From positions 10,805,001 through 10,869,000 of the forward strand of contig OY986436.1 in NCBI GenBank assembly GCA_963920525.1: DNA of 64,000 bases, in the 5' to 3' direction. Position 1 is the stretch's first letter, and every line of letters begins with the position of its first letter. A program made the position numbers and the translations under genes. Source of the stretch: Dichetophora obliterata (Eukaryota > Arthropoda > Insecta > Diptera > Sciomyzidae). The notes beneath the pieces are model-generated. The model did no database searches. It was given only the letters and a program-made list of their open reading frames with translations, and was not told the origin of the DNA. Shown here piece by piece: positions 1-64,000 of the stretch.

Positions 1-770
1 GCTCAACCTTTGTTCAAAGGCTTATGAGGTCAAGTATTTTTGAGATTTTTTTCATATTTTTTGGAAGAGGTTTAGAGGTGGCGCTAATCGGGTTTTCCCT
101 AAAAATAAGGTTATTCGGAGATTTTTCGAACTCGAAGAAAAAGTTGGTCAATAACAGACATTTTCTAAGACTGTGAGTCATCATTTTGAAAGACAATTGT
201 TCAAACTTCACTTTGATGTACATTAATCAGAAGTTTTGGCAAACTTTTATGTCATTTGGGTGTCACGTACTGCATTTTTTCGTGAAATTATCGAAAATTT
301 TTAAAAAAACGCTTCATAACTTTTAAAAATTCCATCAAAATGTAAAAATGTAGTGATGCAGTTTGAATAATGGTAAAATTCTAAGCAATTTAAAAATAAA
401 TATTTTTGATATTACTCCTGCCATTTCAAAGTAAAAGCCTTTAAAGCTTTTTTCGTTGCCTGAAAATTTTTCGAATTTTAACAAGGCATTTTATTTCGTT
501 GATACAACGTTAGAAAGGCCAATTCATTGCTTTGAAAATCAGCTCTTAAAATAAGTTTTCCATGAGTTCGTTTTTCTGCTAAAAGCAATAGTTTGAATCA
601 GTCATGAAATAACATTTAACCCCGTAACTCCTAGGGTTGTGAAAATAGACCCCCCTCCGATACGATTTTTTGCTAAACTTGACCTCCTCTTTCACCTCCG
701 TAAATTTTCGCACTCTTACACGGGACACCCTGTATAAATGACTCGAGTATCACCGGGTATATCAGCTAGT
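1..770 (-). repeat. Reverse-oriented CTAGCTGA-type repeat end plus unassigned DNA
   Basis: Read on the minus strand, 770 to about 725 begins ACTAGCTGATATACCCGGTG and continues into ACTCGAGTCATTTATA. The copy at 15469 starts the same way, so this is the 5' end of that repeat family pointing left out of the window. The phrase GGGACACCCTGTATAA lies at about 722-737. Nothing else in 1-720 is recognisable, and the short open frames there look random. Confidence 0.5.
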
Positions 771-1019
771 TTGTAATAAATTTCATAATTTATTCAATGC
801 CCATGACCAAAATATTTTACTTATTTATGCCCTACAAGTTTGATTTCTGCAACTGCAACTTAAATGAAGTGTACCTGAAAGTAGGCTATACTTTTTTGTT
901 TGTATCTCCAATACAAAAACATTTTAAAAAAACTATTATATGTCCAAGGAAGCTACTCCAAGGGTCCAACCGATTCGAACCATTTTCAATATACATTTTT
1001 TTTTATATTTGTCTAGCTT
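771..1019. other. AT-rich DNA, nothing recognised
   Basis: No gene, terminal repeat or clear motif is visible. The only open frame (797-1024) is short and rich in Phe, as expected by chance in AT-rich DNA. Confidence 0.5.
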
Positions 1020-1400
1020 TCTGACCGAGTTTCGTTAAGATCGGCAAAGTTTTGTATGTACCTCCCAAATCAAATCAGGTGAAAAATTAATATAGGCCCA
1101 GAAGAGGATCCCTAGGGAAGCACACATATATGACTTTAACTTTCTATTCTTTTGACCAAGTTTCGTTAAGATTGCATATATCTCCTATACAAACCTTTGC
1201 ATATATCTCCCATACAAAATCAGGTGAAAAATTCATAAAGGTTCAGGACACACTGATGTCAGTTTTCAGCACACATACATAAACTTTATTTTTCTTATCT
1301 TTTGACCAAGTTTCGTTGAGATCGGCAAACCTTTGTATGTACCTCCCATACAAAGTCATGTAAACAATTGTTATAGGTTCAAGAGAGGCACCTCAGGAAC
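1020..1400. repeat. Three-unit tandem repeat of 131-150 bp
   Basis: Three units begin at GACC(A/G)AGTTTCGTT at 1023, 1154 and 1304. Each runs through a GTATGTACCTCC(C)ATACAAA-like phrase and a GGTGAAAAATT-like phrase. The middle unit is longer because ATATATCTCC(T/C)ATACAAA is duplicated inside it. The wording resembles the cores of non-autonomous fly repeats, but I cannot name the family. Confidence 0.7.
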
Positions 1401-2793
1401 TACGATTTAAACCATTTTAAAAATTTTTCTTAAATAGGTTAAACTAACCAAGCACACAAAATTTCAATATCGTAGGAGCACTAATTTTTTTGTACATCGT
1501 TTGTTTGGAGTCGAGGCACTGTGCATCGGCGCAAATCCGCAATCAAAGCGGATTTTGATTCTACTAAAATATTTTTTGTTAAAAAAACCTATTGTTTCTT
1601 CATAACTTGTAATTTTTCAGCAATTTTTTATTTTTCATAGAGTACAGTATTCAAATTTTCAAAACAAAAAAGGGTTTTACTTAATTAAAACAGCACCTTA
1701 ACTTGAAACTTCTCTGAAATTCATCGTTAACTTTCATTTAGCACCAAAAAAGTCCACCAAATGGGCTGATTTCTTTAATATTTAGGTTAGCTCTTTCCTC
1801 GGTCGAAAAAATATCACTATCTATGGGCGAAATTTATTGTAATTTCAGTTTTAATTACGTTATTATTATTCAAGTTTAACTTAAAATGTAAAAAAAATTT
1901 AAAGAAAAATCCTTAGACTTGGTTTTCACTATGTAATTTTTTAATGTCAGTTGTTGTTAATAAAATAAAAATTAACAATGCATTGACATATTTTTAATCT
2001 TTGACAATGCTGAAATATTAAAAACATGTGAATTATTGAATTGAGCTATGCAATAAATTTAAACTATAGTTTTACTACAATAGTTTTTTTCGTGTGATAT
2101 TTAAGGTGATTACGTTTTATTTCGTCGTCACAAAACTGACAGTGAAAATAAAGCATTACTTTAAATATTGTATTGGAAAATCCCCCATGAAAATTTCGGC
2201 TACGGGCTTGAGGTACATTTTTTTTATTTCCTGAAACTGTAAAAAATTTAATTAAATTCAATAGTGCTTTCAGCCTGAAGTTTTTTCTAAATAAACTACA
2301 GCTAAAGTGCTTTAAAAATAAAACTAGATATTTGTGACTTAAAGAGATATTAACACATACACACACACACATTTTCAAATACGCATTTAAGCACACACAC
2401 CTAAAAAAATACACGCAGCTAAAAGCAATAGCGGTTTTCCGGTGCAAATTGAAAACTGCCAACTTTGATGACAATTAATTTAATTTTCTTCACACAATCA
2501 TATATTTTTACGAATGAAAACATTCATTGTTTTGTTTTTTTGTACTTCTTTTTAATTGAGCGCCAACTCATTTTAAGCTGCAGTTGCACAGTAAATACAG
2601 TAGGGGCTGACAAATTGGAACTCTCACAAACTCGAATTAACTTCAAATTAGAATTTGAAAATTTTAATGCAATACATACATCGAAAGCTCTAAAATTAGA
2701 ACTTTAGGTTTTAAAACTGCGATCAAGTTCTTTTTTCAGTTTTTTTTAAGTTTTGTACAAATTGGTTTTGATTAAAAGTAAAAATTATAGAAA
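1401..2793. other. AT-rich non-coding DNA with a CA microsatellite
   Basis: No coding signature is visible. A CA/ACAC-rich stretch lies at about 2348-2400. The open frames 2064-2474 (minus) and 2465-2707 (plus) have low-complexity compositions and no recognisable domain. Confidence 0.5.
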
Positions 2794-2960
2794 ATGTCAA
2801 ATAAACGTAAAAAAATACATTTCTTGACACTAAGTGAGCTTGCAAACTAAAGCAGAGATAGCAGAAAACCTTGGATAGGGCCGTACAAGCGAGTCACTTA
2901 GCTCGGAAGAAAAGTGTGCTAAATCTGCTATAACACATTAAAATCAAGTAAAGAAAGTCT
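2794..2960 (+). pseudogene. Possible N-terminal relic of a Tc1/mariner-like transposase
   Basis: The plus strand opens with ATG and encodes MSNKRKKIHFLTLSELAN followed by a stop. In shifted frames it continues with words like AEIAENLG and GRTSESL. This resembles the N-terminal helix-turn-helix of Tc3-like transposases, where a LS-x-x-ERA segment is followed by an I-A-x-x-LGRGR segment. Frameshifts and stops are frequent, and the intact mariner is inserted downstream. The match is by eye and short, so it may be chance. Confidence 0.25.
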
Positions 2961-3128
2961 GTTGCTATTCCTGATACACTTTAAAAACTGATTGAAAAAT
3001 CACTACAAAAAATGTTGTAAAATTTCAGTTTTATAGGTGATTTTGTAAAAAGATCACGGTATTTTTTGTTGCCTTTTAGAAAGAACGCTCATTTGTTGTG
3101 GCTTGCAAAAAGACGCATTTTTATTGTA

Positions 3129-4414
3129 TTGGGGGTTGGAATTAATTTTAAAGGTTTTTTTCGGTTTTTGAGCATTTATTTAGAAACAACGGTACAATGT
3201 ATATTATTCAAAGTATTGTCCATCGTTAGCTACAACATTTTCCCATCTTTCTGGCAGCATATGGATTCCGCGCCGGAAGAACGATTCGTCTTTTGAGGCA
3301 ATCCACGAATCGACCCATTTTTTGGTATCCTCGTAAGAAGTGAAGCGCTGCTCAGCCAAGCCATGCGTCATCGATCTGAATAGGTGGTAGTCGGAAGGGG
3401 CTATGTCTGGGCTATAAGGCGGGTGGGGTAGCACATCCCAATTCAGCGCCTCCAACGTTTCCTTGACGGTTCTTGCAACATGTGGCCGGGCGTTGTCATG
3501 TTGAAAAACCACTTTGTCGTGTCTTTTGGCATATTCCGGCCGTTTAACCTTTAATGCTCGGCTCAATTGCATCAATTGTTGTTGGTAGCGTTCCCCAGTG
3601 ATGGTTTCGTTAGGTTTTAGCAGCTCATAGTACACGACACCTTTCTGATCCCACCAAATACACAGCATAAGCTTGGCGCCATGAATATTCGGCTTGGCCC
3701 TCGATGTTGATGCATGGCCGGGTGGTCCCCACGATTTTTTTCGCTTAGGATTATCGTAATGGATCCACTTTTCATCGCCAGTGACAATACGATGCAAAAA
3801 ACTCTTCCTTTTATGCCGTTGAAGCAGTTGTTCGCACATGCAAAATCGCCGTTCAACGTCTCTCGGCTTCAACTGGTACGGCACCCAATTTCCTTGCTTT
3901 TGAATCATTCCCATGGCCTTCAAGCGTTTGCCGACCGTTGATAAGTCGACTCCCAATGATTTTGACAATTCTTGAAGGGTTTGACACGGGTCTTCATCGA
4001 GCAAAGCCTCCAATTCCTCATCTTCAAACTTTTTCGGCTGGTCCGGACGCTCTTTGTCTTCCGTATCAAAATCACCACTTTTAAACCGACGGAACCAGTA
4101 CTCACAAGTAGAAATCGATGGAGCATAGTCCCCGTAAGCCTCAGTAAGCGTGCGTTGTGCTTCAACCGCTTTTTTCTTCAAATGGAAGCACAAAAGTAAA
4201 CCTTCCCGCAAATTGCGTTTTGTTGGAACGAAAGTCGACATGTTCACAGAGAAAAAAATATATGTTGTTTACACTTCAGTGGAATGACACATACTGAAAA
4301 ATGAAGCTTAGACAATGTGCTTTGAAATAAATATAGTCACAGGTGTGCCCGATGCGATCTATTGATAGTTACGCCATCTCTTAGAAAACCTTTAAAACTA
4401 ATTCCAACCCCCAA
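3129..4414 (-). mobile_element. Complete mariner transposon, mauritiana-like, TA target duplication
   Basis: The element is 1286 bp, the same length as Drosophila Mos1. Its inverted ends start TTGGGGGTTGGAATTA; over about 30 bp they differ at one base (A at 3145 against G on the opposite strand at the right end). A TA dinucleotide flanks both sides (3127-3128 and 4415-4416), as expected for this superfamily. Between the ends lies one uninterrupted transposase gene on the minus strand. Near-identical ends plus an intact gene suggest a recent insertion that may still be active. Confidence 0.95.
3204..4241 (-). CDS. Mariner transposase, DD34D, apparently intact
   Basis: The product is a 345-residue cut-and-paste transposase that binds the element's inverted ends and moves it by a DDD-catalysed reaction in the nucleus. 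I start it at the ATG at 4241. The frame is open two codons further, but that codon is GTG, and Mos1-type proteins begin MSxFVP as this one does. From residue 1 there is an N-terminal helix-turn-helix region with the WFxRFKSGDFD signature, then a second HTH (ELSKSLGVDLSTVGKRLKAM), the WVPYQL linker and the catalytic domain. The triad is visible in VTGDEKWI (about D156), HDNARPH (about D249) and YSPDIAPSDYHLF (about D284). Thirty-four residues separate the last two, the classic DD34D spacing. The C-terminus LPERWENVVANDGQYFE matches the family. No frameshift or stop is present. Confidence 0.96.
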   Translation of the reverse strand: MSTFVPTKRNLREGLLLCFHLKKKAVEAQRTLTEAYGDYAPSISTCEYWFRRFKSGDFDTEDKERPDQPKKFEDEELEALLDEDPCQTLQELSKSLGVDLSTVGKRLKAMGMIQKQGNWVPYQLKPRDVERRFCMCEQLLQRHKRKSFLHRIVTGDEKWIHYDNPKRKKSWGPPGHASTSRAKPNIHGAKLMLCIWWDQKGVVYYELLKPNETITGERYQQQLMQLSRALKVKRPEYAKRHDKVVFQHDNARPHVARTVKETLEALNWDVLPHPPYSPDIAPSDYHLFRSMTHGLAEQRFTSYEDTKKWVDSWIASKDESFFRRGIHMLPERWENVVANDGQYFE

Positions 4415-4718
4415 TACTTGATGCAAATGCTCACCCAAGTTAGTGTCACTTGTGATTGGAAAGGCGAGGAATTCAAGATTTTTTACGGGATTTATTCATC
4501 GGTCGGCTCATAACTTTTGAACCATTACGAATTTCCAACTAACCAGACTGGACCCTTAAGCTTTTATTGCTTATCGACATAGGTTAGGTTAGGTTAAACC
4601 GGATGCCTTCGTGAAGGCTCACATAGACCAATTCAGGTCTTTAGTGGTACCGGTAGCGAACAAAAGAAACCTTTGTGTTTATTTAAAGTCTTTAAAGATT
4701 TGCGTTGAGTTCGCAAAC

Positions 4719-5743
4719 CTAAGGAGGGGTTTCCAGAGATACTTTGGTTACATCTTTAAGCGACGGGAATGTCGATGAGCCTAGGTATTTTAGTCTCGAT
4801 CTAATTAGGGCGGGGCATGTGCATAGTAGGTGCTCCAGGGTCTCCACTGTGCCCGGTTCCTTGCACTTCCTGCAGTTGTCATCCGTGGTGATGCCAAGCT
4901 TCCTCGAGTGGGCTGCCGTCATGCAGTGACCAGTGAGCATGCCCACTAGTGTCCTGCAATCTTTGCGCGGGCGTGCCGAGATGAACAGAGTTCGTTTTTC
5001 GCATTGTGCATTGCACATGATTTTCGAGATTTTGCACGATGTCGTATCTCTCCATCTACGATTCACTGCTTGTGTGGCTCTTCTTTCGAGGTTCCTGTAC
5101 AACTCTTGTAGCGAAGTAAGTACATGTTCTGCGAGTTCTGATTCCAGCCCGGCGCCTTCCTTTGCTAAACCATCTGCCATCTCATTTCCCTCAATGCCCT
5201 GGTGGCTAGGGACCCAGTCGATGAGCACTCTCTTCGAAGCGCATAGTGCATCTATGAGCGCATAGTGCATTCCGAAAATATTTCCGCCTGGAAGATACTG
5301 CAGTGGTTCGGCAGTTTATATGGTTGCCTTATATTAGGCTCGGCGCAATACACAGCCGCACCTACCCCCGTAGGCATTTTTGAGCCGTCTGTAAATATGT
5401 TGACCGCCTGCTGTGCTTGTTCTTTACCTTTGCACCAGTCATTTGGTCCCAGAAGAGTTCGTGCTTTGGAATTGACTATCGTGCGAGGCACCATGCAGTC
5501 CGTGCTATTAAGTAGATCCTTTCCGATTGTACAATGTCCAAAATTTTGAATGTGCATTTTGCCTGCCGCCGTAAGACGTTGTGCCGTTTTTCCGGCTATT
5601 AGCTTTGCGTGTATGTCCAGGGGGTCCGTACTTAGAATGGTTTCAAGCGCTTTAGTTGGAGTTGACTTCAGTGCCCCCGTGATGCATAGCGCTGAGTTTT
5701 CTCCAAGTACCTGAGGAATGTTGATTTGTTCATAGCCGGCCAC
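4719..5743 (-). pseudogene. LINE RNase H domain and Cys/His C-terminus
   Basis: The minus strand encodes NIFTDGSKMPTGVGAAVYC (first catalytic Asp of RNase H) and, in a shifted frame, WVPSHQGIEGNEMADGLAKE, the typical last RNase H motif with Asp. This domain would remove the RNA strand after reverse transcription. The C-terminus has CRKCKEPGTVETLEHLLCTC, a Cys-Cys-His-Cys cluster common at the end of such LINE proteins. The two halves overlap around 5252-5270 in different frames, so a frameshift interrupts the domain. Confidence 0.9.
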
Positions 5744-6882
5744 CGCACAATAATCCTATAGAGTAGAATAGGACACACTACCGTTACATAGATCCAGTGC
5801 ATCAGAAAGGGTGAGAGACCCCAGGTACTGCCTAGCATCTTCTTGGATGTGTATAGCGCAATGGTGGATTTTTTCATCCTTTCTTCTACGTTGGTTTTCC
5901 ATGACAGCTTGCTGTCCAGGACGACTCCTAGATATTTTGTGTGAGTTTTCGGTATGAGACGTATATCGTTCAATTTCGGTGGTATCCACTGTGGTATCTT
6001 GTACCTTTTTGTGAACAGAAACAAATCCGTTTTCTCTGCGTTAATACTAAGACCGACTGAATTTGACCATCTAAGTACATCTTTGAGTGTGCTCTCCATT
6101 ATGGAGCTTACTGTTGCTAGACATTTCCCTACTATAATTATGCTTATGTCGTCTGCATAGGCAGTTATCCTCGGGGCTCTTCCTGCGAACTTTTTGAGTT
6201 GTTCATTAACTACAAGATTCCATAGTAGTGGCGAGAGAATTCCTCCCTGGAGTGTCCCTCTGCGAGCTTCCTTTACCATGGATTTAGTGCCCCACTCAGC
6301 CCGCACCTTTCTGCAGCTTAGCAACTTGTCTAACTATAGGTTGATTGCTGGTGGTGCCTCTATTGCACGTCATCCACTATGGATTGGTATGGATAGGGTT
6401 ACTACTAGGGAATGTAGTGCCCGTTTCAACCGATTTCCCTTTCGTGTATGCTGGTTGGTTGATAACTGGATTGAATTGATTCTTAGGTGCAAGTCAATCA
6501 GTTTCTCGAGCGTTTTGAGTACAAAGGAGGTCAGACTTATTGGCCTGTAGTCTCTCGAATAGAGATGGTTACTCTTACCTGCCTTCGGTAAGAATACAAC
6601 CCTCGCTGTCCTCCAAGCCACAGGTACATAGCTTAGCGTGATGCATCCGTTAAATATATTCTTCAGCCATGGGACGACTCGCGAATCGGTCGTTTGCAGC
6701 ATGGCAGGAATTATACCGTCTGGTCCCGGAGATTTGTATCCCGAGAACGAGTTTATAGCCCATACGATTCCGTCCGACGTTATAAAGTAATGTGGAACCT
6801 GTAGCTGGATTGTCCTGTGTCTTCGTATTATAGTAGTGTTTGGAGCTTCGCTACAGCCAGAATAATGCGCCTTTAAAAGCAC
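5668..6882 (-). pseudogene. LINE reverse transcriptase fragments
   Basis: Two minus-strand pieces in different frames make up most of a reverse transcriptase, which copies element RNA into DNA at the target site. The upstream piece (6370-6882) has the finger motifs SPGPDGIIPAML and VVFLPKAGKSN followed by DYRPISLTSFVLKTLEKL. The downstream piece (5668-6324) has GTLQGGILSPLLWNL, the catalytic AYADDIS box and the thumb-side KTKYLGV-like word (THTKYLGVVLDSKLSW). At least one frameshift or deletion between about 6324 and 6370 separates them, and another joins the palm piece to the RNase H part. The catalytic Asp pair of YADD is still present. Confidence 0.9.
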
Positions 6883-7120
6883 CTCGAGGGATTCCTGACT
6901 GCTCTCCGTCCACTGACCATTGTCTTTGCGTAGCTGGCTCTGGATGAAGGGCTGCTTTGAGAGTAGCTTCCTGAGCCTTGCTGTGTCCGCAGTTTTTTTC
7001 TATGCTTCCAAGAGTGTCTTTTTGCTCTGCGTACGTTTGTTTTAAAAAGTTTGAGCCTACATTTGTATGCCCCCCAAATTTTCTCTTGGTCCGCTATTTT
7101 AGCTAGTTTAAAGAAATCTT

Positions 7121-7760
7121 TTAGGTCGCGTCTTTGCTCTGTAAGATCCGGACTCCACCATGGTGGTCTGATGGTGGCTTACAGGAGGCATGATAGGCCT
7201 TGAGAAGATGGGCCGAGAGAATCTTCAGGGACCTCTCAATGCCCTCTTCCGTATTAATTTGTTTGGGAGCTGGTAATTTGGTCCCAATGATGCGTCTGAA
7301 GCGGTTCCAGTTAGTGTTTCTGGGGTTTCTAAAGATCTTTTGAGGTGGAGTGTAATTAAAGCTAATATAATTGTAGTATGAGAAGGAGGGCTGTGCTAGC
7401 ACTCTCCAATTTGTGACCTGAGTGTTGTTGTAGGAGGATATCGTTGGATCTAACACGTTCGACGAGGTGGGGCCTACATAAGTGGGTTTCTCGCCGATGT
7501 TAGCTACACTGAGTTTCTGTTGTAAAATAAAGTTAAGTAGAGATTCACCTCTATCATTGATGTCTGGGCTGCCCCATACTGGGTGGTGTGCATTGGCATC
7601 TGCTCCGATGACAACTGCTTGATTCTTCCCGCTGGCGATTACTACCATTCGTTGTAGCAGCTCGTCTGGTGGTGCGTTGTCGTCATGCGCCATGTAGGAT
7701 TGGCTCGTCCGCGTCGCCCTCTAGCGCCACGACAGTGAGATCCTCAGTGCTGTAATGAGA
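7121..7760 (-). pseudogene. LINE endonuclease (EEP-type) fragment
   Basis: From about 7760 the minus strand reads HYSTEDLTVVALEGDADEP before a stop, then MAHDDNAPPDELLQRM and VVIGADANAHHPVWGS followed by DINDRGESL. GADANAHH and NDRGE are hallmark words of the apurinic-like endonuclease of fly I/LOA/R1-type LINEs, which nicks the target DNA. The stop near 7690 and the loss of all sequence upstream show it is broken. After about residue 90 the frame passes into the region linking to the reverse transcriptase (FRNPRNTNWNRFRRIIGTKL). Confidence 0.85.
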
Positions 7761-7766
7761 CATTAG

Positions 7767-8225
7767 ATAAGTATATGTAGATGCCTTTCCTTATAAGGAT
7801 GGCTGTTCTTGTTCTACTTTCTGTTGTTGCGAAAAACGTGTTGAAGTTTTGTCCATACAACTCTCCATACAACTTTTCGAAAAATGTCTGGATGACATCG
7901 CGAATTTTTGTTTGAGTGATTTTATAAGATATTTATTAAAGAAGTTTGCAATAAGATATATAAAACGTATGAGAAATGAAATATGAACAAAATTCAATGG
8001 CAACCCTTTACTTTGTATGTAAACAAACGAAAACAAAAAAGTTATCTTGAAGTAACATAACTTTATTAGTAATCATATGATTTACGTAAAGTTATTTAAA
8101 AAAATTAATGAAAAGCAATTATTTTTGTGAAAAAAACCTAACGAAAACAAAAAATGAAGTTTTTTGTAATTTTTATGATATGGGATTGAAAAAATCATTT
8201 ATATATGAAACAATTTAAGCTTATG
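7767..8225. other. AT-rich DNA, nothing recognised
   Basis: No terminal repeat, gene or RNA signature is visible between the truncated LINE and the next transposase relic. Confidence 0.5.
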
Positions 8226-9130
8226 AGAGCGGAAAACTAGCGGAAAGAAAACCTGGCTCAGGTTAGATATGTGCTTTACAAGACAGCAAAAATTGTCAAA
8301 AACTAAAGGTTGAAACAGCTGGCTGCACAGAAAAATCTTACCGACAACTTGTTAAAAAGTACCAAGTGGATCCAAAAACGGTCAAAATATATTTGATAGA
8401 CATAAGGGTAAGGAAAAAAGCAGAACAAGTTATGCCAAAAGTTTCAGAACGGCAATCAGTAGCCATTACATCGCGTTTGCGTCTGCTTTCCCAAAATTAT
8501 TTTGCTGCAAAGTCATCGTAAAAGTGCATCATGGATGACGAGAGTTACTTCACCGTTGAAGGAAATGAATGAACGCCAAAATATTACTTCGAATGTTTCA
8601 ATAAGAAAACACCTGATAATGTCAAGCAAATATGCAGAACAAATTTTCCTGGGAAGGTATTTTATGGCTGTCCATAAACGAACTCGCAATAAGTGAACCA
8701 GTGTTTATTAAGAGCGGTTTAGCTGTCAATTTTCAACAATATATTGAAAAAAATCTTCCAGTTCCGAAAAAATTTATTGAAAAATACCACCAAATTGATC
8801 AAATAGTTTTTTGGCCAGATCTGGCATCTACCCATTATGCCAAAATAACACAGGATGCATTACATATCATGAACATTGAATTTGTACCGAAAGAATTCAA
8901 TCCTCCCAACTCAGTTCCTCAACTCAGACCCATCGAAACTTTTTAGGCGAATTTGAAACGAAAAGTATATGGGAAAGGCCAGCAGGCCAAAAGTGTGGGG
9001 TGCTTGATATAAAAAATTAAAAAAAGCTAAAGGCAATAGACTCAAATGGGATTCAAAAGGCGATGGGAAAAGTACCGAAAATGTGAGGAAGTCCAATCGC
9101 TGCGCATATAATTTTTTTTTGTAGACTACT
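8226..9130 (+). pseudogene. Broken Tc1/mariner-superfamily transposase (DD37E-like)
   Basis: Plus-strand frames contain the pieces of a DDE transposase. Near 8527-8560 a frame reads CIMDDESYFTVEGNE (first catalytic Asp). At 8632-8946 an open stretch contains WEGILWLSINELAISEPVF, then VFWPDLASTHYAKI (second Asp), then VPQLRPIETF (Glu) followed by a TAG where the family has Trp, and ANLKRKVYGKG. The last two catalytic positions are 38 residues apart, with one possible inserted residue, so it fits the DD37E/DD38E-like group of the IS630/Tc1/mariner superfamily. Internal stops near 8570 and 8945 plus frameshifts near 8530 and 8640 show it is inactive. I could not locate its inverted ends. Confidence 0.85.
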
Positions 9131-9315
9131 GTTAACATCTTCAATATAAAAATGCTACAAAATTTTTCAAATTCATTACAGTAAAATTTTTGTTATCATA
9201 AATGTATCCATATTTCATTCCTCGTACGTTATTTTTCTTAGGTAGGTTACCTAATTTTTATTAGAAAATAAATTGCCTCTGTAGGCTATTCTGCTTATTG
9301 ACAACTGAAGGGAGG

Positions 9316-9518
9316 TGGGGAAAAACGATTTCAGTCCAGTTTTGTAACAAAACGATCTTTTAGCGCCATCTAGTTGCATTGTGGAAGTACTATAATATGA
9401 CTGAGTCGAAAAATGGCTACAGTGACTTGAGTCCATAGAAATAAGCATATGAACATCCACCCTGCTGGGGAAAAACGACGTGAGTCCGAGCGCGCCATGG
9501 GAAGAACGTCTTCAGTCC
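9316..9518 (+). repeat. Iterated end motif of the Sola-like element
   Basis: The motif GGGGAAAAACGACxTxAGTCC occurs at 9316-9337, 9466-9487 and, slightly changed, at 9498-9518. It occurs again right after the stop codon at 11609-11630 and, inverted, at the right end (11816-11843). Repeated copies of the terminal motif near both ends are typical of transposase binding sites. Confidence 0.75.
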
Positions 9519-9760
9519 TTTTATTCCATTTTCATTTTGTGTGAACTACAGTGATTGGTGATTGCATCACCCACCCTGTTCTTCGATTGCATGACCCAAT
9601 CTGTTCATCGATTGCATCACCCAATCTGTTGTTATCAATCTTATCTTCTCGTGTTTCTCTCTCGTTATCGTCTCGTGCCATGCGTCGTACTGTACCTTTC
9701 ACTTTCTCTGTATACTTTACTGTTTTTGAAACGTGTGCGATTGTGCAGTATTACAGTGCA

Positions 9761-11605
9761 ATGGACAGTGACAATGACTTGTTTGTGTCCAGTGAAGAAG
9801 AGATAGGACCGTCGAGCAGTGGAACGAAAAAAAAGAAAAAAACAGGAAGGGTTAGAGATGTAATGAAAACCTTGCGAGCTACCACCCACGAACTTAGGCC
9901 TGACTGCCGGTGTAAACGATTTTACTGTTTCACTTCGATTTGTGAGCCAGAACGCTGAAGAATAATACGCGAATTTAACGATTTGGGGGACACCAATGCT
10001 CAAAATGCTTACCTTGGTGGTCTTATTATTGTTCTCCCAGTCATGCGACGACGTCCACGAAAGAATGAAGATGAGGCACGAATTAATACTGCTTCATTCA
10101 GCTATCGAGTTAGGATTAGTGAGAATGGAAAAGTCCGCGATGTAACAGTTTGTATAAAGGCTTTCATATCCTTGCACGGAATTACAGATCGACGAGTCAG
10201 ATATGTGAGAGATTCCCTTGTACGTAACGGAAAATCGCCAACTGACAAACGCGGAAAACATGACGTACGTCCACATAAACTGAGCGATGAGACCAAGGGA
10301 AAGGCGATTGACTTCATCAAAAGTCTGAAGGGCCGTAAATCCCATTATTCATTGAAGGAATCGAGTAAAGTATATTTACCTGATACTCTAAATATATCTA
10401 AGCTACACAGAATGTATATTGAGCAGAACCCCGATCATAAAATGCAGTATGAATCGTTCCGCTGCATATTTGAAAACAATTTTAACATTTCATTTGGTTA
10501 TCCGCGCAAGGATACATGCAGCACCTGCGATACAATGAAGGCTGACATTTTTTCTCTAACTGAGAAATCGAAATCAAATCTGGATGGTCCGGACAAAGAG
10601 AGGGCACAGCAAGAGCTAGACAATAAGCTGAGAGAAAAAGAACTTCATCTGAAGAGAAGTGAGCGCTTCTATAAGCTGAAGAAATCCTATCGCAAACGCT
10701 GTATGAAATCGAAAAGCATGGAAGCGATCACAATGGACTACCAAAAAAACCTACCAACACCAAACATAACAACGAACGACGTATACTACAAACGTCAGTT
10801 GAATTTTATTAGCTTCAACATCCATGTTTTATCGAGTTCGCAAGCTGTATTCTACACTTACGACGAATCTATTGCTCGAAAAGGAGCTGACGACGTGTGT
10901 TCAATGATGTACCACTTCTTTTGCCACATTTTGCCAATGGAGGTTAGGGAGCTTGCAATTTTTTGTGACTCATGTTCTGGGCAAAACATGAACTTTACAG
11001 TTATACGATTTTTACACTATATGGTTGTGCAAAAGAAACGATTCGAAACAGTAAAGGTTTTATTTCCGATACGTGGGCATTCCTACCTTGAATGCGATCG
11101 GAACATGTCTCTCATTAATCAAAAAACATATACAGAGACGCCAGATGACTGGAGGGAAGAATTCAAAAGCTGTCGTGTAAAACCGAACCCATTCCAAGTA
11201 ATCGACTGTGGACAAAATTTTGAATTTCTTAATTGGACGGCCTTTCTCTCTTCACTATACGCAGCAAAATGCCCCTTCCCTACCCGACCGGTCAGAATGC
11301 TGAAATTCGAAAATAAAAACCCCAGCAAGATTTTCCACAAGGGAACATTCACAGGCATTTACCAACAATCTCCGTTGTTTGCGAAAAGCACATCAAGAAA
11401 GATAAAGACAAACACAGCTGTGATGTTGACCAAATTGTACCCTGACCAGATACCTATCAAAAAGGCAAAGTGGGACGATTTACAAGCTCTTACATCATTC
11501 CTTGTAAGACCAGAAGCTAAGGACTTCTACAGACGTTTGACATACATCAATCAACCAGAAGAAAGTGAGGACGAATACGTTGATGACCCACCGATTGACG
11601 CCTAA
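9761..11605 (+). pseudogene. Transposase-like gene, 614 codons, one in-frame TGA
   Basis: The frame starts at ATG 9761 with an acidic N-terminus (MDSDNDLFVSSEEE) and a Lys-rich patch. It is open to 11605 except for TGA at 9956-9958, within words that read EPER-stop-RIIREFNDLGDTNAQN; a CGA-to-TGA change would explain it. Cys pairs in PDCRCKRFYC and CSTCDTM may bind zinc. Probable catalytic motifs are TMDYQKNLPTP (D near residue 326), FCDSCSGQNMN (D near 403) and RGHSYLECDRN (His near 440, Asp near 446), followed by an acidic C-terminus. Read-through or an internal start near the stop could still make most of the protein. AATAAA occurs about 100 bp after the stop. Confidence 0.85.
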
Positions 11606-11852
11606 TGCCAGGGAAAAAAGACATCAGTCCGTATATTTTAGAGAATATTTTGAAATTATTGTGGAAAATGTCATCTGAAACTTATTTTGCTTTGTACGAG
11701 TTGTAATAAATATATTTCTGATCAAATGCTGATTTTTGAATATTTTTTTCATGAGTCTGAAGTACTTTTTTAAGTTGGGAAACTTTAAATTTGATTTTTC
11801 TCAAATTCCATTTGGCGTGACTTAGGTCGTTCTTCCCCAGCACCCTTCAACT

Positions 11853-12206
11853 GCTATACTCGTGCACTCTCAAGATTGTTAGCTTAACAGTGATGATGAT
11901 GGAAGTATTATTGCAAATGTGACAGAAGCTGTTCAACCAATGCACTATGGTCCAAGAACCCGGTTTTTGTGGCAATAAATAAGACAAGGCATATAGAGTG
12001 CCCAAACTTAGCACATTTACTTTTGGTTTTGTATTCATAAAATATTAACGACGTGGTTATGATCGATTCACTGCCCTATTATAAAAACTCTGTAAAATGA
12101 GTTGCAGAAGAGTTTAAAAAACAATATTTGGTATGTGTAAATGTAACATGAAAACAAAAGAAGTGAACAAAAAATGGGCATCATCTGCCCACGGACACGC
12201 CCGCCG
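11853..12206. other. Short unassigned stretch
   Basis: No gene or repeat end is recognised apart from the flanks of the two neighbouring elements. Confidence 0.5.
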
Positions 12207-13214
12207 CACAGTGCGCTTTTTTAATTTTAGGATGACATTTGAATTTTTTTTAAATTTTATAAAAAAATATTTTCATTCGTGAGATTATAAAAGATGTATT
12301 ATGAATGTGGTATTAAGAACTTGATGTATTGTATAGTTTTTTTAATAAAATTCATTAAAGTTGAAACTTGTTAAACAAAAATAAGCTCAATAATACCCAA
12401 AAAATAAAGTCAAGTTTAAACAATATATCGAGCACGAAGTATATTTCAAGGTTTTGTTTTTTTTTAATTTTTTTATGTCTTAATCGCCATTGAATTTAAT
12501 GTAAAATACAATAAAAAATGTTAATAAATAAAAATAAACAAATCGTTGACTGTATATTTTTCAAGAAATGAAAACTTAAGTAAAATTTAGTAGAAAATAT
12601 CTAGCTAATTGAGCATTATTAAAGTCGAAGGCTATAACTATCATAAAATATCATACTTCTAACTTCTGTTTCTGTAAAAACCTGCTGCATCTAGCTGCTC
12701 TTAAGAAAAACCACTTAATTTGAAAATAAGTCTTAACAATCAAATTTTGCCCTAAAATGCACTGATATCCAAGACAATTTGTTGGTACTCTTAACTTTAA
12801 AGAAAAAGAAAATAGAATTCATAATTTAAAACAAATTGTGACCTTATTTTGTATTAGCAACCATTTTTTAAAATTTTTTTTTTTGAAATTTCGTTAATTT
12901 GGTAATATTGTTTTATAGGAGATATATCTAAAAGTTATCCAATTTAAAATATTTTTAGCATGGCGTTTAAGTGAAGTTAAATTAACTAAATTTACTCTTT
13001 AAAAATGTAAATAAGCAATTTTATGAGGGTTTTATTTTATTAAAAAAATATGGTTTGTATGGGAGGTAGGCGATGCAGTTGACCTAGAATTCTAATTTTT
13101 TGTGCTGTTACTTAATTTAGGCTAAAACTCATTTTTACAAAATTTCATGGCCTAGCTTTTATAGTTTTGGAGATAATGCAAATGTCATCCTTAAATCGAA
13201 AAAAGCGCACTGTG
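12207..13214. mobile_element. CACAGTG-ended non-autonomous element, uninterrupted copy
   Basis: The 1008-bp unit is bounded by inverted ends starting CACAGTGCGCTTTTTT, followed on each side by AGGATGACATTTG; about 30 of the first 35 positions match. It has no coding capacity. A second copy at 34776-37249 matches it over its length but carries three insertions, so this copy shows the empty sites. The CACAGTG start resembles Transib ends, but the flanking 5-mers (CGCCG and TGCCA) do not form the expected duplication, so the superfamily stays open. Confidence 0.8.
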
Positions 13215-13992
13215 TGCCACACCAAATGTTTTTTATTCTAATGCGATTAAAAGCGTGTATATTTTATTACATTTGTGCAAAAAGAATGATTCGTTTTCTA
13301 CTGATCAAACAACCAATCAACAATATCATTGTAAAAAAATTTGTCTAAACCTAAAAACAAACTAACTGAATAAAGTAAACAATAATGCTTAATTAGTATT
13401 AATTACAACTGCAAAGTAAAATTTTGATGTACATTTTATATTTTTGTGATCACTTTCAGTAGGTATAAAAAAAGTTCAGAAATAAGAAGTAATCCCAAAT
13501 TCGAACTACCCGAAACAGCAAGTGGTTTTAATTTGTGAACCTCTACTGTATACTCAATTGAGTGAGCGTGTGTGTCAACAGTTTTCGGTGCTGGTTTTCT
13601 TTCAATTGAAATGCAAATTATTTTTACGTTGTTTTTGCAGCAGTTGTTGTTGTTGAAACGCCAAGGAAGTCCTTGTTGCTCAACAAAAAAAGAAAAAAAA
13701 AAACAACAAAGTCGAGCATCGTCCAGGTATGCAAAAACAAAAAAAGTAAAATGCATAAAAAAGCAAGCAACACAAAAAATAATAATAAACCAAAAAAATT
13801 CTTTGAATTTAATTCGGATTCAACATGCTGCCAGCCAGGATTCAACATTGAACATAATTAAAGTCCTTGCGGTGTAGTTCGGTGCATCGGTACTCATTCG
13901 TTTGGTTGTTTGAAGGACAAAATAATGAAAAGATGCAACCGAGCAAGGAGTAAACGAGTGACAGAGTTCAAAGAATTTGTTGTTCATGTTAA
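13215..13992. other. AT-rich DNA with A-rich low-complexity tract
   Basis: Apart from a purine-rich CAACAAAAAAAG-type tract around 13680-13800 nothing is recognised. Open frames here are Lys/Asn or Phe-rich shadows of that tract. Confidence 0.5.
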
Positions 13993-14649
13993 CCCTTTAC
14001 TGCACAGTAAGCCGAGCAGAAATTTTTCTGTGGATACAGTCATATAGTTATTAAGAAATCGGTATTTTACTGAGGTACTGGTTAAAAACATGACGCACTT
14101 TTTGATATTAATCCTGATCAGGTCACCCATCCTGTAAAAAAACTGATCAGATTTTGATAAGGACTACTTAAGCAAGGATGGTGGCCTCAGGAAAACCTGA
14201 TTGCCCCCTGATAAGATATTGACAAGAGCTATATTTCTATCATATCCAGCTTAAGCTCATGCTTAAAAATGATTTCCACTCGGGTAGTTGTTTTTCGTTA
14301 AAAATTTTATATCTCAAAAAAAAAGACCGGATCGAATATCTTTCTATCAAATATTTGTCTAGAAAAAAATACGGCATTCCTTAAATTTTTTCCAACTTTT
14401 ATATGGGCTGATACCAGTGTGCAACGTCTACGAAAATGTGGTATTTTATAAATTTTATTTATGTATGCTTAACTTTGCTGCTTCTTCTTAAAAAACTGTT
14501 TCCTTTTTTTGACTCTCTGGCTAAAACTAATATACTTCAATTTTTAGCTGTTATGCGAAAATTATTTATTTGATGTAACAGAACCATTAAATTGTTGTTT
14601 AGCAACTAATTTAGTTCGTTGCAGATCTGCAGCACGACACATTCAAGGG
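13993..14649. mobile_element. piggyBac-like MITE with TTAA target sites
   Basis: The 657-bp interval begins CCCTTTACTGC and ends CATTCAAGGG, with TTAA directly outside both ends (13989-13992 and 14650-14653). CCCTT ends within TTAA are the signature of piggyBac-type elements. It has no gene, and the inverted ends beyond CCCTT are weak, so this rests mainly on the TTAA plus CCCTT/AAGGG pairing. Confidence 0.6.
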
Positions 14650-15468
14650 TTAATATTGTTTTCATTGCATTTGTATTGGTCGTTGTAGTTGATGATGTTG
14701 TTGATGCTATTGTTGTTGCCGTTGATTGAGTTGTTAACGAAGGGCCACCTTTGGATTTGTTGCTTATTGTTGTTGTTTTTTTTGTTCTTGCTGCTCTTGT
14801 TGTTGGCTGAATAATTTCTGTGATCGTCTCGGCTTACGATATAAAATTGAGCAAAATTAAAGGACAAAATGAGATGCAATTAAAATTATGTTTGAGGTGT
14901 GTGTGTGTCTGTGTGTACTATTTTCTGTATAATTTTGCTGAGCCACCAGCAAAACAAGGTCAACAAAGAAATATTAATAATTTTTAAGGTAATTATTTTT
15001 TTCGATTATAGTCATGAATTTGGTTCGTTTAGCAAATGCTTCAAGCAAGAATATAATTGATTTGGAAAAAATTGTTGACAGGCCGAATGACAAAAATAAT
15101 TAAAAAAAAAAGATTAAAAAAATATTGGCAATTTTAATTATTTATTTTTATGTGTTTTTAAAGTATGAAAACATTTGTCGTTGAATTTTTTTAAAAAAGT
15201 CACAGTTTTGATGGTAAGCATAAACGTAAAATTCCTTTTTCTACAGTAAAATTCTGTTTTTTTCGTATCAAATTATCAAATTATCAAATTATCGTATCAA
15301 AATTATTTTAAAAAATTTCATCGTCTAAATACAAATTATTTCAAAACAAATTTATTTTGTATCATAATTTATTGATATAAATTTCTGGTGATGAATTTGT
15401 TGTTCTTGGTTATTTTTATGCTGGTTAAATTAAAGTGCTATTCAATCTTATATACATACTAGCTGATA
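14650..15468. other. Unique AT-rich DNA with GTT-rich microsatellite
   Basis: A GTT/GTTGAT-rich low-complexity tract lies at about 14675-14810; its minus-strand translation is Asn-rich. A GTGTGTGT tract lies near 14898-14917. I see no splice-bounded exon. Confidence 0.5.
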
Positions 15469-17711
15469 TACCCGGTGTTACTCGAGAGTCATTTATATAT
15501 ACATTTTAACATACACTTCTCGATTAAAAGTTTTTTAAAATCTGGAATAAGGAAAAACATGTTGTATTTTATTTGTAAGCTACCGTTAGAAAGGTAATTG
15601 AACGAACATTAATCCAAAAAAGTTTTGGAAAATTTTTGTTGTTGGTGGGTTCCATCTCTTGCGGTGAGCTAATTGAATTCAAAGAAGGGGTACGAAAAAC
15701 ATATTTTAAAAATTAAAAAGAATTTTAATATTAACTTAATTTTAAAGCAAGCAAAATTACCTTTTCAACAAAATAAAAATTATGGTGGGACTGAATGCGT
15801 CCTTGAGATATGGACATTTTTTCAAAGATTTATATTAAAAAATATATTGAACTTTTTAACAAAAAAAATTTTAATGAAATATATTAAAAACAGCGGACTT
15901 ATTGGCATGAAAAGTAAAAACTTTGATTTTCATATAATTTTTTTCTCATTATTAGCTATCAACGTTTTATGAAAATTCGTTGTACTAAAAATGATTGTAC
16001 CTACTAAAATTTCCATTAGCTGCGTTTTTTCATTGGAGATCAGGATCATATAATCGCATTTGCAAGCAAAGCAAAAACAACAAAAAATCTAGCAAGTGAG
16101 CTGGACATTTAAATTGATCCAATTCTATGTTTTTCAGTGTTGATGACGCTAAGTAGATGACGCTGCGACTGAAAAAACTGGCAGTACTGCATTATATTAC
16201 TTTTTAAAAGTTTGGTAGCAATAGCATTTTCGCAAAATATTTCGCAAAACTTATCTGCTTGCTGCATAAGAACATCAGAAATTCTTCTGTAAGCAGAAAA
16301 TAGCGCCACCTATCTGCAATCCTAAACGTGTGGGGTTAAATTTGAAGAAACTTTTCAAAAAACATTCAGCTATTCACCGCAAGGTTTTTAGTTTGTACAC
16401 ACAGTTCTTACAAATGTGGCGCCATCTATCTGTGAATTTAACGCACAGATCAAAACTAATGAAATAATTGTGCTGACCAGATGCGCATATGTTTTATTAT
16501 ATCGCCACATAGCTAAAACTGATTACATGAAAATATTAACTTTAACAGCATTCTTATTCACAGTCATTTTTTCGATTAAATTGTGATATATATACAACAT
16601 TTAAAGTACCATTGATAAAGAACTAAGTGACAACGGTGACACAATAGTGAGAAAAAATAGAGCCAACACAACAAAACAAATTTAAAAGGAGGGGGGCGGA
16701 GGGGGGCGGAGGGTGGGGAGGCAAAAAATAAGTAGTTCCACTATAAAGAAGATTTTATATAATCCAAAATAATCGTAAATACTTCAGACACACAACTGCA
16801 TTCTTAGAGATAAATGGGACGTTCAAACTATACAGAGAATTTTAAAACAAAAACTAAATTTTTTTAATAAATAGTCTGGTATGAAAAAATAGATTTTTAG
16901 CCATAACTTTTGATTGGAAAGAGATACTGGGGTAATTTTTTCACATAAATTATTTTTGAGACTTGACTTTTTTGTAAAAAATATAAAAACAACATTTTGA
17001 AAAAAATAAATTTCACGGCAGGTTCTTTTGATAACAAAAACAGTAAAATAATTTTTGCGCTTAACTGGATGAATTTTTGCAAATAAATGCTATGTCATAT
17101 GAAAGGTAGCCAGATGTGAAATTTTTAATTGATTTCATTTTTGCAACAACAACAATTTTTGAGTAATTTTTTGAGTAAAAAGTCAATATTTTGGACCTTT
17201 TTTGACATAATCATAAAACATATATACACTAACTTAACGGTACAGTTCAACCTATTATTGTGAAGTGATTTTATTGAACTTTTGAACAAAAAAAAAATTT
17301 GAATGAAATATATTAATGGACAGCGGAGATATTTGCATCGAAAGACCAAATTTTGATTTTCATGTCGTTTTTTTCTCATTCTTAGGTAACGATGTTTTAG
17401 GAAAAAGTTGTTGTACTGAAAATTTCTCCAATTTTGAAGATATGTGAGTGTTTTTGATGTCAAAATAACAAAAAATTTTTAAAATTAAATACACAAAAAT
17501 CTCCGATACTAAAAAGTTTTATAATAACAAAATTACCGTTAGTTGAAAAATTTCAGAGGGGGCGTGGCAAAAACTAAGTATGTAACATTTTAAGTTGGGA
17601 TGCACTTAATATGTATACCTAGTTTGAGCGAAATAAATTCAGCCGTTCAGATTTGTATAAAGGCCAAACAAACAAACAAACAAACAGAAAATGAGTTTTA
17701 TTATTATAGAT
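15469..17711 (+). mobile_element. CTAGCTGA-type non-autonomous repeat, long copy B
   Basis: The left end is CTAGCTGATATACCCGGTG. The right end runs through ACAAACAAACAAACAAACAG to TTTTATTATTATAGATATAG. The same pair of ends bounds the copy at 21278-22412. Inside, a phrase of about 150 bp around GAAATATATTAA and ATTTTTTTCTCATT occurs twice (15840-15995 and 17285-17430). No gene is visible. Such CTAGCTGA...ATATAGAT repeats are common in insects; I cannot assign a superfamily. Confidence 0.7.
16688..16722 (+). other. Guanine-rich tract, possible G-quadruplex
   Basis: Two runs of six G and further runs of three and four G occur within about 35 bp, in a region that is otherwise very AT-rich. This satisfies the simple four-run rule for a G-quadruplex. 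Confidence 0.6.
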
Positions 17712-18214
17712 ATAGTTGGAATGGATTTCGGAAAAATATGAAATTATAATTTATAATTTCGGAAAAATATGAAATTATAATTTTTGCTGTAGTAAAGAAC
17801 TTATATGCATTTCAAATTCAAAATTGAAATGAGGCTAACAAAACATATTTTTAATATGGAATAAATATAATAGTAGTCAATATAATAAATAGCTCGAATT
17901 TATTATATTTAAAAAATAAATGTATTTTTTATAGCACAACAACCATGTGCAGTCTCTGCATATGTAAGAGAATTTTTTGTAGTTACATACCCAGTGGGCA
18001 TTTTAGCTAGTGTCACGCAAAAAAAGGCGTGCTAGTAGTGCTTTTATTGGCGTCAATTTACCTTCCATGACCACTGTATTGATGAGTGCTTTTGAAAGGC
18101 CTACCTATTGAAGGTTCTGAGTCTTTTCATGTTTTTTTATACGAAAATTTTTTAAAAAAATAAAATAAACAAACTGAAATTTAAAAAAAACTGAATTTAA
18201 AATAAACAAACTTT

Positions 18215-20012
18215 TTTTTTTTCTAGCTGGGTTCCGAACTCAGGTCTCCGAGTTCTAACACATTATATATCATATTATTTGAAAACTGTTATATGGAAAA
18301 ATTCGGAGTCTTTTCTTATATTTTTGTAAACAGAAGATTTTTTTAAAAAAATTAATTTAAAAAAATAAAAAATACATATTGAAAAATTTCTTAAAAAATT
18401 AAGAAAAAATTATAAATTAAAAAAACTGAATTTAAAAAATAAACAATACATTTTTTTTGTCCGAGCTAGGTCTCGAATCCAGGTCTCCGAATTCGAAAAC
18501 ATTACATATACTATTATTTGAAAATTTTTATATGAAAAAATTTTGAGCCTTTTCTTATATTTTTGTATAAAGAAATTTTATAAAAAAAATTCCAAAAAAA
18601 TTTTTAAATGAACAGAAAAATTTGTAAAAAAATAAAGATTATAAAAATATAAAAAATTTATTTTAAAAAATTAAAAAAAAATGTAGAAGACATAATAAAT
18701 TTAAAAAAAAACAAAATTTTTGAAGACCCAGGTCTTCGAATTCTAACACATTACATATCATATTATTTGAAAACTTTTATATGAAAAAATTCTGAGTGTA
18801 ATCTTTTTTTGTATTAAGATTTTTAAAAAAAAAATTAAAAAAATTTTAAATGAACAGAAAAATTTGTAAAAAAATATACACTAAAAAAAATAAAAAATAC
18901 ACTTTGAAAAAATTTAAAAAAAATTTAAAAGAAATCATAAATTTAAAAAGAACTGAATTTAAAAAAAACAAATTTTTTTTTTGTCCGAGCTGGGTATCGA
19001 ACCCAGGTCTCTGAATTCGAACACATTACATATAATATTATTTGAAAACTTTAATATGAAAAAATTCTGAGCCTTTTTTTATATTTTTGTATAAAGAAAT
19101 TTAACAAAAAAAATTCCAAAAAAAAAAAATTTTAAATGAACACAAAATTTTGTTAAAACTGAAGATTAAAACAAATAAAAAATACATGTTAAAAAATTAA
19201 AATAAAAATGTAGAAGACATTATAAATTAAGAAAAAAACAAAAATTTTTTTTTGTCCAAGCTGAATCTCGAACCCAGGTCTTCGAATTCTAACTCATTAT
19301 ATATCATATTATTTGAAAACTTTTATATGGAAAAATTCAGAGTCTTTTCTTATATATTTGTATAAAGAAATTTTACAAATATATTTTAAAAAAATTTGAA
19401 ATGAACAGAAAAATTTGTAAAAAAATATAGACTAAAAAAAACAATTTGAAAAAATTTAAAAAAAAAATTTAGAAGAAATCATAAATTTAAGAAGAACTGA
19501 ATTTAAAAAAACCAAAATTTTTTGTCCGAACTGGGTCTCGAACCTAGGTCTCCGAATTCTAACACATTATATATCATATTATTTGAAAACTTTTATATGA
19601 AAAAATTCTGAGCCATTTCTTATATTTTTGTATAAAGAAATTTCACAAAAAAAAAATTCCAAAAACAATTTAAATGAACAGAAAAACTTGTAAAAAATAA
19701 AGATTAAAAAAAAAATAAAAAATAAATGTTAAAAAATTAAAATAAAAATGTATAAGACATTATAAATAAAAAAAAACAAATTTTTTTTTTGTCCGAGCTG
19801 GATCTCGAACCCAGGTCTTCAAATTATAACACATTAGATATCATATTATTTGAAAACTTTTATGTGAAAAATTCTGAGTCTAATCTTATTAAGAAATTAA
19901 AAAAAAAAAATTAAAAAAATTTTCTAATGAACAGAAAAATTTGTAAAAAACATAGATTAAAAAAAAAATAAAATGACATTTTTTTGTTCGAGATGGTTTT
20001 CGAACGCGCCTA
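18215..20012 (-). repeat. Seven-unit tandem array with tRNA T-arm-like boxes
   Basis: Units recur at AGGTCT positions 18242, 18481, 18730, 19005, 19276, 19546 and 19813, a period of 239-275 bp, with a decayed eighth near 19995. On the minus strand each box reads close to GACCTGGGTTCGAGACCCAG, a T-stem/loop with the pol III B-box core GGTTCGA. Next to it lies the conserved phrase ACACATTATATATCATATT. The spacer is poly-A/T-rich. This looks like a SINE- or tRNA-derived monomer amplified as a satellite. Confidence 0.75.
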
Positions 20013-20067
20013 AAAGCTTGCTTTCATTTGTACTGACTGATGCAAAATAAGCGAAAGTTTGTAAAAA

Positions 20068-20118
20068 CAACTACGATAGACGAGTGGATAAGGTGTCGGA
20101 CCGGCACATGAGAAGACA
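20068..20118 (+). repeat. tRNA 5'-half-like segment (A-box)
   Basis: The plus strand reads GATAGACGAGTGGATAAGG followed by TGTCGGACC. This resembles the D-arm and anticodon-stem start of Ser/Leu-type tRNAs, including an A-box. No matching 3' half follows on the same strand. It lies just inside the right flank of the TIR element. Confidence 0.5.
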
Positions 20119-20347
20119 TGGCTTTTTTATTTCTAGTAGATATTTATATCGCTTTTCTTTCTAACATGCATTCTCAAAAAGGGATTCTAGCAGGCCTTTT
20201 TAGAGTCTTGAGAGAGGAAGGCCTGGAAAATGTTCTTGTTTCATATAAAAAAGTTAATGAGCTTTTATATGAGTGCGGAAGGGCTAAAAAAATCCTTACG
20301 ATGGCCTGCTAGAAGCGCTTCGAAGCCCTGCTTTTGCCCACTGGGTA

Positions 20348-21277
20348 CTGGCTCTGATGTTACATATACGGTATTATTTATTGTATTAATCTTGCGGAAG
20401 ATTAAGAAAGCAGCTGATATGTGTTTATATCAGAGTGCGTAAAGCAATCAAAATGCGCTCCCGCTCTTTTGAGTTATTTTTTTATCTATGAGTTTATCTT
20501 TTTATAATATTCAGAGCGAATACGGATAAAATGTTCATACTTCTTGAACTCCTCAACCAGAGCTCCTTTATAGGGTTATGGTTTTCGAGAGCGAGCTCGT
20601 TCGAACTGCCAAAATGGATGAAAAAAAGCAAGAAAATAAATGCATAGATCAAAGAAAAGCACAGTGACAATTCAAGCAGAAGCCGGAAAAGTGCCGCAAC
20701 CTTTTAAATGAACCTTGTCCTCAACTGCTTTCCTCGTTCGTGAGTTTGTATGCTGAGAAATTTAAAAGAAAGACGTCGTGTTGGTGAGAGATGTTGAGTT
20801 TTCATCGCTCGTGAATTTTGTAATAATAAGCTCATTGAATCCCTCGCTTTCATTTGAAGCAAAACTTTAGTTAAATACTCTTAGCACATTTAAATCAATA
20901 ATATTAATATTAAAAATTCTTAATAATATATTTAATTAAAGAACTTAAAAAAATCATTATATTTTATAAAATTATAAGAAACTGAGGTAAAAAAACAAAA
21001 AGGAATATTTTAAAATTTATTAAGTACTTAAATGTTTTATTAAAAAATGCAAAGAAATATAGTTAATCATAAAACACGTATTTATTTTTAATTAACAAGA
21101 ACACTTGTTGAGCCAATAAATGAGCGAACGGAAAAATTCCAGGGAAATGAGTTAATCTTTGCATACTATGAAAGAGAGAAGCAAAAGTTTTGATCACTCC
21201 GAATGTCTAACATGAGGAGCGCTCAAGAAATTTTTTACCATTATTATTTCTTATAGTTATATATATATATATATATA
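20348..21277. other. AT-rich DNA, nothing recognised
   Basis: Several GAGCGAGCTCG-like short palindromes and an (AT)n tract at 21258-21276 are visible. No gene or element boundary is. Confidence 0.5.
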
Positions 21278-22412
21278 CTAGCTGAACCCGGTGTGCTTCG
21301 CTACCCCCCTCGTATAAAATAAAATTAAAAGTATTTATATATTTACAAAAATTTATTTATTTAATTTAATTATTGCAATGCTTCGCCTCTTTTTTTGTTG
21401 TAAACCAATTAGAATTCAGCACTGAATCGCATGTAATTTGCTTCATGCTCCCCCTTTTTATTTTTAGACCAATCAAAAAGCAGAAATTACACAATCAGCT
21501 GTTTCGCAGTCAGTTGTGGGAGAATGAGAATGGGGTTACCCCACTCTCTATTTTAATTAACACGTATTATAAAATCAGCTGTTTTGAAGGCAGTGAATGA
21601 GGCATCACTGAGGCATCAGCTGTTTTGAAGGCAGGAAGAAAGAGAATGGGGTTACCCCACTCTCTATTTTAATTAATATGTATTTTAAATTTGTGGTAAA
21701 GCCGTTAATAAACGTAGTAAAAAAGTAGGTGCAGAAGTGTGCATGGTCGAAAAATATTATCATGTAATAAGTATTCCTGAGTCAAAGCTGAACGCTGTGA
21801 AAATGTAAGATCGGTTATCAGGTCCAGCCTCCAATATATCGCAAACAAAGGGGCGTGCTCCGCCCACTTTTCTTTTGGTACGTATTTCTATTCATGCCAA
21901 TACCATATATAGCAAATACTGCCGCCGTTGGTCAAAAAATGCCCAAGATATGACGGTTTTAAATTTTGGGTTATATGGGCGAGGTCACGCCCTTCGTCCA
22001 CTCACAACTTTATGTAGTCAAGAATTTATTATTTCGTAAGAATATCCTATTGTGAAAATTTAATGACGATCGGTCCAGTAGTTAAGACTATATTGCGATT
22101 TTTAATTTTCCTAAAAAGGGGCGTGGTCCCACCCACTTTTCTCCTGGCACGTATTCCTAATCATGCCAATACCATAAGTACTAAATAGCATCAACGTAGG
22201 TCAAAAAATGCCCAAACATGGCGATTTAAATTTTTGGGTTATATGGGCAGTGCCACGCCCCTATGTCCAATAAAAACTTCATATAGCCTATTATTCTTTC
22301 AAGAGTCATAGTAAAATGCAGTGAAAGTTTCAGGAAGATCGGTCCAAGGGTTTGGCCTCCTATAAAGCACAAACAAACAAACAGACAGACATTCATTTTT
22401 ATATATATAGAT
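21278..22412 (+). mobile_element. CTAGCTGA-type repeat, copy C
   Basis: It begins CTAGCTGAACCCGGTGTGCT and ends ACAAACAAACAGACAGACAT then TTTTATATATATAGAT. It contains two internal direct repeats. A phrase around TGGGGTTACCCCACTC recurs 116 bp apart (21531 and 21647). A unit of about 278 bp starts at GGGGCGTG (21850 and 22128) and includes TGCCAATACCAT. It is non-coding. Confidence 0.75.
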
Positions 22413-23161
22413 AGCTTAAGCCCGGCGCGTTGCTGCCGCGGCCCCGTTGCCAAACGCGAATAAAATGTTATCTGTGAAACTGTATATGTAAATTGTGGTC
22501 GAATACTCAATTCCATGGCTGTGCGACCTATAACTCAAAAGCTGTAGAATTTCTCAAATTTTGGTTGCATGGGAGGTGACACGCCCCCTTGTTCAACGCC
22601 ATACAAAGTTATCAGTAAAACTGCATGTGTAAATTGAGTTCGAATGCTGAATTCCGAGGCTTTGTTTGCTTTGTTTGATTGACTCAAAAGCTATTCGATA
22701 TCGCAAATTTGGGTTGTATAAGAGGTGCCACGCCCCTTTGTCCAACTCCCATAAAATTTTATCAGTAAAACGCCACGTGTAAATTGTGGTCGAATTTCGA
22801 ATTCCAATGATGTGCGGCCTATAACTCCAAAGCTATTCGATATCGCAAATTTGGGTTGTATGGGAGGTGCCACACCCCCTTGTCCAACTCTCACAAAATT
22901 TTATCTGCGAAGCGGCACGTGTAAATTGTCGAATACCAAATTCCGAGGCTAAACGGCTTATAACTCCAAAGATATTCGATATCGCAAATTTGGGTTGTAT
23001 GGGAGGTGCCACGCCCACTGTTAGTAGGAGGTTGAAATATACTTTACGACCTATTCTCATACCTACAAAATATACATACAAAATTTCATGAAAATCGGTC
23101 GAGCCGTTTCGAAGGAGTTCGATTACGTACCCCGTGACAGAAGAATTTTATATATTAGATA
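22413..23161 (+). repeat. CTAGCTGA-related copy D with four 140-150 bp tandem units
   Basis: A new copy starts immediately after copy C with TAGCTTAAGCCCGGCG and ends near AGAATTTTATATATTAGAT. Its core is a tandem array. The phrase CTATTCGATATCGCAAATTT, or a variant of it, lies at 22542, 22691, 22833 and 22972. Each unit then has GGTTGTATGGGAGGTGCCAC and TGTAAATTGTGGTCGAAT. The same unit recurs at 60075-60600. Confidence 0.8.
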
Positions 23162-23316
23162 CATTTTTAAATGTGCTTCAATATTTTTTTTGAAAAGATG
23201 ATAAAATTTTATGTAGATATTTATACTGGCTGTGTTTCTTTAAAATCGACGAGATCTACATAAAATTTTCTCAGCTTTTTTTAAAAAAAAAATATGAAAA
23301 TACATTTAAAAATGGG
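23159..23316. repeat. Imperfect 158-bp foldback
   Basis: The left part (ACATTTTTAAATGTGCTTC ... AAAATTTTATGTAGAT) and the right part (ATCTACATAAAATTTT ... AAAATACATTTAAAAATG) are inverted copies of each other, with about 55-60 bp arms and a short middle. Confidence 0.65.
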
Positions 23317-23525
23317 GCAAGGGCGTAAAAATAAGAATTTCGTTTTTAACCTCACTTTTTAGAGTTTTTTTCAAACGTTTTAAATATGGGATTTTTTTTT
23401 GAAAAGGTCATAATTTTTTATACAATTGCACATTATTGCCAGCTCTGGTGAGCGAATTATCATACCGAAAGTTTAAATCTGCAAAATCCACGATTTCAAT
23501 TTCCAGTCACTTTGTCATTTGTCAA

Positions 23526-25423
23526 AAGCGTTGCCAGAATGACGTTAATTACGTCTTTTTGACGTATTTTGAACCCAAATGACGTATTTTACACATGAAA
23601 ACTAGTTTATTATATAAAAACACGTAAAACACAACATTGTGAAAATACCTTTAAAGTTGCACTCATATTTGCATGTTCTGCAACACTGTTTGCACATATT
23701 GACATTGCAAATTTTTCTTTGTTTTGTGCTTTTTTTTTCTTTTTTCTTAAATAAATTTTTGGTGTAAAATATTAAAATAGGTAAAAAATTGAATACCTTA
23801 TGCTTATATTAATCATGAAAACTATTTTCCATTTAAATCGGTCACAAATTATCCGATTTATTAGCTTCTTAGCATCTTAACCTTTTTGAAATTTCATACA
23901 AATATAAAAATGTAATTTCTTGATGGCTAAAGTAAAAAATAAGTGACCATATCTTAGTAAGAGTTTTATAATGGTTTAGATGCTTCAAATTTGACATTTC
24001 TTTCAATCCTTTAATCCATTTAAATGAATATTAGTTTATAGGATGCACTTTGCTGAAAAATTGGACCGAGTGGGTCTTCATTTTTAAGATAAAGCTCATG
24101 AACATTTTGAAAATTTTTAATTCAAATTTGTTTTAACCGTGTAGATGAACAAATTTGCATTAAAAATTTTCAAAATCTTTTTAAGCTTTACCTCAAAAGT
24201 GAAAACTGACTTTTCCGAATCCGCGTGAGAAATTATTTCCAATAGTCTTGAATAAGTCTAGCATAGGTTGCAACGGTTGCATAGGTTGCATCGAAAAAAT
24301 TATATCATCATAGCGTATGAGTAATTTTAATAGTTTTGAAGTATTGAAAGCGGGCCAGAAATATGTGGCTTGTAAAAGTTTTTAATACAATTTCAAACGG
24401 TTTTTCATGTTTATTTGTTCAGCAAAGTTGTTGGTCAGAATAAAAGAGACAATTTTGCTGAAGAACGATGAAATTATCAAATACAGGGAAAAAAGTGTAC
24501 AAAAAAGCACGCAGTGTAGTCATTAATTTTACATAAAAAATGTCATATCTTTGAAAATTCTGAAGAACCAAGAATGAAATTTTTTGATATATAGTATAGG
24601 TATGTAATGTATTAGAATTAATTAAAATTATAATAAATCTTTTTTTCTTCTCCACTAAAAACAATCTTTGAAAAAAATTTGAAAAAAAAAAAAATTTTTT
24701 GTGTTGAATTACCGATTTGACAAAGAATGTCCCATATATGTAAAACGAATTGCTTCAAAAAATGAAACGATGTGGCGTTCGTGGTTTCGATACAGACCAA
24801 ACCAACAATAACATAAGGAGCTACTGAAGCATTTAATGCTTGATTTTTCTCATTAAAAAATTTGAATTTTTCTTTTTATTTTTTGCTATTTTGTGAATTT
24901 ATTGAAGTAAAGATAAAGTCCAAAGTAAGATAGTATTGCATTCGCCATATAACTAATATTTTTGCATATATTTTATCTTTGTACGATGAATATTTAAGGG
25001 TGTAAATATACCCCAAAGTGTCTACTAAAAACGTAACATGTGCTTGAAAAATTTGCTAAAGTAATCCCCATACAACGGCGCTGTATGACGTAATTCTAGG
25101 TCAAAGAAGAATGAGTTAAACGTATTCAGGTGCTATATAAGTCTAGCTGACGCAATTAAATCTCCCTTTATTCAATTCGAAAGTAGAGTACAAAGTGCAA
25201 GTTACTAAATAAGTCAAACATATAGTTGTTTTGTTTTGTCTTATACGAAATACTATTTTAATATAATATTTATGGTTTTTGTTTACTATGCATTAATAAA
25301 TGTTTATACAAATATGCATTTCTTTTTCTATGTTTTTTCAAAAAAATTTGAAATTGACGTATTTTGACGTATTTTAAAGCGACTAATTACGTTTTTTACT
25401 CACAAAAATATGGCAACACTGTT
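23526..25423. mobile_element. Probable TIR element with TGACGTATTTT motifs at both ends
   Basis: The left edge reads GCGTTGCCAGAATGACG and contains several TGACGTATTTT words (23570-23595). The right edge, inverted, reads GTGTTGCCATATTTTTG and the same TGACGTATTTT words lie just inside it (25355-25378). The 1.9 kb between has no gene. It includes an imperfect inverted repeat at about 24085-24200, and a segment (24290-24560) that recurs at about 62005-62260. Confidence 0.5.
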
Positions 25424-25644
25424 TGTCATGACTCTTATAAGAGTCAACAGCAGTCATTGAAAAAGTTGTTGGATCTACCAAATCCAGCTTGCTCTTTTTC
25501 TGGAGTTAAAATTTCTATTGACGAAAATAGTAGGCACAGACATATGTTAAGAAAAATAAAAACTTTCCTAATAAAAAAAAAAAAATAGCACTAGGTATGT
25601 TTTATGTGGGCGTTATACTAGTTATCACTAGTTATATATATTTT

Positions 25645-26118
25645 CGATATATTCAGTAGGAGTTTTCAAGCCCCCAACAAAACCCAACTATTTTCAACAC
25701 CAAAATGCTGTGAAGATCAAGAAAAGTGATATTTTATGTGGGATTTTTTAAACCCCATCAAAGTCCAAACACTCCTCATTTCAGTACCAAAGCACGAGAA
25801 AATCGGGAAAAGGGATATTTTTCGCGGGATTGTTTAAAACACCCTCTAACCGCTTAAAACATTCTATTCTACGGAATGCCTTCTTAAAGTTCTTATGGAA
25901 AACACCTATTAGATTCCTTTTATTGAAGGCCTCAAAGAAATCTTCCACTAAAAAACTTCTGGAAGCACTTTTAGAAGAGACATGGGAAAGCATTCCTCTC
26001 AATGACATGCATATGTTAAAAGAGTGCCTTCTGGGTGTGAAAGTAGAAGGGATGGAGGAATTCAAGACTTTTCCTTCCACTTAACCCTCTTTTGGAAGCA
26101 CTTTTTTGCTGGGTGATT
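25645..26118 (+). mobile_element. CACCCAGC-family element, partial copy 1
   Basis: The copy contains paired phrases of the type GGGATTTTTTAAAC with AAAATCGGGAAAAG. It then has AGGCCTCAAAGAAATCTTCC and CTTCTGGAAGCACTTTTAGA, and ends TTTTTTGCTGGGTG. The same order occurs at 29020-29479 and, inverted, at 33149-33500. Open frames within it are accidental. The 5' third of the full element is missing here. Confidence 0.75.
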
Positions 26119-26334
26119 ATAAATTTTATAGACTATTTTAAAGACTACTTCATAAATTATGCAATTAATTAAAGAGTATAAATAAATTTTGCCTTCAATG
26201 ATTTTCATCTACATTAAAATTAATTTGATGTAAACTTTAAGTAGAATTTAAAGTGAATCAAATAAATAAAAAATTTGTCTGATACGTATTCCTACAAACA
26301 AATTGGTATTTTTTAGCAAACAAAGGTTGACCGC

Positions 26335-26390
26335 TTCATTTTGTGTCACGAGAAAGCACACCAACAATAAGTAAGACAGGAGAATCAAAA
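26335..26390 (+). repeat. Relic of the 140-bp TTA-flanked foldback family
   Basis: The stretch TGTGTCACGAGAAAGCACAC followed by CAACAATAAGTAAGACAGGAG closely resembles one arm of the foldback at 37006-37145, with about ten differences. The opposite arm is not preserved. Confidence 0.6.
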
Positions 26391-27932
26391 CTTTCTTTCC
26401 TACAAGAATCTATTTTGTTTCAGGTATCTTGCTTGTCTTTTGTGTGAGTTTTTGTGATAAATAATGGCAATTTGTTTGAAAGAATACTTATCAGAGTAAA
26501 AGTTTATTCGATAAACTCGAAATATTTATCATTTGTACTCTCATAACTCCATTCGCATAAAATTGAATATTTATCATGGCATATTTATTTTCCATTTTTT
26601 ATACTTCTGACCACTTAAGTTTTCAAGAGTAAAGTTTTTGCTTTTTTCAAACGAGCTCTGCTCAGCACGGATGAGTCTCGTTCTCTACACGCTTGGTTTG
26701 ATTGTGACAGCACGTGACAGAAACGTATTTTAGTTGCGTTCCACAGCATAAAAAAATAAATGTCAAAATTTTATCCATTCCGTTCATTCTTCCGTCCGTC
26801 CGTCCGTCCGTCCGACCGCTCACATAAGGATTGAGTTTTGAGTATAAAATTCCAGAGCTTCACTCTTGTCTAAAGAACGGTAGTTTTTGCTTTGTTTTTG
26901 CTTTCGTTACGTCTCGTTTTGTTATGAACTCTCGTAAGTGTCATCCACAAGCTCGTCAAGCATATTGAGTATAGCAATATTTTTTTTGCTGCATAACTTT
27001 AGGCGCTTGACTTTTAAATCTCGCCGTTGTGATGCGTTGTGCGCTGTGATGCTGTTGCTTTAAACTGCAACGTTAGTGATTTTTTGTGTGTGTAATTTCA
27101 ATGGCACTCCTGAAAGTATGCTAATAAAAATAAATAATTTCCTTCTGTGGCAGCACAAAAGTGCCCATTTATGTCGAATATTGAGGGTAAGAGTGCAAAA
27201 ACAAAAACAAAATTAAAACGAAACGAAAAACAACACCAGCGGCAGCAACAGCAACAGCAAAACTTTGACTACAGGTTTTCGTACTTTAAGCTGACACTTC
27301 GCCGCATGTCGATGACTCATTGAAAAACCAGCAGCGTTTGGATGAGTTACGCTTTTTTTATGCCGTCGTCAGCCGTTAATTTGAAATTTTCGAACATTTT
27401 GTCGAAGTTGTTGAGACATTTTGAGGGTGAAAAAAAGTTTTTAATTGCAAGTTGAAGAGTTTTGCGGCAAGGTGCGTTGATGAAGGTGGCAACAAGGTGG
27501 TCATGAAGATGGTAGGATTTTACTTTTTAAACATTTTGTCAGCTGTTAAACTTATGTTTTAAGTCGTAATTCGATCATGTTATGGTTGAAAAAGAATGTA
27601 ATAAAGAATTTTATGCAAATTTGCGTAATTCTGTGAAACTACCATAAAGGCAAAGAACATTTTTGCAACATTTTTAGCAACAATTCTTTCTCTATTGTGT
27701 GTCTTCAAAAAATTTTGCGCCTTTTTTAAATGTTTTTGTAATTTTTCCCAGTTTGAATTTTAACTTGAAGCTTGTTTAATTAAAAAAAACTGTTGAAAAG
27801 TAAGAAAATATGAGTTTTATATATATAAAAAAAATCCTAAAAATATGCAAAAAATTCTAAAACATTACGCCAAGAACATTAGTTCAAGAATATTAAAAAA
27901 GGCTTTTCATTTATATCCTCTTAAAACACAAT
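26391..27932. other. Unique-looking DNA with CCGT microsatellite and weak gene-start signals
   Basis: This stretch shows no match to the repeat families in the window. It has a CCGT run at about 26791-26815, a TATAAAA at 26843 and a GTAAGT at about 26933. A possible small exon lies around 27150-27185, bounded by a TGTGGCAG-like acceptor and GGTAAGAG. A CAGCAACAGCAA tract lies near 27240. None of these proves a gene; the region may hold a host promoter or 5' exon. Confidence 0.3.
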
Positions 27933-28150
27933 CAGCCCAATTTTGAATGATTTTTCCCGGGGAATCGGAAAAGGGAATTTTAATTTTTAAGATAAAGTTC
28001 CAAAACATTTTGGAAATTTTGAATGCCATTTTGTTCATCAACCGTCAATATTTATGATTGTAAACAAAAATGTTTTAGCTTTATCTGCTATCTTAAAAAT
28101 GAAAACACCCCTTTCTGATGCCCCGGAAAAAATCATTCAGAATTGGGCTG
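27933..28150. mobile_element. 218-bp foldback MITE starting CAGCCCAATT
   Basis: The ends CAGCCCAATTTTGAATGATT (left) and CAGCCCAATTCTGAATGATT (read inward from the right) match at 19 of 20 positions. The arms continue through CCGGGG, TTTTAAGATAAAG and their complements. A related inverted repeat lies at 24085-24200 and half of one at 59590-59690. No target duplication was found. Confidence 0.75.
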
Positions 28151-28271
28151 AATGTTCAAGTTTTTCAAAAATTACAGATTTCTACCAAAGGATAATGAAG
28201 GTGGAGACAAGAAAAATATATTCTTGTTTTGGCGTTTTTCAAAATAATTTGAAATTAATTCAATATTTGGC

Positions 28272-29479
28272 TATCACCCAGCAAAATTTTTAATACAAAT
28301 GTGACATGCATTCTTAGGGACACTGCTTCCAGAACAACTTCTATAGATCCAATTGTGCTTTTTCTTAGCCTTATCAAGTAATGCTTTCAAGAAGCATTCT
28401 CATAAATCACTTCTCGAAGACATTCAAATAGCATTTAAATTCAATTAATGTAAAAACCGTGTTGCGACCGTAGCCTAGTGGGTAGAGTGTGTGGCCCCTA
28501 AGCTAAAGAACCGCGGTAGCCCGGGTTCAATTCCAGCTCAGACAGAAAGTTTTTGAATTAATTTTTCTGTTCGGTCGTCACCTCTCTGCAGACAATGGTA
28601 AACCTCAGAGAGTAAAAATTGCCATGTAAAGCTTCTTGAGAACATAAGCCGTTCGGAGTCGGCGTAAAACACGTAGGTCCAGTTCTCGGTCATTTGTGAT
28701 CAAACATTTAATAACACGCACAACACAATTGATCAATAGAAGCTAGGTCAAAGTCCTTCCAAGGGCTGACCAGTTTATTTATTTATTTTATTATTAAAGT
28801 AAAAACAAAATATAAATAGTATGAAATTATATTAAAGTTTTCTCTAAATGACCTTGTTATTTATTATGTCGATTTTATATGATTTAAATACAAGTTCTAA
28901 ATGTTTGATAGTGCAACTAGAATTTGTATTTAAAATCCAGTATTTAAACTAGCAAACATTTAGAATTTGTATTTAAATCATATAAAATCAACATATTATG
29001 ATATATAATTAACATATTTTAATTGGGATTTTTCCAACCGTCAATACAACGCCACCACTTCCTACTTCAAGCACTAAAATGCCGTGAAAATTGGGAAAAG
29101 TGATATTTTACGTGGATTTTTGAAAACCCGCAACAAAGATCAAACACTTCTCATTTCCAACACCGAAATCGGGAACAGGAATATTTTCCGTGGGATTTTT
29201 TTAACTCCCCTATTCACAAAAATCATTTCATTCCATGTAATGCTTTCTGAAGGTTCTCCTTAAAAAGATATCTACTTAAATCCTTTCATTTAAGGGCTCA
29301 AAGAAATCTTCCATTGAACAAATTCTGGAAGCACTTCTAGAGAAGACTAAGGAAAGCATTCCTTCCAATGACATGCATATGTTAAAAGAATGCCTTCTGG
29401 GTATGAAAGTGAAAGGGATGAAATTTAAGACTTTCCCTTCTATTTTACCTTCTTTTGGAAGCACTTTTTTGGCTGGGCA
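28272..29479 (+). mobile_element. CACCCAGC-family element, full copy 2, with a nested SINE
   Basis: The left end is CACCCAGCAAAATTTT. The right end, read inward, is TGCCCAGCCAAAAAAGTGC. Inside are TTAGGGACACTGCTTCC, the GGGATTTTT pairs and GCATTCCTTCCAATGACATG. Without the SINE the element would be about 870 bp. It is non-coding. The inverted copy at 33149-33690 lacks the SINE, confirming the latter as a later insertion. Confidence 0.78.
28458..28792 (+). mobile_element. tRNA-derived SINE with 14-bp target duplication
   Basis: The head (28462-28544) resembles a tRNA. It has an A-box-like GTAGCCTAGTGGGTAGAGTG and a B-box-like CGGGTTCAATTCC, an internal RNA polymerase III promoter. The body includes CCGTTCGGAGTCGGCGTAAA and GTAGGTCCAGTTCTCGG. 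I recall similar wording at the 3' side of other fly retroelements. The 3' tail is TTTATTTATTTATTTTA. The flanks ATTAATGTAAAAAC (28444-28457) and ATTAAAGTAAAAAC (28793-28806) differ at one base, marking the insertion precisely. Confidence 0.88.
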
Positions 29480-30337
29480 GCTAACTTTAAAAGTAAGACA
29501 ACTAGTTAAAATATGCCTTTGACAAAGTTGATGTGCTCACAAATCTTTAGTAAACATTTTATGAGAAATATTTTTGCAAAAGATTTTAACTCTCTAGCGC
29601 ATTTTTTATGGGTATTTTCTAACCATTTTCGGAAAAAGGTTTAAAAAGTACTCTTAAACGTTGTTTTAAAGACTTAAAAGATTCCAAGAAAATGTTCCTT
29701 GCAAAATATCACTATAAGTCTTTGTGGACAAAATTTGCCTAAGATGTATTTCTATTGAGAATAATAGTCAGTTTTAAATTACTGCATTCACCTGCAGAAA
29801 TGTTCACTAGGAATCGGTGAACTAAAATTTCACAGCATAGCTGTAGGGAGTTTTTAAAATAATTTAACTACGTTTCTCCCTAAATTGTAAACCAAAATGG
29901 TAGCCATAGCTTGTAGTGAAATTATCCAGAGAACATTTTCATAGAATATTTTAACCCTGTGCAACTACGTTTAAGGTTTTTAAAAGGTTTCAAATGGACT
30001 AATAAAAAAGGCGCTGGAGGCTGAAAATGTTCTACAAAAATATTTCCCATGAGATTTCACTGTAGCTTTGTGGAAACCACAACTATGTCAAAGGAATCTA
30101 TATTCAAAAATTTTCTTACTGTTTATTTTTGTAAATATGTAGTGAATTAAGAATAAATTTAAAACCTGTATTAAAACATTACCCAAACGTGAACTTTTAA
30201 AAGCTGATACACGCATAATTTTTTTTCATCTGCTTTAGTTTTCTCTACAAACGTATATCCTCACTCTTGGTTGTTGCGCTGTTTAATGAAGTATGAAAAT
30301 ATTCCTTAAAATATGCTAACATTTCTCTTAAAAACCA
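29480..30337. other. AT-rich DNA, nothing recognised
   Basis: No gene or repeat boundary is visible. Phrases such as GCATAGCTGTAGGGAG and GTAGCTTTGTGGAAACC occur, but not in an array. Confidence 0.45.
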
Positions 30338-30581
30338 AGCCACAACAAAAAAGTGCTTCCAAAAAAAAAAGGTTAAGTGGAAGGGAAAGTTTTGAATTCC
30401 AGCCCTTCCACTTTCATATCCAGAAGGCATTCTTTTGACATAATTATGCATGTCATTGGAAGTAATGCTTTCCTTAGAGTAATTTCGGGTATTGTGATAT
30501 GGTAGGGTAATGTGATATATCTGCATATTTTGTTAAATACACAAATTTTCACTAGAATATACATGCAAACATAACAGTTAC

Positions 30582-31022
30582 ATAAAAACTTTTTAACAAA
30601 AAAAAAAAAAAAAAAAAAATCAACTTCAAAACCGCTACAAAGAAAAAATAATTTTAAATTATATTATTAAATTGGAAATCTTATTACTGAAATTTTTTTT
30701 TATTTGTATTGCTATCAAAAATATATAAATTTCTCCATGAATATAAAACCTTTACAGACGTAGCGTTAATATTATAAAAGTCTGATTATATCATATAAAT
30801 ATATTAGCGCCAACCTTAAAGGTTTTATATTCATGGAGAAATTAATATATGTATGATAATAATACAAAATAAAGAAATTTATAGTAATAAGATTTCTAAT
30901 TTACTAATATATATAAATAAATTAACAAATTTGACCAAGAATTAATATGAAAAGTAATTTAAAATTATTTTTTTCTTTGTAGTGGTTTTGAAGATGTTTT
31001 TTTTTTGTTAAAAAGTTTTTAT
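30582..31022. repeat. 441-bp foldback with arms of about 190 bp
   Basis: ATAAAAACTTTTTAACAAA at the left is inverted at the right end. Inside it, the arms share ACTTCAAAACCGCTACAAAG versus CTTTGTAGTGGTTTTGAAG, and AATTTCTCCATGAATATAAA versus its complement. The loop is about 65 bp. The left arm has a 23-A run. Confidence 0.8.
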
Positions 31023-31074
31023 TTCTTCCTTTTAGAGATTATGATACCAATTTTCCCATTCTTGTAACGAATTT

Positions 31075-31780
31075 TCGTACCCTAGTGTGAACATTTACTG
31101 AAAATTAGTATTTTTCTTATATTTCCACGCCCTTTTAGCCAGTAACGCCCACTTTCTTAACCGTAAATTTTCATTATTATGCCTACCCCTGTACCTAATT
31201 TTAGTATCCCAGTGACAATATTATTCGAGTTATGGCTTTTTTCTAATATTGCCACGCCTTTGTCGAACAACGCCTACTTTTTGACTATAATTTGTAATAA
31301 TTGTTCCTAACCCTGTACCAAATTCCTGTACCCTAGTGTCAATATTAACTGAGATTTTAATGTATTTTTCTTATATTGCCACGCCCTTTTGTCCAACAAC
31401 GCCCACTTTTTTCACAGTACATTTTTATAACTATGCCTACCCCTGTACCTAATTTCAGTACCCTAGTGTCAATATTATTCGAGGTACAGTATTTTTCTAA
31501 TATTGGCACGCCCTTTATCGAACAACGCCCACTTTTTTGAACATAACTTTTAATATTTGTGCCAACCCCAGTACTAAATTTTAGTTTTCTAGTGTTAATG
31601 TTATTCGATACACAAAGTGTTTCTTATATTGCCATGCCCCTGTGTCAAATACCGCCCACTTTAGACGGGCACCGCCGCGTGTGATATCTTTATCTGTTGA
31701 AATTGAGGCAACACACATTAAAAAAAAAGGAACCAACCAAGTTGAGAACCTCCTCCTTTTTGAAGTCGGTTAAAAAGGCA
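31075..31780 (+). repeat. Five-unit tandem repeat of about 126 bp
   Basis: CTAGTG-type unit starts lie at 31082, about 31209, 31333, 31463 and 31589. Units contain TTGCCACGCCCTTTTGTC, AACGCCCACTTTTTT and CCTACCCCTGTACC. The array is followed by GAACCTCCTCCTTTTTGAAG and TCGGTTAAAAA at about 31748-31780. I recall that wording from the ends of repeats in other insects. Confidence 0.75.
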
Positions 31781-32609
31781 CGTGATGCAGTTTTATGCAC
31801 ACTCTAATTCGCTGTGTTTACTCTTATTGTTGGGAAATTGTTTCGTCGGTGTAGTTAATACTTTTTTGAGTGCGCTTTGTGAGTGAGATCCGAGAAAACT
31901 GAAGCAGAATTGAAAGCTTGCATATATAAAATTGTTAGTGTTTGAATACAGCTATCCATAAGTGGGTTGAAATTTTTATTTTCTGAAGTGTATTTTTATA
32001 AAAATAACCTGATTGTTTTGAAAACCGAATTCGGCTATTTTGATATAGTCAAAGTTGGGTAATGTGATATACCTCTCTGAGTTATCAATTATAAAATATT
32101 ATAATAATAAATTGCAGATGTTACCAAACAAAGGCCAAATAAGTTAGAGGGATCCAGAAGGAAGGAGAAAGGCTATTTTGGCAGTCAGAAAAGGAGCAAT
32201 GGTCTTACTGTTGGCGTCAAAGACATTTGCAGTTCCAAAGTGCAAAGAGTAGCTAGCAGTGATAAACCTATTTAAGCTATTTTTTTGTTAAGTTCTTGCG
32301 TATTCGTGTTCAGTTGCTTTTGTTTATATTTTTTCATCGTATGATATGGTATATCACATTATTTGAACGTGGTATATCACTTTACCCGCCAAGTTCATTA
32401 ATAACAGATACATAGCTTTTTTCCACTGTGTTGAAAAAGCTCCAAATTTAATAACGAAATCTATTTCTAGCTATAGAGCTACGAAATCGTAATACACTAC
32501 CCAATGCATCAAAAAACTATGCTGTGCAATGCGGTATAAGCTAACGTAAGAAAATTGCGAGTAAATATAAAAATAAGAATACCAATATCACATTACCCGA
32601 AGTTACTCT

Positions 32610-33148
32610 TGTGACTACACAAGGTGCGCACTAGCGCACCGAGTTAAGCAACCAACTGTACACAAACTTATTGATTGCACTGTAACTATGTTTATTGTTA
32701 TTCACCACGCACAATGACCCGTGGTTATATACTTATATGCATTACGCACTTTCGCACTAAGTAAATATTAAGCTTTCTTTCACTCACGCACTTTCAATGT
32801 TTATCATTTTTGTTATATGTATATTTATTTTGCATTACGCACTTACACATTAAGTTAATATTTATTTTTCACTCACGCACTTTTTATGTTAAGAATTATG
32901 CACTTTTTAGATTTAAGAAAATACTGTTATTTAGCTTTATAAACACCGAATTTGTGAAATAAAGATTACTAATTAGACAAGCTTCAAATCAGCTGAATTA
33001 ATTATTCCAAGCCTGAGTGCATTTTTATGCAGGCTGCCAATTAAAAAAAAATATTAAATATTTAGAGCCAGTGGCGTTTTTAAGCGCCTGCAAAGAAACT
33101 CGAGGCAGGTCCTTTTTTTATTAAAATAAAAATGAACCAAAAACATGA
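32610..33148. other. AT-rich DNA with ACGCACTTT repeats
   Basis: The word ACGCACTT recurs at 32754, 32786, 32837 and 32876, in two diverged units about 83-90 bp long. No gene or element end is recognised. The segment sits between the TIR element and the resumption of the split CACCCAGC copy. Confidence 0.5.
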
Positions 33149-33790
33149 CACTAGTCTTCTCTAGAAGTGCTTCCTGAATTTTTTCAATGGATGATTTCTT
33201 TGAGGCCTTCAATAAAAGGAATCTAAAAGGTGTTTTCCAGGAGAACTTTGAAGAAGGCATTTCGTCGAACGAAATTATTTGAGTGGTTAGAGAGTGGTTT
33301 AAAAAATCCCACGGAAAATATCCCTTTTCCCGATTTTCTCGTGCTTTGGTACTGAAAATGAGAAGTGTTTGGACTTTGATGGGGCTTAAAAAATCCCTCG
33401 TAGAATATCACTTTTCTTGATCTTCACAGCATTTTAGTGTTGAAAGATGAAAGTGGTTGGGTTTTGTTGATGGTTTAAAAAATCCCACTGAAAATATCTT
33501 ATATATGTATATAATTATTATATACTTCATTTCTAATTTTAACTGAATTTATATGCTATTTGAATGCCTTCCAGAAGTAGTTTGAAAGAATTCCTCTTTA
33601 AGGCCTTTTTTGATAAGGCTATGAAAAAGCACAATTGGATCTATAAAATGTCTTCTGGAAGCAGTGTCCCTAAGAACGCATGTAACATTTTTTATTTGGA
33701 AAAGGAGCCCTCCTGTATGTCTGACGGCAACATTCCTCTGAAGGTCAGGAGACATGCTCGTCTTCATGCCCTCTTATGTCTTTTTTTTTA

Positions 33791-33918
33791 TAGGCATGAC
33801 CTAGGCTGGCATGTCTGCCAAATAAAACGAATTAATTCCGCATTCATACCATGACATGCATGCTGCATTCCTGCTACGGCAGTTCATTTGGCAGGCGTGC
33901 CATCCTAGGACATGCCTA
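33791..33918. repeat. Inverted repeat TAGGCATGACCTAGG ... CATGCCTA
   Basis: About 32-bp arms (TAGGCATGACCTAGGCTGGC then ATGTCTGCCAAAT, against ATTTGGCAGGCGTGCCATCC then TAGGACATGCCTA) flank about 65 bp. GCATG words are unusually dense through 33700-34000. Confidence 0.7.
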
Positions 33919-33935
33919 TAGGAAAAAGATATAAG

Positions 33936-34775
33936 CGGGTATGGAGGCAAGCATATCTGCTGAGCTTCCAACGCATGTTAGCAGCAGACATACAGCAGGG
34001 CTTTTTGTGCAACTAGGTAGTATGATCGTATCTACTACCTAGCATTGCATGTATAGTAATATATATATACTATTTATCAGTATAGTTTATGAGTAATTCA
34101 CTCCAAGTTCAAAACTTTTTACTTCGAACTCAACTTTCCAAATCAGAACATTGATAAAAAACTTTTCGTTCGCAGCTCTAGAAACAAACGAAGGGCTTAT
34201 TGCAGTAACGTGATAAACCACAGGATCAATAAAAAATCGATTTTTTAGGCTCGATATATAACTTAAGGAAGAACCAACAACCACTAAAGAGATTTCGGCT
34301 ATTCCCTATTAAATTTCAAGCCCAGTTGTAAAAGCTTTCTTGTACAATTCCATTTCTTCATACAAAAACACATTTTTTCAAAAATTTAGGAAAAATATTA
34401 GGAAAAAACTTTAATTTTTTCAAAACTTTAAAGGTGATTATTTCAAAATATTTTGTATGTTTTATATCATGTTTTGCATTAGGCCCTTCAGATATATCAT
34501 TATTATTTTCGTAGACTTAAATTCAGCCGAACATTGCCACACATGTGATAAGCCAGAAAGGCGATCGCGAACAAGTTAAAAATATTGAAGTAATGTGATT
34601 CGGTGAATTACCACAATTATGAAAATATCGAAGTCATTGTCCCTTAAAATTCAGCAGAATTTTGCATTTGCAAACACGAAACTTTTGCTAATGCACCTCA
34701 TTTAGAAGAAAAGAGGATGTTTTTAAAATTTCAAAAAGTAGGCTTTTATACTTAGCATTACAGTTAAATCCTTTT
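33936..34775. repeat. Unassigned DNA including repeat family X (34190-34400)
   Basis: The segment from CGAAGGGCTTATTGCAGTAA through GGCTCGATATATAAC, CAACCACTAAAGAGATTTCG and CCATTTCTTCATACAAAAAC matches, in order, the two halves at 53921-53940 and 59175-59390 that flank the large LINE. The rest shows nothing recognisable. Confidence 0.6.
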
Positions 34776-35411
34776 TACAGTTAAGCTTTTTTTAATATTA
34801 GGACATTTGGGGTTTTTTTTTTGTTAAATTTTTTAAAAATATTTTTATTTGTCAGATTATAAACATGTATTATGAATGTGGTATTAAAAACTTGATGTAT
34901 TGCATGGTTTTTTTTATAAAATTCGTCAAAGTTGAAATTTTTTTAACAAAAATAAGCTCAATAAAACCCAAAAAATAAAGTCAAGTTTAAACAATAATAA
35001 CTACGAGCACAAAGTATATATCAAGGTTTTGTTTTTTGGACTTTGTTATGTCTTAATTTAATTTATGTCCATTGAATTTAATGTAAAATATAATCAAAAA
35101 TGTTAATAAATAAAAATATAAAAATCGTTGAAATATGACTGTAAATATTTCAAGGAACGAAAATTTAAGTAAAGTTTAGTAGAAAATATCTAGCTAGTTA
35201 AGCATTATTAAAGTCGAAGGCTTTAACGATCATAAAATATCGTGCTTCTACCTTCTGTTTCTGTACAAATCTGCTGCATCTAGCTGCTCTTAAGAAAAAC
35301 CACTCAATTTAAAAAACTCTTAAAAATCAAATTTTGCCCAAAAATGCACTGATTACCAAGACAATTTGTAAGTACTCTTAAATTTAAAAAAAAAATTAAA
35401 TTGAATTCATA

Positions 35412-36057
35412 CCCTGCAGTGTAATCAACTAGATTTATACCAGTCAACAACTAGTTGGAAATATCCAACAACTAGTTCGATTTATGTCCTATTCTCATAG
35501 AACCGACTGGTATTTTTTACGTGATGATGTCATTGGAAAAGACAATTGTCTTACTATAGATAAGGTTTTAACTAGTTAACAACTCATTTTTTATGTAAAG
35601 TAAAGTTCTAGTTGGGTTGTGACTAGTTTTTAACCAATATAGTAATTATCGAATTAAAACTAGTTCATAGGTTCATATTTTTTCAATAGTTCATAGGTTC
35701 AAAGAACATATATTTTTACAACAAAATATTAGCTAAAGGCTAAAGTTAAAGCTATACCATGTTTATGGTATACTACATGTTTTTAAATTAGTTTTTATAT
35801 GTTTTAATTTGTTTATTATTAGTTTGTTCCAATGGGGTACCCAGCTCCAACTGGTTTTGGAACTGGTTGATTTTGATAATATGTAGTATAGTTTGATTTT
35901 GGCTAGTTTTACAACTGGTTTAATGTGACTTGACAAAAACTAGTTGGGTTTAAACTACTTTTGCAACTAGTAAATCGTGACAAAATATAAACTAGTTTGT
36001 TTTGACTAGTATAAATACTACTCATGTTTTAATGCTGACTAGTCTTACACTGCAGGG
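35412..36057. mobile_element. CCCTGCAG MITE, copy 1 (646 bp)
   Basis: It starts CCCTGCAGTGTAATCAACTA and ends GACTAGTCTTACACTGCAGGG-like, giving inverted ends of 13 bp (CCCTGCAGTGTAA). Comparison with the empty paralogue at 12820 shows TA on both sides. The body is dense in (A)ACTAG(T)T words. It has no gene. Confidence 0.85.
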
Positions 36058-36248
36058 TAACTTAAAGCAAGTTGTGAGCTTATTATGTATTAGCAACCAT
36101 GTTTATTAATTTTTTTTTTAAATTTCGTTAATTTGATAATATTGTTTTATAGGAGATATATCTAAAAGTTATCCGATTTGAAATATTTTTAGCATGACGT
36201 TCAAGTGAAGTTAAATAAACTAAACTTACTCTTTGAAAACATAAATAA

Positions 36249-36904
36249 CCCTGCAGTGTAATCAACTAGATTTATACCAGTCAACAACTAGTTGGAAATA
36301 TCCAACAACTAGTTCGATTTATGTCCTATTCTCATAGAACCGACTGGTATTTTTTACGTGGTGATGTCATTGGAAAAGACAATTGTCTTTCTATAGATAA
36401 GGTTTTAACTAGTTAACAACTCATTTTTTATGTAAAGTAAAGTTCTAGTTGGGTTGTGACTAGTTTTTAACCAATATAGTAATTATCGAATTAAAACTAG
36501 TTCATAGGTTCATATTTTTTCAATAGTTCATAGGTTCAAAGAACATATATTTTTACAACAAAATATTAGCTAAAGGCTAAAGTTAAAACTATTTGATGAA
36601 ATACCATGTTTATGGTATACTCCATGTTTTTAAATTAGTTTTTATATGTTTTAATTTGTTTATTATTAGTTTGTTCCAATGGGGTACTCAGCTCCAACTG
36701 GTTTTGGAACTGGTTTATTTTGATAATATGTAGTATAGTTTGATTTTGGCTAGTTTTACAAATGGTTTAATGTGACTTGACAAAAACTAGTTGGGTTTAA
36801 ACTACTTTTGTAACTAGTAAATCGTGACAAAATATAAACTAGTTTGTTTTGACTAGTATAAATACTACTCATGTTTTAATGCTGACTAGTCTTACACTGC
36901 AGGG
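36249..36904. mobile_element. CCCTGCAG MITE, copy 2 (656 bp)
   Basis: It is nearly identical to the copy 192 bp upstream and in the same orientation. The main difference is a 10-bp insertion near 36590 (CTATTTGATGAAATACC against GCTATACC). Comparison with the empty paralogue near 13012 suggests AA on both sides. Confidence 0.85.
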
Positions 36905-37005
36905 AAGGAATTTATGCGGGTTTTTTTTTATTAAAAAAATATGGTTTGTATGGGAATTAGGCGATGCAGTTGACCTAGAATTATTTTTTTTTGTGCTGTC
37001 ACTTA

Positions 37006-37145
37006 GTGCATTATTCTGTATCACGAACAAGCACACCAACGATGAGAAAGACACGAGAAGCAATACAATTTTGTATGGAAGAAAGTATTGCTTCTCGTGT
37101 CTTTCTCATCGTTGGTGTGCTTCTTCGTGATACAGAATAATGCAG
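37006..37145. mobile_element. 140-bp near-perfect foldback MITE, TTA target duplication
   Basis: Arms 37007-37066 and 37085-37144 are inverted copies with at most a couple of differences, around an 18-bp loop. TTA flanks both sides (37003-37005 and 37146-37148), and the paralogue shows a single TTA there. A 3-bp TTA/TAA duplication fits PIF/Harbinger-type MITEs. Relics lie at 26335 and 62764. Confidence 0.85.
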
Positions 37146-37249
37146 TTAATTTAGGCTAAAACTAATTTGTGCAAAATTTCATGGCCCTAGCTTTTATTGT
37201 TTCTGAGATAATGCAAAGGTCATCCTAAAATAGAACAAAGCACACTGTG

Positions 37250-37513
37250 CATCGGCAGGCCTGCTCTGTTTTTCAACTGGGTTCGAACAAAAATAAAAAA
37301 TTGTTTGTACGCATGCCCTTATAATTGTCTTGTTTACTTTGCAATAATCGGTTTATTTAATATATATATTTGGTTATTTCATCCTTATTTTTATCCTAAG
37401 AGTATGCAACGGCTTTTAGTGAAAAGCGTACTTACCTTTATGTGTATTTAACAAATAAGCTCATGTTTTTATTTTAAATAACTTTGCTTTCCATATCATT
37501 GCATTGCTTTAAG
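37250..37513. other. Short AT-rich stretch
   Basis: Nothing is recognised between the two elements. Confidence 0.5.
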
Positions 37514-38045
37514 TACCCACCAGGAAATGTGAGCATTCCCGGATGTTACCAGGAAACATTCCATGGAATGTAGGAAGCATTCCCCTTTGTTGCACACTCC
37601 ATTGCTTTTTTAACATAGCATGTCATTAGAGGGAAACATTCCTCCCCGCTGTCTTAAAAAGTCATGTGGAAACATTCCTCTTCGCTGTCCTCAAAAGTGA
37701 ATTGGAAGCAGTCCTCTCCCTTGTTTTAAGAATTAATGTGGAAACATTCCTCTCCCTTGTTATGAAAATGGATTCGGCCAGGATTTGAACCCGGAACCCC
37801 TGAGCGACAGTCGCGCGCGCTACCACTAGACTATCGAATTCTACAATAAGCGGCTAGAAAACAATGATATTAATATTTTCTATTGTCATTGCTTGACAAT
37901 AAATAAAAGTTTCCACATGCATTCTTAAAGAAGTGGTTTGGAAACAATATAAATACAAAACTACGCTTAGGCTTCCAAAATATGCGGTAGGGATTGTTTC
38001 TTTATCACTTTTAGATGGAAGCCTTCCTATTTTTCCTGGAGGGTA
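37514..38045. mobile_element. TACCCA-ended element with tRNA-like segment and tandem repeats
   Basis: The ends TACCCACCAGGAAA and, inverted, TACCCTCCAGGAAA match at 13 of 14 positions over a 532-bp interval. The left half contains four to five units of about 35-50 bp with GGAAACATTCCTC and CTGTCTTAAAA-like words. The middle holds a tRNA-like segment. It is non-coding. Confidence 0.65.
37770..37841 (-). ncRNA. tRNA-Asp-like sequence, probable pseudogene or SINE head
   Basis: The minus strand reads GAATTCGATAGTCTAGTGG, then TAGCGCGCGCGA, CTGTCGC and CCGGGTTCAAATCCTGGCC, then GAATCC: 72 nt, tRNA length. Six of seven acceptor pairs form (GAATTCG with CGAATCC). The T-arm is regular and the D-arm wording TAGTCTAGTGGTAG matches Asp/Glu-type tRNAs. 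The putative loop CTGTCGC would hold anticodon GTC, but the anticodon stem pairs poorly. It is therefore unlikely to be a working tRNA, although both pol III boxes survive. Confidence 0.6.
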
Positions 38046-39026
38046 TCTACATATATGTATGTATATATTAAAGCCAAGAAAATTCTTTTGTTAAGCTTTA
38101 TAACACCATCACAAAAATATGCAAGTCTTTGCCAACAGCTTTGTATATTTTCTTTTTCTCTCTCTCCTTTCCTTCTTCACAAAACATTTATTAAATATTA
38201 TTTCAATTGAAAACAAATTTGTCCGCTTCAACATATCTAAATTGTTTTCTGTGCTTGTCTACTCCTCGAAGTATGCAACAATTTTTAGGGCAAACAACAA
38301 AATTTGGTTATCTTTTAAATAAGATTTGATGTCTCAATAAAATTACTGACAATAAAATCTATTAAATTGCCAGTCAACAAAGTGTAAACAAGATGTTGGC
38401 AAGCATTTTCACATCAACTACTGCATCCCACCCACACCAAGAGCATTGTCGATTTCACTCGCCTGCATTGAAAATTTGAAAATTCAGACAACTGACTACA
38501 ATGTCTGAGTGCATTGATAAATTTTTGCTCATTCCTTGAATCAGTTGTAGCAGCAGGAGCGTCTACTTCCGCCAGGAAGACATTTTATCTGTGCTACTGC
38601 ACAATGAATGTATTTTAAATTTGTATGCTTTCTACTTTCTTTCAACTACTCTACATCAAAATAGATTTTTGTGAAAATTCAACCGGATATGCAAAATTTT
38701 GCCTTTATCGCAAAATTGCACAGTTATTGTGGTAAAATTTTTTTTCGAGCAATATTATTTTTGACAAATGTCAGACAAAAATATCAGAAAAATGCAGGCG
38801 AACATGAAGTTAGTCAACAAAGTAAACAGAAATTATTTCAAGGATGTTCAAAGAAAAACTAAAGGACTAGTTTTGCATTGGCATTTCAAAGAAAACACAA
38901 TAAGTCTTAAAGTAAAGAAAGCAATTCGTTAATTGGAAATGTGGACAGTAAGTATTTATCTAAGGATTTATATCGCAACATATAATAAGTATAGAATAAT
39001 ATAGTTCACAATAAAACAGACGTTAC
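38046..39026. other. Unique AT-rich DNA
   Basis: No repeat family or gene is recognised. This is the left shoulder of the palindrome domain. Confidence 0.5.
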
Positions 39027-42000
39027 TCGCTTAAACGATATGATTTATATGTTTGATCATAAAAACTTCAGATATGACAAGGAAAAGAGTCTTAAAATGG
39101 AAGAATTAAAAATGTACAAAAGTCTTAAAACTATCAATTTATCGCTTAAGCGATTTTGGAAGCAATGAAGTATAAGATCGTTTGATGTTGATATGCAATA
39201 CTGTTGTATTTATCAAAACAAGAAGAAGCGTATAGAGAAAATTATTTTTTAAATTTTCGCTTAAGCGATATAATTTATATCTATTCTATTTTCTAGCTAT
39301 TTTCGACTCTTTTAAAGCGAAATTAGATGAACTGTTTAGAAAGTAGAAATAAAATATATTCCCAGGGTTGTAAAATATCAAAAAAAAAGGTTAAGAAAAT
39401 TGGTTTACATTTAAACAATTTGTGTAGAATTTGTGAGAGTATATGTCAAGTAGTATGTATTATCGTAACGATGATTGCTTTTATCGTTTTAACGATAAAC
39501 ATGCTAGAAACCGTTTTAAGAGCGGGTATTTGCTATTAAAGGAAATTTCTAATGTTTTAAATTATAAGCAAAAAAATCGCTTAAGCGATAAACATTAATG
39601 ATAGAGTTCGACAATTTTAATTTAACAAAATTTATGCTTAGAAACTCAGGAGTATTTTATTATAAGGGAATTAATTGTTTCCAATTATAAGCAAAGAAAT
39701 AATTCGCTTAAGCGATAAACATTTTCAGACATGTAAACAAATTTTCATTGAGTTCGAAAAAATTCGGTTTAAATTAATATAATTTTAGAAATGATTCAAG
39801 AGTATTTTATAACAAAGGGAATTATAAATGAATTAAGTTATGAGCAAGGAATAAATTCGCACAAGCGATAAACATAATTGGTAGAGTTTGAACAATGCTA
39901 TTTAAATTAATGTCATTTTAGAAAAAATCGAAGATTAAAGAATTTTCAATTAAAATAATAAATATTACAAATTGAACAATTTTTTTTATTAACCCTTTTA
40001 CGAGGAATGAGTGAAAAATAAGCCAGTTACATTTTTAAGTCGTGTGAGCAGAATTTTCGAGAAATTTTTATACAGTGTGGCTTAAGGATTAGAAATCAAT
40101 GTGGCTTTCAACGTGTGCCGCATTTTTCGAACTTGTTTTAATATGAAGAGGAAGAAAAAACTAGGTCAGTAAAAAAATATTTTTTTTTATAGATATATGT
40201 TAATCCCGATTTCTCAGAGACTATATATATATAGGTACCACAAACGATTTTTAAATACGAGGGGATGTATTTTCTCATCCCAATTATGTCAAAACCTTTA
40301 TGAATAAGCTACTCCAACAAAGTAAAAAATAAATTTACCGGATGGCGTTTTCCGGATTTTTCCGGATTTTTTCAATACTTGCAGTAAAATTTTTTAAAAA
40401 ATTTAAAAAATTTAAAACAATTTTTTATTTCACTTTTGTGTAGAAATATGCCATCTGTGATGACAATTCCACAAAAAAATTTTAGAATTTAAAGCGGTTT
40501 CCTTGTCGTCCTCAAAGGGTTAACAAAAGTTTTGGAAATTCAAGAGCATTTTATAAATAAGAGCATTTATAAGCAATGTTATGTTTAAATTATAAACAAA
40601 AAAATGAAATCGCTTAAGCGATAAGCATCAATGGTACATTCAAAACAATTCTATTTAAAGAAATGTAATTTCACAAGCAATTGAAGTATTTGATAAAGAG
40701 GACTATTTTTGAAAGAATTTAATTATAAGCGATACACATATACATATATTGAGTTCCAATAATTTTTTTAAAAATAATTAAAGTTTAAAACTAATTAAAA
40801 TAATAATTATAAGTTCAGAAAAAATCCTTTTAGCGATACACACAATGGCATAGTTTTAAAAATTCTATGTCATGTATTGTTATATTAGAAAAAAATCCAA
40901 TTAAAAGAAATTTTCGAAAGAATTTATTTAAAAGCAAAAAATAAAATCGCCTAAGCGATAATCGTAAATAGTTCAATACGAAATGTTTTATTTTAATTAA
41001 TAAAAGCTTAGAACAAATTTAAGAGTATTTTATAAATGAGAGATATTATAAGCAATTTTGAGTTTTAATTTTAAACAAAGGATAAGATCGCTTAAGCGAT
41101 AAACATCAATGGTACAGTTAAAACCACCCTATTTAAAGAAATGTAATTTCACAAGCAATTCAAGAGTATTTGGTAAAAAGGGAAATTTTTAAAAGAATTT
41201 CATTATGCGCGATACACATATACATACATACATACATTGAATTCCAACAATTTTTTAAAAATAATTCAAGTGTAAAAATGATTAAAATAATAATTATAAG
41301 GACAGAAAAAATCACTTTAGCGATACACACAATGACATAATTTGAACAATTCTATTTCATGTATTGTTATATTAGAAAAAATTAAATTCAAGAAATTTTC
41401 GAAAAAATCTATTTCTAAGCAAAGAATAAAATCTCTTATAAATGGTACACTTCGAACAATTTTATTTTAATTAATAAGAGTTTAAAAACAAATTTAAGAG
41501 TAATTTATAAATAAGAGATATAATAAGCAATTTTGAGTTTTAATTTTAAAATTGCTTAAGCGATGAACATTAATGATACAGTTAAAAGAATTCACACAAC
41601 AATACACACAATGGCATAATTTGAACAATTCTATATCATGAATTATTTTATTATAAAAATTAAATTAGAAGGAATTTTTGATAGAATCTATTTATAATCA
41701 AAGGATAAAATCGCCTAAGCGATAATCATAAATGATGCAGCAGGAACAATTTTTTTAATTAATAAAAGTTTAGAACCAATTTAGGACTATTTTATAAATA
41801 AGAGTATTATAAGCAATTTTGAGTTTTAATTTTAAACAAAGGATAAAATCGCTTAAGCGATAAACATTAATGGTACAGTTAAAACAATTCTATTTAAAGT
41901 AATTTAATTTCACAAACAATTCAAGAGTATTTGATAAATAGGGAAATTTTTAAAATATTTGCATATACATATATGTTGAGTTCCTACAAATTTATTAAAA

Positions 42001-43110
42001 ATTATTTAAGTTTATTAGTTTAGTATTAAAAAAAATATTTATAAGCACAGAAAAAAATCGCTTAAGCGATACACACAAAGGCATAATTTGAAAAATTCTA
42101 TTTCATGTATTATTATATTAGAAAAATTCAACTAAAAGGAATTTTTGAAAGAATATATTTATAATCAAAGGATAAAATCGCCTAAGCGATAATCATAAAT
42201 GGTGCAGCATAAAAAAATCGATACACACTATGTTATTATTGTAGCAATTCTATTTCATGTGTTGTTATATTAGAAAAAATTCAACTCAAGACATTTTCAA
42301 AAGAATCTATTTATAAGCAAATAATAAAATCGCCTAAGCGATAATCATAAATAGTTCAATACGAACTGTTTTATTTTAATTAATAGAAATTTAGAACAAA
42401 TTTAAGAGTATTTTATAAATGAGAGATATTATAAGCAATTTTGAGTTTTAATTTTAAACAAAGGATAAAATCGCTTAAGCGATAAGCATCAATGGTACAG
42501 TTAAAACAATTATATTTAAAGAAATTTAATTTCACAAGCAATTCAAAAGTTTTTGATAAAGAGGGAAATTTTTAAAAGAATTTCATTATGAGCGATGCAC
42601 ATATATATATATATTGAGTTCCAAGAATTTTTTAAAAATAATTAAAAAAAATTTATAGGGACAGAAAAAAATCGATACACACAATGGCATAATTTGAACA
42701 ATTCTATTTCATGTATTGTTATATTAGAAAAAATTCAACTCAAGGCATTTTCAAAAGAATCTATTTATAAGCAAAAAATAAAATCGCTTAAACGATAATC
42801 ATAAATGGTTCAATACGAAATGCTTTATTTTAATTAATAAAAGCTTAGAACAAATTTAAGAGTATCTTATAAATGAGAGATATTATAAGTAATTTTGAGT
42901 TTTAATTTTAAACATAGGATAAAATCGCTTAAGCGATAAACATCAATTGTACAGCTTATACAATTCTATTTAAAGTCATGTCATTTCGCAAGCAATTCAA
43001 GAGTATTTGTTAAGAAGGAAATTTTTTAAAAGAATTTCATGATGAACAAATAAAAAATCTTCAAGTTTAAAAATAATTTAAATAAGAATTACAAGCACCG
43101 AATAAAATCG
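39027..43110. repeat. Palindrome array 1: units around ATCGCTTAAGCGATA, partly in a ~470-bp higher-order repeat
   Basis: Palindromes close to ATCGCTTAAGCGATA occur at 39027, 39141, 39257, 39483, 39576, 39703, 39856, 40609, 40824, 40946, 41087, 41311, 41551, 41710, 41848, 42057, 42177, 42329, 42470, 42783 and 42923. From 40.6 kb on, four sub-units of about 115 bp recur in order. Their flanks are GATAAACATCAATGGTAC, GCGATACACATATACATA, TAGCGATACACACAATGG and GCGATAATCATAAATGG. The longer period is about 450-480 bp. Sequence between the palindromes diverges much more than the palindrome itself. Confidence 0.92.
39993..40519. mobile_element. piggyBac-like MITE inserted in palindrome array 1
   Basis: It starts CCCTTTTACGAGGA and, inverted from the right, CCCTTTGAGGACGA. 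TTAA lies directly outside at 39989-39992 and 40520-40523. The 527-bp interval has no palindrome units and no gene. It was evidently inserted into the array after the array formed. Confidence 0.82.
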
Positions 43111-45628
43111 CAAAACAATGCGGAGAGTATGCCTTGTTAAATATATTAGGAAAAAAGGCCATTATTTTTGTGTCGATAGGCAATAACAGCTTACGTCTGT
43201 ATTCAAAGTTTGGAGAAATCTTCAGCATCCATCAAGTCATTTGAAAGGGTTTTTTGTTTTTGAGTCAAAACTTTGGCTAAGGTCTTAAGCCGACTTAAGC
43301 CTTTATTGCTTATCGACACAGATTTATTGAAACTAATCAGCTTTTTATACAAAATGCCATGAATATCTATAGTTTTTTAAATATCTTAACGGTTTTCACG
43401 TCAAAACAACGGAAATTTTAAAGAGCTTACCATCAAGTAAGTATACAATCGCACACCCATTTCAAAAGTAACAAAACTCAAAATTTCCAAATTTTTTTCT
43501 TTTTCGTGTAAAACTGTTCGTAGTGACCATTTACATCGGCTGTCTTAATTTTGTTCTCATATTCTTAGTCTTTAGTTAACAAAAATTGTTTTCTCGTTTT
43601 TTTGTATGGAGTCTCTTGAAAAAAAAGTGTGTTTTGCTCCTTCTGAAAATGTATAAATTTTGAGGTGTTCACTTTTGAAGTGGGTGTGTGATATATTCGT
43701 TTTATTACATTAAAAAAAATTCTTATTGTAGGGCATCAGTAGGAGATCTAATCTCTTAAATTTTATTTCATGTCTTAAATTTACATAATTTTCTTATATC
43801 TCTAATGGTTAAGGAGTTTTTTGAGTTTTTTAATATTTGTTCTACAGCGCCCTCTTGTGTTCTACCTTTTGGATACCAATATAGCTTTGAATAATTGGGT
43901 CATTAAAAAACTGTTAAGTTGTTCACAAATTATGCGATGACAAGCAGACGCATCAAAAATTTTATGTATTATATTAATTTCAATATGCTGCTATGATAAT
44001 GATAATGAAAAAACGCTTAAGCGACAATTTTACAAACTTGCTGAAAAAATAATTTTATTTTTAATACATAAGCTAAACTAGTTGTTCATGATTTGTTTAG
44101 TAATTTTTTTTAAATTTCGCTTTATTCCTTGTAAGCTCTCTACTTTGTTTTGCTATTTAAAAAGATATTTCAACATGCTTACGCTTAAGCGAAAATCTCA
44201 TTAAGAACCAATAAAAATTGCTCGGTTCAAAAGAATTTCAAACTGAGCAATTCACACTGATTTACATCAAGGTTGTGCACAAAAGAAACCTTATAAATGC
44301 ACTCATAAAATGGAAAAAATTCTTTCTTTGGTTTGCATCAGCACTTATACGATACCAGATTTGGGCGCAAAATGTTTGTTGTTGCTGTTGTTGTTGATGA
44401 GTGAACTCTTTGTAAAAGACAAGCTACCAATCAATAGGTGAACCAACACCAGCAGTAGCAGCAACAACAGCAACAACAACAACCATGCACAAAATATTTG
44501 TAAGGAATCGGGCTGTGATCCAAAGGGGGCTGAAGGGGGAGGGGGGTGGGTTCAGGTCGGAAAGCTTCAATATAATTCAATTAGCGAATGGTAAAAACTT
44601 AAATTGGAAAACATGTCACCAACATAGGCACAGTGGGCACAAACAATGAAGCCTAAAAGCAAATTTTGTAGAATATCTGTGGAGGAAAATCTCAGCATTG
44701 TTCTGCACAACAATAATGTGCACTTGAGTGCATGTGCGAGAACGAGATAGACAGCTCAAAATGAAGAAGAAAAGGAGACAGCATTGCAATGAAAAACAAT
44801 TGATGACGGCTCATCATTGATGTATATGTTGAGGCTTCCGTTGTGGCTTACTTTGTTGTTGAAGTCGACATATTTTCTGTTTCATGCCGGAAACATGTGT
44901 TTTTTTTACCTGTGGTAAATTTTTTATATTTGTTATTGTATGGCTTAGCGTGATGATTGTCAGCAGAAATTTTATGCTTCAATAGTTGATGGTAGCGAAA
45001 AGAAAATAGGAGCAATAAAATTTTTCCTCGGAAAAACAATAACTGAAGCGCTTTGAGAATTATAAGCAAATAAAGCAAGAAATTTCACTTCTGGCACAGT
45101 TTTTCGTTTGTTGTGCTGCACCACAACTTTAATAAAATAGCCTCAAAAATAATAAGAGCAAATAATCTGCCAAGCATCTGACAAAAAGTTTGTCCTGTCC
45201 TCTGCTCTGCTGGCTGTCAACAAATCTTCTATACGAGAAAACTTTTCCCGCATTCCGTGAACGTGTTACGAAATTTTTGGAAAACATTACTAATTGAGGG
45301 ACATGTGTAGATGGTGTTATCGTTTTTGTTGTTATAATGAGTATTTGTAATTTGCGTTCAAAATAACATTGTAAATGTGTGTGAGACAAAAATAGGTGTT
45401 GCCCAACTTTTCATATGTGTTTGCTTGCTAGCTGCGCTGCTCCACATGTCTGTCTGGCGCAACGTTTGTCTCACTTGAAAGTCGGTGGAGCTCGGAGTTT
45501 CACTTTGTTTTGTTTGGCTTTCAAAAAACTTTCATTAAGAGCCAAATTTTACAATAGGTTAAGTTTTGATGCACTTTTTGCAAGTACCAAACTTTGTGTT
45601 GTTAGATTGTTGAGAAAGTTTTGTTTTT
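43111..45628. other. Mostly unique DNA between palindrome arrays
   Basis: Two isolated palindromes lie here: AACGCTTAAGCGACA at 44011 and ACGCTTAAGCGAAAA at 44181, neither inside a repeated unit. There are GTT/CAG microsatellites at about 44378-44398 and 44450-44485, and a G-rich tract at 44524-44552. The 86- to 94-residue open frames at 45129-45699 show no domain. Confidence 0.55.
44524..44552 (+). other. Guanine-rich tract, possible G-quadruplex
   Basis: Runs of five, five, six and three G occur within about 29 bp, in AT-rich DNA, satisfying the simple four-run rule. Confidence 0.55.
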
Positions 45629-47690
45629 ATCGCCTAAGCGATAAAACACGATATGGCCGTATGCTAAAGTTTTGTTGCAACAACCTATTATTGATATAAC
45701 AAGATTGTGTTGTATAATTTTGTAATTGAAAGTATTTCGTTACTAAAAAAAGTATATTTTTCGCTTAAGCGATAGTTGAATTAAGCGCTGAAATGAAAGG
45801 ATTTACACTATTTTGGAACTAATTTTAATGTATTGGTATACTTTATGCATGAAAAAGTATTAAATTAGTGCAAGCATGTGTTAATCGCTTAAGCGATCAT
45901 TCATTCAAAATGGTGTTTTGTAGTTTTGCCGTAATTTTTTGCTTTTTGTCAGTTATGACACTGAAATATTTGACGGTTAATATTTATATTAAGTGATTTT
46001 TTTCGCTCACGTGAGATTGTTAAGAAAGTTTTGATTTTAACGTTTATAGATAAAAGACGAGATGGTGGTATGCTTAAGCTTTGCTGCAACAAAGATTGTT
46101 ATTGATATATCAATAGTTTGTGTTGAGTAATTTTATAATTGAAAGTATTTTGTTTATAAATAAAATATATTTTTCGCTTAAGCGATAATTGAATTGAGCG
46201 CTGAAATTAAAGTATTTAAACTATTTCGGAACTAGTTTTAATGTATTGGCTTACCTTATGCATGAAAAAGTATTAAATTAGTGCAAGCATGTGTTAATCG
46301 CTTAAGCGATAATTCATTCAAAATGGTGTTTTTTTAGTTTTGCCGAAATTTTTTGCTTTTTGTAAGTATAACATTGAAATATTTGACGGTTAATATTATA
46401 TCGTAAGCGATTTTTTTTCGCTATCGTGAGAATGTAAAGAAAGTTTTGTTTTAACGATTATAGATAAAAGACGAGAAGGTCGTATGCTAAAGTTTTGCTG
46501 CAACAACAACTTATTATTGATATAACAATAGTTTGTGTTGAGTAATTTTGCAATTGAAAGTATTTTGTTTTAAAAGAAAATATTTTCGTTGAAGCGATAG
46601 TTAAATTGAGCGCTGAAATGAAAGTATCTTAATTATGTTGAAACTATTTTCAATTTATTGGAATACTTTATTCATGAACAAGTACAAAACTAATGCAAGC
46701 ATGTAGTAATCGCTTAAGCGATAATTCATTCTAAATGGGGTTTTTTTAGTTTTGCCGTAATTTTTTTGCTTTTTGTAAGTCATCACATTGAATATTTGAC
46801 GATTAGTGCCATATCGTAAGCGATTTTTTTTTCGCTAACGTGAGAATGTAAAGAAAGTTTTATTTTTAACGCTTATAGATAAAATACGAGATGGTCGTAT
46901 GCTAAAGTTTTGCTGCAACAACATCTTATTATTGATATAAGAATAGTTTGTGTTGAGTAATTTTGCAATTGAAAGTATTTTGTTTTAAAAGATAATATTT
47001 TCGTTTAAGCGATACTTAAATTAAGCGCTGAAATGAAAGTATCTTAATTATGTTGAAACTATTTTCAATGTGTTGGAATTTTTTATTCATGAACAAGTAC
47101 AAAACTAATGCAAGCATGTGTTAATCGCTTAAGCGATAATTCATTCAAAATGGTGTTTCTTTTAGTTTTGCCTTAATTTTTTGCTTTTTGTAAGTTATAA
47201 CATTGAAAAATTGACGGTTAATATTTATATCAAGCGTTTTTTTTTCGCTCACGTGAGATTGTTAAGAAAGTTTTGATTTTAACGCTTATAGACTAGACGC
47301 TAAAAGACGAGATTGTCGTATGCTAAAGTTTTGCTGCAACAACAACTAATTATTGATATAACAATAGTTTGTGTTGAGTAATTTTGCAATTGAAAGTATT
47401 TTGTTTTAAAGGAGAATATTTTCGTTTAAGCGATAGTTAAATTGAGCGCTGAAATGAAAGTATTTTAATTATGTTGAAACTATTTTTAATGTATTGGAAT
47501 ATATTATTCATGAACAAGTACAAAACTAATGCAAGCATGTAGTAATCGCTTAAGCGATAATTCATTAAATATGCTGTTTTTAAATTTAATTGTTTTTATT
47601 TTATTTTTGTAAGTTATTGCATTGAAATATTTTAATGATTTCTTACATGTCGCGTAAGCGATTTTTTCGCTTAAGCGAAAATGTTATTTT
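45629..47690. repeat. Palindrome array 2: five 412-421 bp higher-order units
   Basis: The palindrome with downstream GATAGTTGAATTGAGCGCTG recurs at 45760, 46173, 46585, 47000 and 47421. The palindrome within TTAATCGCTTAAGCGATAAT recurs at 45883, 46297, 46709, 47123 and 47544. Intervals are 412-421 bp. Each unit has two further, decayed sites, such as AAGCGATTTTTTTTCGCT, so the underlying sub-unit is again about 103 bp. The array closes with two adjacent palindromes at 47649 and 47666. Confidence 0.93.
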
Positions 47691-48431
47691 TATATTCGGA
47701 AAATCGAAAATTTCGTAGAAAATACTAAAACCAAATTTTGTTTAAAACTAATTGTATGCTTTTAATAAGTTTAAACTCTAATAATTTTTTAATTATTGAT
47801 ACTAATTTTTGAGTTCTGAGAAGAATTAGCCTGTATGGTAGAATAGTATCAAATTGATTGAGTGATAATTTTGGGTTTGGCGAAAACGTTATTTTCATAT
47901 TCAGAAAACCGAACATTTTTTCAAACATATAACAATTAATCTTTCAGCTTAAAGAAGAATTCTGGACAACATTTATTTAATTTATTTTGGAAAGTTTCAG
48001 CCATAATACTCGTTTATTTGCAACTATTTTTTATCTGTCTTTTTTTCATTTCTCCATTCTTACCATAGTACTTGAATCTTGTTATGTCATAAATATCGTT
48101 AATGCGCTTACAATTTTCACAAGTTCAAAGACCAAGCGAGATTTCCTCGCATTAACCTAATAAGATTAATGCCATTAAAAAAATTATGTTGCCTTGATGG
48201 ATTTGTGTCATCAACTTGGATTATTTCTAAGCTGTTGCACAGTTTTAACTTAAAATTTTATATTTTGAAAAAAGTGCAAACACAAGTAATATTCTTTCAA
48301 AAGAAATCTCAACCAGTGCTTGTAATTTTAGATTTAGTAATATTATAGTTTAAAAAAAGCACTTTGATATAGTTTAGTTTTTACCGAAATGACATCAGCT
48401 AGCGAGAAGAGCTATTTCTTGAGTGATAAAT
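47691..48431. other. AT-rich DNA between arrays
   Basis: No palindrome unit, gene or repeat end is recognised. Confidence 0.5.
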
Positions 48432-48682
48432 CTGTGGTCACAAGGAATAACGACTAAACTCAAAGTATCGTAAAAAACGATATTTTAATTGCAAAAACTA
48501 CTACCCATTTTTTTGAAATATATGAACCGTTACAAACAAAATATGTGCAAATATAAGTGATGATCAATTCTGGGTAAACAATGGATATCTATCTATATAC
48601 TTCCAAAAATTGGCAATAAAGTAAATTATATATCGCTTTTTTACGATATTTTGAGTTTAGTCATTATTCCTTGTGACCACAG
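48432..48682. mobile_element. 251-bp MITE with 52-bp inverted ends
   Basis: CTGTGGTCACAAGGAATAAC at the left (continuing GACTAAACTCAAAGTATCGT) is repeated inverted at the right with about three mismatches over 52 bp. AAAT lies on both sides, a possible 4-bp target duplication. The 147-bp middle is AT-rich and has no gene. Confidence 0.8.
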
Positions 48683-49856
48683 AAATAGTTCCTAAAACTT
48701 AGTTTAATACATTTTTTTGTAGATATTTTTGCAGAAATTTTTTTTTAATTTTAACTAATAATATGGAATAGAATTTCAATAATAAAACTGCTTTCGCTTA
48801 AGCGATATAGTTAAACAAATTATAAGTTTTCTGCTTTGAATAAAGAAAGTATGTAACCGGATACTTTGGAAAATTTTTTGTGATAACCGAATAAATTTGG
48901 ATAATTGTTGAAAAAAAAATATATCGCTGAAGCGAATTTTTCAAAAAATCATATTCTTCTTCCATTCGTTTTGATATACTAAGATTTAATTTTGAAAGAT
49001 ATATGAAAAAAGTAGTATATTGCTTAAGCGACAAAGTTGAAAAGAAAATATTTTTAGAACAAAGAATGATTTCTAACGAAACAAATATTTTCTAGCTTTA
49101 ACGAAAATGCTGAAATGTAAGTGATTTCCAAATTTTTTAAATTTTTGCCCAATAAAGAACAATTTCTGATGAAACAAAAAGTTAAGTTCGAAGCGAAAGT
49201 GCTAAAATACAAACAGATTTACTTTTTCTTAGAACTGTTTTTGACGTTTGATGGTTAATTTGAAAGTTAAGAAAAAATTACTTATCGCTAAAGCGACAAA
49301 TGTTAAAATGCTAAAATGTTGAAAGGTTCTGAACCGGTTCACTGAAAAGGCCCAAGGTGATGCAACAAGTGGAAATTGACAACGCCATGTGGTGGCAGAA
49401 TTGGGACTGTTTCCTTTCCCTTGGAGACCTATTGTGTGATTGGTTCAGAACGGGTTCTTTTCTCCGTAGGGTATATACAGATTTCTCTTTAAAATATTGT
49501 ACATTTTTCTTAGAACTGTTTTTGACGTTTTATGGCTAATTTGAAAGTAAATGAGTTAGAAAAAATGACTTATCGCCAAGGCGAAAAATGTTAAAATGCA
49601 ATAAAGTTTTCGTTTCAATATTGAACAATGAAGGTTAAGGGTTATAAGGCTTATTTTATTAAGATCTACATCTTGACTTATGATGACTTATCGCTTAGGC
49701 GAAAGTGTTAAAATGCAAAAAACTTTTTGTTCAATATTCATATTTTTGTTCATATTAAAAATAATTTTTGATTTTTAATTTTGAGTTTAATTCGGGCTCA
49801 AGGTCACTTTTGAATAAAAAACAGTCTTATATTTGTTTTTTAGTCTTCGTTTTATT

Positions 49857-49901
49857 GCGTCCAATATTTCGAACTCCACCGGAGTTCATCATCAGGGACA
49901 C
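49857..49901 (-). ncRNA. Hammerhead ribozyme, Penelope type
   Basis: Minus-strand order is: stem I strand GUGUCC (49901-49896), core CUGAUGA (49895-49889), one extra U, stem II GAACUCC-GGU-GGAGUUC (49887-49871), core GAAA (49870-49867), UAUU, and stem I partner GGACGC (49862-49857). Stem I pairs fully with one G-U; stem II has seven pairs. The cleavage triplet would be AUU, with the cut after 49863. Only UA separates A15.1 from U16.1, so a single molecule has no stem III. The four bases AUAU are self-complementary, which fits the two-molecule (dimeric) hammerheads known from Penelope elements. The U inserted after A9 is the main departure from consensus. Confidence 0.8.
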
Positions 49902-50102
49902 TGTTTTCAACAAAATATATACATTAATTACAATTTTTGACATTATAAAACACAAACTGAAAAACTTACATATTAAACATTAAACATAAAGTTTAAGACT
50001 TAACAATTTTGGTAGACATCACAGTGAGACAAAATTAACAGATATTGACTTAAAAATATATTGCAGCACCCTCGATTTCGCCATTTCGTTGTCTACTGAT
50101 TT

Positions 50103-50305
50103 TTATATTGTTGTTTGTTTCGTAATTAGGTGTCGGTAGCTTTGAGCGCATCTCTCAGTGTCCGTTTTGAAGTTTATTCTTTGTTTTGGTGGTATGTTTA
50201 TAATATGTAACATTTCTAACGTGTATCGTCTCGCGTAATTCGTCTCTTGTTGTAGAATTTGTACATTGTCGAAGTCTGGACAGTGATTTTTAAAAAAAAT
50301 CGTTC
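50103..50305 (-). pseudogene. C-terminal fragment of Penelope-like protein
   Basis: The minus strand, ending at TAA 50103-50105, encodes NHCPDFDNVQILQQETNYA, then RRYTLEMLHIINIPPKQRIN, then FKTDTERCAQSYRHLI. The words PDFDNVxIL, ETNYxxRxTLEMLHI and NxxTDTE are typical of the last part of Penelope proteins, after the GIY-YIG endonuclease core. Only about 63 residues remain before a stop near 50307. It has no function alone. Confidence 0.85.
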
Positions 50306-51028
50306 AAGCAAAAATATTGAAATATCCTTGTAATGTCTTTAAAAAAACTATAAGCAAAATTGTAAATTTTTGCTCGCTTTCCGCATTGAAGTTTTCGTTA
50401 AAAAAATAACAATTTTTAACAAAAAAGTAATTTATCGCTTTGGCGAAAGTGTTCAAATGCAAAATATTTCCACCAGATAGTATTGTAAATTTTTTTGCAA
50501 CCTGTGTTTAAGTCTTAGGCTTAGTAAAGAAAGATTTTTAACGAAAAAATAGTTTCTCACTTGAGTAAAAATTTTAAAATAGTCGTTAAAATAGTTTTTC
50601 TTGAACTACTTTTGCTGCTTTAGGATGAAATCCTATAAAAAATATTATTTTTGATAGAATTATAAAATTTTGAAATGTTTCTGGCAATGATTTGTATCAA
50701 AAAATAATTTATCGCTTAAGCGAAAATGTGAAAATGCCATTAGTTTCAACCTGAAAGTATTTAAAGGTTTTTCTCTCAACCCGAATTGAACTTTAAAGTT
50801 CAATAAAGAACGATTTCTGACAAAAAAATTGTTTCTTGCAACCCTCATTGAAGACGGACTTATAAAGCAGTATTTCTGACTAAGAAAAATATTGAATTGC
50901 TTAAGCGATAATGTTTAAATCATACAATCAGTCAAAAATATATACAATTTTTTCTTAAAACTCTTTCTGAAGTTCAGTTACCAATAAAGAAACATTTCTG
51001 ATAAGAAAGAGTTAATCGCTTAAGCGAT

Positions 51029-53484
51029 AAAGTTATTACTGTTTGCTAAAAAATATACCTAGCAAACTTGCAGAACAGATAAATAAAGCGACCAACAGAT
51101 AAAGTCTGCCCTAACTTTTTATCTGCACTGTGGAGCTGAACATTTTGGACATTTCAAACGCTCGTAAATCCGTCTGTAACCACAGCCGTATTTAATACAG
51201 TTTGCATTAAAAATATCCTGCTTCTACTCCAGATGTCTTTCATAAGCTGGCTCAACACAATTTTATCACACTTTACACGCATTTCACATTTAAATGCACC
51301 AGCTTTTTGATGTCATCTGGCAATGAAAACTTCAAAAATTTTTCGCTCGAAATCCGAGCTGAAGCTTTTAGTCACATAACTAAAAGTGTCAAAACAGGAA
51401 AAAGTTTTTGCTGTTTAATCGGGCTTAAAATAGCTTGCAGTAAGCAAAAATCAAGCATAAAGTATGATGACGACACCAACCCAATCTAGTGATGAGTTTT
51501 TCATGCTTATCCTAACTAAGTTTAAAATTAATCTTTGCTTATATTTTTGTTATAATCGTTTTTTGATAAGGTTTTTAAAGTGTTGAGCAAACGTTTTCAT
51601 GTGCCTTATTTTTTTACATTAACCTTTGATATAAATTAAATGCACGTTACAACATGCACTCAATTTTATAGCATGGTATGCTTTTAGGGGCGTTACTGCT
51701 GGATTATTTGTTGCCGCTCTTCTGTTGTCAACATTAGGAAAATTAAGTGGATTTTTGTTTGCGCAAAATTAAGTCGACTTTGGACTCCAACAGTGATAAA
51801 ACAACAAGCAAACAACAACAATGTTGAAATAATGGGAAGTGATCACAATAGCTTGTTGTTGTAGTTGTTATGAGATTTGCAATAAAATCGTAGTTGTTGT
51901 AACAAACACCTGACTCGATGCAAATAAAACAGATAAAACGAGAGAGAAAGAGATATAGCAATGACAACAAAAAACTTTTGCTACAACATATATGCAAAAT
52001 TAACTGCACAAAGTGTTTTTTTTCTGTCAAAAAAAATATGATAAAGGGATTTTGTGCACAGTTTTATTTCTCTAGCATTAATTAATAGCATGCCTTAAAA
52101 TATGCTAGGAAAAAGATAAATACGCTGATTAAATATTTGTGATTACTATTTAAATTTGTTTTTAAAATTTAATTTGACTCTAAATGGCAATTGAATAATG
52201 TAGAAGCCTAAAAGTAGACAATTTAATTTAATTGCTTTCATCAGGCACGTAGCTAGGATTTTCCATGGGGGTAAAAGGGTTTTGATAACAATAATGTCTC
52301 ATGGCAAGTTGTAAGGTAAGAAAAATAACGTCCTACGACAATTTTTTTGGTAATATCTTTTACAAATAGTTTGCTTCAAAATTTTCTTTATTTTTACAAA
52401 AAAACATTCAAATACATTGAAAACTGTAGATTTTTTTAGTACAATGCATTTTTTTCCAATTTCATCATCTCAGAATGAGAAAAAAACTATTTCAGATCCT
52501 TATGGTAAATAGGCACATGATATAATCCATTATTTTTCAAATATAATGTAGCTGGGAGTCCTAAAAATCCTTTTCTTTTTCAATTATCAATTACATTTGT
52601 TCAAACATGGCCGCCAAAGCCGTGATGATACCTGCCTTACACAGTAAGCGATGATGGGAGTAGGTATGCTGCTTATGACACACAAGGTAGAAGAGAACAA
52701 AAATAAAATGGAAAAACCCTCTCTACGTCAAGAACACAACAAAGAAGAAAAAGAACACACAGAAAAGAAACAAACTTTAATTTTTTCGAATATCAAATAA
52801 CATATTTAAGATTTAAAACTTCACTCATGCGAACATTTTCTGACGGTACAAACTATCAGCAAAATCGCCCAAGAATAAAAGTAAAAATATAAAAATTAGC
52901 CAAATGGAAAATATCCCAGAAACTGTATGAAATATGGCAACAAAAAAAAAAAACCAAAAAATGCTAAACACCTTTTGAAAAAATCATAAAACCTTGAAAT
53001 TTTGCCCAATATTTGTCAAAAACAAAAGGAAAAAAAGCCCAAAAATTAAAAAGGAGTTTTCACCAAAACCTATAAATTCCAAATATTTCAAAATGTTTGC
53101 TTTTTTGTTTTTCAAGCTTTCTCCTTTAGAATCGGTTTCATTTATATATTGTACGACAATTTTATAGTAAGTGAAATCGAGCGTTAAAAAATACTCAAGC
53201 CTAAAGTTTTCCTATTTAACAACATGTTTTCACAACATGTAAATCAATGAAAAAATTTCAATAAAATACATACTACAGCAATAATAACAAACAACAAAAT
53301 TGCTATGCAATTTTTTTTTTGCTCTCACACACTTTTTTCAACTCGGCCTTGCATTTATACACTATAAGTAATTTATTTTATGATATGAATTTATATGATA
53401 TGATTCATATGAAATGATATGATATGAAGTATTTAGACCTATCAGTAAGATAAAAGATACCTTCATTTACCCCCTTTGTCTTTC

Positions 53485-53486
<2 letters not shown>
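51029..53486. other. AT-rich, mostly unique DNA
   Basis: GTT/CAA low-complexity tracts occur at about 51780-51910, and A-rich stretches at 52680-53060. No exon, RNA gene or element boundary is recognised. Confidence 0.5.
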
Positions 53487-53522
<36 letters not shown>

Positions 53523-53940
53523 GAGTGTCTCCGGTTGTGGGACACCCTTCGAATTTGTTGACAGAAAGCAAATATCGTGGATTTGAGTAATGCCAAACTT
53601 TTAGTTTGACAGTTCTCAATTATTTATCTAACACTGAAGTGAATAAACTCATTTATTTGCTTGCTGTGAGCGTTAAAACAAAAAAAAAAAATCGAAAAAA
53701 ATCAATACAATAGTAAATTTTAAATTTTTTGATACTTTAAAGTGAATTTATTTATTTGTATTTTGTGATGAAACATAAATTTCTCTTGTACTTTCGAAAT
53801 GGCTATCATTCCCAGTTGCGAGACATCTCATGTAACCGGTTGTGGGACACCTTGTTTTTTAAATTTAAAGTATGAATTTGACTTACAAACTGTCAAATAT
53901 CATAGTTTTTGTCAAGATATGAAGGGCTTATTGCAATAAC
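53487..53940. repeat. TA microsatellite, duplicated CCGGTTGTGGGACACC, start of repeat X
   Basis: A TA run lies at about 53488-53518. The 16-mer CCGGTTGTGGGACACC occurs at 53531 and 53836. At 53921 the text GAAGGGCTTATTGCAATAAC begins repeat family X, which is broken off by the LINE. Confidence 0.65.
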
Positions 53941-54206
53941 GTAATTTATTTTATTTTATTTATTTATTTACTTGATTGCTAAACCTTAACAGGTTTTATA
54001 GCAAATTTAAAATTATAAAATAAGATATTTAATACAATTCAAAAATATAAAGTATGATTTTGAATGAAATAATGTATTATTAACAAACTAAAAAGTTTTA
54101 GTAAATTGCTTAAAGTATATAATTTTATTAAAGTATAAAAAATAATGGAAAAAAAGTTAAGTCAAAATCGATAAAATCAGACAGCATAGCAGGGTTGCGT
54201 TTTCAA

Positions 54207-54454
54207 GACAAACAAGGTCAAGTTAGCAACAATTTTTGTATACGGCGGAGTCGTGTGACAAACAAGGTCTCATACCCAATAAAACACCACTCCAATAGGT
54301 ATATATATAATATATATCGTTCTGTCTCCCTGAAGCCGGTGAAATCCTGGCTTGACAGGGTGGTTACTCGACAAACTAGGTCAACTTCACCAAACCAATT
54401 TTCATAAAATAAAGAAAACCAGTTGCGAACGCAGGCACCAAGACAAACTAGGTC
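54207..54454 (-). repeat. Four copies of GACAAAC(A/T)AGGTC in the LINE 3' UTR
   Basis: The 13-mer occurs on the plus strand at 54207, 54257, 54370 and 54442; on the element's own strand it reads GACCT(A/T)GTTTGTC. Spacing is 50, 113 and 72 bp. Between copies the sequence is not repeated, so the words appear individually conserved. Confidence 0.7.
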
Positions 54455-54734
54455 TTATCGGCCACTCATATTAATATATTACAAATCGATCTAACGTAGT
54501 GTTTCAAGAGGTAAAAAGACACCAAGACACCACGGTACCGTCAACAAATGTTGTCACAACCATCTTGAAGATATGAGGCAATTGAAGATCCCAGGTTTAG
54601 GTCCATTCAGATTATTTAGATATATTATACACCAAAATTTTCCATTTTACGCTTAGGTCCATTTAGATTGTTATATTAATGTATTTACAAATCACCAGAT
54701 GCATCAGATATATGTTTGAAAGAACTTTACATAA

Positions 54735-57626
54735 TCAACGACGGTACTGCAGGTAATCTATAATTTTATGTTTGATTGAGTCCATGGATTCACTTAAGGA
54801 TATAACATCAGATACAAAATTAAAATCACCGCAAGCGCTTCTAAGAGGTTCATTTTGCAAATAATTAGTTCTACAAAAGTTCATGTGGAGTAACTCAAAA
54901 GATCTTCTAGGACGAAGAGGAATATTAAAATATATTTTACTCAATAAATATGGACTGTTTACATAGCCATGTAAAAGTTTTATAATCCAACAAGCATTTA
55001 TCATAATTCTCCGATTTTTTAAAGACGGAAGATTTAAGAGTTGTAACCGATATTCATAAGGTGGTAAGTGAAAATCAGTATTACAATAAAGATAGCTTAA
55101 GCAAAACAAAAGAAATTGTTTCTGCACTGATTCAATGTCGTCTATGTAACAACCGTATCTTGGGCACCAAACAACTGAAGCGTATTCTAAGATAGGCCGC
55201 ACTAGGGAAGTGAATAAGGTTTTCGTTATGAAAGGATCATTAAACTCTTTTGCCCAACGTTTAATAAATCCTAAAGTACTATTTGCTCTATTTATTATTT
55301 TATTTACATGAATATTAAAGCGTAGTTTAGGATCCATTGTAACTCCAAGATCATTGAAGCTATCTAAGGACTCCAATGGATAACCACAAATTTTGAAGGT
55401 ACATTTAATTGGTGGTTTGCGCGAGAAAGACATATGCTTGCATTTCTTCATGTTGAGGTTCATACGGTTCGTTTTGCACCAGTTATGAAGATGATCTATG
55501 TCGGCTTGCAAAAATACAGCGTCATTATCATTTTTAAAAGAAAGGAAGAGTTTGACGTCGTCAGCAAACATTAAGATGCTGGAATGCATTATGACAGATG
55601 GCAAATCGTTTATAAAAAGTAGAAACAGAAGAGGCCCAAGATGACTTCCTTGAGGTACTCCTGAAGTAACAGGAAACTCGTGTGATTTCTTGAGCTTAAA
55701 AAGAACAGATTGTGTTCTATTGCTTAAGTAAGATTCAATCCACTTTACCAACGGTATAGGAAATCCAACAAGATGTAATTTTAAGATCAGTAGTTTGTGA
55801 TTTACAACGTCAAAAGCTTTGCTAAAATCCGTGTAAATGACATCAGTCTGCGTGCCTTTTCCAAAGTTTTCTATAGTTTTTGATGTAAATTCGAGAAGGT
55901 TAGTAACAGTGGATTTTCCAGAAAGGAATCCATGTTGGAAAGGAGACATTAAAGATTTAACGCTATGCGATAGTCGTGATGTAACAATTGCCTCTAAAAG
56001 TTTAGGCAAAGCGCTCAATTTTGCGATGCCACGGTAGTTATCAATTAAAGACCTATTTCCGGATTTATGCAGCGGAATGATAAATGAATGCTTCCAGGCT
56101 GCAGGAAAATAGCAGGATTTTAATGATGAAGTAAATAGTAAAGAGATTGGAGTTACTAATTCTTCACAGCAGTATTTTAATATACACGAAGGTATGTTAT
56201 CAGGACCACTTTTATATGATGTTTTAATATTTTTTAAAAATGATAAGACTGTGTTTGTGTCAATTATTGGGAAATATATATCCCCAGATTGAATATTGAA
56301 AGGATAACTTAAATAATCATAGGACGATGATGAATAAGTCGACTTGAAAAAGTCAGCAAAAAGATTGCAAATACTATTATCATTATCAGACTCAACCGAA
56401 TTATACTTCATAAAAGAAGGATAGGAATCAATCTTGCGTTTTGTGTTAACAAAGTTCCAGAAGGATTTAGCATCAGATTTGATGTTTAATTTTACTTTTG
56501 TTAAGTAGGTATTATAGGATTGTTTGCATAACTGTTGATAACTGTATTTAATCGAGGTATAGCATCCAAAATCACATATGTTATGTGTTTTTTGATATTT
56601 TTTATAGTATTTAGATTTCAAATTCCTCATTTTTCTTAATTCATTTGTATACCATACCGGACCCGATGTCAAGGAGGCTTTCCTTTGCGGAACAGCTTTA
56701 AGAAAACAATCATTGAGCGTTCTATTAAACGCATATACCGCATCATCAAGACTCTGAGAAGATAAACTATTTGTATTAATATTTAGAATAGAATTCCAGT
56801 TTATATTAGACAAGTTATTCTTCAAAATCACGTAGTTTGTTTTTTTAAAGTTAAACTCAATAGGTGGTTGAGAATCAGAATACTGCGCAGATGGTTTTGG
56901 AAAATTTAAAATAATTTCTAATGTTGGATGATGAGAATCTTCGGGTGTAACCAGAGGATCTGATTTAGACACAGAAGCGATATTGCTGTCATCAAAAAAC
57001 ACCAGATCAAGCAAACGATTATTTTTGTTAAAAATGCAGTTAAGTTGGAATAGCCCTTGGATTGAGAGCTCGTTTAAAAAGTAATTATCGGATGAACTTT
57101 CAGACGAAGGTAAAAATATTTCAGGAATTTCAGAACAGCAGTTCCAAGAAACGTTTGGCAGGTTAAAATCTCCAGTTATTAAAATATGATCATTTGATTG
57201 CAGTTTTGAGCAAACTTTACTAATAGAAGCCAAATGTTTGCTATAAACTCCTAAGGTAGAAAGGGGAGGAATATATGAGCATGTAATAAAAAGGCTCAAG
57301 GAACCAAACTTAACATGAACACAACAGAATTCAATGTCCAAGGATTCTGGAATTAATAACTCTTCAGAGAAATGTGTCGCTTTGACTGCAATCAACACAC
57401 CCCCACCTTTAGAGCAAATACCAGGAATGGAGTTTCTATCTTTGCGGTATATGTTAAATTTGTTGCACAGAATTTCAGTATTTAGAGTGTTAGGTTTCAG
57501 CCAAGTCTCACTAAAAGCTATTATATTAAAGTGAAGGTTGTGACTCAAAATTAATAAATTATTTAGTTTTGTGTTAATGCCACGAACGTTTTGGTAAAGG
57601 ATAAGGAACTGAAAGCAACAATCTAG
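54735..57626 (-). CDS. LINE ORF2: endonuclease and reverse transcriptase, no AUG start
   Basis: The frame is open for 963 codons from 57626 and its product nicks target DNA and copies element RNA in place. The first residues LILYQNVRGINTKLNNLL are the expected start of the endonuclease, which continues with AFSETWL and ITGDFNLPNVSW. The reverse transcriptase follows with SGPDNIPSCILKYC, IIPLHKSGN, DNYRGIAKLS, TDFSKAFDVVNHKL, SGVPQGSHLGPLLFLLFIND and MFADDVKLF (the catalytic Asp pair near residues 688-689 of this frame). There is no RNase H, and no stop or frameshift inside. No ATG precedes the endonuclease in this frame; the first Met is about 330 codons in. It therefore most likely depends on frameshifting from ORF1. 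Confidence 0.9.
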   Translation of the reverse strand, partial: LDCCFQFLILYQNVRGINTKLNNLLILSHNLHFNIIAFSETWLKPNTLNTEILCNKFNIYRKDRNSIPGICSKGGGVLIAVKATHFSEELLIPESLDIEFCCVHVKFGSLSLFITCSYIPPLSTLGVYSKHLASISKVCSKLQSNDHILITGDFNLPNVSWNCCSEIPEIFLPSSESSSDNYFLNELSIQGLFQLNCIFNKNNRLLDLVFFDDSNIASVSKSDPLVTPEDSHHPTLEIILNFPKPSAQYSDSQPPIEFNFKKTNYVILKNNLSNINWNSILNINTNSLSSQSLDDAVYAFNRTLNDCFLKAVPQRKASLTSGPVWYTNELRKMRNLKSKYYKKYQKTHNICDFGCYTSIKYSYQQLCKQSYNTYLTKVKLNIKSDAKSFWNFVNTKRKIDSYPSFMKYNSVESDNDNSICNLFADFFKSTYSSSSYDYLSYPFNIQSGDIYFPIIDTNTVLSFLKNIKTSYKSGPDNIPSCILKYCCEELVTPISLLFTSSLKSCYFPAAWKHSFIIPLHKSGNRSLIDNYRGIAKLSALPKLLEAIVTSRLSHSVKSLMSPFQHGFLSGKSTVTNLLEFTSKTIENFGKGTQTDVIYTDFSKAFDVVNHKLLILKLHLVGFPIPLVKWIESYLSNRTQSVLFKLKKSHEFPVTSGVPQGSHLGPLLFLLFINDLPSVIMHSSILMFADDVKLFLSFKNDNDAVFLQADIDHLHNWCKTNRMNLNMKKCKHMSFSRKPPIKCTFKICGYPLESLDSFNDLGVTMDPKLRFNIHVNKIINRANSTLGFIKRWAKEFNDPFITKTLFTSLVRPILEYASVVWCPRYGCYIDDIESVQKQFLLFCLSYLYCNTDFHLPPYEYRLQLLNLPSLKNRRIMINACWIIKLLHGYVNSPYLLSKIYFNIPLRPRRSFELLHMNFCRTNYLQNEPLRSACGDFNFVSDVISLSESMDSIKHKIIDYLQYRR

Positions 57627-58672
57627 TTTTTTTGATTCTTGTTAAAAACCGAAAAAGTAGCCAAGGAAGTTGTAGGCCGAGGTCTAGAAATAAATTCATG
57701 CACCATCGTATTGTCAGGCCAAAACTTTTGATCCAATACCTTGTGAAAAAGATCACCAGGCAAAGATATTTTAAAAGAGGACGTAATTCGCTCGTATGAA
57801 AAATTGAATTTGTAAACAGAGATATTTTTATTTACAACATTCAGCTTAGAGTTTATATAGAATAACACGTCTTCACCGGATGTATCAGCTGCAAAACGAG
57901 AAACAAATATAGATTTTGCAGGCTCAATAATCACAAGTTCTTTATGAACAGGGGCTTTGATACTGCTGTTCGATACTTGTGTCGGTATCGGTCCTGTAGA
58001 AACCGGAGTAATCTGAGAAGGTGCAGGGACCACATTTGAGGAAATACAAGTTTCAGCGTAAGTTTTTTTTGTGGCAGAAACGCGAGGAGAATCAGCATTT
58101 TCCTCTATGATTGGTATTGCTTCAACAGAAAGAGAAATCTGATCAGCTGACGCAGCGACCTTAGTTGGTGCGATATTATCAGTCATTTGATCAGTATTGA
58201 CAGCACCAATTGATTGATCTTCAATCTGTATGTTCACATTAGGGAAAACAGTTAAAGTAGAAGGTAGAACAGTATTATTATTGGGTGACGGCATGGCTAT
58301 ATCAGTAGTTTTAGCTGAACTACGAAGATTTTTGTTTGAACGTTTACGTTTTGGAGAATTGTAAGCTTCCTCCATAATTTTAAACTTTTTAAACAAATCT
58401 TCGTATTCACTCAGTCTATCTTGTGCTACCTTTAGATCCTTAGCCACCTCCAAAAAACCTTTCCGAGATTGTCTAATAAGTTTAAAGATCTCAACGTTTG
58501 TAAACCTGCAATCTTCACATGACCAACGAAGTCCCTTACTTTCGTTGAGTGCATCGAAGATCCTCGCAGTCAACGCTGCACATTTGATGTGAAAAAATGA
58601 ATCACACAACCAGCAAGTAACCAGCCGGTCTGATTCACCCTTTACAGCGCAGTTTCGGAAATTGCAGATCAT
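57623..58672 (-). CDS. LINE ORF1 protein with PHD-like zinc finger
   Basis: This 349-residue protein probably binds element RNA or target chromatin in the retrotransposition particle. The start ATG is at 58672. Residues 3-55 carry a Cys4-His-Cys3 finger: C3, C8, C20, C23, H28, C31, C52 and C55, with WSCEDC closing it. This is followed by a charged segment of about 60 residues (FLEVAKDLKVAQDRLSEYED) that could be a coiled coil. A basic patch KRKRSNKNLR comes next, then a Ser/Thr/Pro-rich middle. The C-terminal domain (about 245-345) contains SIFVSRFAADTSGEDVLFYI, like the folded domain of other LINE ORF1 proteins. The frame is intact. It ends CAA AAA AAC TAG, where ORF2 joins in the -1 frame. 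Confidence 0.85.
   Translation of the reverse strand: MICNFRNCAVKGESDRLVTCWLCDSFFHIKCAALTARIFDALNESKGLRWSCEDCRFTNVEIFKLIRQSRKGFLEVAKDLKVAQDRLSEYEDLFKKFKIMEEAYNSPKRKRSNKNLRSSAKTTDIAMPSPNNNTVLPSTLTVFPNVNIQIEDQSIGAVNTDQMTDNIAPTKVAASADQISLSVEAIPIIEENADSPRVSATKKTYAETCISSNVVPAPSQITPVSTGPIPTQVSNSSIKAPVHKELVIIEPAKSIFVSRFAADTSGEDVLFYINSKLNVVNKNISVYKFNFSYERITSSFKISLPGDLFHKVLDQKFWPDNTMVHEFISRPRPTTSLATFSVFNKNQKN
57626..57632 (-). promoter_or_regulatory. Candidate -1 ribosomal frameshift site A AAA AAC
   Basis: In the ORF1 frame the codons read CAA AAA AAC TAG, so the canonical slippery heptamer A AAA AAC sits immediately before the ORF1 stop. A one-base backward slip continues with CTA GAT TGT and enters the endonuclease frame without a stop. 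I see no strong stem-loop within the next 40 bases, which is the weak point. Confidence 0.6.
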
Positions 58673-58920
58673 TTTCAGTTTAATAGTAAGTTTTGCAATA
58701 TAGATGAAAGTAAAAGGAGAAAAATGAACTTAAATGCTTTTAGTGAAAAACAGTTTATTTTGTTTAAAGACACTGTACTGTAGAAACTTTGCAGCCCTGA
58801 TTTTATAGAACCAACGAATTGAAAAGTTTTATAAGCACTAGAGTTTTTGCAGTAGCGTGAAAACAGCTGTAAAAGTAAATACAATAATTTGCTCTATAGA
58901 AACCTGTTTGCGCTAAAAAC

Positions 58921-59590
58921 AAAACAGGAAGAAGGAAAGAAGCAAATTCTAAACAAATATACATATATATATATATATATATTTATATTGAAAATTAAAT
59001 TAAATATCAAGTATTTTAAAAGGATGTAATCCACGTTATCACGCTTCCAGATGTATGAGCACGCCGATCAAAGCTGTTAATTTCTATTTATTTATATTAA
59101 TTTTGAACGTTTGGTTAAAGATATCTTTAAAAGTAAGAGCTCGCAAAAACACGTCTAAACGGTAAGAAAGCTTTAGCTCCCTTCAATAAGCCACATAATC
59201 AAAAAAATCAATTTTCTAGGCTCAATACATTACTCAATTCATTACTAACAACCACTTAAGAGATTTTGGCTATTTCTCATTAAATTTTCTATACTATTGG
59301 TAAAATTTTTCGTGTTCTGTTCAATTCCATTTCTTCATAAAAAAATACATTTTTTCAAAATATTTCTTATGTGGCTTATCATGTTCTTGCATTTTTACGC
59401 ATTTTTAGCCATGTCAACCCCAGAAAAGTCAGCCAAAATGGATTTTGATGAGCTTGTTTCCTCGTTTGTCTAGGTATTAGACATTCTTCATATAGCTGGA
59501 CTTGTTCGTGAGACGCTCCAACTAGCCTTGACACCAAAAATCATACAGCCCTAACATGAATATTTTTTCACGCCAAATCGCAAAAATTGA
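58921..59590. repeat. TA tract and second half of repeat X
   Basis: A TA run lies at about 58963-58981. From about 59175 (ATAAGCCACATAATC) to 59390, phrases GGCTCAATACATTACTC, AACAACCACTTAAGAGATTT and CCATTTCTTCATAAAAAAAT continue repeat X, as at 34210-34400. Confidence 0.6.
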
Positions 59591-59800
59591 TAAACCGTCA
59601 ATGAACAAATTTGCATTAAAAATTTCCAAAATGTTCTTGAGCTTTATCTTAAAAATGCAAACTCTCTTTTCCGATTCCGCGTAAAAATTATTCATGATAT
59701 GGCTGATTAAATCGGGCTTCAGAGCAACAGGAATTTGTCCATACGACCCAGATATCTTTCAATATCATAAACTAGTTGAAACTAGGCACTTTTCTGCCAC
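59590..59800 (+). pseudogene. Half of a CAGCCCAATT foldback and a possible pogo-like relic
   Basis: 59590-59690 matches half of the foldback seen at 24085-24200 (GAACAAATTTGCATTAAAAA, GAGCTTTATCTTAAAAATG). From 59697 the plus strand encodes WLIKSGFRATGICPYDPDIF. This resembles the conserved C-terminal word of pogo/Tigger-type DDE transposases (GFRxTGIxPFNxDxF). Only about 25 residues are recognisable. Confidence 0.45.
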
Positions 59801-59929
59801 GCCCCGTTTCCGAATGCCCATCAAATATAATTTTGCTTGTGTAAATTGTGGTCGAATACTTAAAAATTTGTTAAAACTTGAAAAATTCTGACGGAACCAG
59901 CATTTAAATCTATTGTTATTGCATTTTCA

Positions 59930-60600
59930 TATTTTTTTCGGGAATTTTTTTAGGTATTCTTCTTGTTTGGCCGGAGACCAGTTCAAATTGGTGTGAATCA
60001 TCAAAACCGGTCCAACCGTTCTTGAGCTATAAGCGGAGTAACTTATGCCACTTTGTTTATATATATAGATTTAAACTGTATAGAAGTTGTCACGTCCCTT
60101 TGTCCAACACCCGTTAAATATTATCTGTCAAACGGCACTTGTAAATTGTGGTCGAACAACGAATTCCGGGGCTGTGCAACCTATAATTCCAAAGCTATTC
60201 GATATCGCAAATTTGGGTTGTATGGGCGGTGACACGCCCCCTTGTACAACGCCCAAAAACTATATCAGTAAAACGGCATGTTTTAGTTGAGGGCGAATAC
60301 TGCATGTCGATATCGCATGTTTGGGTTGTGTGGTAAGTGCCACGCCCCCTTTTACAAAATATTATCAGTCAAACGGCACTTGTAAATTGTGGTCGAATAA
60401 CAAATTCCAAGGCTGTGCAACCTGTAACACCAAAGCTATTCGATATCGCAAATATGGGTTGTGTGGGGTGTGTCACGCCCCCTTGTCCAACACCCACAAA
60501 ATATTATCAGTCAAACAGCACTTGTAAATTGTGGTCGAATACTGAATTCCGAGGCAGTGCGACCTGTTATTCTAAAGCTATAGCGATTTTATATGAGAAA
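59930..60600 (+). repeat. CTAGCTGA-family 3' end and 140-bp tandem units, copy E
   Basis: A family 3' end (CCAACCGTTCTTGAGCTATA, then TTTATATATATAGAT at 60056-60070) is followed by tandem units. The phrase CTATTCGATATCGCAAAT, or a variant, lies at 60195, about 60303, 60436 and 60578. Units carry CGGCACTTGTAAATTGTGG and GTGACACGCCCCCTTGT. They match copy D at 22413-23161. Confidence 0.78.
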
Positions 60601-60764
60601 TCGTATGGGCGAAGGAGATCCACTATTTTTGCAATATCTCGAGTATCACTCGTCCGATATTGTACAAATAAGTTTAAATCCCGCACCACGACTGGCCGAA
60701 CACACTCCAAAAATTAAAATTTGGTTTACGCACACCGGGCCACACAAATTCCATATATTTTATA

Positions 60765-60969
60765 TGAGGTCTGGCCAGACCTCAAACTGTTGCTTCCACG
60801 AAACGACATAAAAAGAAAAATTAATCAATATTAAAACAATTATTTTGGATTTTTCGTTGTTTCATTGTGTTCTTCTCGTCGAGCCCGACAAACTCGTGCA
60901 ACTATTCCGCTCTCCACTGTTATAAAAAAATGGCATACATTCAAAAAGTCGAAAGGTCTGGCCAGACCT
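60765..60969. repeat. Two copies of the palindrome AGGTCTGGCCAGACCT
   Basis: A perfect palindrome occurs at 60765-60784 (20 bp, starting TGAGGTCTGG) and at 60954-60969 (16 bp). The flanks CAAACTG and CATACTG are also alike. The 170 bp between are not repeated elsewhere in the window. Confidence 0.75.
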
Positions 60970-61075
60970 CATACTGAATTTGGGATTTAAGGTTTTCAAA
61001 TAAAAACTATGCGAGTTGTTATAAATAAAAAAATGGCCCAAAATGAAAAAATGAAATCGTAAAATCAACCATTGG

Positions 61076-62660
61076 TTTTTTTTTTAAATTAGATTTTTCT
61101 TTACTCGCACATTATTTTAAAGACTGTTTACAAAATTGTTTTAACAATTATAAAATTATGTTCAGTTTTTTAATTGTATATTTTTGCTCAGAATTTTTCT
61201 TTGCTGTAATGAACTTTTTTATTTTGAATTAAATAGCGAATTTTGGTTGCTAAGGGAATATAAAAAAAAATGACCCAAAATATTTCTCCAAAAAAATTTA
61301 TTTTATCATTTTTGTAAACTTTTTCAAAAACAATTTTTTTTTATATAGAGTATTTGCTTTTGAATATCTTATTTGAATTATTTATGTTATTTCTTATTTT
61401 GAACCCCGAAAATAATAAATTGGCTACAGACCTGGCTTTCATTACTAAACAAAATTACTTAGACAAGTTTTACCGAATATATGAGCTTCATATTTGTAAG
61501 TAGAGTTTATCAAATGCTTGTCACAAGGTATGCAATGGAATAATAGTCATTTAGAGTTCATTATTAAATATCATACACGCCCAAATCAATTTGTTTACCA
61601 AAAAAAACTTTGTATTTAAATAAACAAATTTAATGGAAATTGATATAAGATATTTAATAAATATAACCCTGTGCGCTTTTTTGTACCTTTTTTATCTGTA
61701 TTTGATAATTTAAACGTTTTTCACTTAATTTTGGTATAAGGAATCTCGTGGTGATATTTTTTTACCACTTTACCGAACATTTATAGAACTAATTTTTTTT
61801 TAAGATATATCAAAAATTACTCAAGATATGCATTCATTTTCATGTTGATAACTCTTGAACCATTAGAACTTTGATTTTTGTTTCTTGAGCAACGTTCCTT
61901 CTATAAATTTGGCCAACAACTTTGTTGAATAAATGAATATGAAAAAAATCGCTTCCAATGGGTCTTATTGAGTGTTTCTTACAAAAAGTCAAACGGAAAA
62001 ATTCGAACAACATTGCGTATGAGTAACATTATTTGCTTTGTAGCATTGAAAGCGGGCAAGCCATATGTCGCTTATTAAATGTTTAAAGACAATTTCAAAT
62101 GATTTTTCCTTATATATTTGTTCAACAAAGTTGTTGGCAAGAATAATAGAAAGAAGTTTGCTGAAAATCAAACTTAAAATCTAAATGGTTCAAGAGTTCT
62201 GCTGAAAAACGTTGAAATTATTTAATACATATTTTCGTGCCACACAGTGTAATTAATTATCTGACGTTTTCCATTTTTTGGGTGATTTTTCCTAATGTCA
62301 ATTTTTCCTTTAAAAAATTTAGATTTCTCTTTACTCGGAAATTATATTAAAGACTGTTCAGAAAATTTTGTAACATTTATAAAATTTTGTTCAGTTTTTT
62401 TGTTTACAATTTTTCTTTGCTTTTTTTGTTTGAAGAACTTATTCTTCAATGAGATTTATTTAATAATTTTGTAAATTTTTTCTTAAAAAAGTATTTCTTT
62501 GAATGTATAATACTTGCTTTTGAATAGCTTATGTGAATTATTTTTGTTATTCCTTTGCACTCAAAGGGGAAGGGAGCTTGGACCACGAAAATAACCCATT
62601 GCCTACGAACCTGGCTTTCATTATTATACAAGGTATGCAATAATTTAGCAGTCATTTAGA
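61076..62660. repeat. Direct repeat pair of about 350 bp, 1.24 kb apart
   Basis: Phrases TTAGATTTTTCTTTACTCG, AAAGACTGTT, TTATAAAATT(A/T)TGTTCAGTTTT and CCTGGCTTTCATTA occur in the same order at 61085-61445 and 62318-62625. Between them, 62005-62260 matches 24290-24560 (GCGTATGAGTAA, GAAAGCGGGC, AACAAAGTTGTTGG). The structure could be an old element with terminal direct repeats, but no gene survives. Confidence 0.6.
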
Positions 62661-64000
62661 GTTCATACAAGTCCAAGTCAATTTATTTGAAAAAAAAAAA
62701 ACATAAAAAACAAAAAATAAAAAACGATGTACATATTTAATTAAACAAATTTAATGGAAAATTACTATTGCTTCTCGTGTCTTGCTTAACGTTGGAGTGC
62801 ATTTTCATTATACATAATAGCAGATAAATATAATTTATAATCTGCCTTCTTTCTCAGAAAGCCTTCATATGAAAGCCTAAAATTATGCTACATACATTTT
62901 GATAGCTCTTCTCTCTAGTTCAATAACTGTTATAAATGACATTAAACGCTATTTAATAACATTAACTGCAAACAGTGAGTTGTTGCCGCCTGTGCCTAAA
63001 AGCATGCAACGGCAATAATTTAAAAGCTTTAAATCATTTCAGCTAGCATTATAAACCATTTAAAAAAAACAACTCCATTACAATTTTGCGTCGAATTGGC
63101 TTTTATTAAATAATATGTGTTTGGTTATAATTATTAGTGACTGCGCGCCCAAAAGTAGACTTATTTAATGCTGCTGCAATCAATTTAAAATTTTTTGCGG
63201 CTTTCAAAATTCATTTATTGAATAGCCGAGTGAAGTTGTTTTAGGGCCACTGAAGTAAATTTCAACATAAATAATAACAAAACAACATACGCATACCCGC
63301 GAGCACACACACATCCACTCTACCACCCACACATGTTGCTACTATTGCATGCACCATAAATCATAACGTTTACTTCTGGCTCTCAAGGGGGCGGATCAGA
63401 TCTGCGGAAGCACAGTTAAATTGCGGCAATTTAATTGAACTCGTAAATTAAAATCGTTCCAGTTTTAGGGTTAATTTTATGCAATGCTTTTAAATTGTGT
63501 TTTCAATATTAAGCTTCCGTTGTGTTGGATGAGCAGCTAATTAATTAACCGTTGCTAATGGCTTCTGTGTTAGTACATATTTGTTTGCGGGGGATCTTGA
63601 TAGTTGCAACATTCTTCTTTGGCAATGGTAGTGATTGATATTTAGCCGCGCATTTGCGGTTGATTACATTGTAATATTTTCGAGTATTGTCAGTTAATTG
63701 TCTGGAAAAAATGTGAATAATTTTGTCAGTGTAAATCAAAATTCATGCCTGAGCTGAGGAAATCGAATTTTTCAACTGATTGGTTACTAAATACATACAA
63801 GCCTCAAAATTCCATTAACAACTTTTATTAGATTTTATTTTGCAAAATTGTGAAACACATAATAAATATTTTAAAGCAAATCTGACCACAGCAGGATGCT
63901 TTTTTAAAGTTATAACAAAAAAAGTTAAACGCATGAAGAGAAGCATTGATTTCCACTTTGTTTTATTTATATTACAATTTTATGAAATGCCACATAATTC
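62661..64000. other. AT-rich, mostly unique DNA with one MITE arm relic
   Basis: At 62764-62822 the text ACTATTGCTTCTCGTGTCTT then GTTGGAGTGCATTTTCATTA is a diverged arm of the 140-bp foldback (37085-37144). The remainder shows no gene, RNA or repeat boundary. Confidence 0.5.

Follow-up and report, generated by a model that had tools for sequence, protein, structure and literature searches.

A cluster of palindromes in a diverged background

A 64,000-nucleotide stretch of the Dichetophora obliterata genome (the window) contains a 12-kb domain in which one short palindrome recurs while the DNA around it changes from array to array. What keeps the palindrome in place? The initial annotation reported more than 40 copies, confined to positions 39027..51028, and suggested a binding site for a dimeric protein. 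Both the number and the confinement were borne out. In 39.0-51.0 kb we found 43 sites that share at least 10 of the 12 bases of the dyad TCGCTTAAGCGA; 21 of them are perfect. The sequence CGCTTAAGCG occurred 23 times in the window, always between 39143 and 51026 (0.05 expected from dinucleotide shuffles), and TATCGCTTAAGCGATA with up to three mismatches gave 43 matches, all within 39025-51029 and none elsewhere in the window (0.32 expected). Each of these 43 matches carries at least one mismatch; the exact 16-mer that had been given as the palindrome has no match in the window or in a search of the 1.31-Gb genome.

The constant part of the dyad is TCGC-nnnn-GCGA with A/T on either side, and the centre is TTAA in 57 of 90 sites. 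The spacer variants CTAA/TTAG, TGAA/TTCA and TAAA/TTTA are present in both readings, as would be seen in a strandless dyad. Matched changes in both arms had been claimed for three variants; this was true only of ATCGTTTTAACGAT, since TCGCCAAGGCGA is matched in the centre and TCGCCTAAGCGA is one-sided. The arm-compensated variant, TATCGTTTTAACGATA, lies at 39482 in array A2. Table 1 lists the parts of the domain.

Table 1. Organization of the palindrome domain (positions in the window)
Feature	Position	Description
Array A1	39025..39270	three dyad sites, 115 bp spacing
Array A2	39482..39870	four sites
Dispersed repeat	39988..40523	inside domain, separate from arrays; copies in the flanks of the C1 domain
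Array B	40608..42938	older higher-order repeat in which part of the sites have decayed or been deleted
Two isolated sites (ACGCTTAAGCGA)	44011..44194	left edge of core segment
Core segment	44195..45627	GC 0.37; without sites at 10/12 or better
Array C	45628..47632	about five copies of a 415-bp unit
Site pair closing array C	47648..47680	two sites 17 bp apart
Short dispersed repeat	48426..48690	inserted between arrays; copies in the flanks of the C1 domain
Array D	48792..51029	ten sites, highly diverged contexts

By the test used, the flanks of array A1 are related neither to one another nor to those of any other site, and only two of the ten array D sites have flank similarity in common. Three of the four array A2 sites group by their flanks with the array B family. 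In array B, eight dyad bases are missing at about 42217 and 42671 compared with the sister copies, and each array C unit holds up to four dyads, variously preserved.

A second domain on a different contig

A second domain was found on a different contig of the same genome (C1:23,108,232-23,117,689), with 40 sites, 13 of them perfect. Together the two domains hold 83 sites at 10/12 or better in 23.2 kb. The flanks, with 2 sites in about 155-160 kb, would predict 0.3, so that the domains display the excess of one word in a short stretch that defines a homotypic cluster. The excess over background was concentrated in perfect and one-off sites in both the window (21, 18, 4, 8 and 4 sites at 12, 11, 10, 9 and 8 matches) and the C1 domain (13, 17, 10, 7 and 2 sites). 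The C1 domain had an additional excess of about 21 sites at 7/12 matches, which is what decay relics might give.

Of the 66 perfect cores in the genome, 61 were placed, and among these, domains were found only on C1 and on C2, the contig of the window (10.84-10.86 Mb). Outside the clusters there were about 30 perfect cores, compared with 21 for a reversed control pattern; the even genome-wide spread that the initial annotation had associated with an ordinary transposon was not seen for the core. Perfect cores outside the domains are single except for one pair on C6, which was rejected as a third domain because the tandem repeat that holds both cores is foldback-like and differently composed. 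The two domains share the plan arrays, core, arrays, and both lie 4-7% in from one contig end (10.8 of 268 Mb and 23.1 of 317 Mb).

Conservation of the dyad arms

The site and conservation analyses cover the genome of this single species. The 90 sites analyzed (47 and 43 in the two domains) fall into about 40 contexts with unrelated flanks. Among 2021 between-locus flank pairs, the mean z was 0.4 and the highest 3.9, which is near null, and no clear flank relation between the two domains was found in these pairs. That the dyad is kept against an unrelated background is well supported, also by the second, unlinked domain.

In older duplicate pairs, the arms diverged by 0.044 and 0.053, compared with 0.167 and 0.198 under a neutral model run with the same site filter, while the centre diverged by 0.203 and 0.289, compared with 0.191 and 0.241. 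In these older duplicates the TCGC/GCGA arms evolved about 4 times slower than neutral, and the central 4 bp drifted freely. Using a filter that treats all positions alike, we found mismatches at 22 of 448 arm positions and 27 of 224 centre positions (P = 0.0014), the centre being the part of the core that varies most. Flank sequences that match by chance showed no arm/centre bias of that kind (61/224 vs 21/112 at 9/12). Across these analyses, site pairs within a family are not independent of each other, and resemblance to the core was the criterion by which sites were selected.

The claim that the dyad evolves more slowly than its surroundings fared differently with the age of the copies. It held in the older pairs and across the 40 contexts. 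Among recent duplicates it held mildly in array C (core, 0.114 vs 0.144) and array P (0.071 vs 0.145) and failed in the partly misaligned array Q, where the core was not slower (0.185 vs 0.164). In the youngest pairs it was reversed, with arms faster than flanks (0.081 vs 0.047). Since constraint is weak or absent in recent duplicates, selection, if real, would act on the array rather than on each copy.

Site words outside full sites were 1.3- to 2.6-fold enriched in the window (five words; 0.2- to 0.8-fold for three control words) and inconsistent on C1 (0- to 1.9-fold; controls, 0- to 2.1-fold). Lone half-sites are enriched at most mildly.

Core segments and gene context

Both domains bracket an unrelated core that is free of good sites. 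The two cores had no clear homology to each other, and a promoter shared by both domains was rejected, the best core-core match having an E value of 0.012. The core segment in the window, which gave no matches in 222 kb of nearby DNA, is possibly a promoter or exon. When ORFs were ranked and 10 of them scanned against Pfam, transposon genes were the only genes identified; no coding exon was seen near either domain and no coding gene in the cores, with all but about 10 kb of the C1 stretch covered. Six matches to known RNA genes in the window (up to E 1) all scored under their own gathering scores, no Rfam family reached its gathering score in the 130-kb region that surrounds the C1 domain, minus about 10 kb, and the window contained no tRNA.

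A putative binding-site platform

The clustering, the second domain, the conserved arms and free spacer of older copies, the lack of RNA covariation (see below) and the array turnover were computed directly; a protein, its dimeric binding and gene regulation are what we infer. We consider it fairly probable that both domains are regulatory loci made of binding-site clusters for one putative dimeric DNA-binding protein and renewed by local tandem duplication. One protein would read w-w-TCGC-nnnn-GCGA-w-A as a dimer at two unlinked non-coding domains, contacting the TCGC/GCGA half-sites and tolerating changes in the 4-bp spacer (usually TTAA). Segments of roughly 115-480 bp, each with one or more sites, would duplicate locally in tandem and so renew the number of sites, and single sites would decay and then be replaced, so that selection would fall on the whole array. 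The arrays, which flank a core free of good sites, may form a many-site protein platform (a regulatory, insulator or tethering hub), presumably located in a long gene, at its start or in its first intron. No description of the dyad site was found in the literature, at the level of the listed titles and abstract openings, using CGCTTAAGCG, TATCGCGATA, GCTTAAGC and topic searches.

If a protein does bind, the domains would be a clear example from nature of satellite-like DNA that evolves as a regulatory array: the background turns over but the binding word persists, and only two such places were found in a 1.3-Gb genome. The 16-mer and about 80 natural variants would be a ready bait for a protein search, and the variants themselves would allow the rules for half-sites and spacer to be tested. 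With the arrays one could also ask whether shared array DNA co-regulates two unlinked loci. A more tentative and rather doubtful extension is a lineage-specific nuclear organiser, in which one dimeric protein would use two unlinked, fast-turnover arrays around promoter-like cores and the two loci would be jointly controlled in trans. If so, selection would act on array length, and the repeats would supply docking sites that can be renewed.

Alternative explanations

The dyad sites could instead serve chromosome behavior, as a pairing, tethering or cohesion platform that links the loci in trans or anchors them at the nuclear envelope. The presence of the same site at two unlinked loci whose DNA is otherwise unrelated, each near a contig end, is in keeping with this idea. 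A word serving as a pairing centre would be expected at one region of each chromosome served, and domains were seen only on C1 and C2 among the placed cores; nematode pairing centres, according to PMC9908027, each recruit one of four proteins, so the word need not be on every chromosome. We regard this explanation as unlikely: with some 40 sites in about 10 kb, each domain is compact and surrounds a core of different, exon-like composition, which would favor gene control.

An ancient neutral satellite, whose monomers descend from one palindrome-holding repeat and in which the palindrome survived by chance, gene conversion or recent amplification, would account for the tandem and higher-order organization, the decayed or deleted sites, the weak constraint on recent copies and, for the window, a mild excess of half-site words. 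It would also fit several weak matches between the two domains, many on opposite strands, among the first 40 matches listed; the best of these 40 were 42 bp at 86% identity (E = 1.6e-6) and 79 bp at 73% (E = 5.5e-6), and they include the palindrome and AT-rich DNA. However, cores are mostly perfect or one-off even though most flanks cannot be aligned, gene conversion would carry flanks too, and the slow arms and free centre, in older pairs and across contexts, also speak against neutrality. We judge a purely neutral origin quite unlikely.

It is very unlikely that the arrays are transcribed into a long non-coding RNA in which the dyad recurs as a hairpin. TCGC-nnnn-GCGA is able to form a stem with a tetraloop, and the loop is variable and the stem less so. 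Folding of single units was equivocal: two of four were more stable than shuffles (z = -2.3 and -2.5), and two were no better. The arm changes and their wobble direction disfavor the hairpin. None of 22 changed arm pairs was compensated at 10/12 or better (6 G-U, 9 C-A, which is the opposite type, and 7 other), and only 1 of 57 was at 9/12 or better (13 G-U, 21 C-A and 22 other), so that the changes prefer pairing on neither strand. The spacer variants in both orientations and the lack of an Rfam family at gathering score in the region searched around C1 also speak against it.

We think it highly improbable that the palindrome is the junction of head-to-tail TTAA-inserting elements with GCGATA... 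ends, or another transposon relic. The usual TTAA centre and the tandem units would agree with such a junction, but conservation within the core is lowest at the centre, other perfect cores in the genome occur singly apart from the C6 pair, and three aligned arrays had no clean empty sites. Moreover, none of 12 array segments had relatives in 222 kb of nearby DNA, a search in which three control repeats gave 7, 5 and 7 matches (self matches of the first two included). A bacterial or viral origin was rejected: the 14-mer occurred once in each of 78 viral stretches, no viral contig in the collection had two perfect sites 98-128 bp apart, and of the four bacterial contigs with such pairs (L113-L116), the two examined, L113 and L116, are tandem repeats with cores 42 bp apart.

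Comparison with known systems

The putative binding-site platform resembles several known systems in part. In CENP-B satellites, a protein-box-like word is likewise kept in diverged monomers; the dyad here is symmetric and lies in two domains of about 10 kb rather than in megabase arrays. The CENP-B box, TTCGnnnnAnnCGGG, was absent from both strands of both domains. Polycomb response elements have clustered PHO (GCCAT) and GAGAG words, and the raw counts in the two domains (both strands) were 16 and 3 for GCCAT and 8 and 3 for GAGAG. The comparisons with CENP-B and with Polycomb or insulator sites made in the initial annotation stand as analogies only. Baculovirus hr regions and the EBV family of repeats are palindrome arrays for dimeric proteins, acting as enhancers or origins; the arrays here are host chromosomal.

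The DRE, bound by BEAF-32 and DREF, is TATCGATA (PMC8759638). The outer halves of that dyad, TATCG/CGATA, resemble many sites here, whereas the halves here are TCGC/GCGA with a 4-bp spacer. The DRE itself occurs in neither domain (ATCGAT, 2 and 1 times). In Caenorhabditis elegans pairing centres (PMC9908027), the sites of one protein (ZIM/HIM-8) are also gathered at particular chromosome regions; the domains here are compact (10 kb) and lie at two loci. Homotypic transcription factor clusters in enhancers and insulators differ in that each locus here spreads about 40 sites over some 10 kb, as a product of tandem duplication, and only two such loci, with a putative binder, were found in 1.31 Gb. 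What the domains have in common with them is dense copies of a single site, in non-coding DNA, around a site-free core.

Results

We counted the dyad TCGC-nnnn-GCGA, which has a 4-bp centre (usually TTAA) and A/T flanks. In the window, CGCTTAAGCG occurred 23 times (0.05 expected), and the extended 16-mer was matched at 43 places with up to 3 mismatches (0.32 expected), all of them within 39025-51029. The initial annotation had described palindrome copies clustered in this domain and absent elsewhere in the window, as was found; the exact 16-mer that it gave was absent from both the window and the whole-genome search, the matches carrying mismatches. When two 6-base arms (at least 9 of the 12 arm bases) were scanned with loops of 0 to 10 bases, the 4-base centre stood out, with 53 matches in the domain and 14 elsewhere in the window. 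Other loops gave 1-12 matches in the domain versus 6-12 outside, a small excess for some (loop 6, 12 versus 11), the domain being about one-fourth as long as the rest.

The window corresponds to C2:10,805,001-10,869,000 of a genome of 1,312,693,994 bases in 76 contigs, probably that of a higher fly, to judge by a Mos1-like mariner transposase, the size of the genome and CAA-rich stretches that look like exons. In this genome, the perfect core TCGCTTAAGCGA occurred 66 times and its reversed control 21 times. The window's domain held 21 perfect cores, and a second domain on another contig (C1:23,108,234-23,117,689) held 13. A further two formed a pair on contig C6, and the other 30 were close to the control figure. 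The genome-wide count proposed with the initial annotation thus showed clustering at two domains, with placement for 61 of the 66 cores (50, and 11 more located with one base added to the query); further clusters consisting of degenerate sites alone may exist. The C6 pair, 223 bp apart, was rejected as a further domain; it lies in a different element, a foldback-like tandem repeat of ATCGCGCATTCATCGCTTAAGCGATCGAAAAGCGAT units (G000:C6:9,564,133-9,564,833; 9133-9833 of fetched stretch L111).

The C1 domain (C1:23,108,232-23,117,689) contained 40 sites with at least 10/12 matches, in 314-bp and 267-bp tandem units, unlike those of the window, and in single contexts. The two domains together hold 83 such sites in 23.2 kb versus 0.3 expected, a value that stays at 0.3 despite a background length understated by about 5 kb. 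Both domains share a layout of arrays on either side of a core segment without such sites (see the table). Within the C1 core were one 9/12 match, at 23,113,373, and, near 23,115,415, a donor-like CAATTAAG/GTGAGT. No clear homology between the two cores was found on comparison.

Features of the two domains and the window
Feature	Position	Strand	Comment
Core segment, window's domain	44,195-45,627		No site at ≥10/12
Dispersed repeats within window's domain	39,988-40,523 and 48,426-48,690		
Core segment, C1 domain	about 23,112,950-23,115,580		No site at ≥10/12
Mos1-type mariner transposase	window 3207-4268	-	Open 354-aa ORF; PDB match, E 3.8e-150
548-aa ORF, probably transposon gene	window 9959-11602	+	DUF7869 match above Pfam cut-off
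Tandem array, very AT-rich	window 18199-19974		Unit about 240-271 bp
AU-rich hairpin	window 37038-37115		Several microRNA matches, all sub-threshold
Non-LTR retrotransposon	window 54738-57638 and 57626-58729	-	Reverse transcriptase ORF and upstream ORF; the latter with a PHD-finger-like match below Pfam cut-off

Transposons aside, no coding exon was recognised in the window, its 40-kb surroundings, or a 130-kb stretch (less about 10 kb) spanning the C1 domain. The window's domain is preceded, some 46 kb upstream, by a CAA-rich exon-like stretch (about 1640-2944 of fetched stretch L108; C2:10,796,640-10,797,944) that ends in a donor-like CTG/GTAAGT. Each domain may belong to a gene's promoter or to its long first intron.

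Flank alignment scores (z of at least 4.5 versus shuffled flanks) were then used to group 47 window and 43 C1 sites (at least 10/12, or 9/12 with at least 7/8 arm bases). This gave 40 contexts, comprising 12 families of 2-16 members and 28 singletons; stricter cut-offs gave 41 (z 6) and 45 (z 8). Flanks of 2021 pairs between loci had a mean z of 0.42 (best of two strands), a maximum of 3.9, and 0.2% above 3. The strongest of the weak matches listed by blastn between the domains spanned 42 bp (86%, E 1.6e-6) and 79 bp (73%, E 5.5e-6), on opposite strands, and contain the palindrome and AT-rich DNA. Among 46 window sites from different arrays, gapless identity was 0.70-1.00 per position at 16-mer bases 3-14, against flank values of 0.26-0.40 for each bin of four bases, a contrast partly built in, the sites having been picked by core. 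A palindrome kept amid differing surroundings, as originally claimed, is well supported.

Recent duplicates gave a weak signal of constraint, with core versus outside divergence of 0.114 versus 0.144 in array C and, in two further arrays, 0.071 versus 0.145 (P) and 0.185 versus 0.164 (Q, partly misaligned). Related flanks were found in 147 of 4005 site pairs, which have members in common and so are not independent counts. Across bins of mean flank divergence 0.047, 0.151, 0.238 and 0.335 (n = 34, 51, 43 and 19), arm divergence was 0.081, 0.051, 0.044 and 0.053, and centre divergence was 0.081, 0.064, 0.203 and 0.289. When neutral change was simulated in a simple way and the site filter was left unchanged, the values were 0.048, 0.123, 0.167 and 0.198 for arms and 0.049, 0.132, 0.191 and 0.241 for the centre. 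Arm divergence therefore plateaus near 5%, whereas the centre drifts. Slower substitution, expected if the palindrome is a binding site, was seen in the arms of older pairs, while the signal in recent copies was weak or absent and the youngest bin was reversed (arms 0.081 versus flanks 0.047). After deduplication (one entry per family and core; filter even across all 12 positions), mismatches numbered 22/448 in arms versus 27/224 in the centre (p = 0.0014), and at the 9/12 filter 58/608 versus 51/304 (p = 0.0023); chance flank matches gave 61/224 versus 21/112.

For sites with 12, 11, 10, 9, 8 and 7 matches, the window exceeded background by 21, 18, 3.8, 8.3, 3.8 and -5, and C1 by 13, 17, 9.9, 6.9, 1.6 and 21. 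Outside full sites, the site's words AAGCGA, AGCGAT, AGCGAA, TTAAGC and CTTAAG showed an enrichment of 1.3-2.6 fold in the arrays of the window, where three control words stood at 0.2-0.8; the C1 figures were 0-1.9 fold for the site's words and 0-2.1 for the controls. Decay relics may therefore be present at a mild level. Two sites (about 42217 and 42671) lack eight bases of the dyad relative to sister copies; in the 415-bp unit, which has four dyads, one was near-intact (11/12) only in the first copy. Array turnover proceeds via tandem duplication.

A search of 222 kb of this genome, from the flanks and other fetched stretches, gave no match (E 1e-4) to any of 12 array segments or to either core, while three control repeats had 7, 5 and 7 there (self matches counted for the first two). 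A related satellite may exist elsewhere in the genome. Tandem repeats carrying the same dodecamer four times each, with cores 42 bp apart or multiples thereof, occur in a Treponema MAG (L113 5241-5420) and a Prevotellaceae MAG (L116 6157-6294) and are unrelated to the window.

Arm changes at 10/12 comprised 0 compensated, 6 G-U, 9 C-A and 7 other (at 9/12, 1, 13, 21 and 22), and spacer variants were accompanied by their reverse complements. The dyad therefore fits a double-stranded DNA site, while an RNA stem has no support, with no compensated change at 10/12 and G-U pairs at 6 versus 9 C-A. The outer left base was T in 42/43 C1 and 22/47 window sites, and the outer right base was A in 35/43 and 42/47.

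Discussion

One dyad recurs at two loci in many contexts, and older copies keep the half-sites while the spacer is free. We propose that a putative dimeric protein would bind the dyad, that many sites would work jointly, and that selection would maintain enough sites per array, not each site singly.

The DRE (TATCGATA) is read by BEAF-32 and DREF (PMC8759638). Many dyad sites have an outer TATCG/CGATA that resembles it, but the DRE itself is absent from both domains. The likeness to BEAF-32/DREF sites is a lead towards BED-type zinc fingers, which could be candidate binders. A pairing-centre logic (PMC9908027) would be a weaker analogy that may still apply. Among the records listed by a literature search, mostly outside subscription papers, there was no account of this dyad site or arrangement. 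Homotypic binding-site clusters are already known; the arrangement here would be a putative case, with a make-up of satellite-like arrays at two loci.
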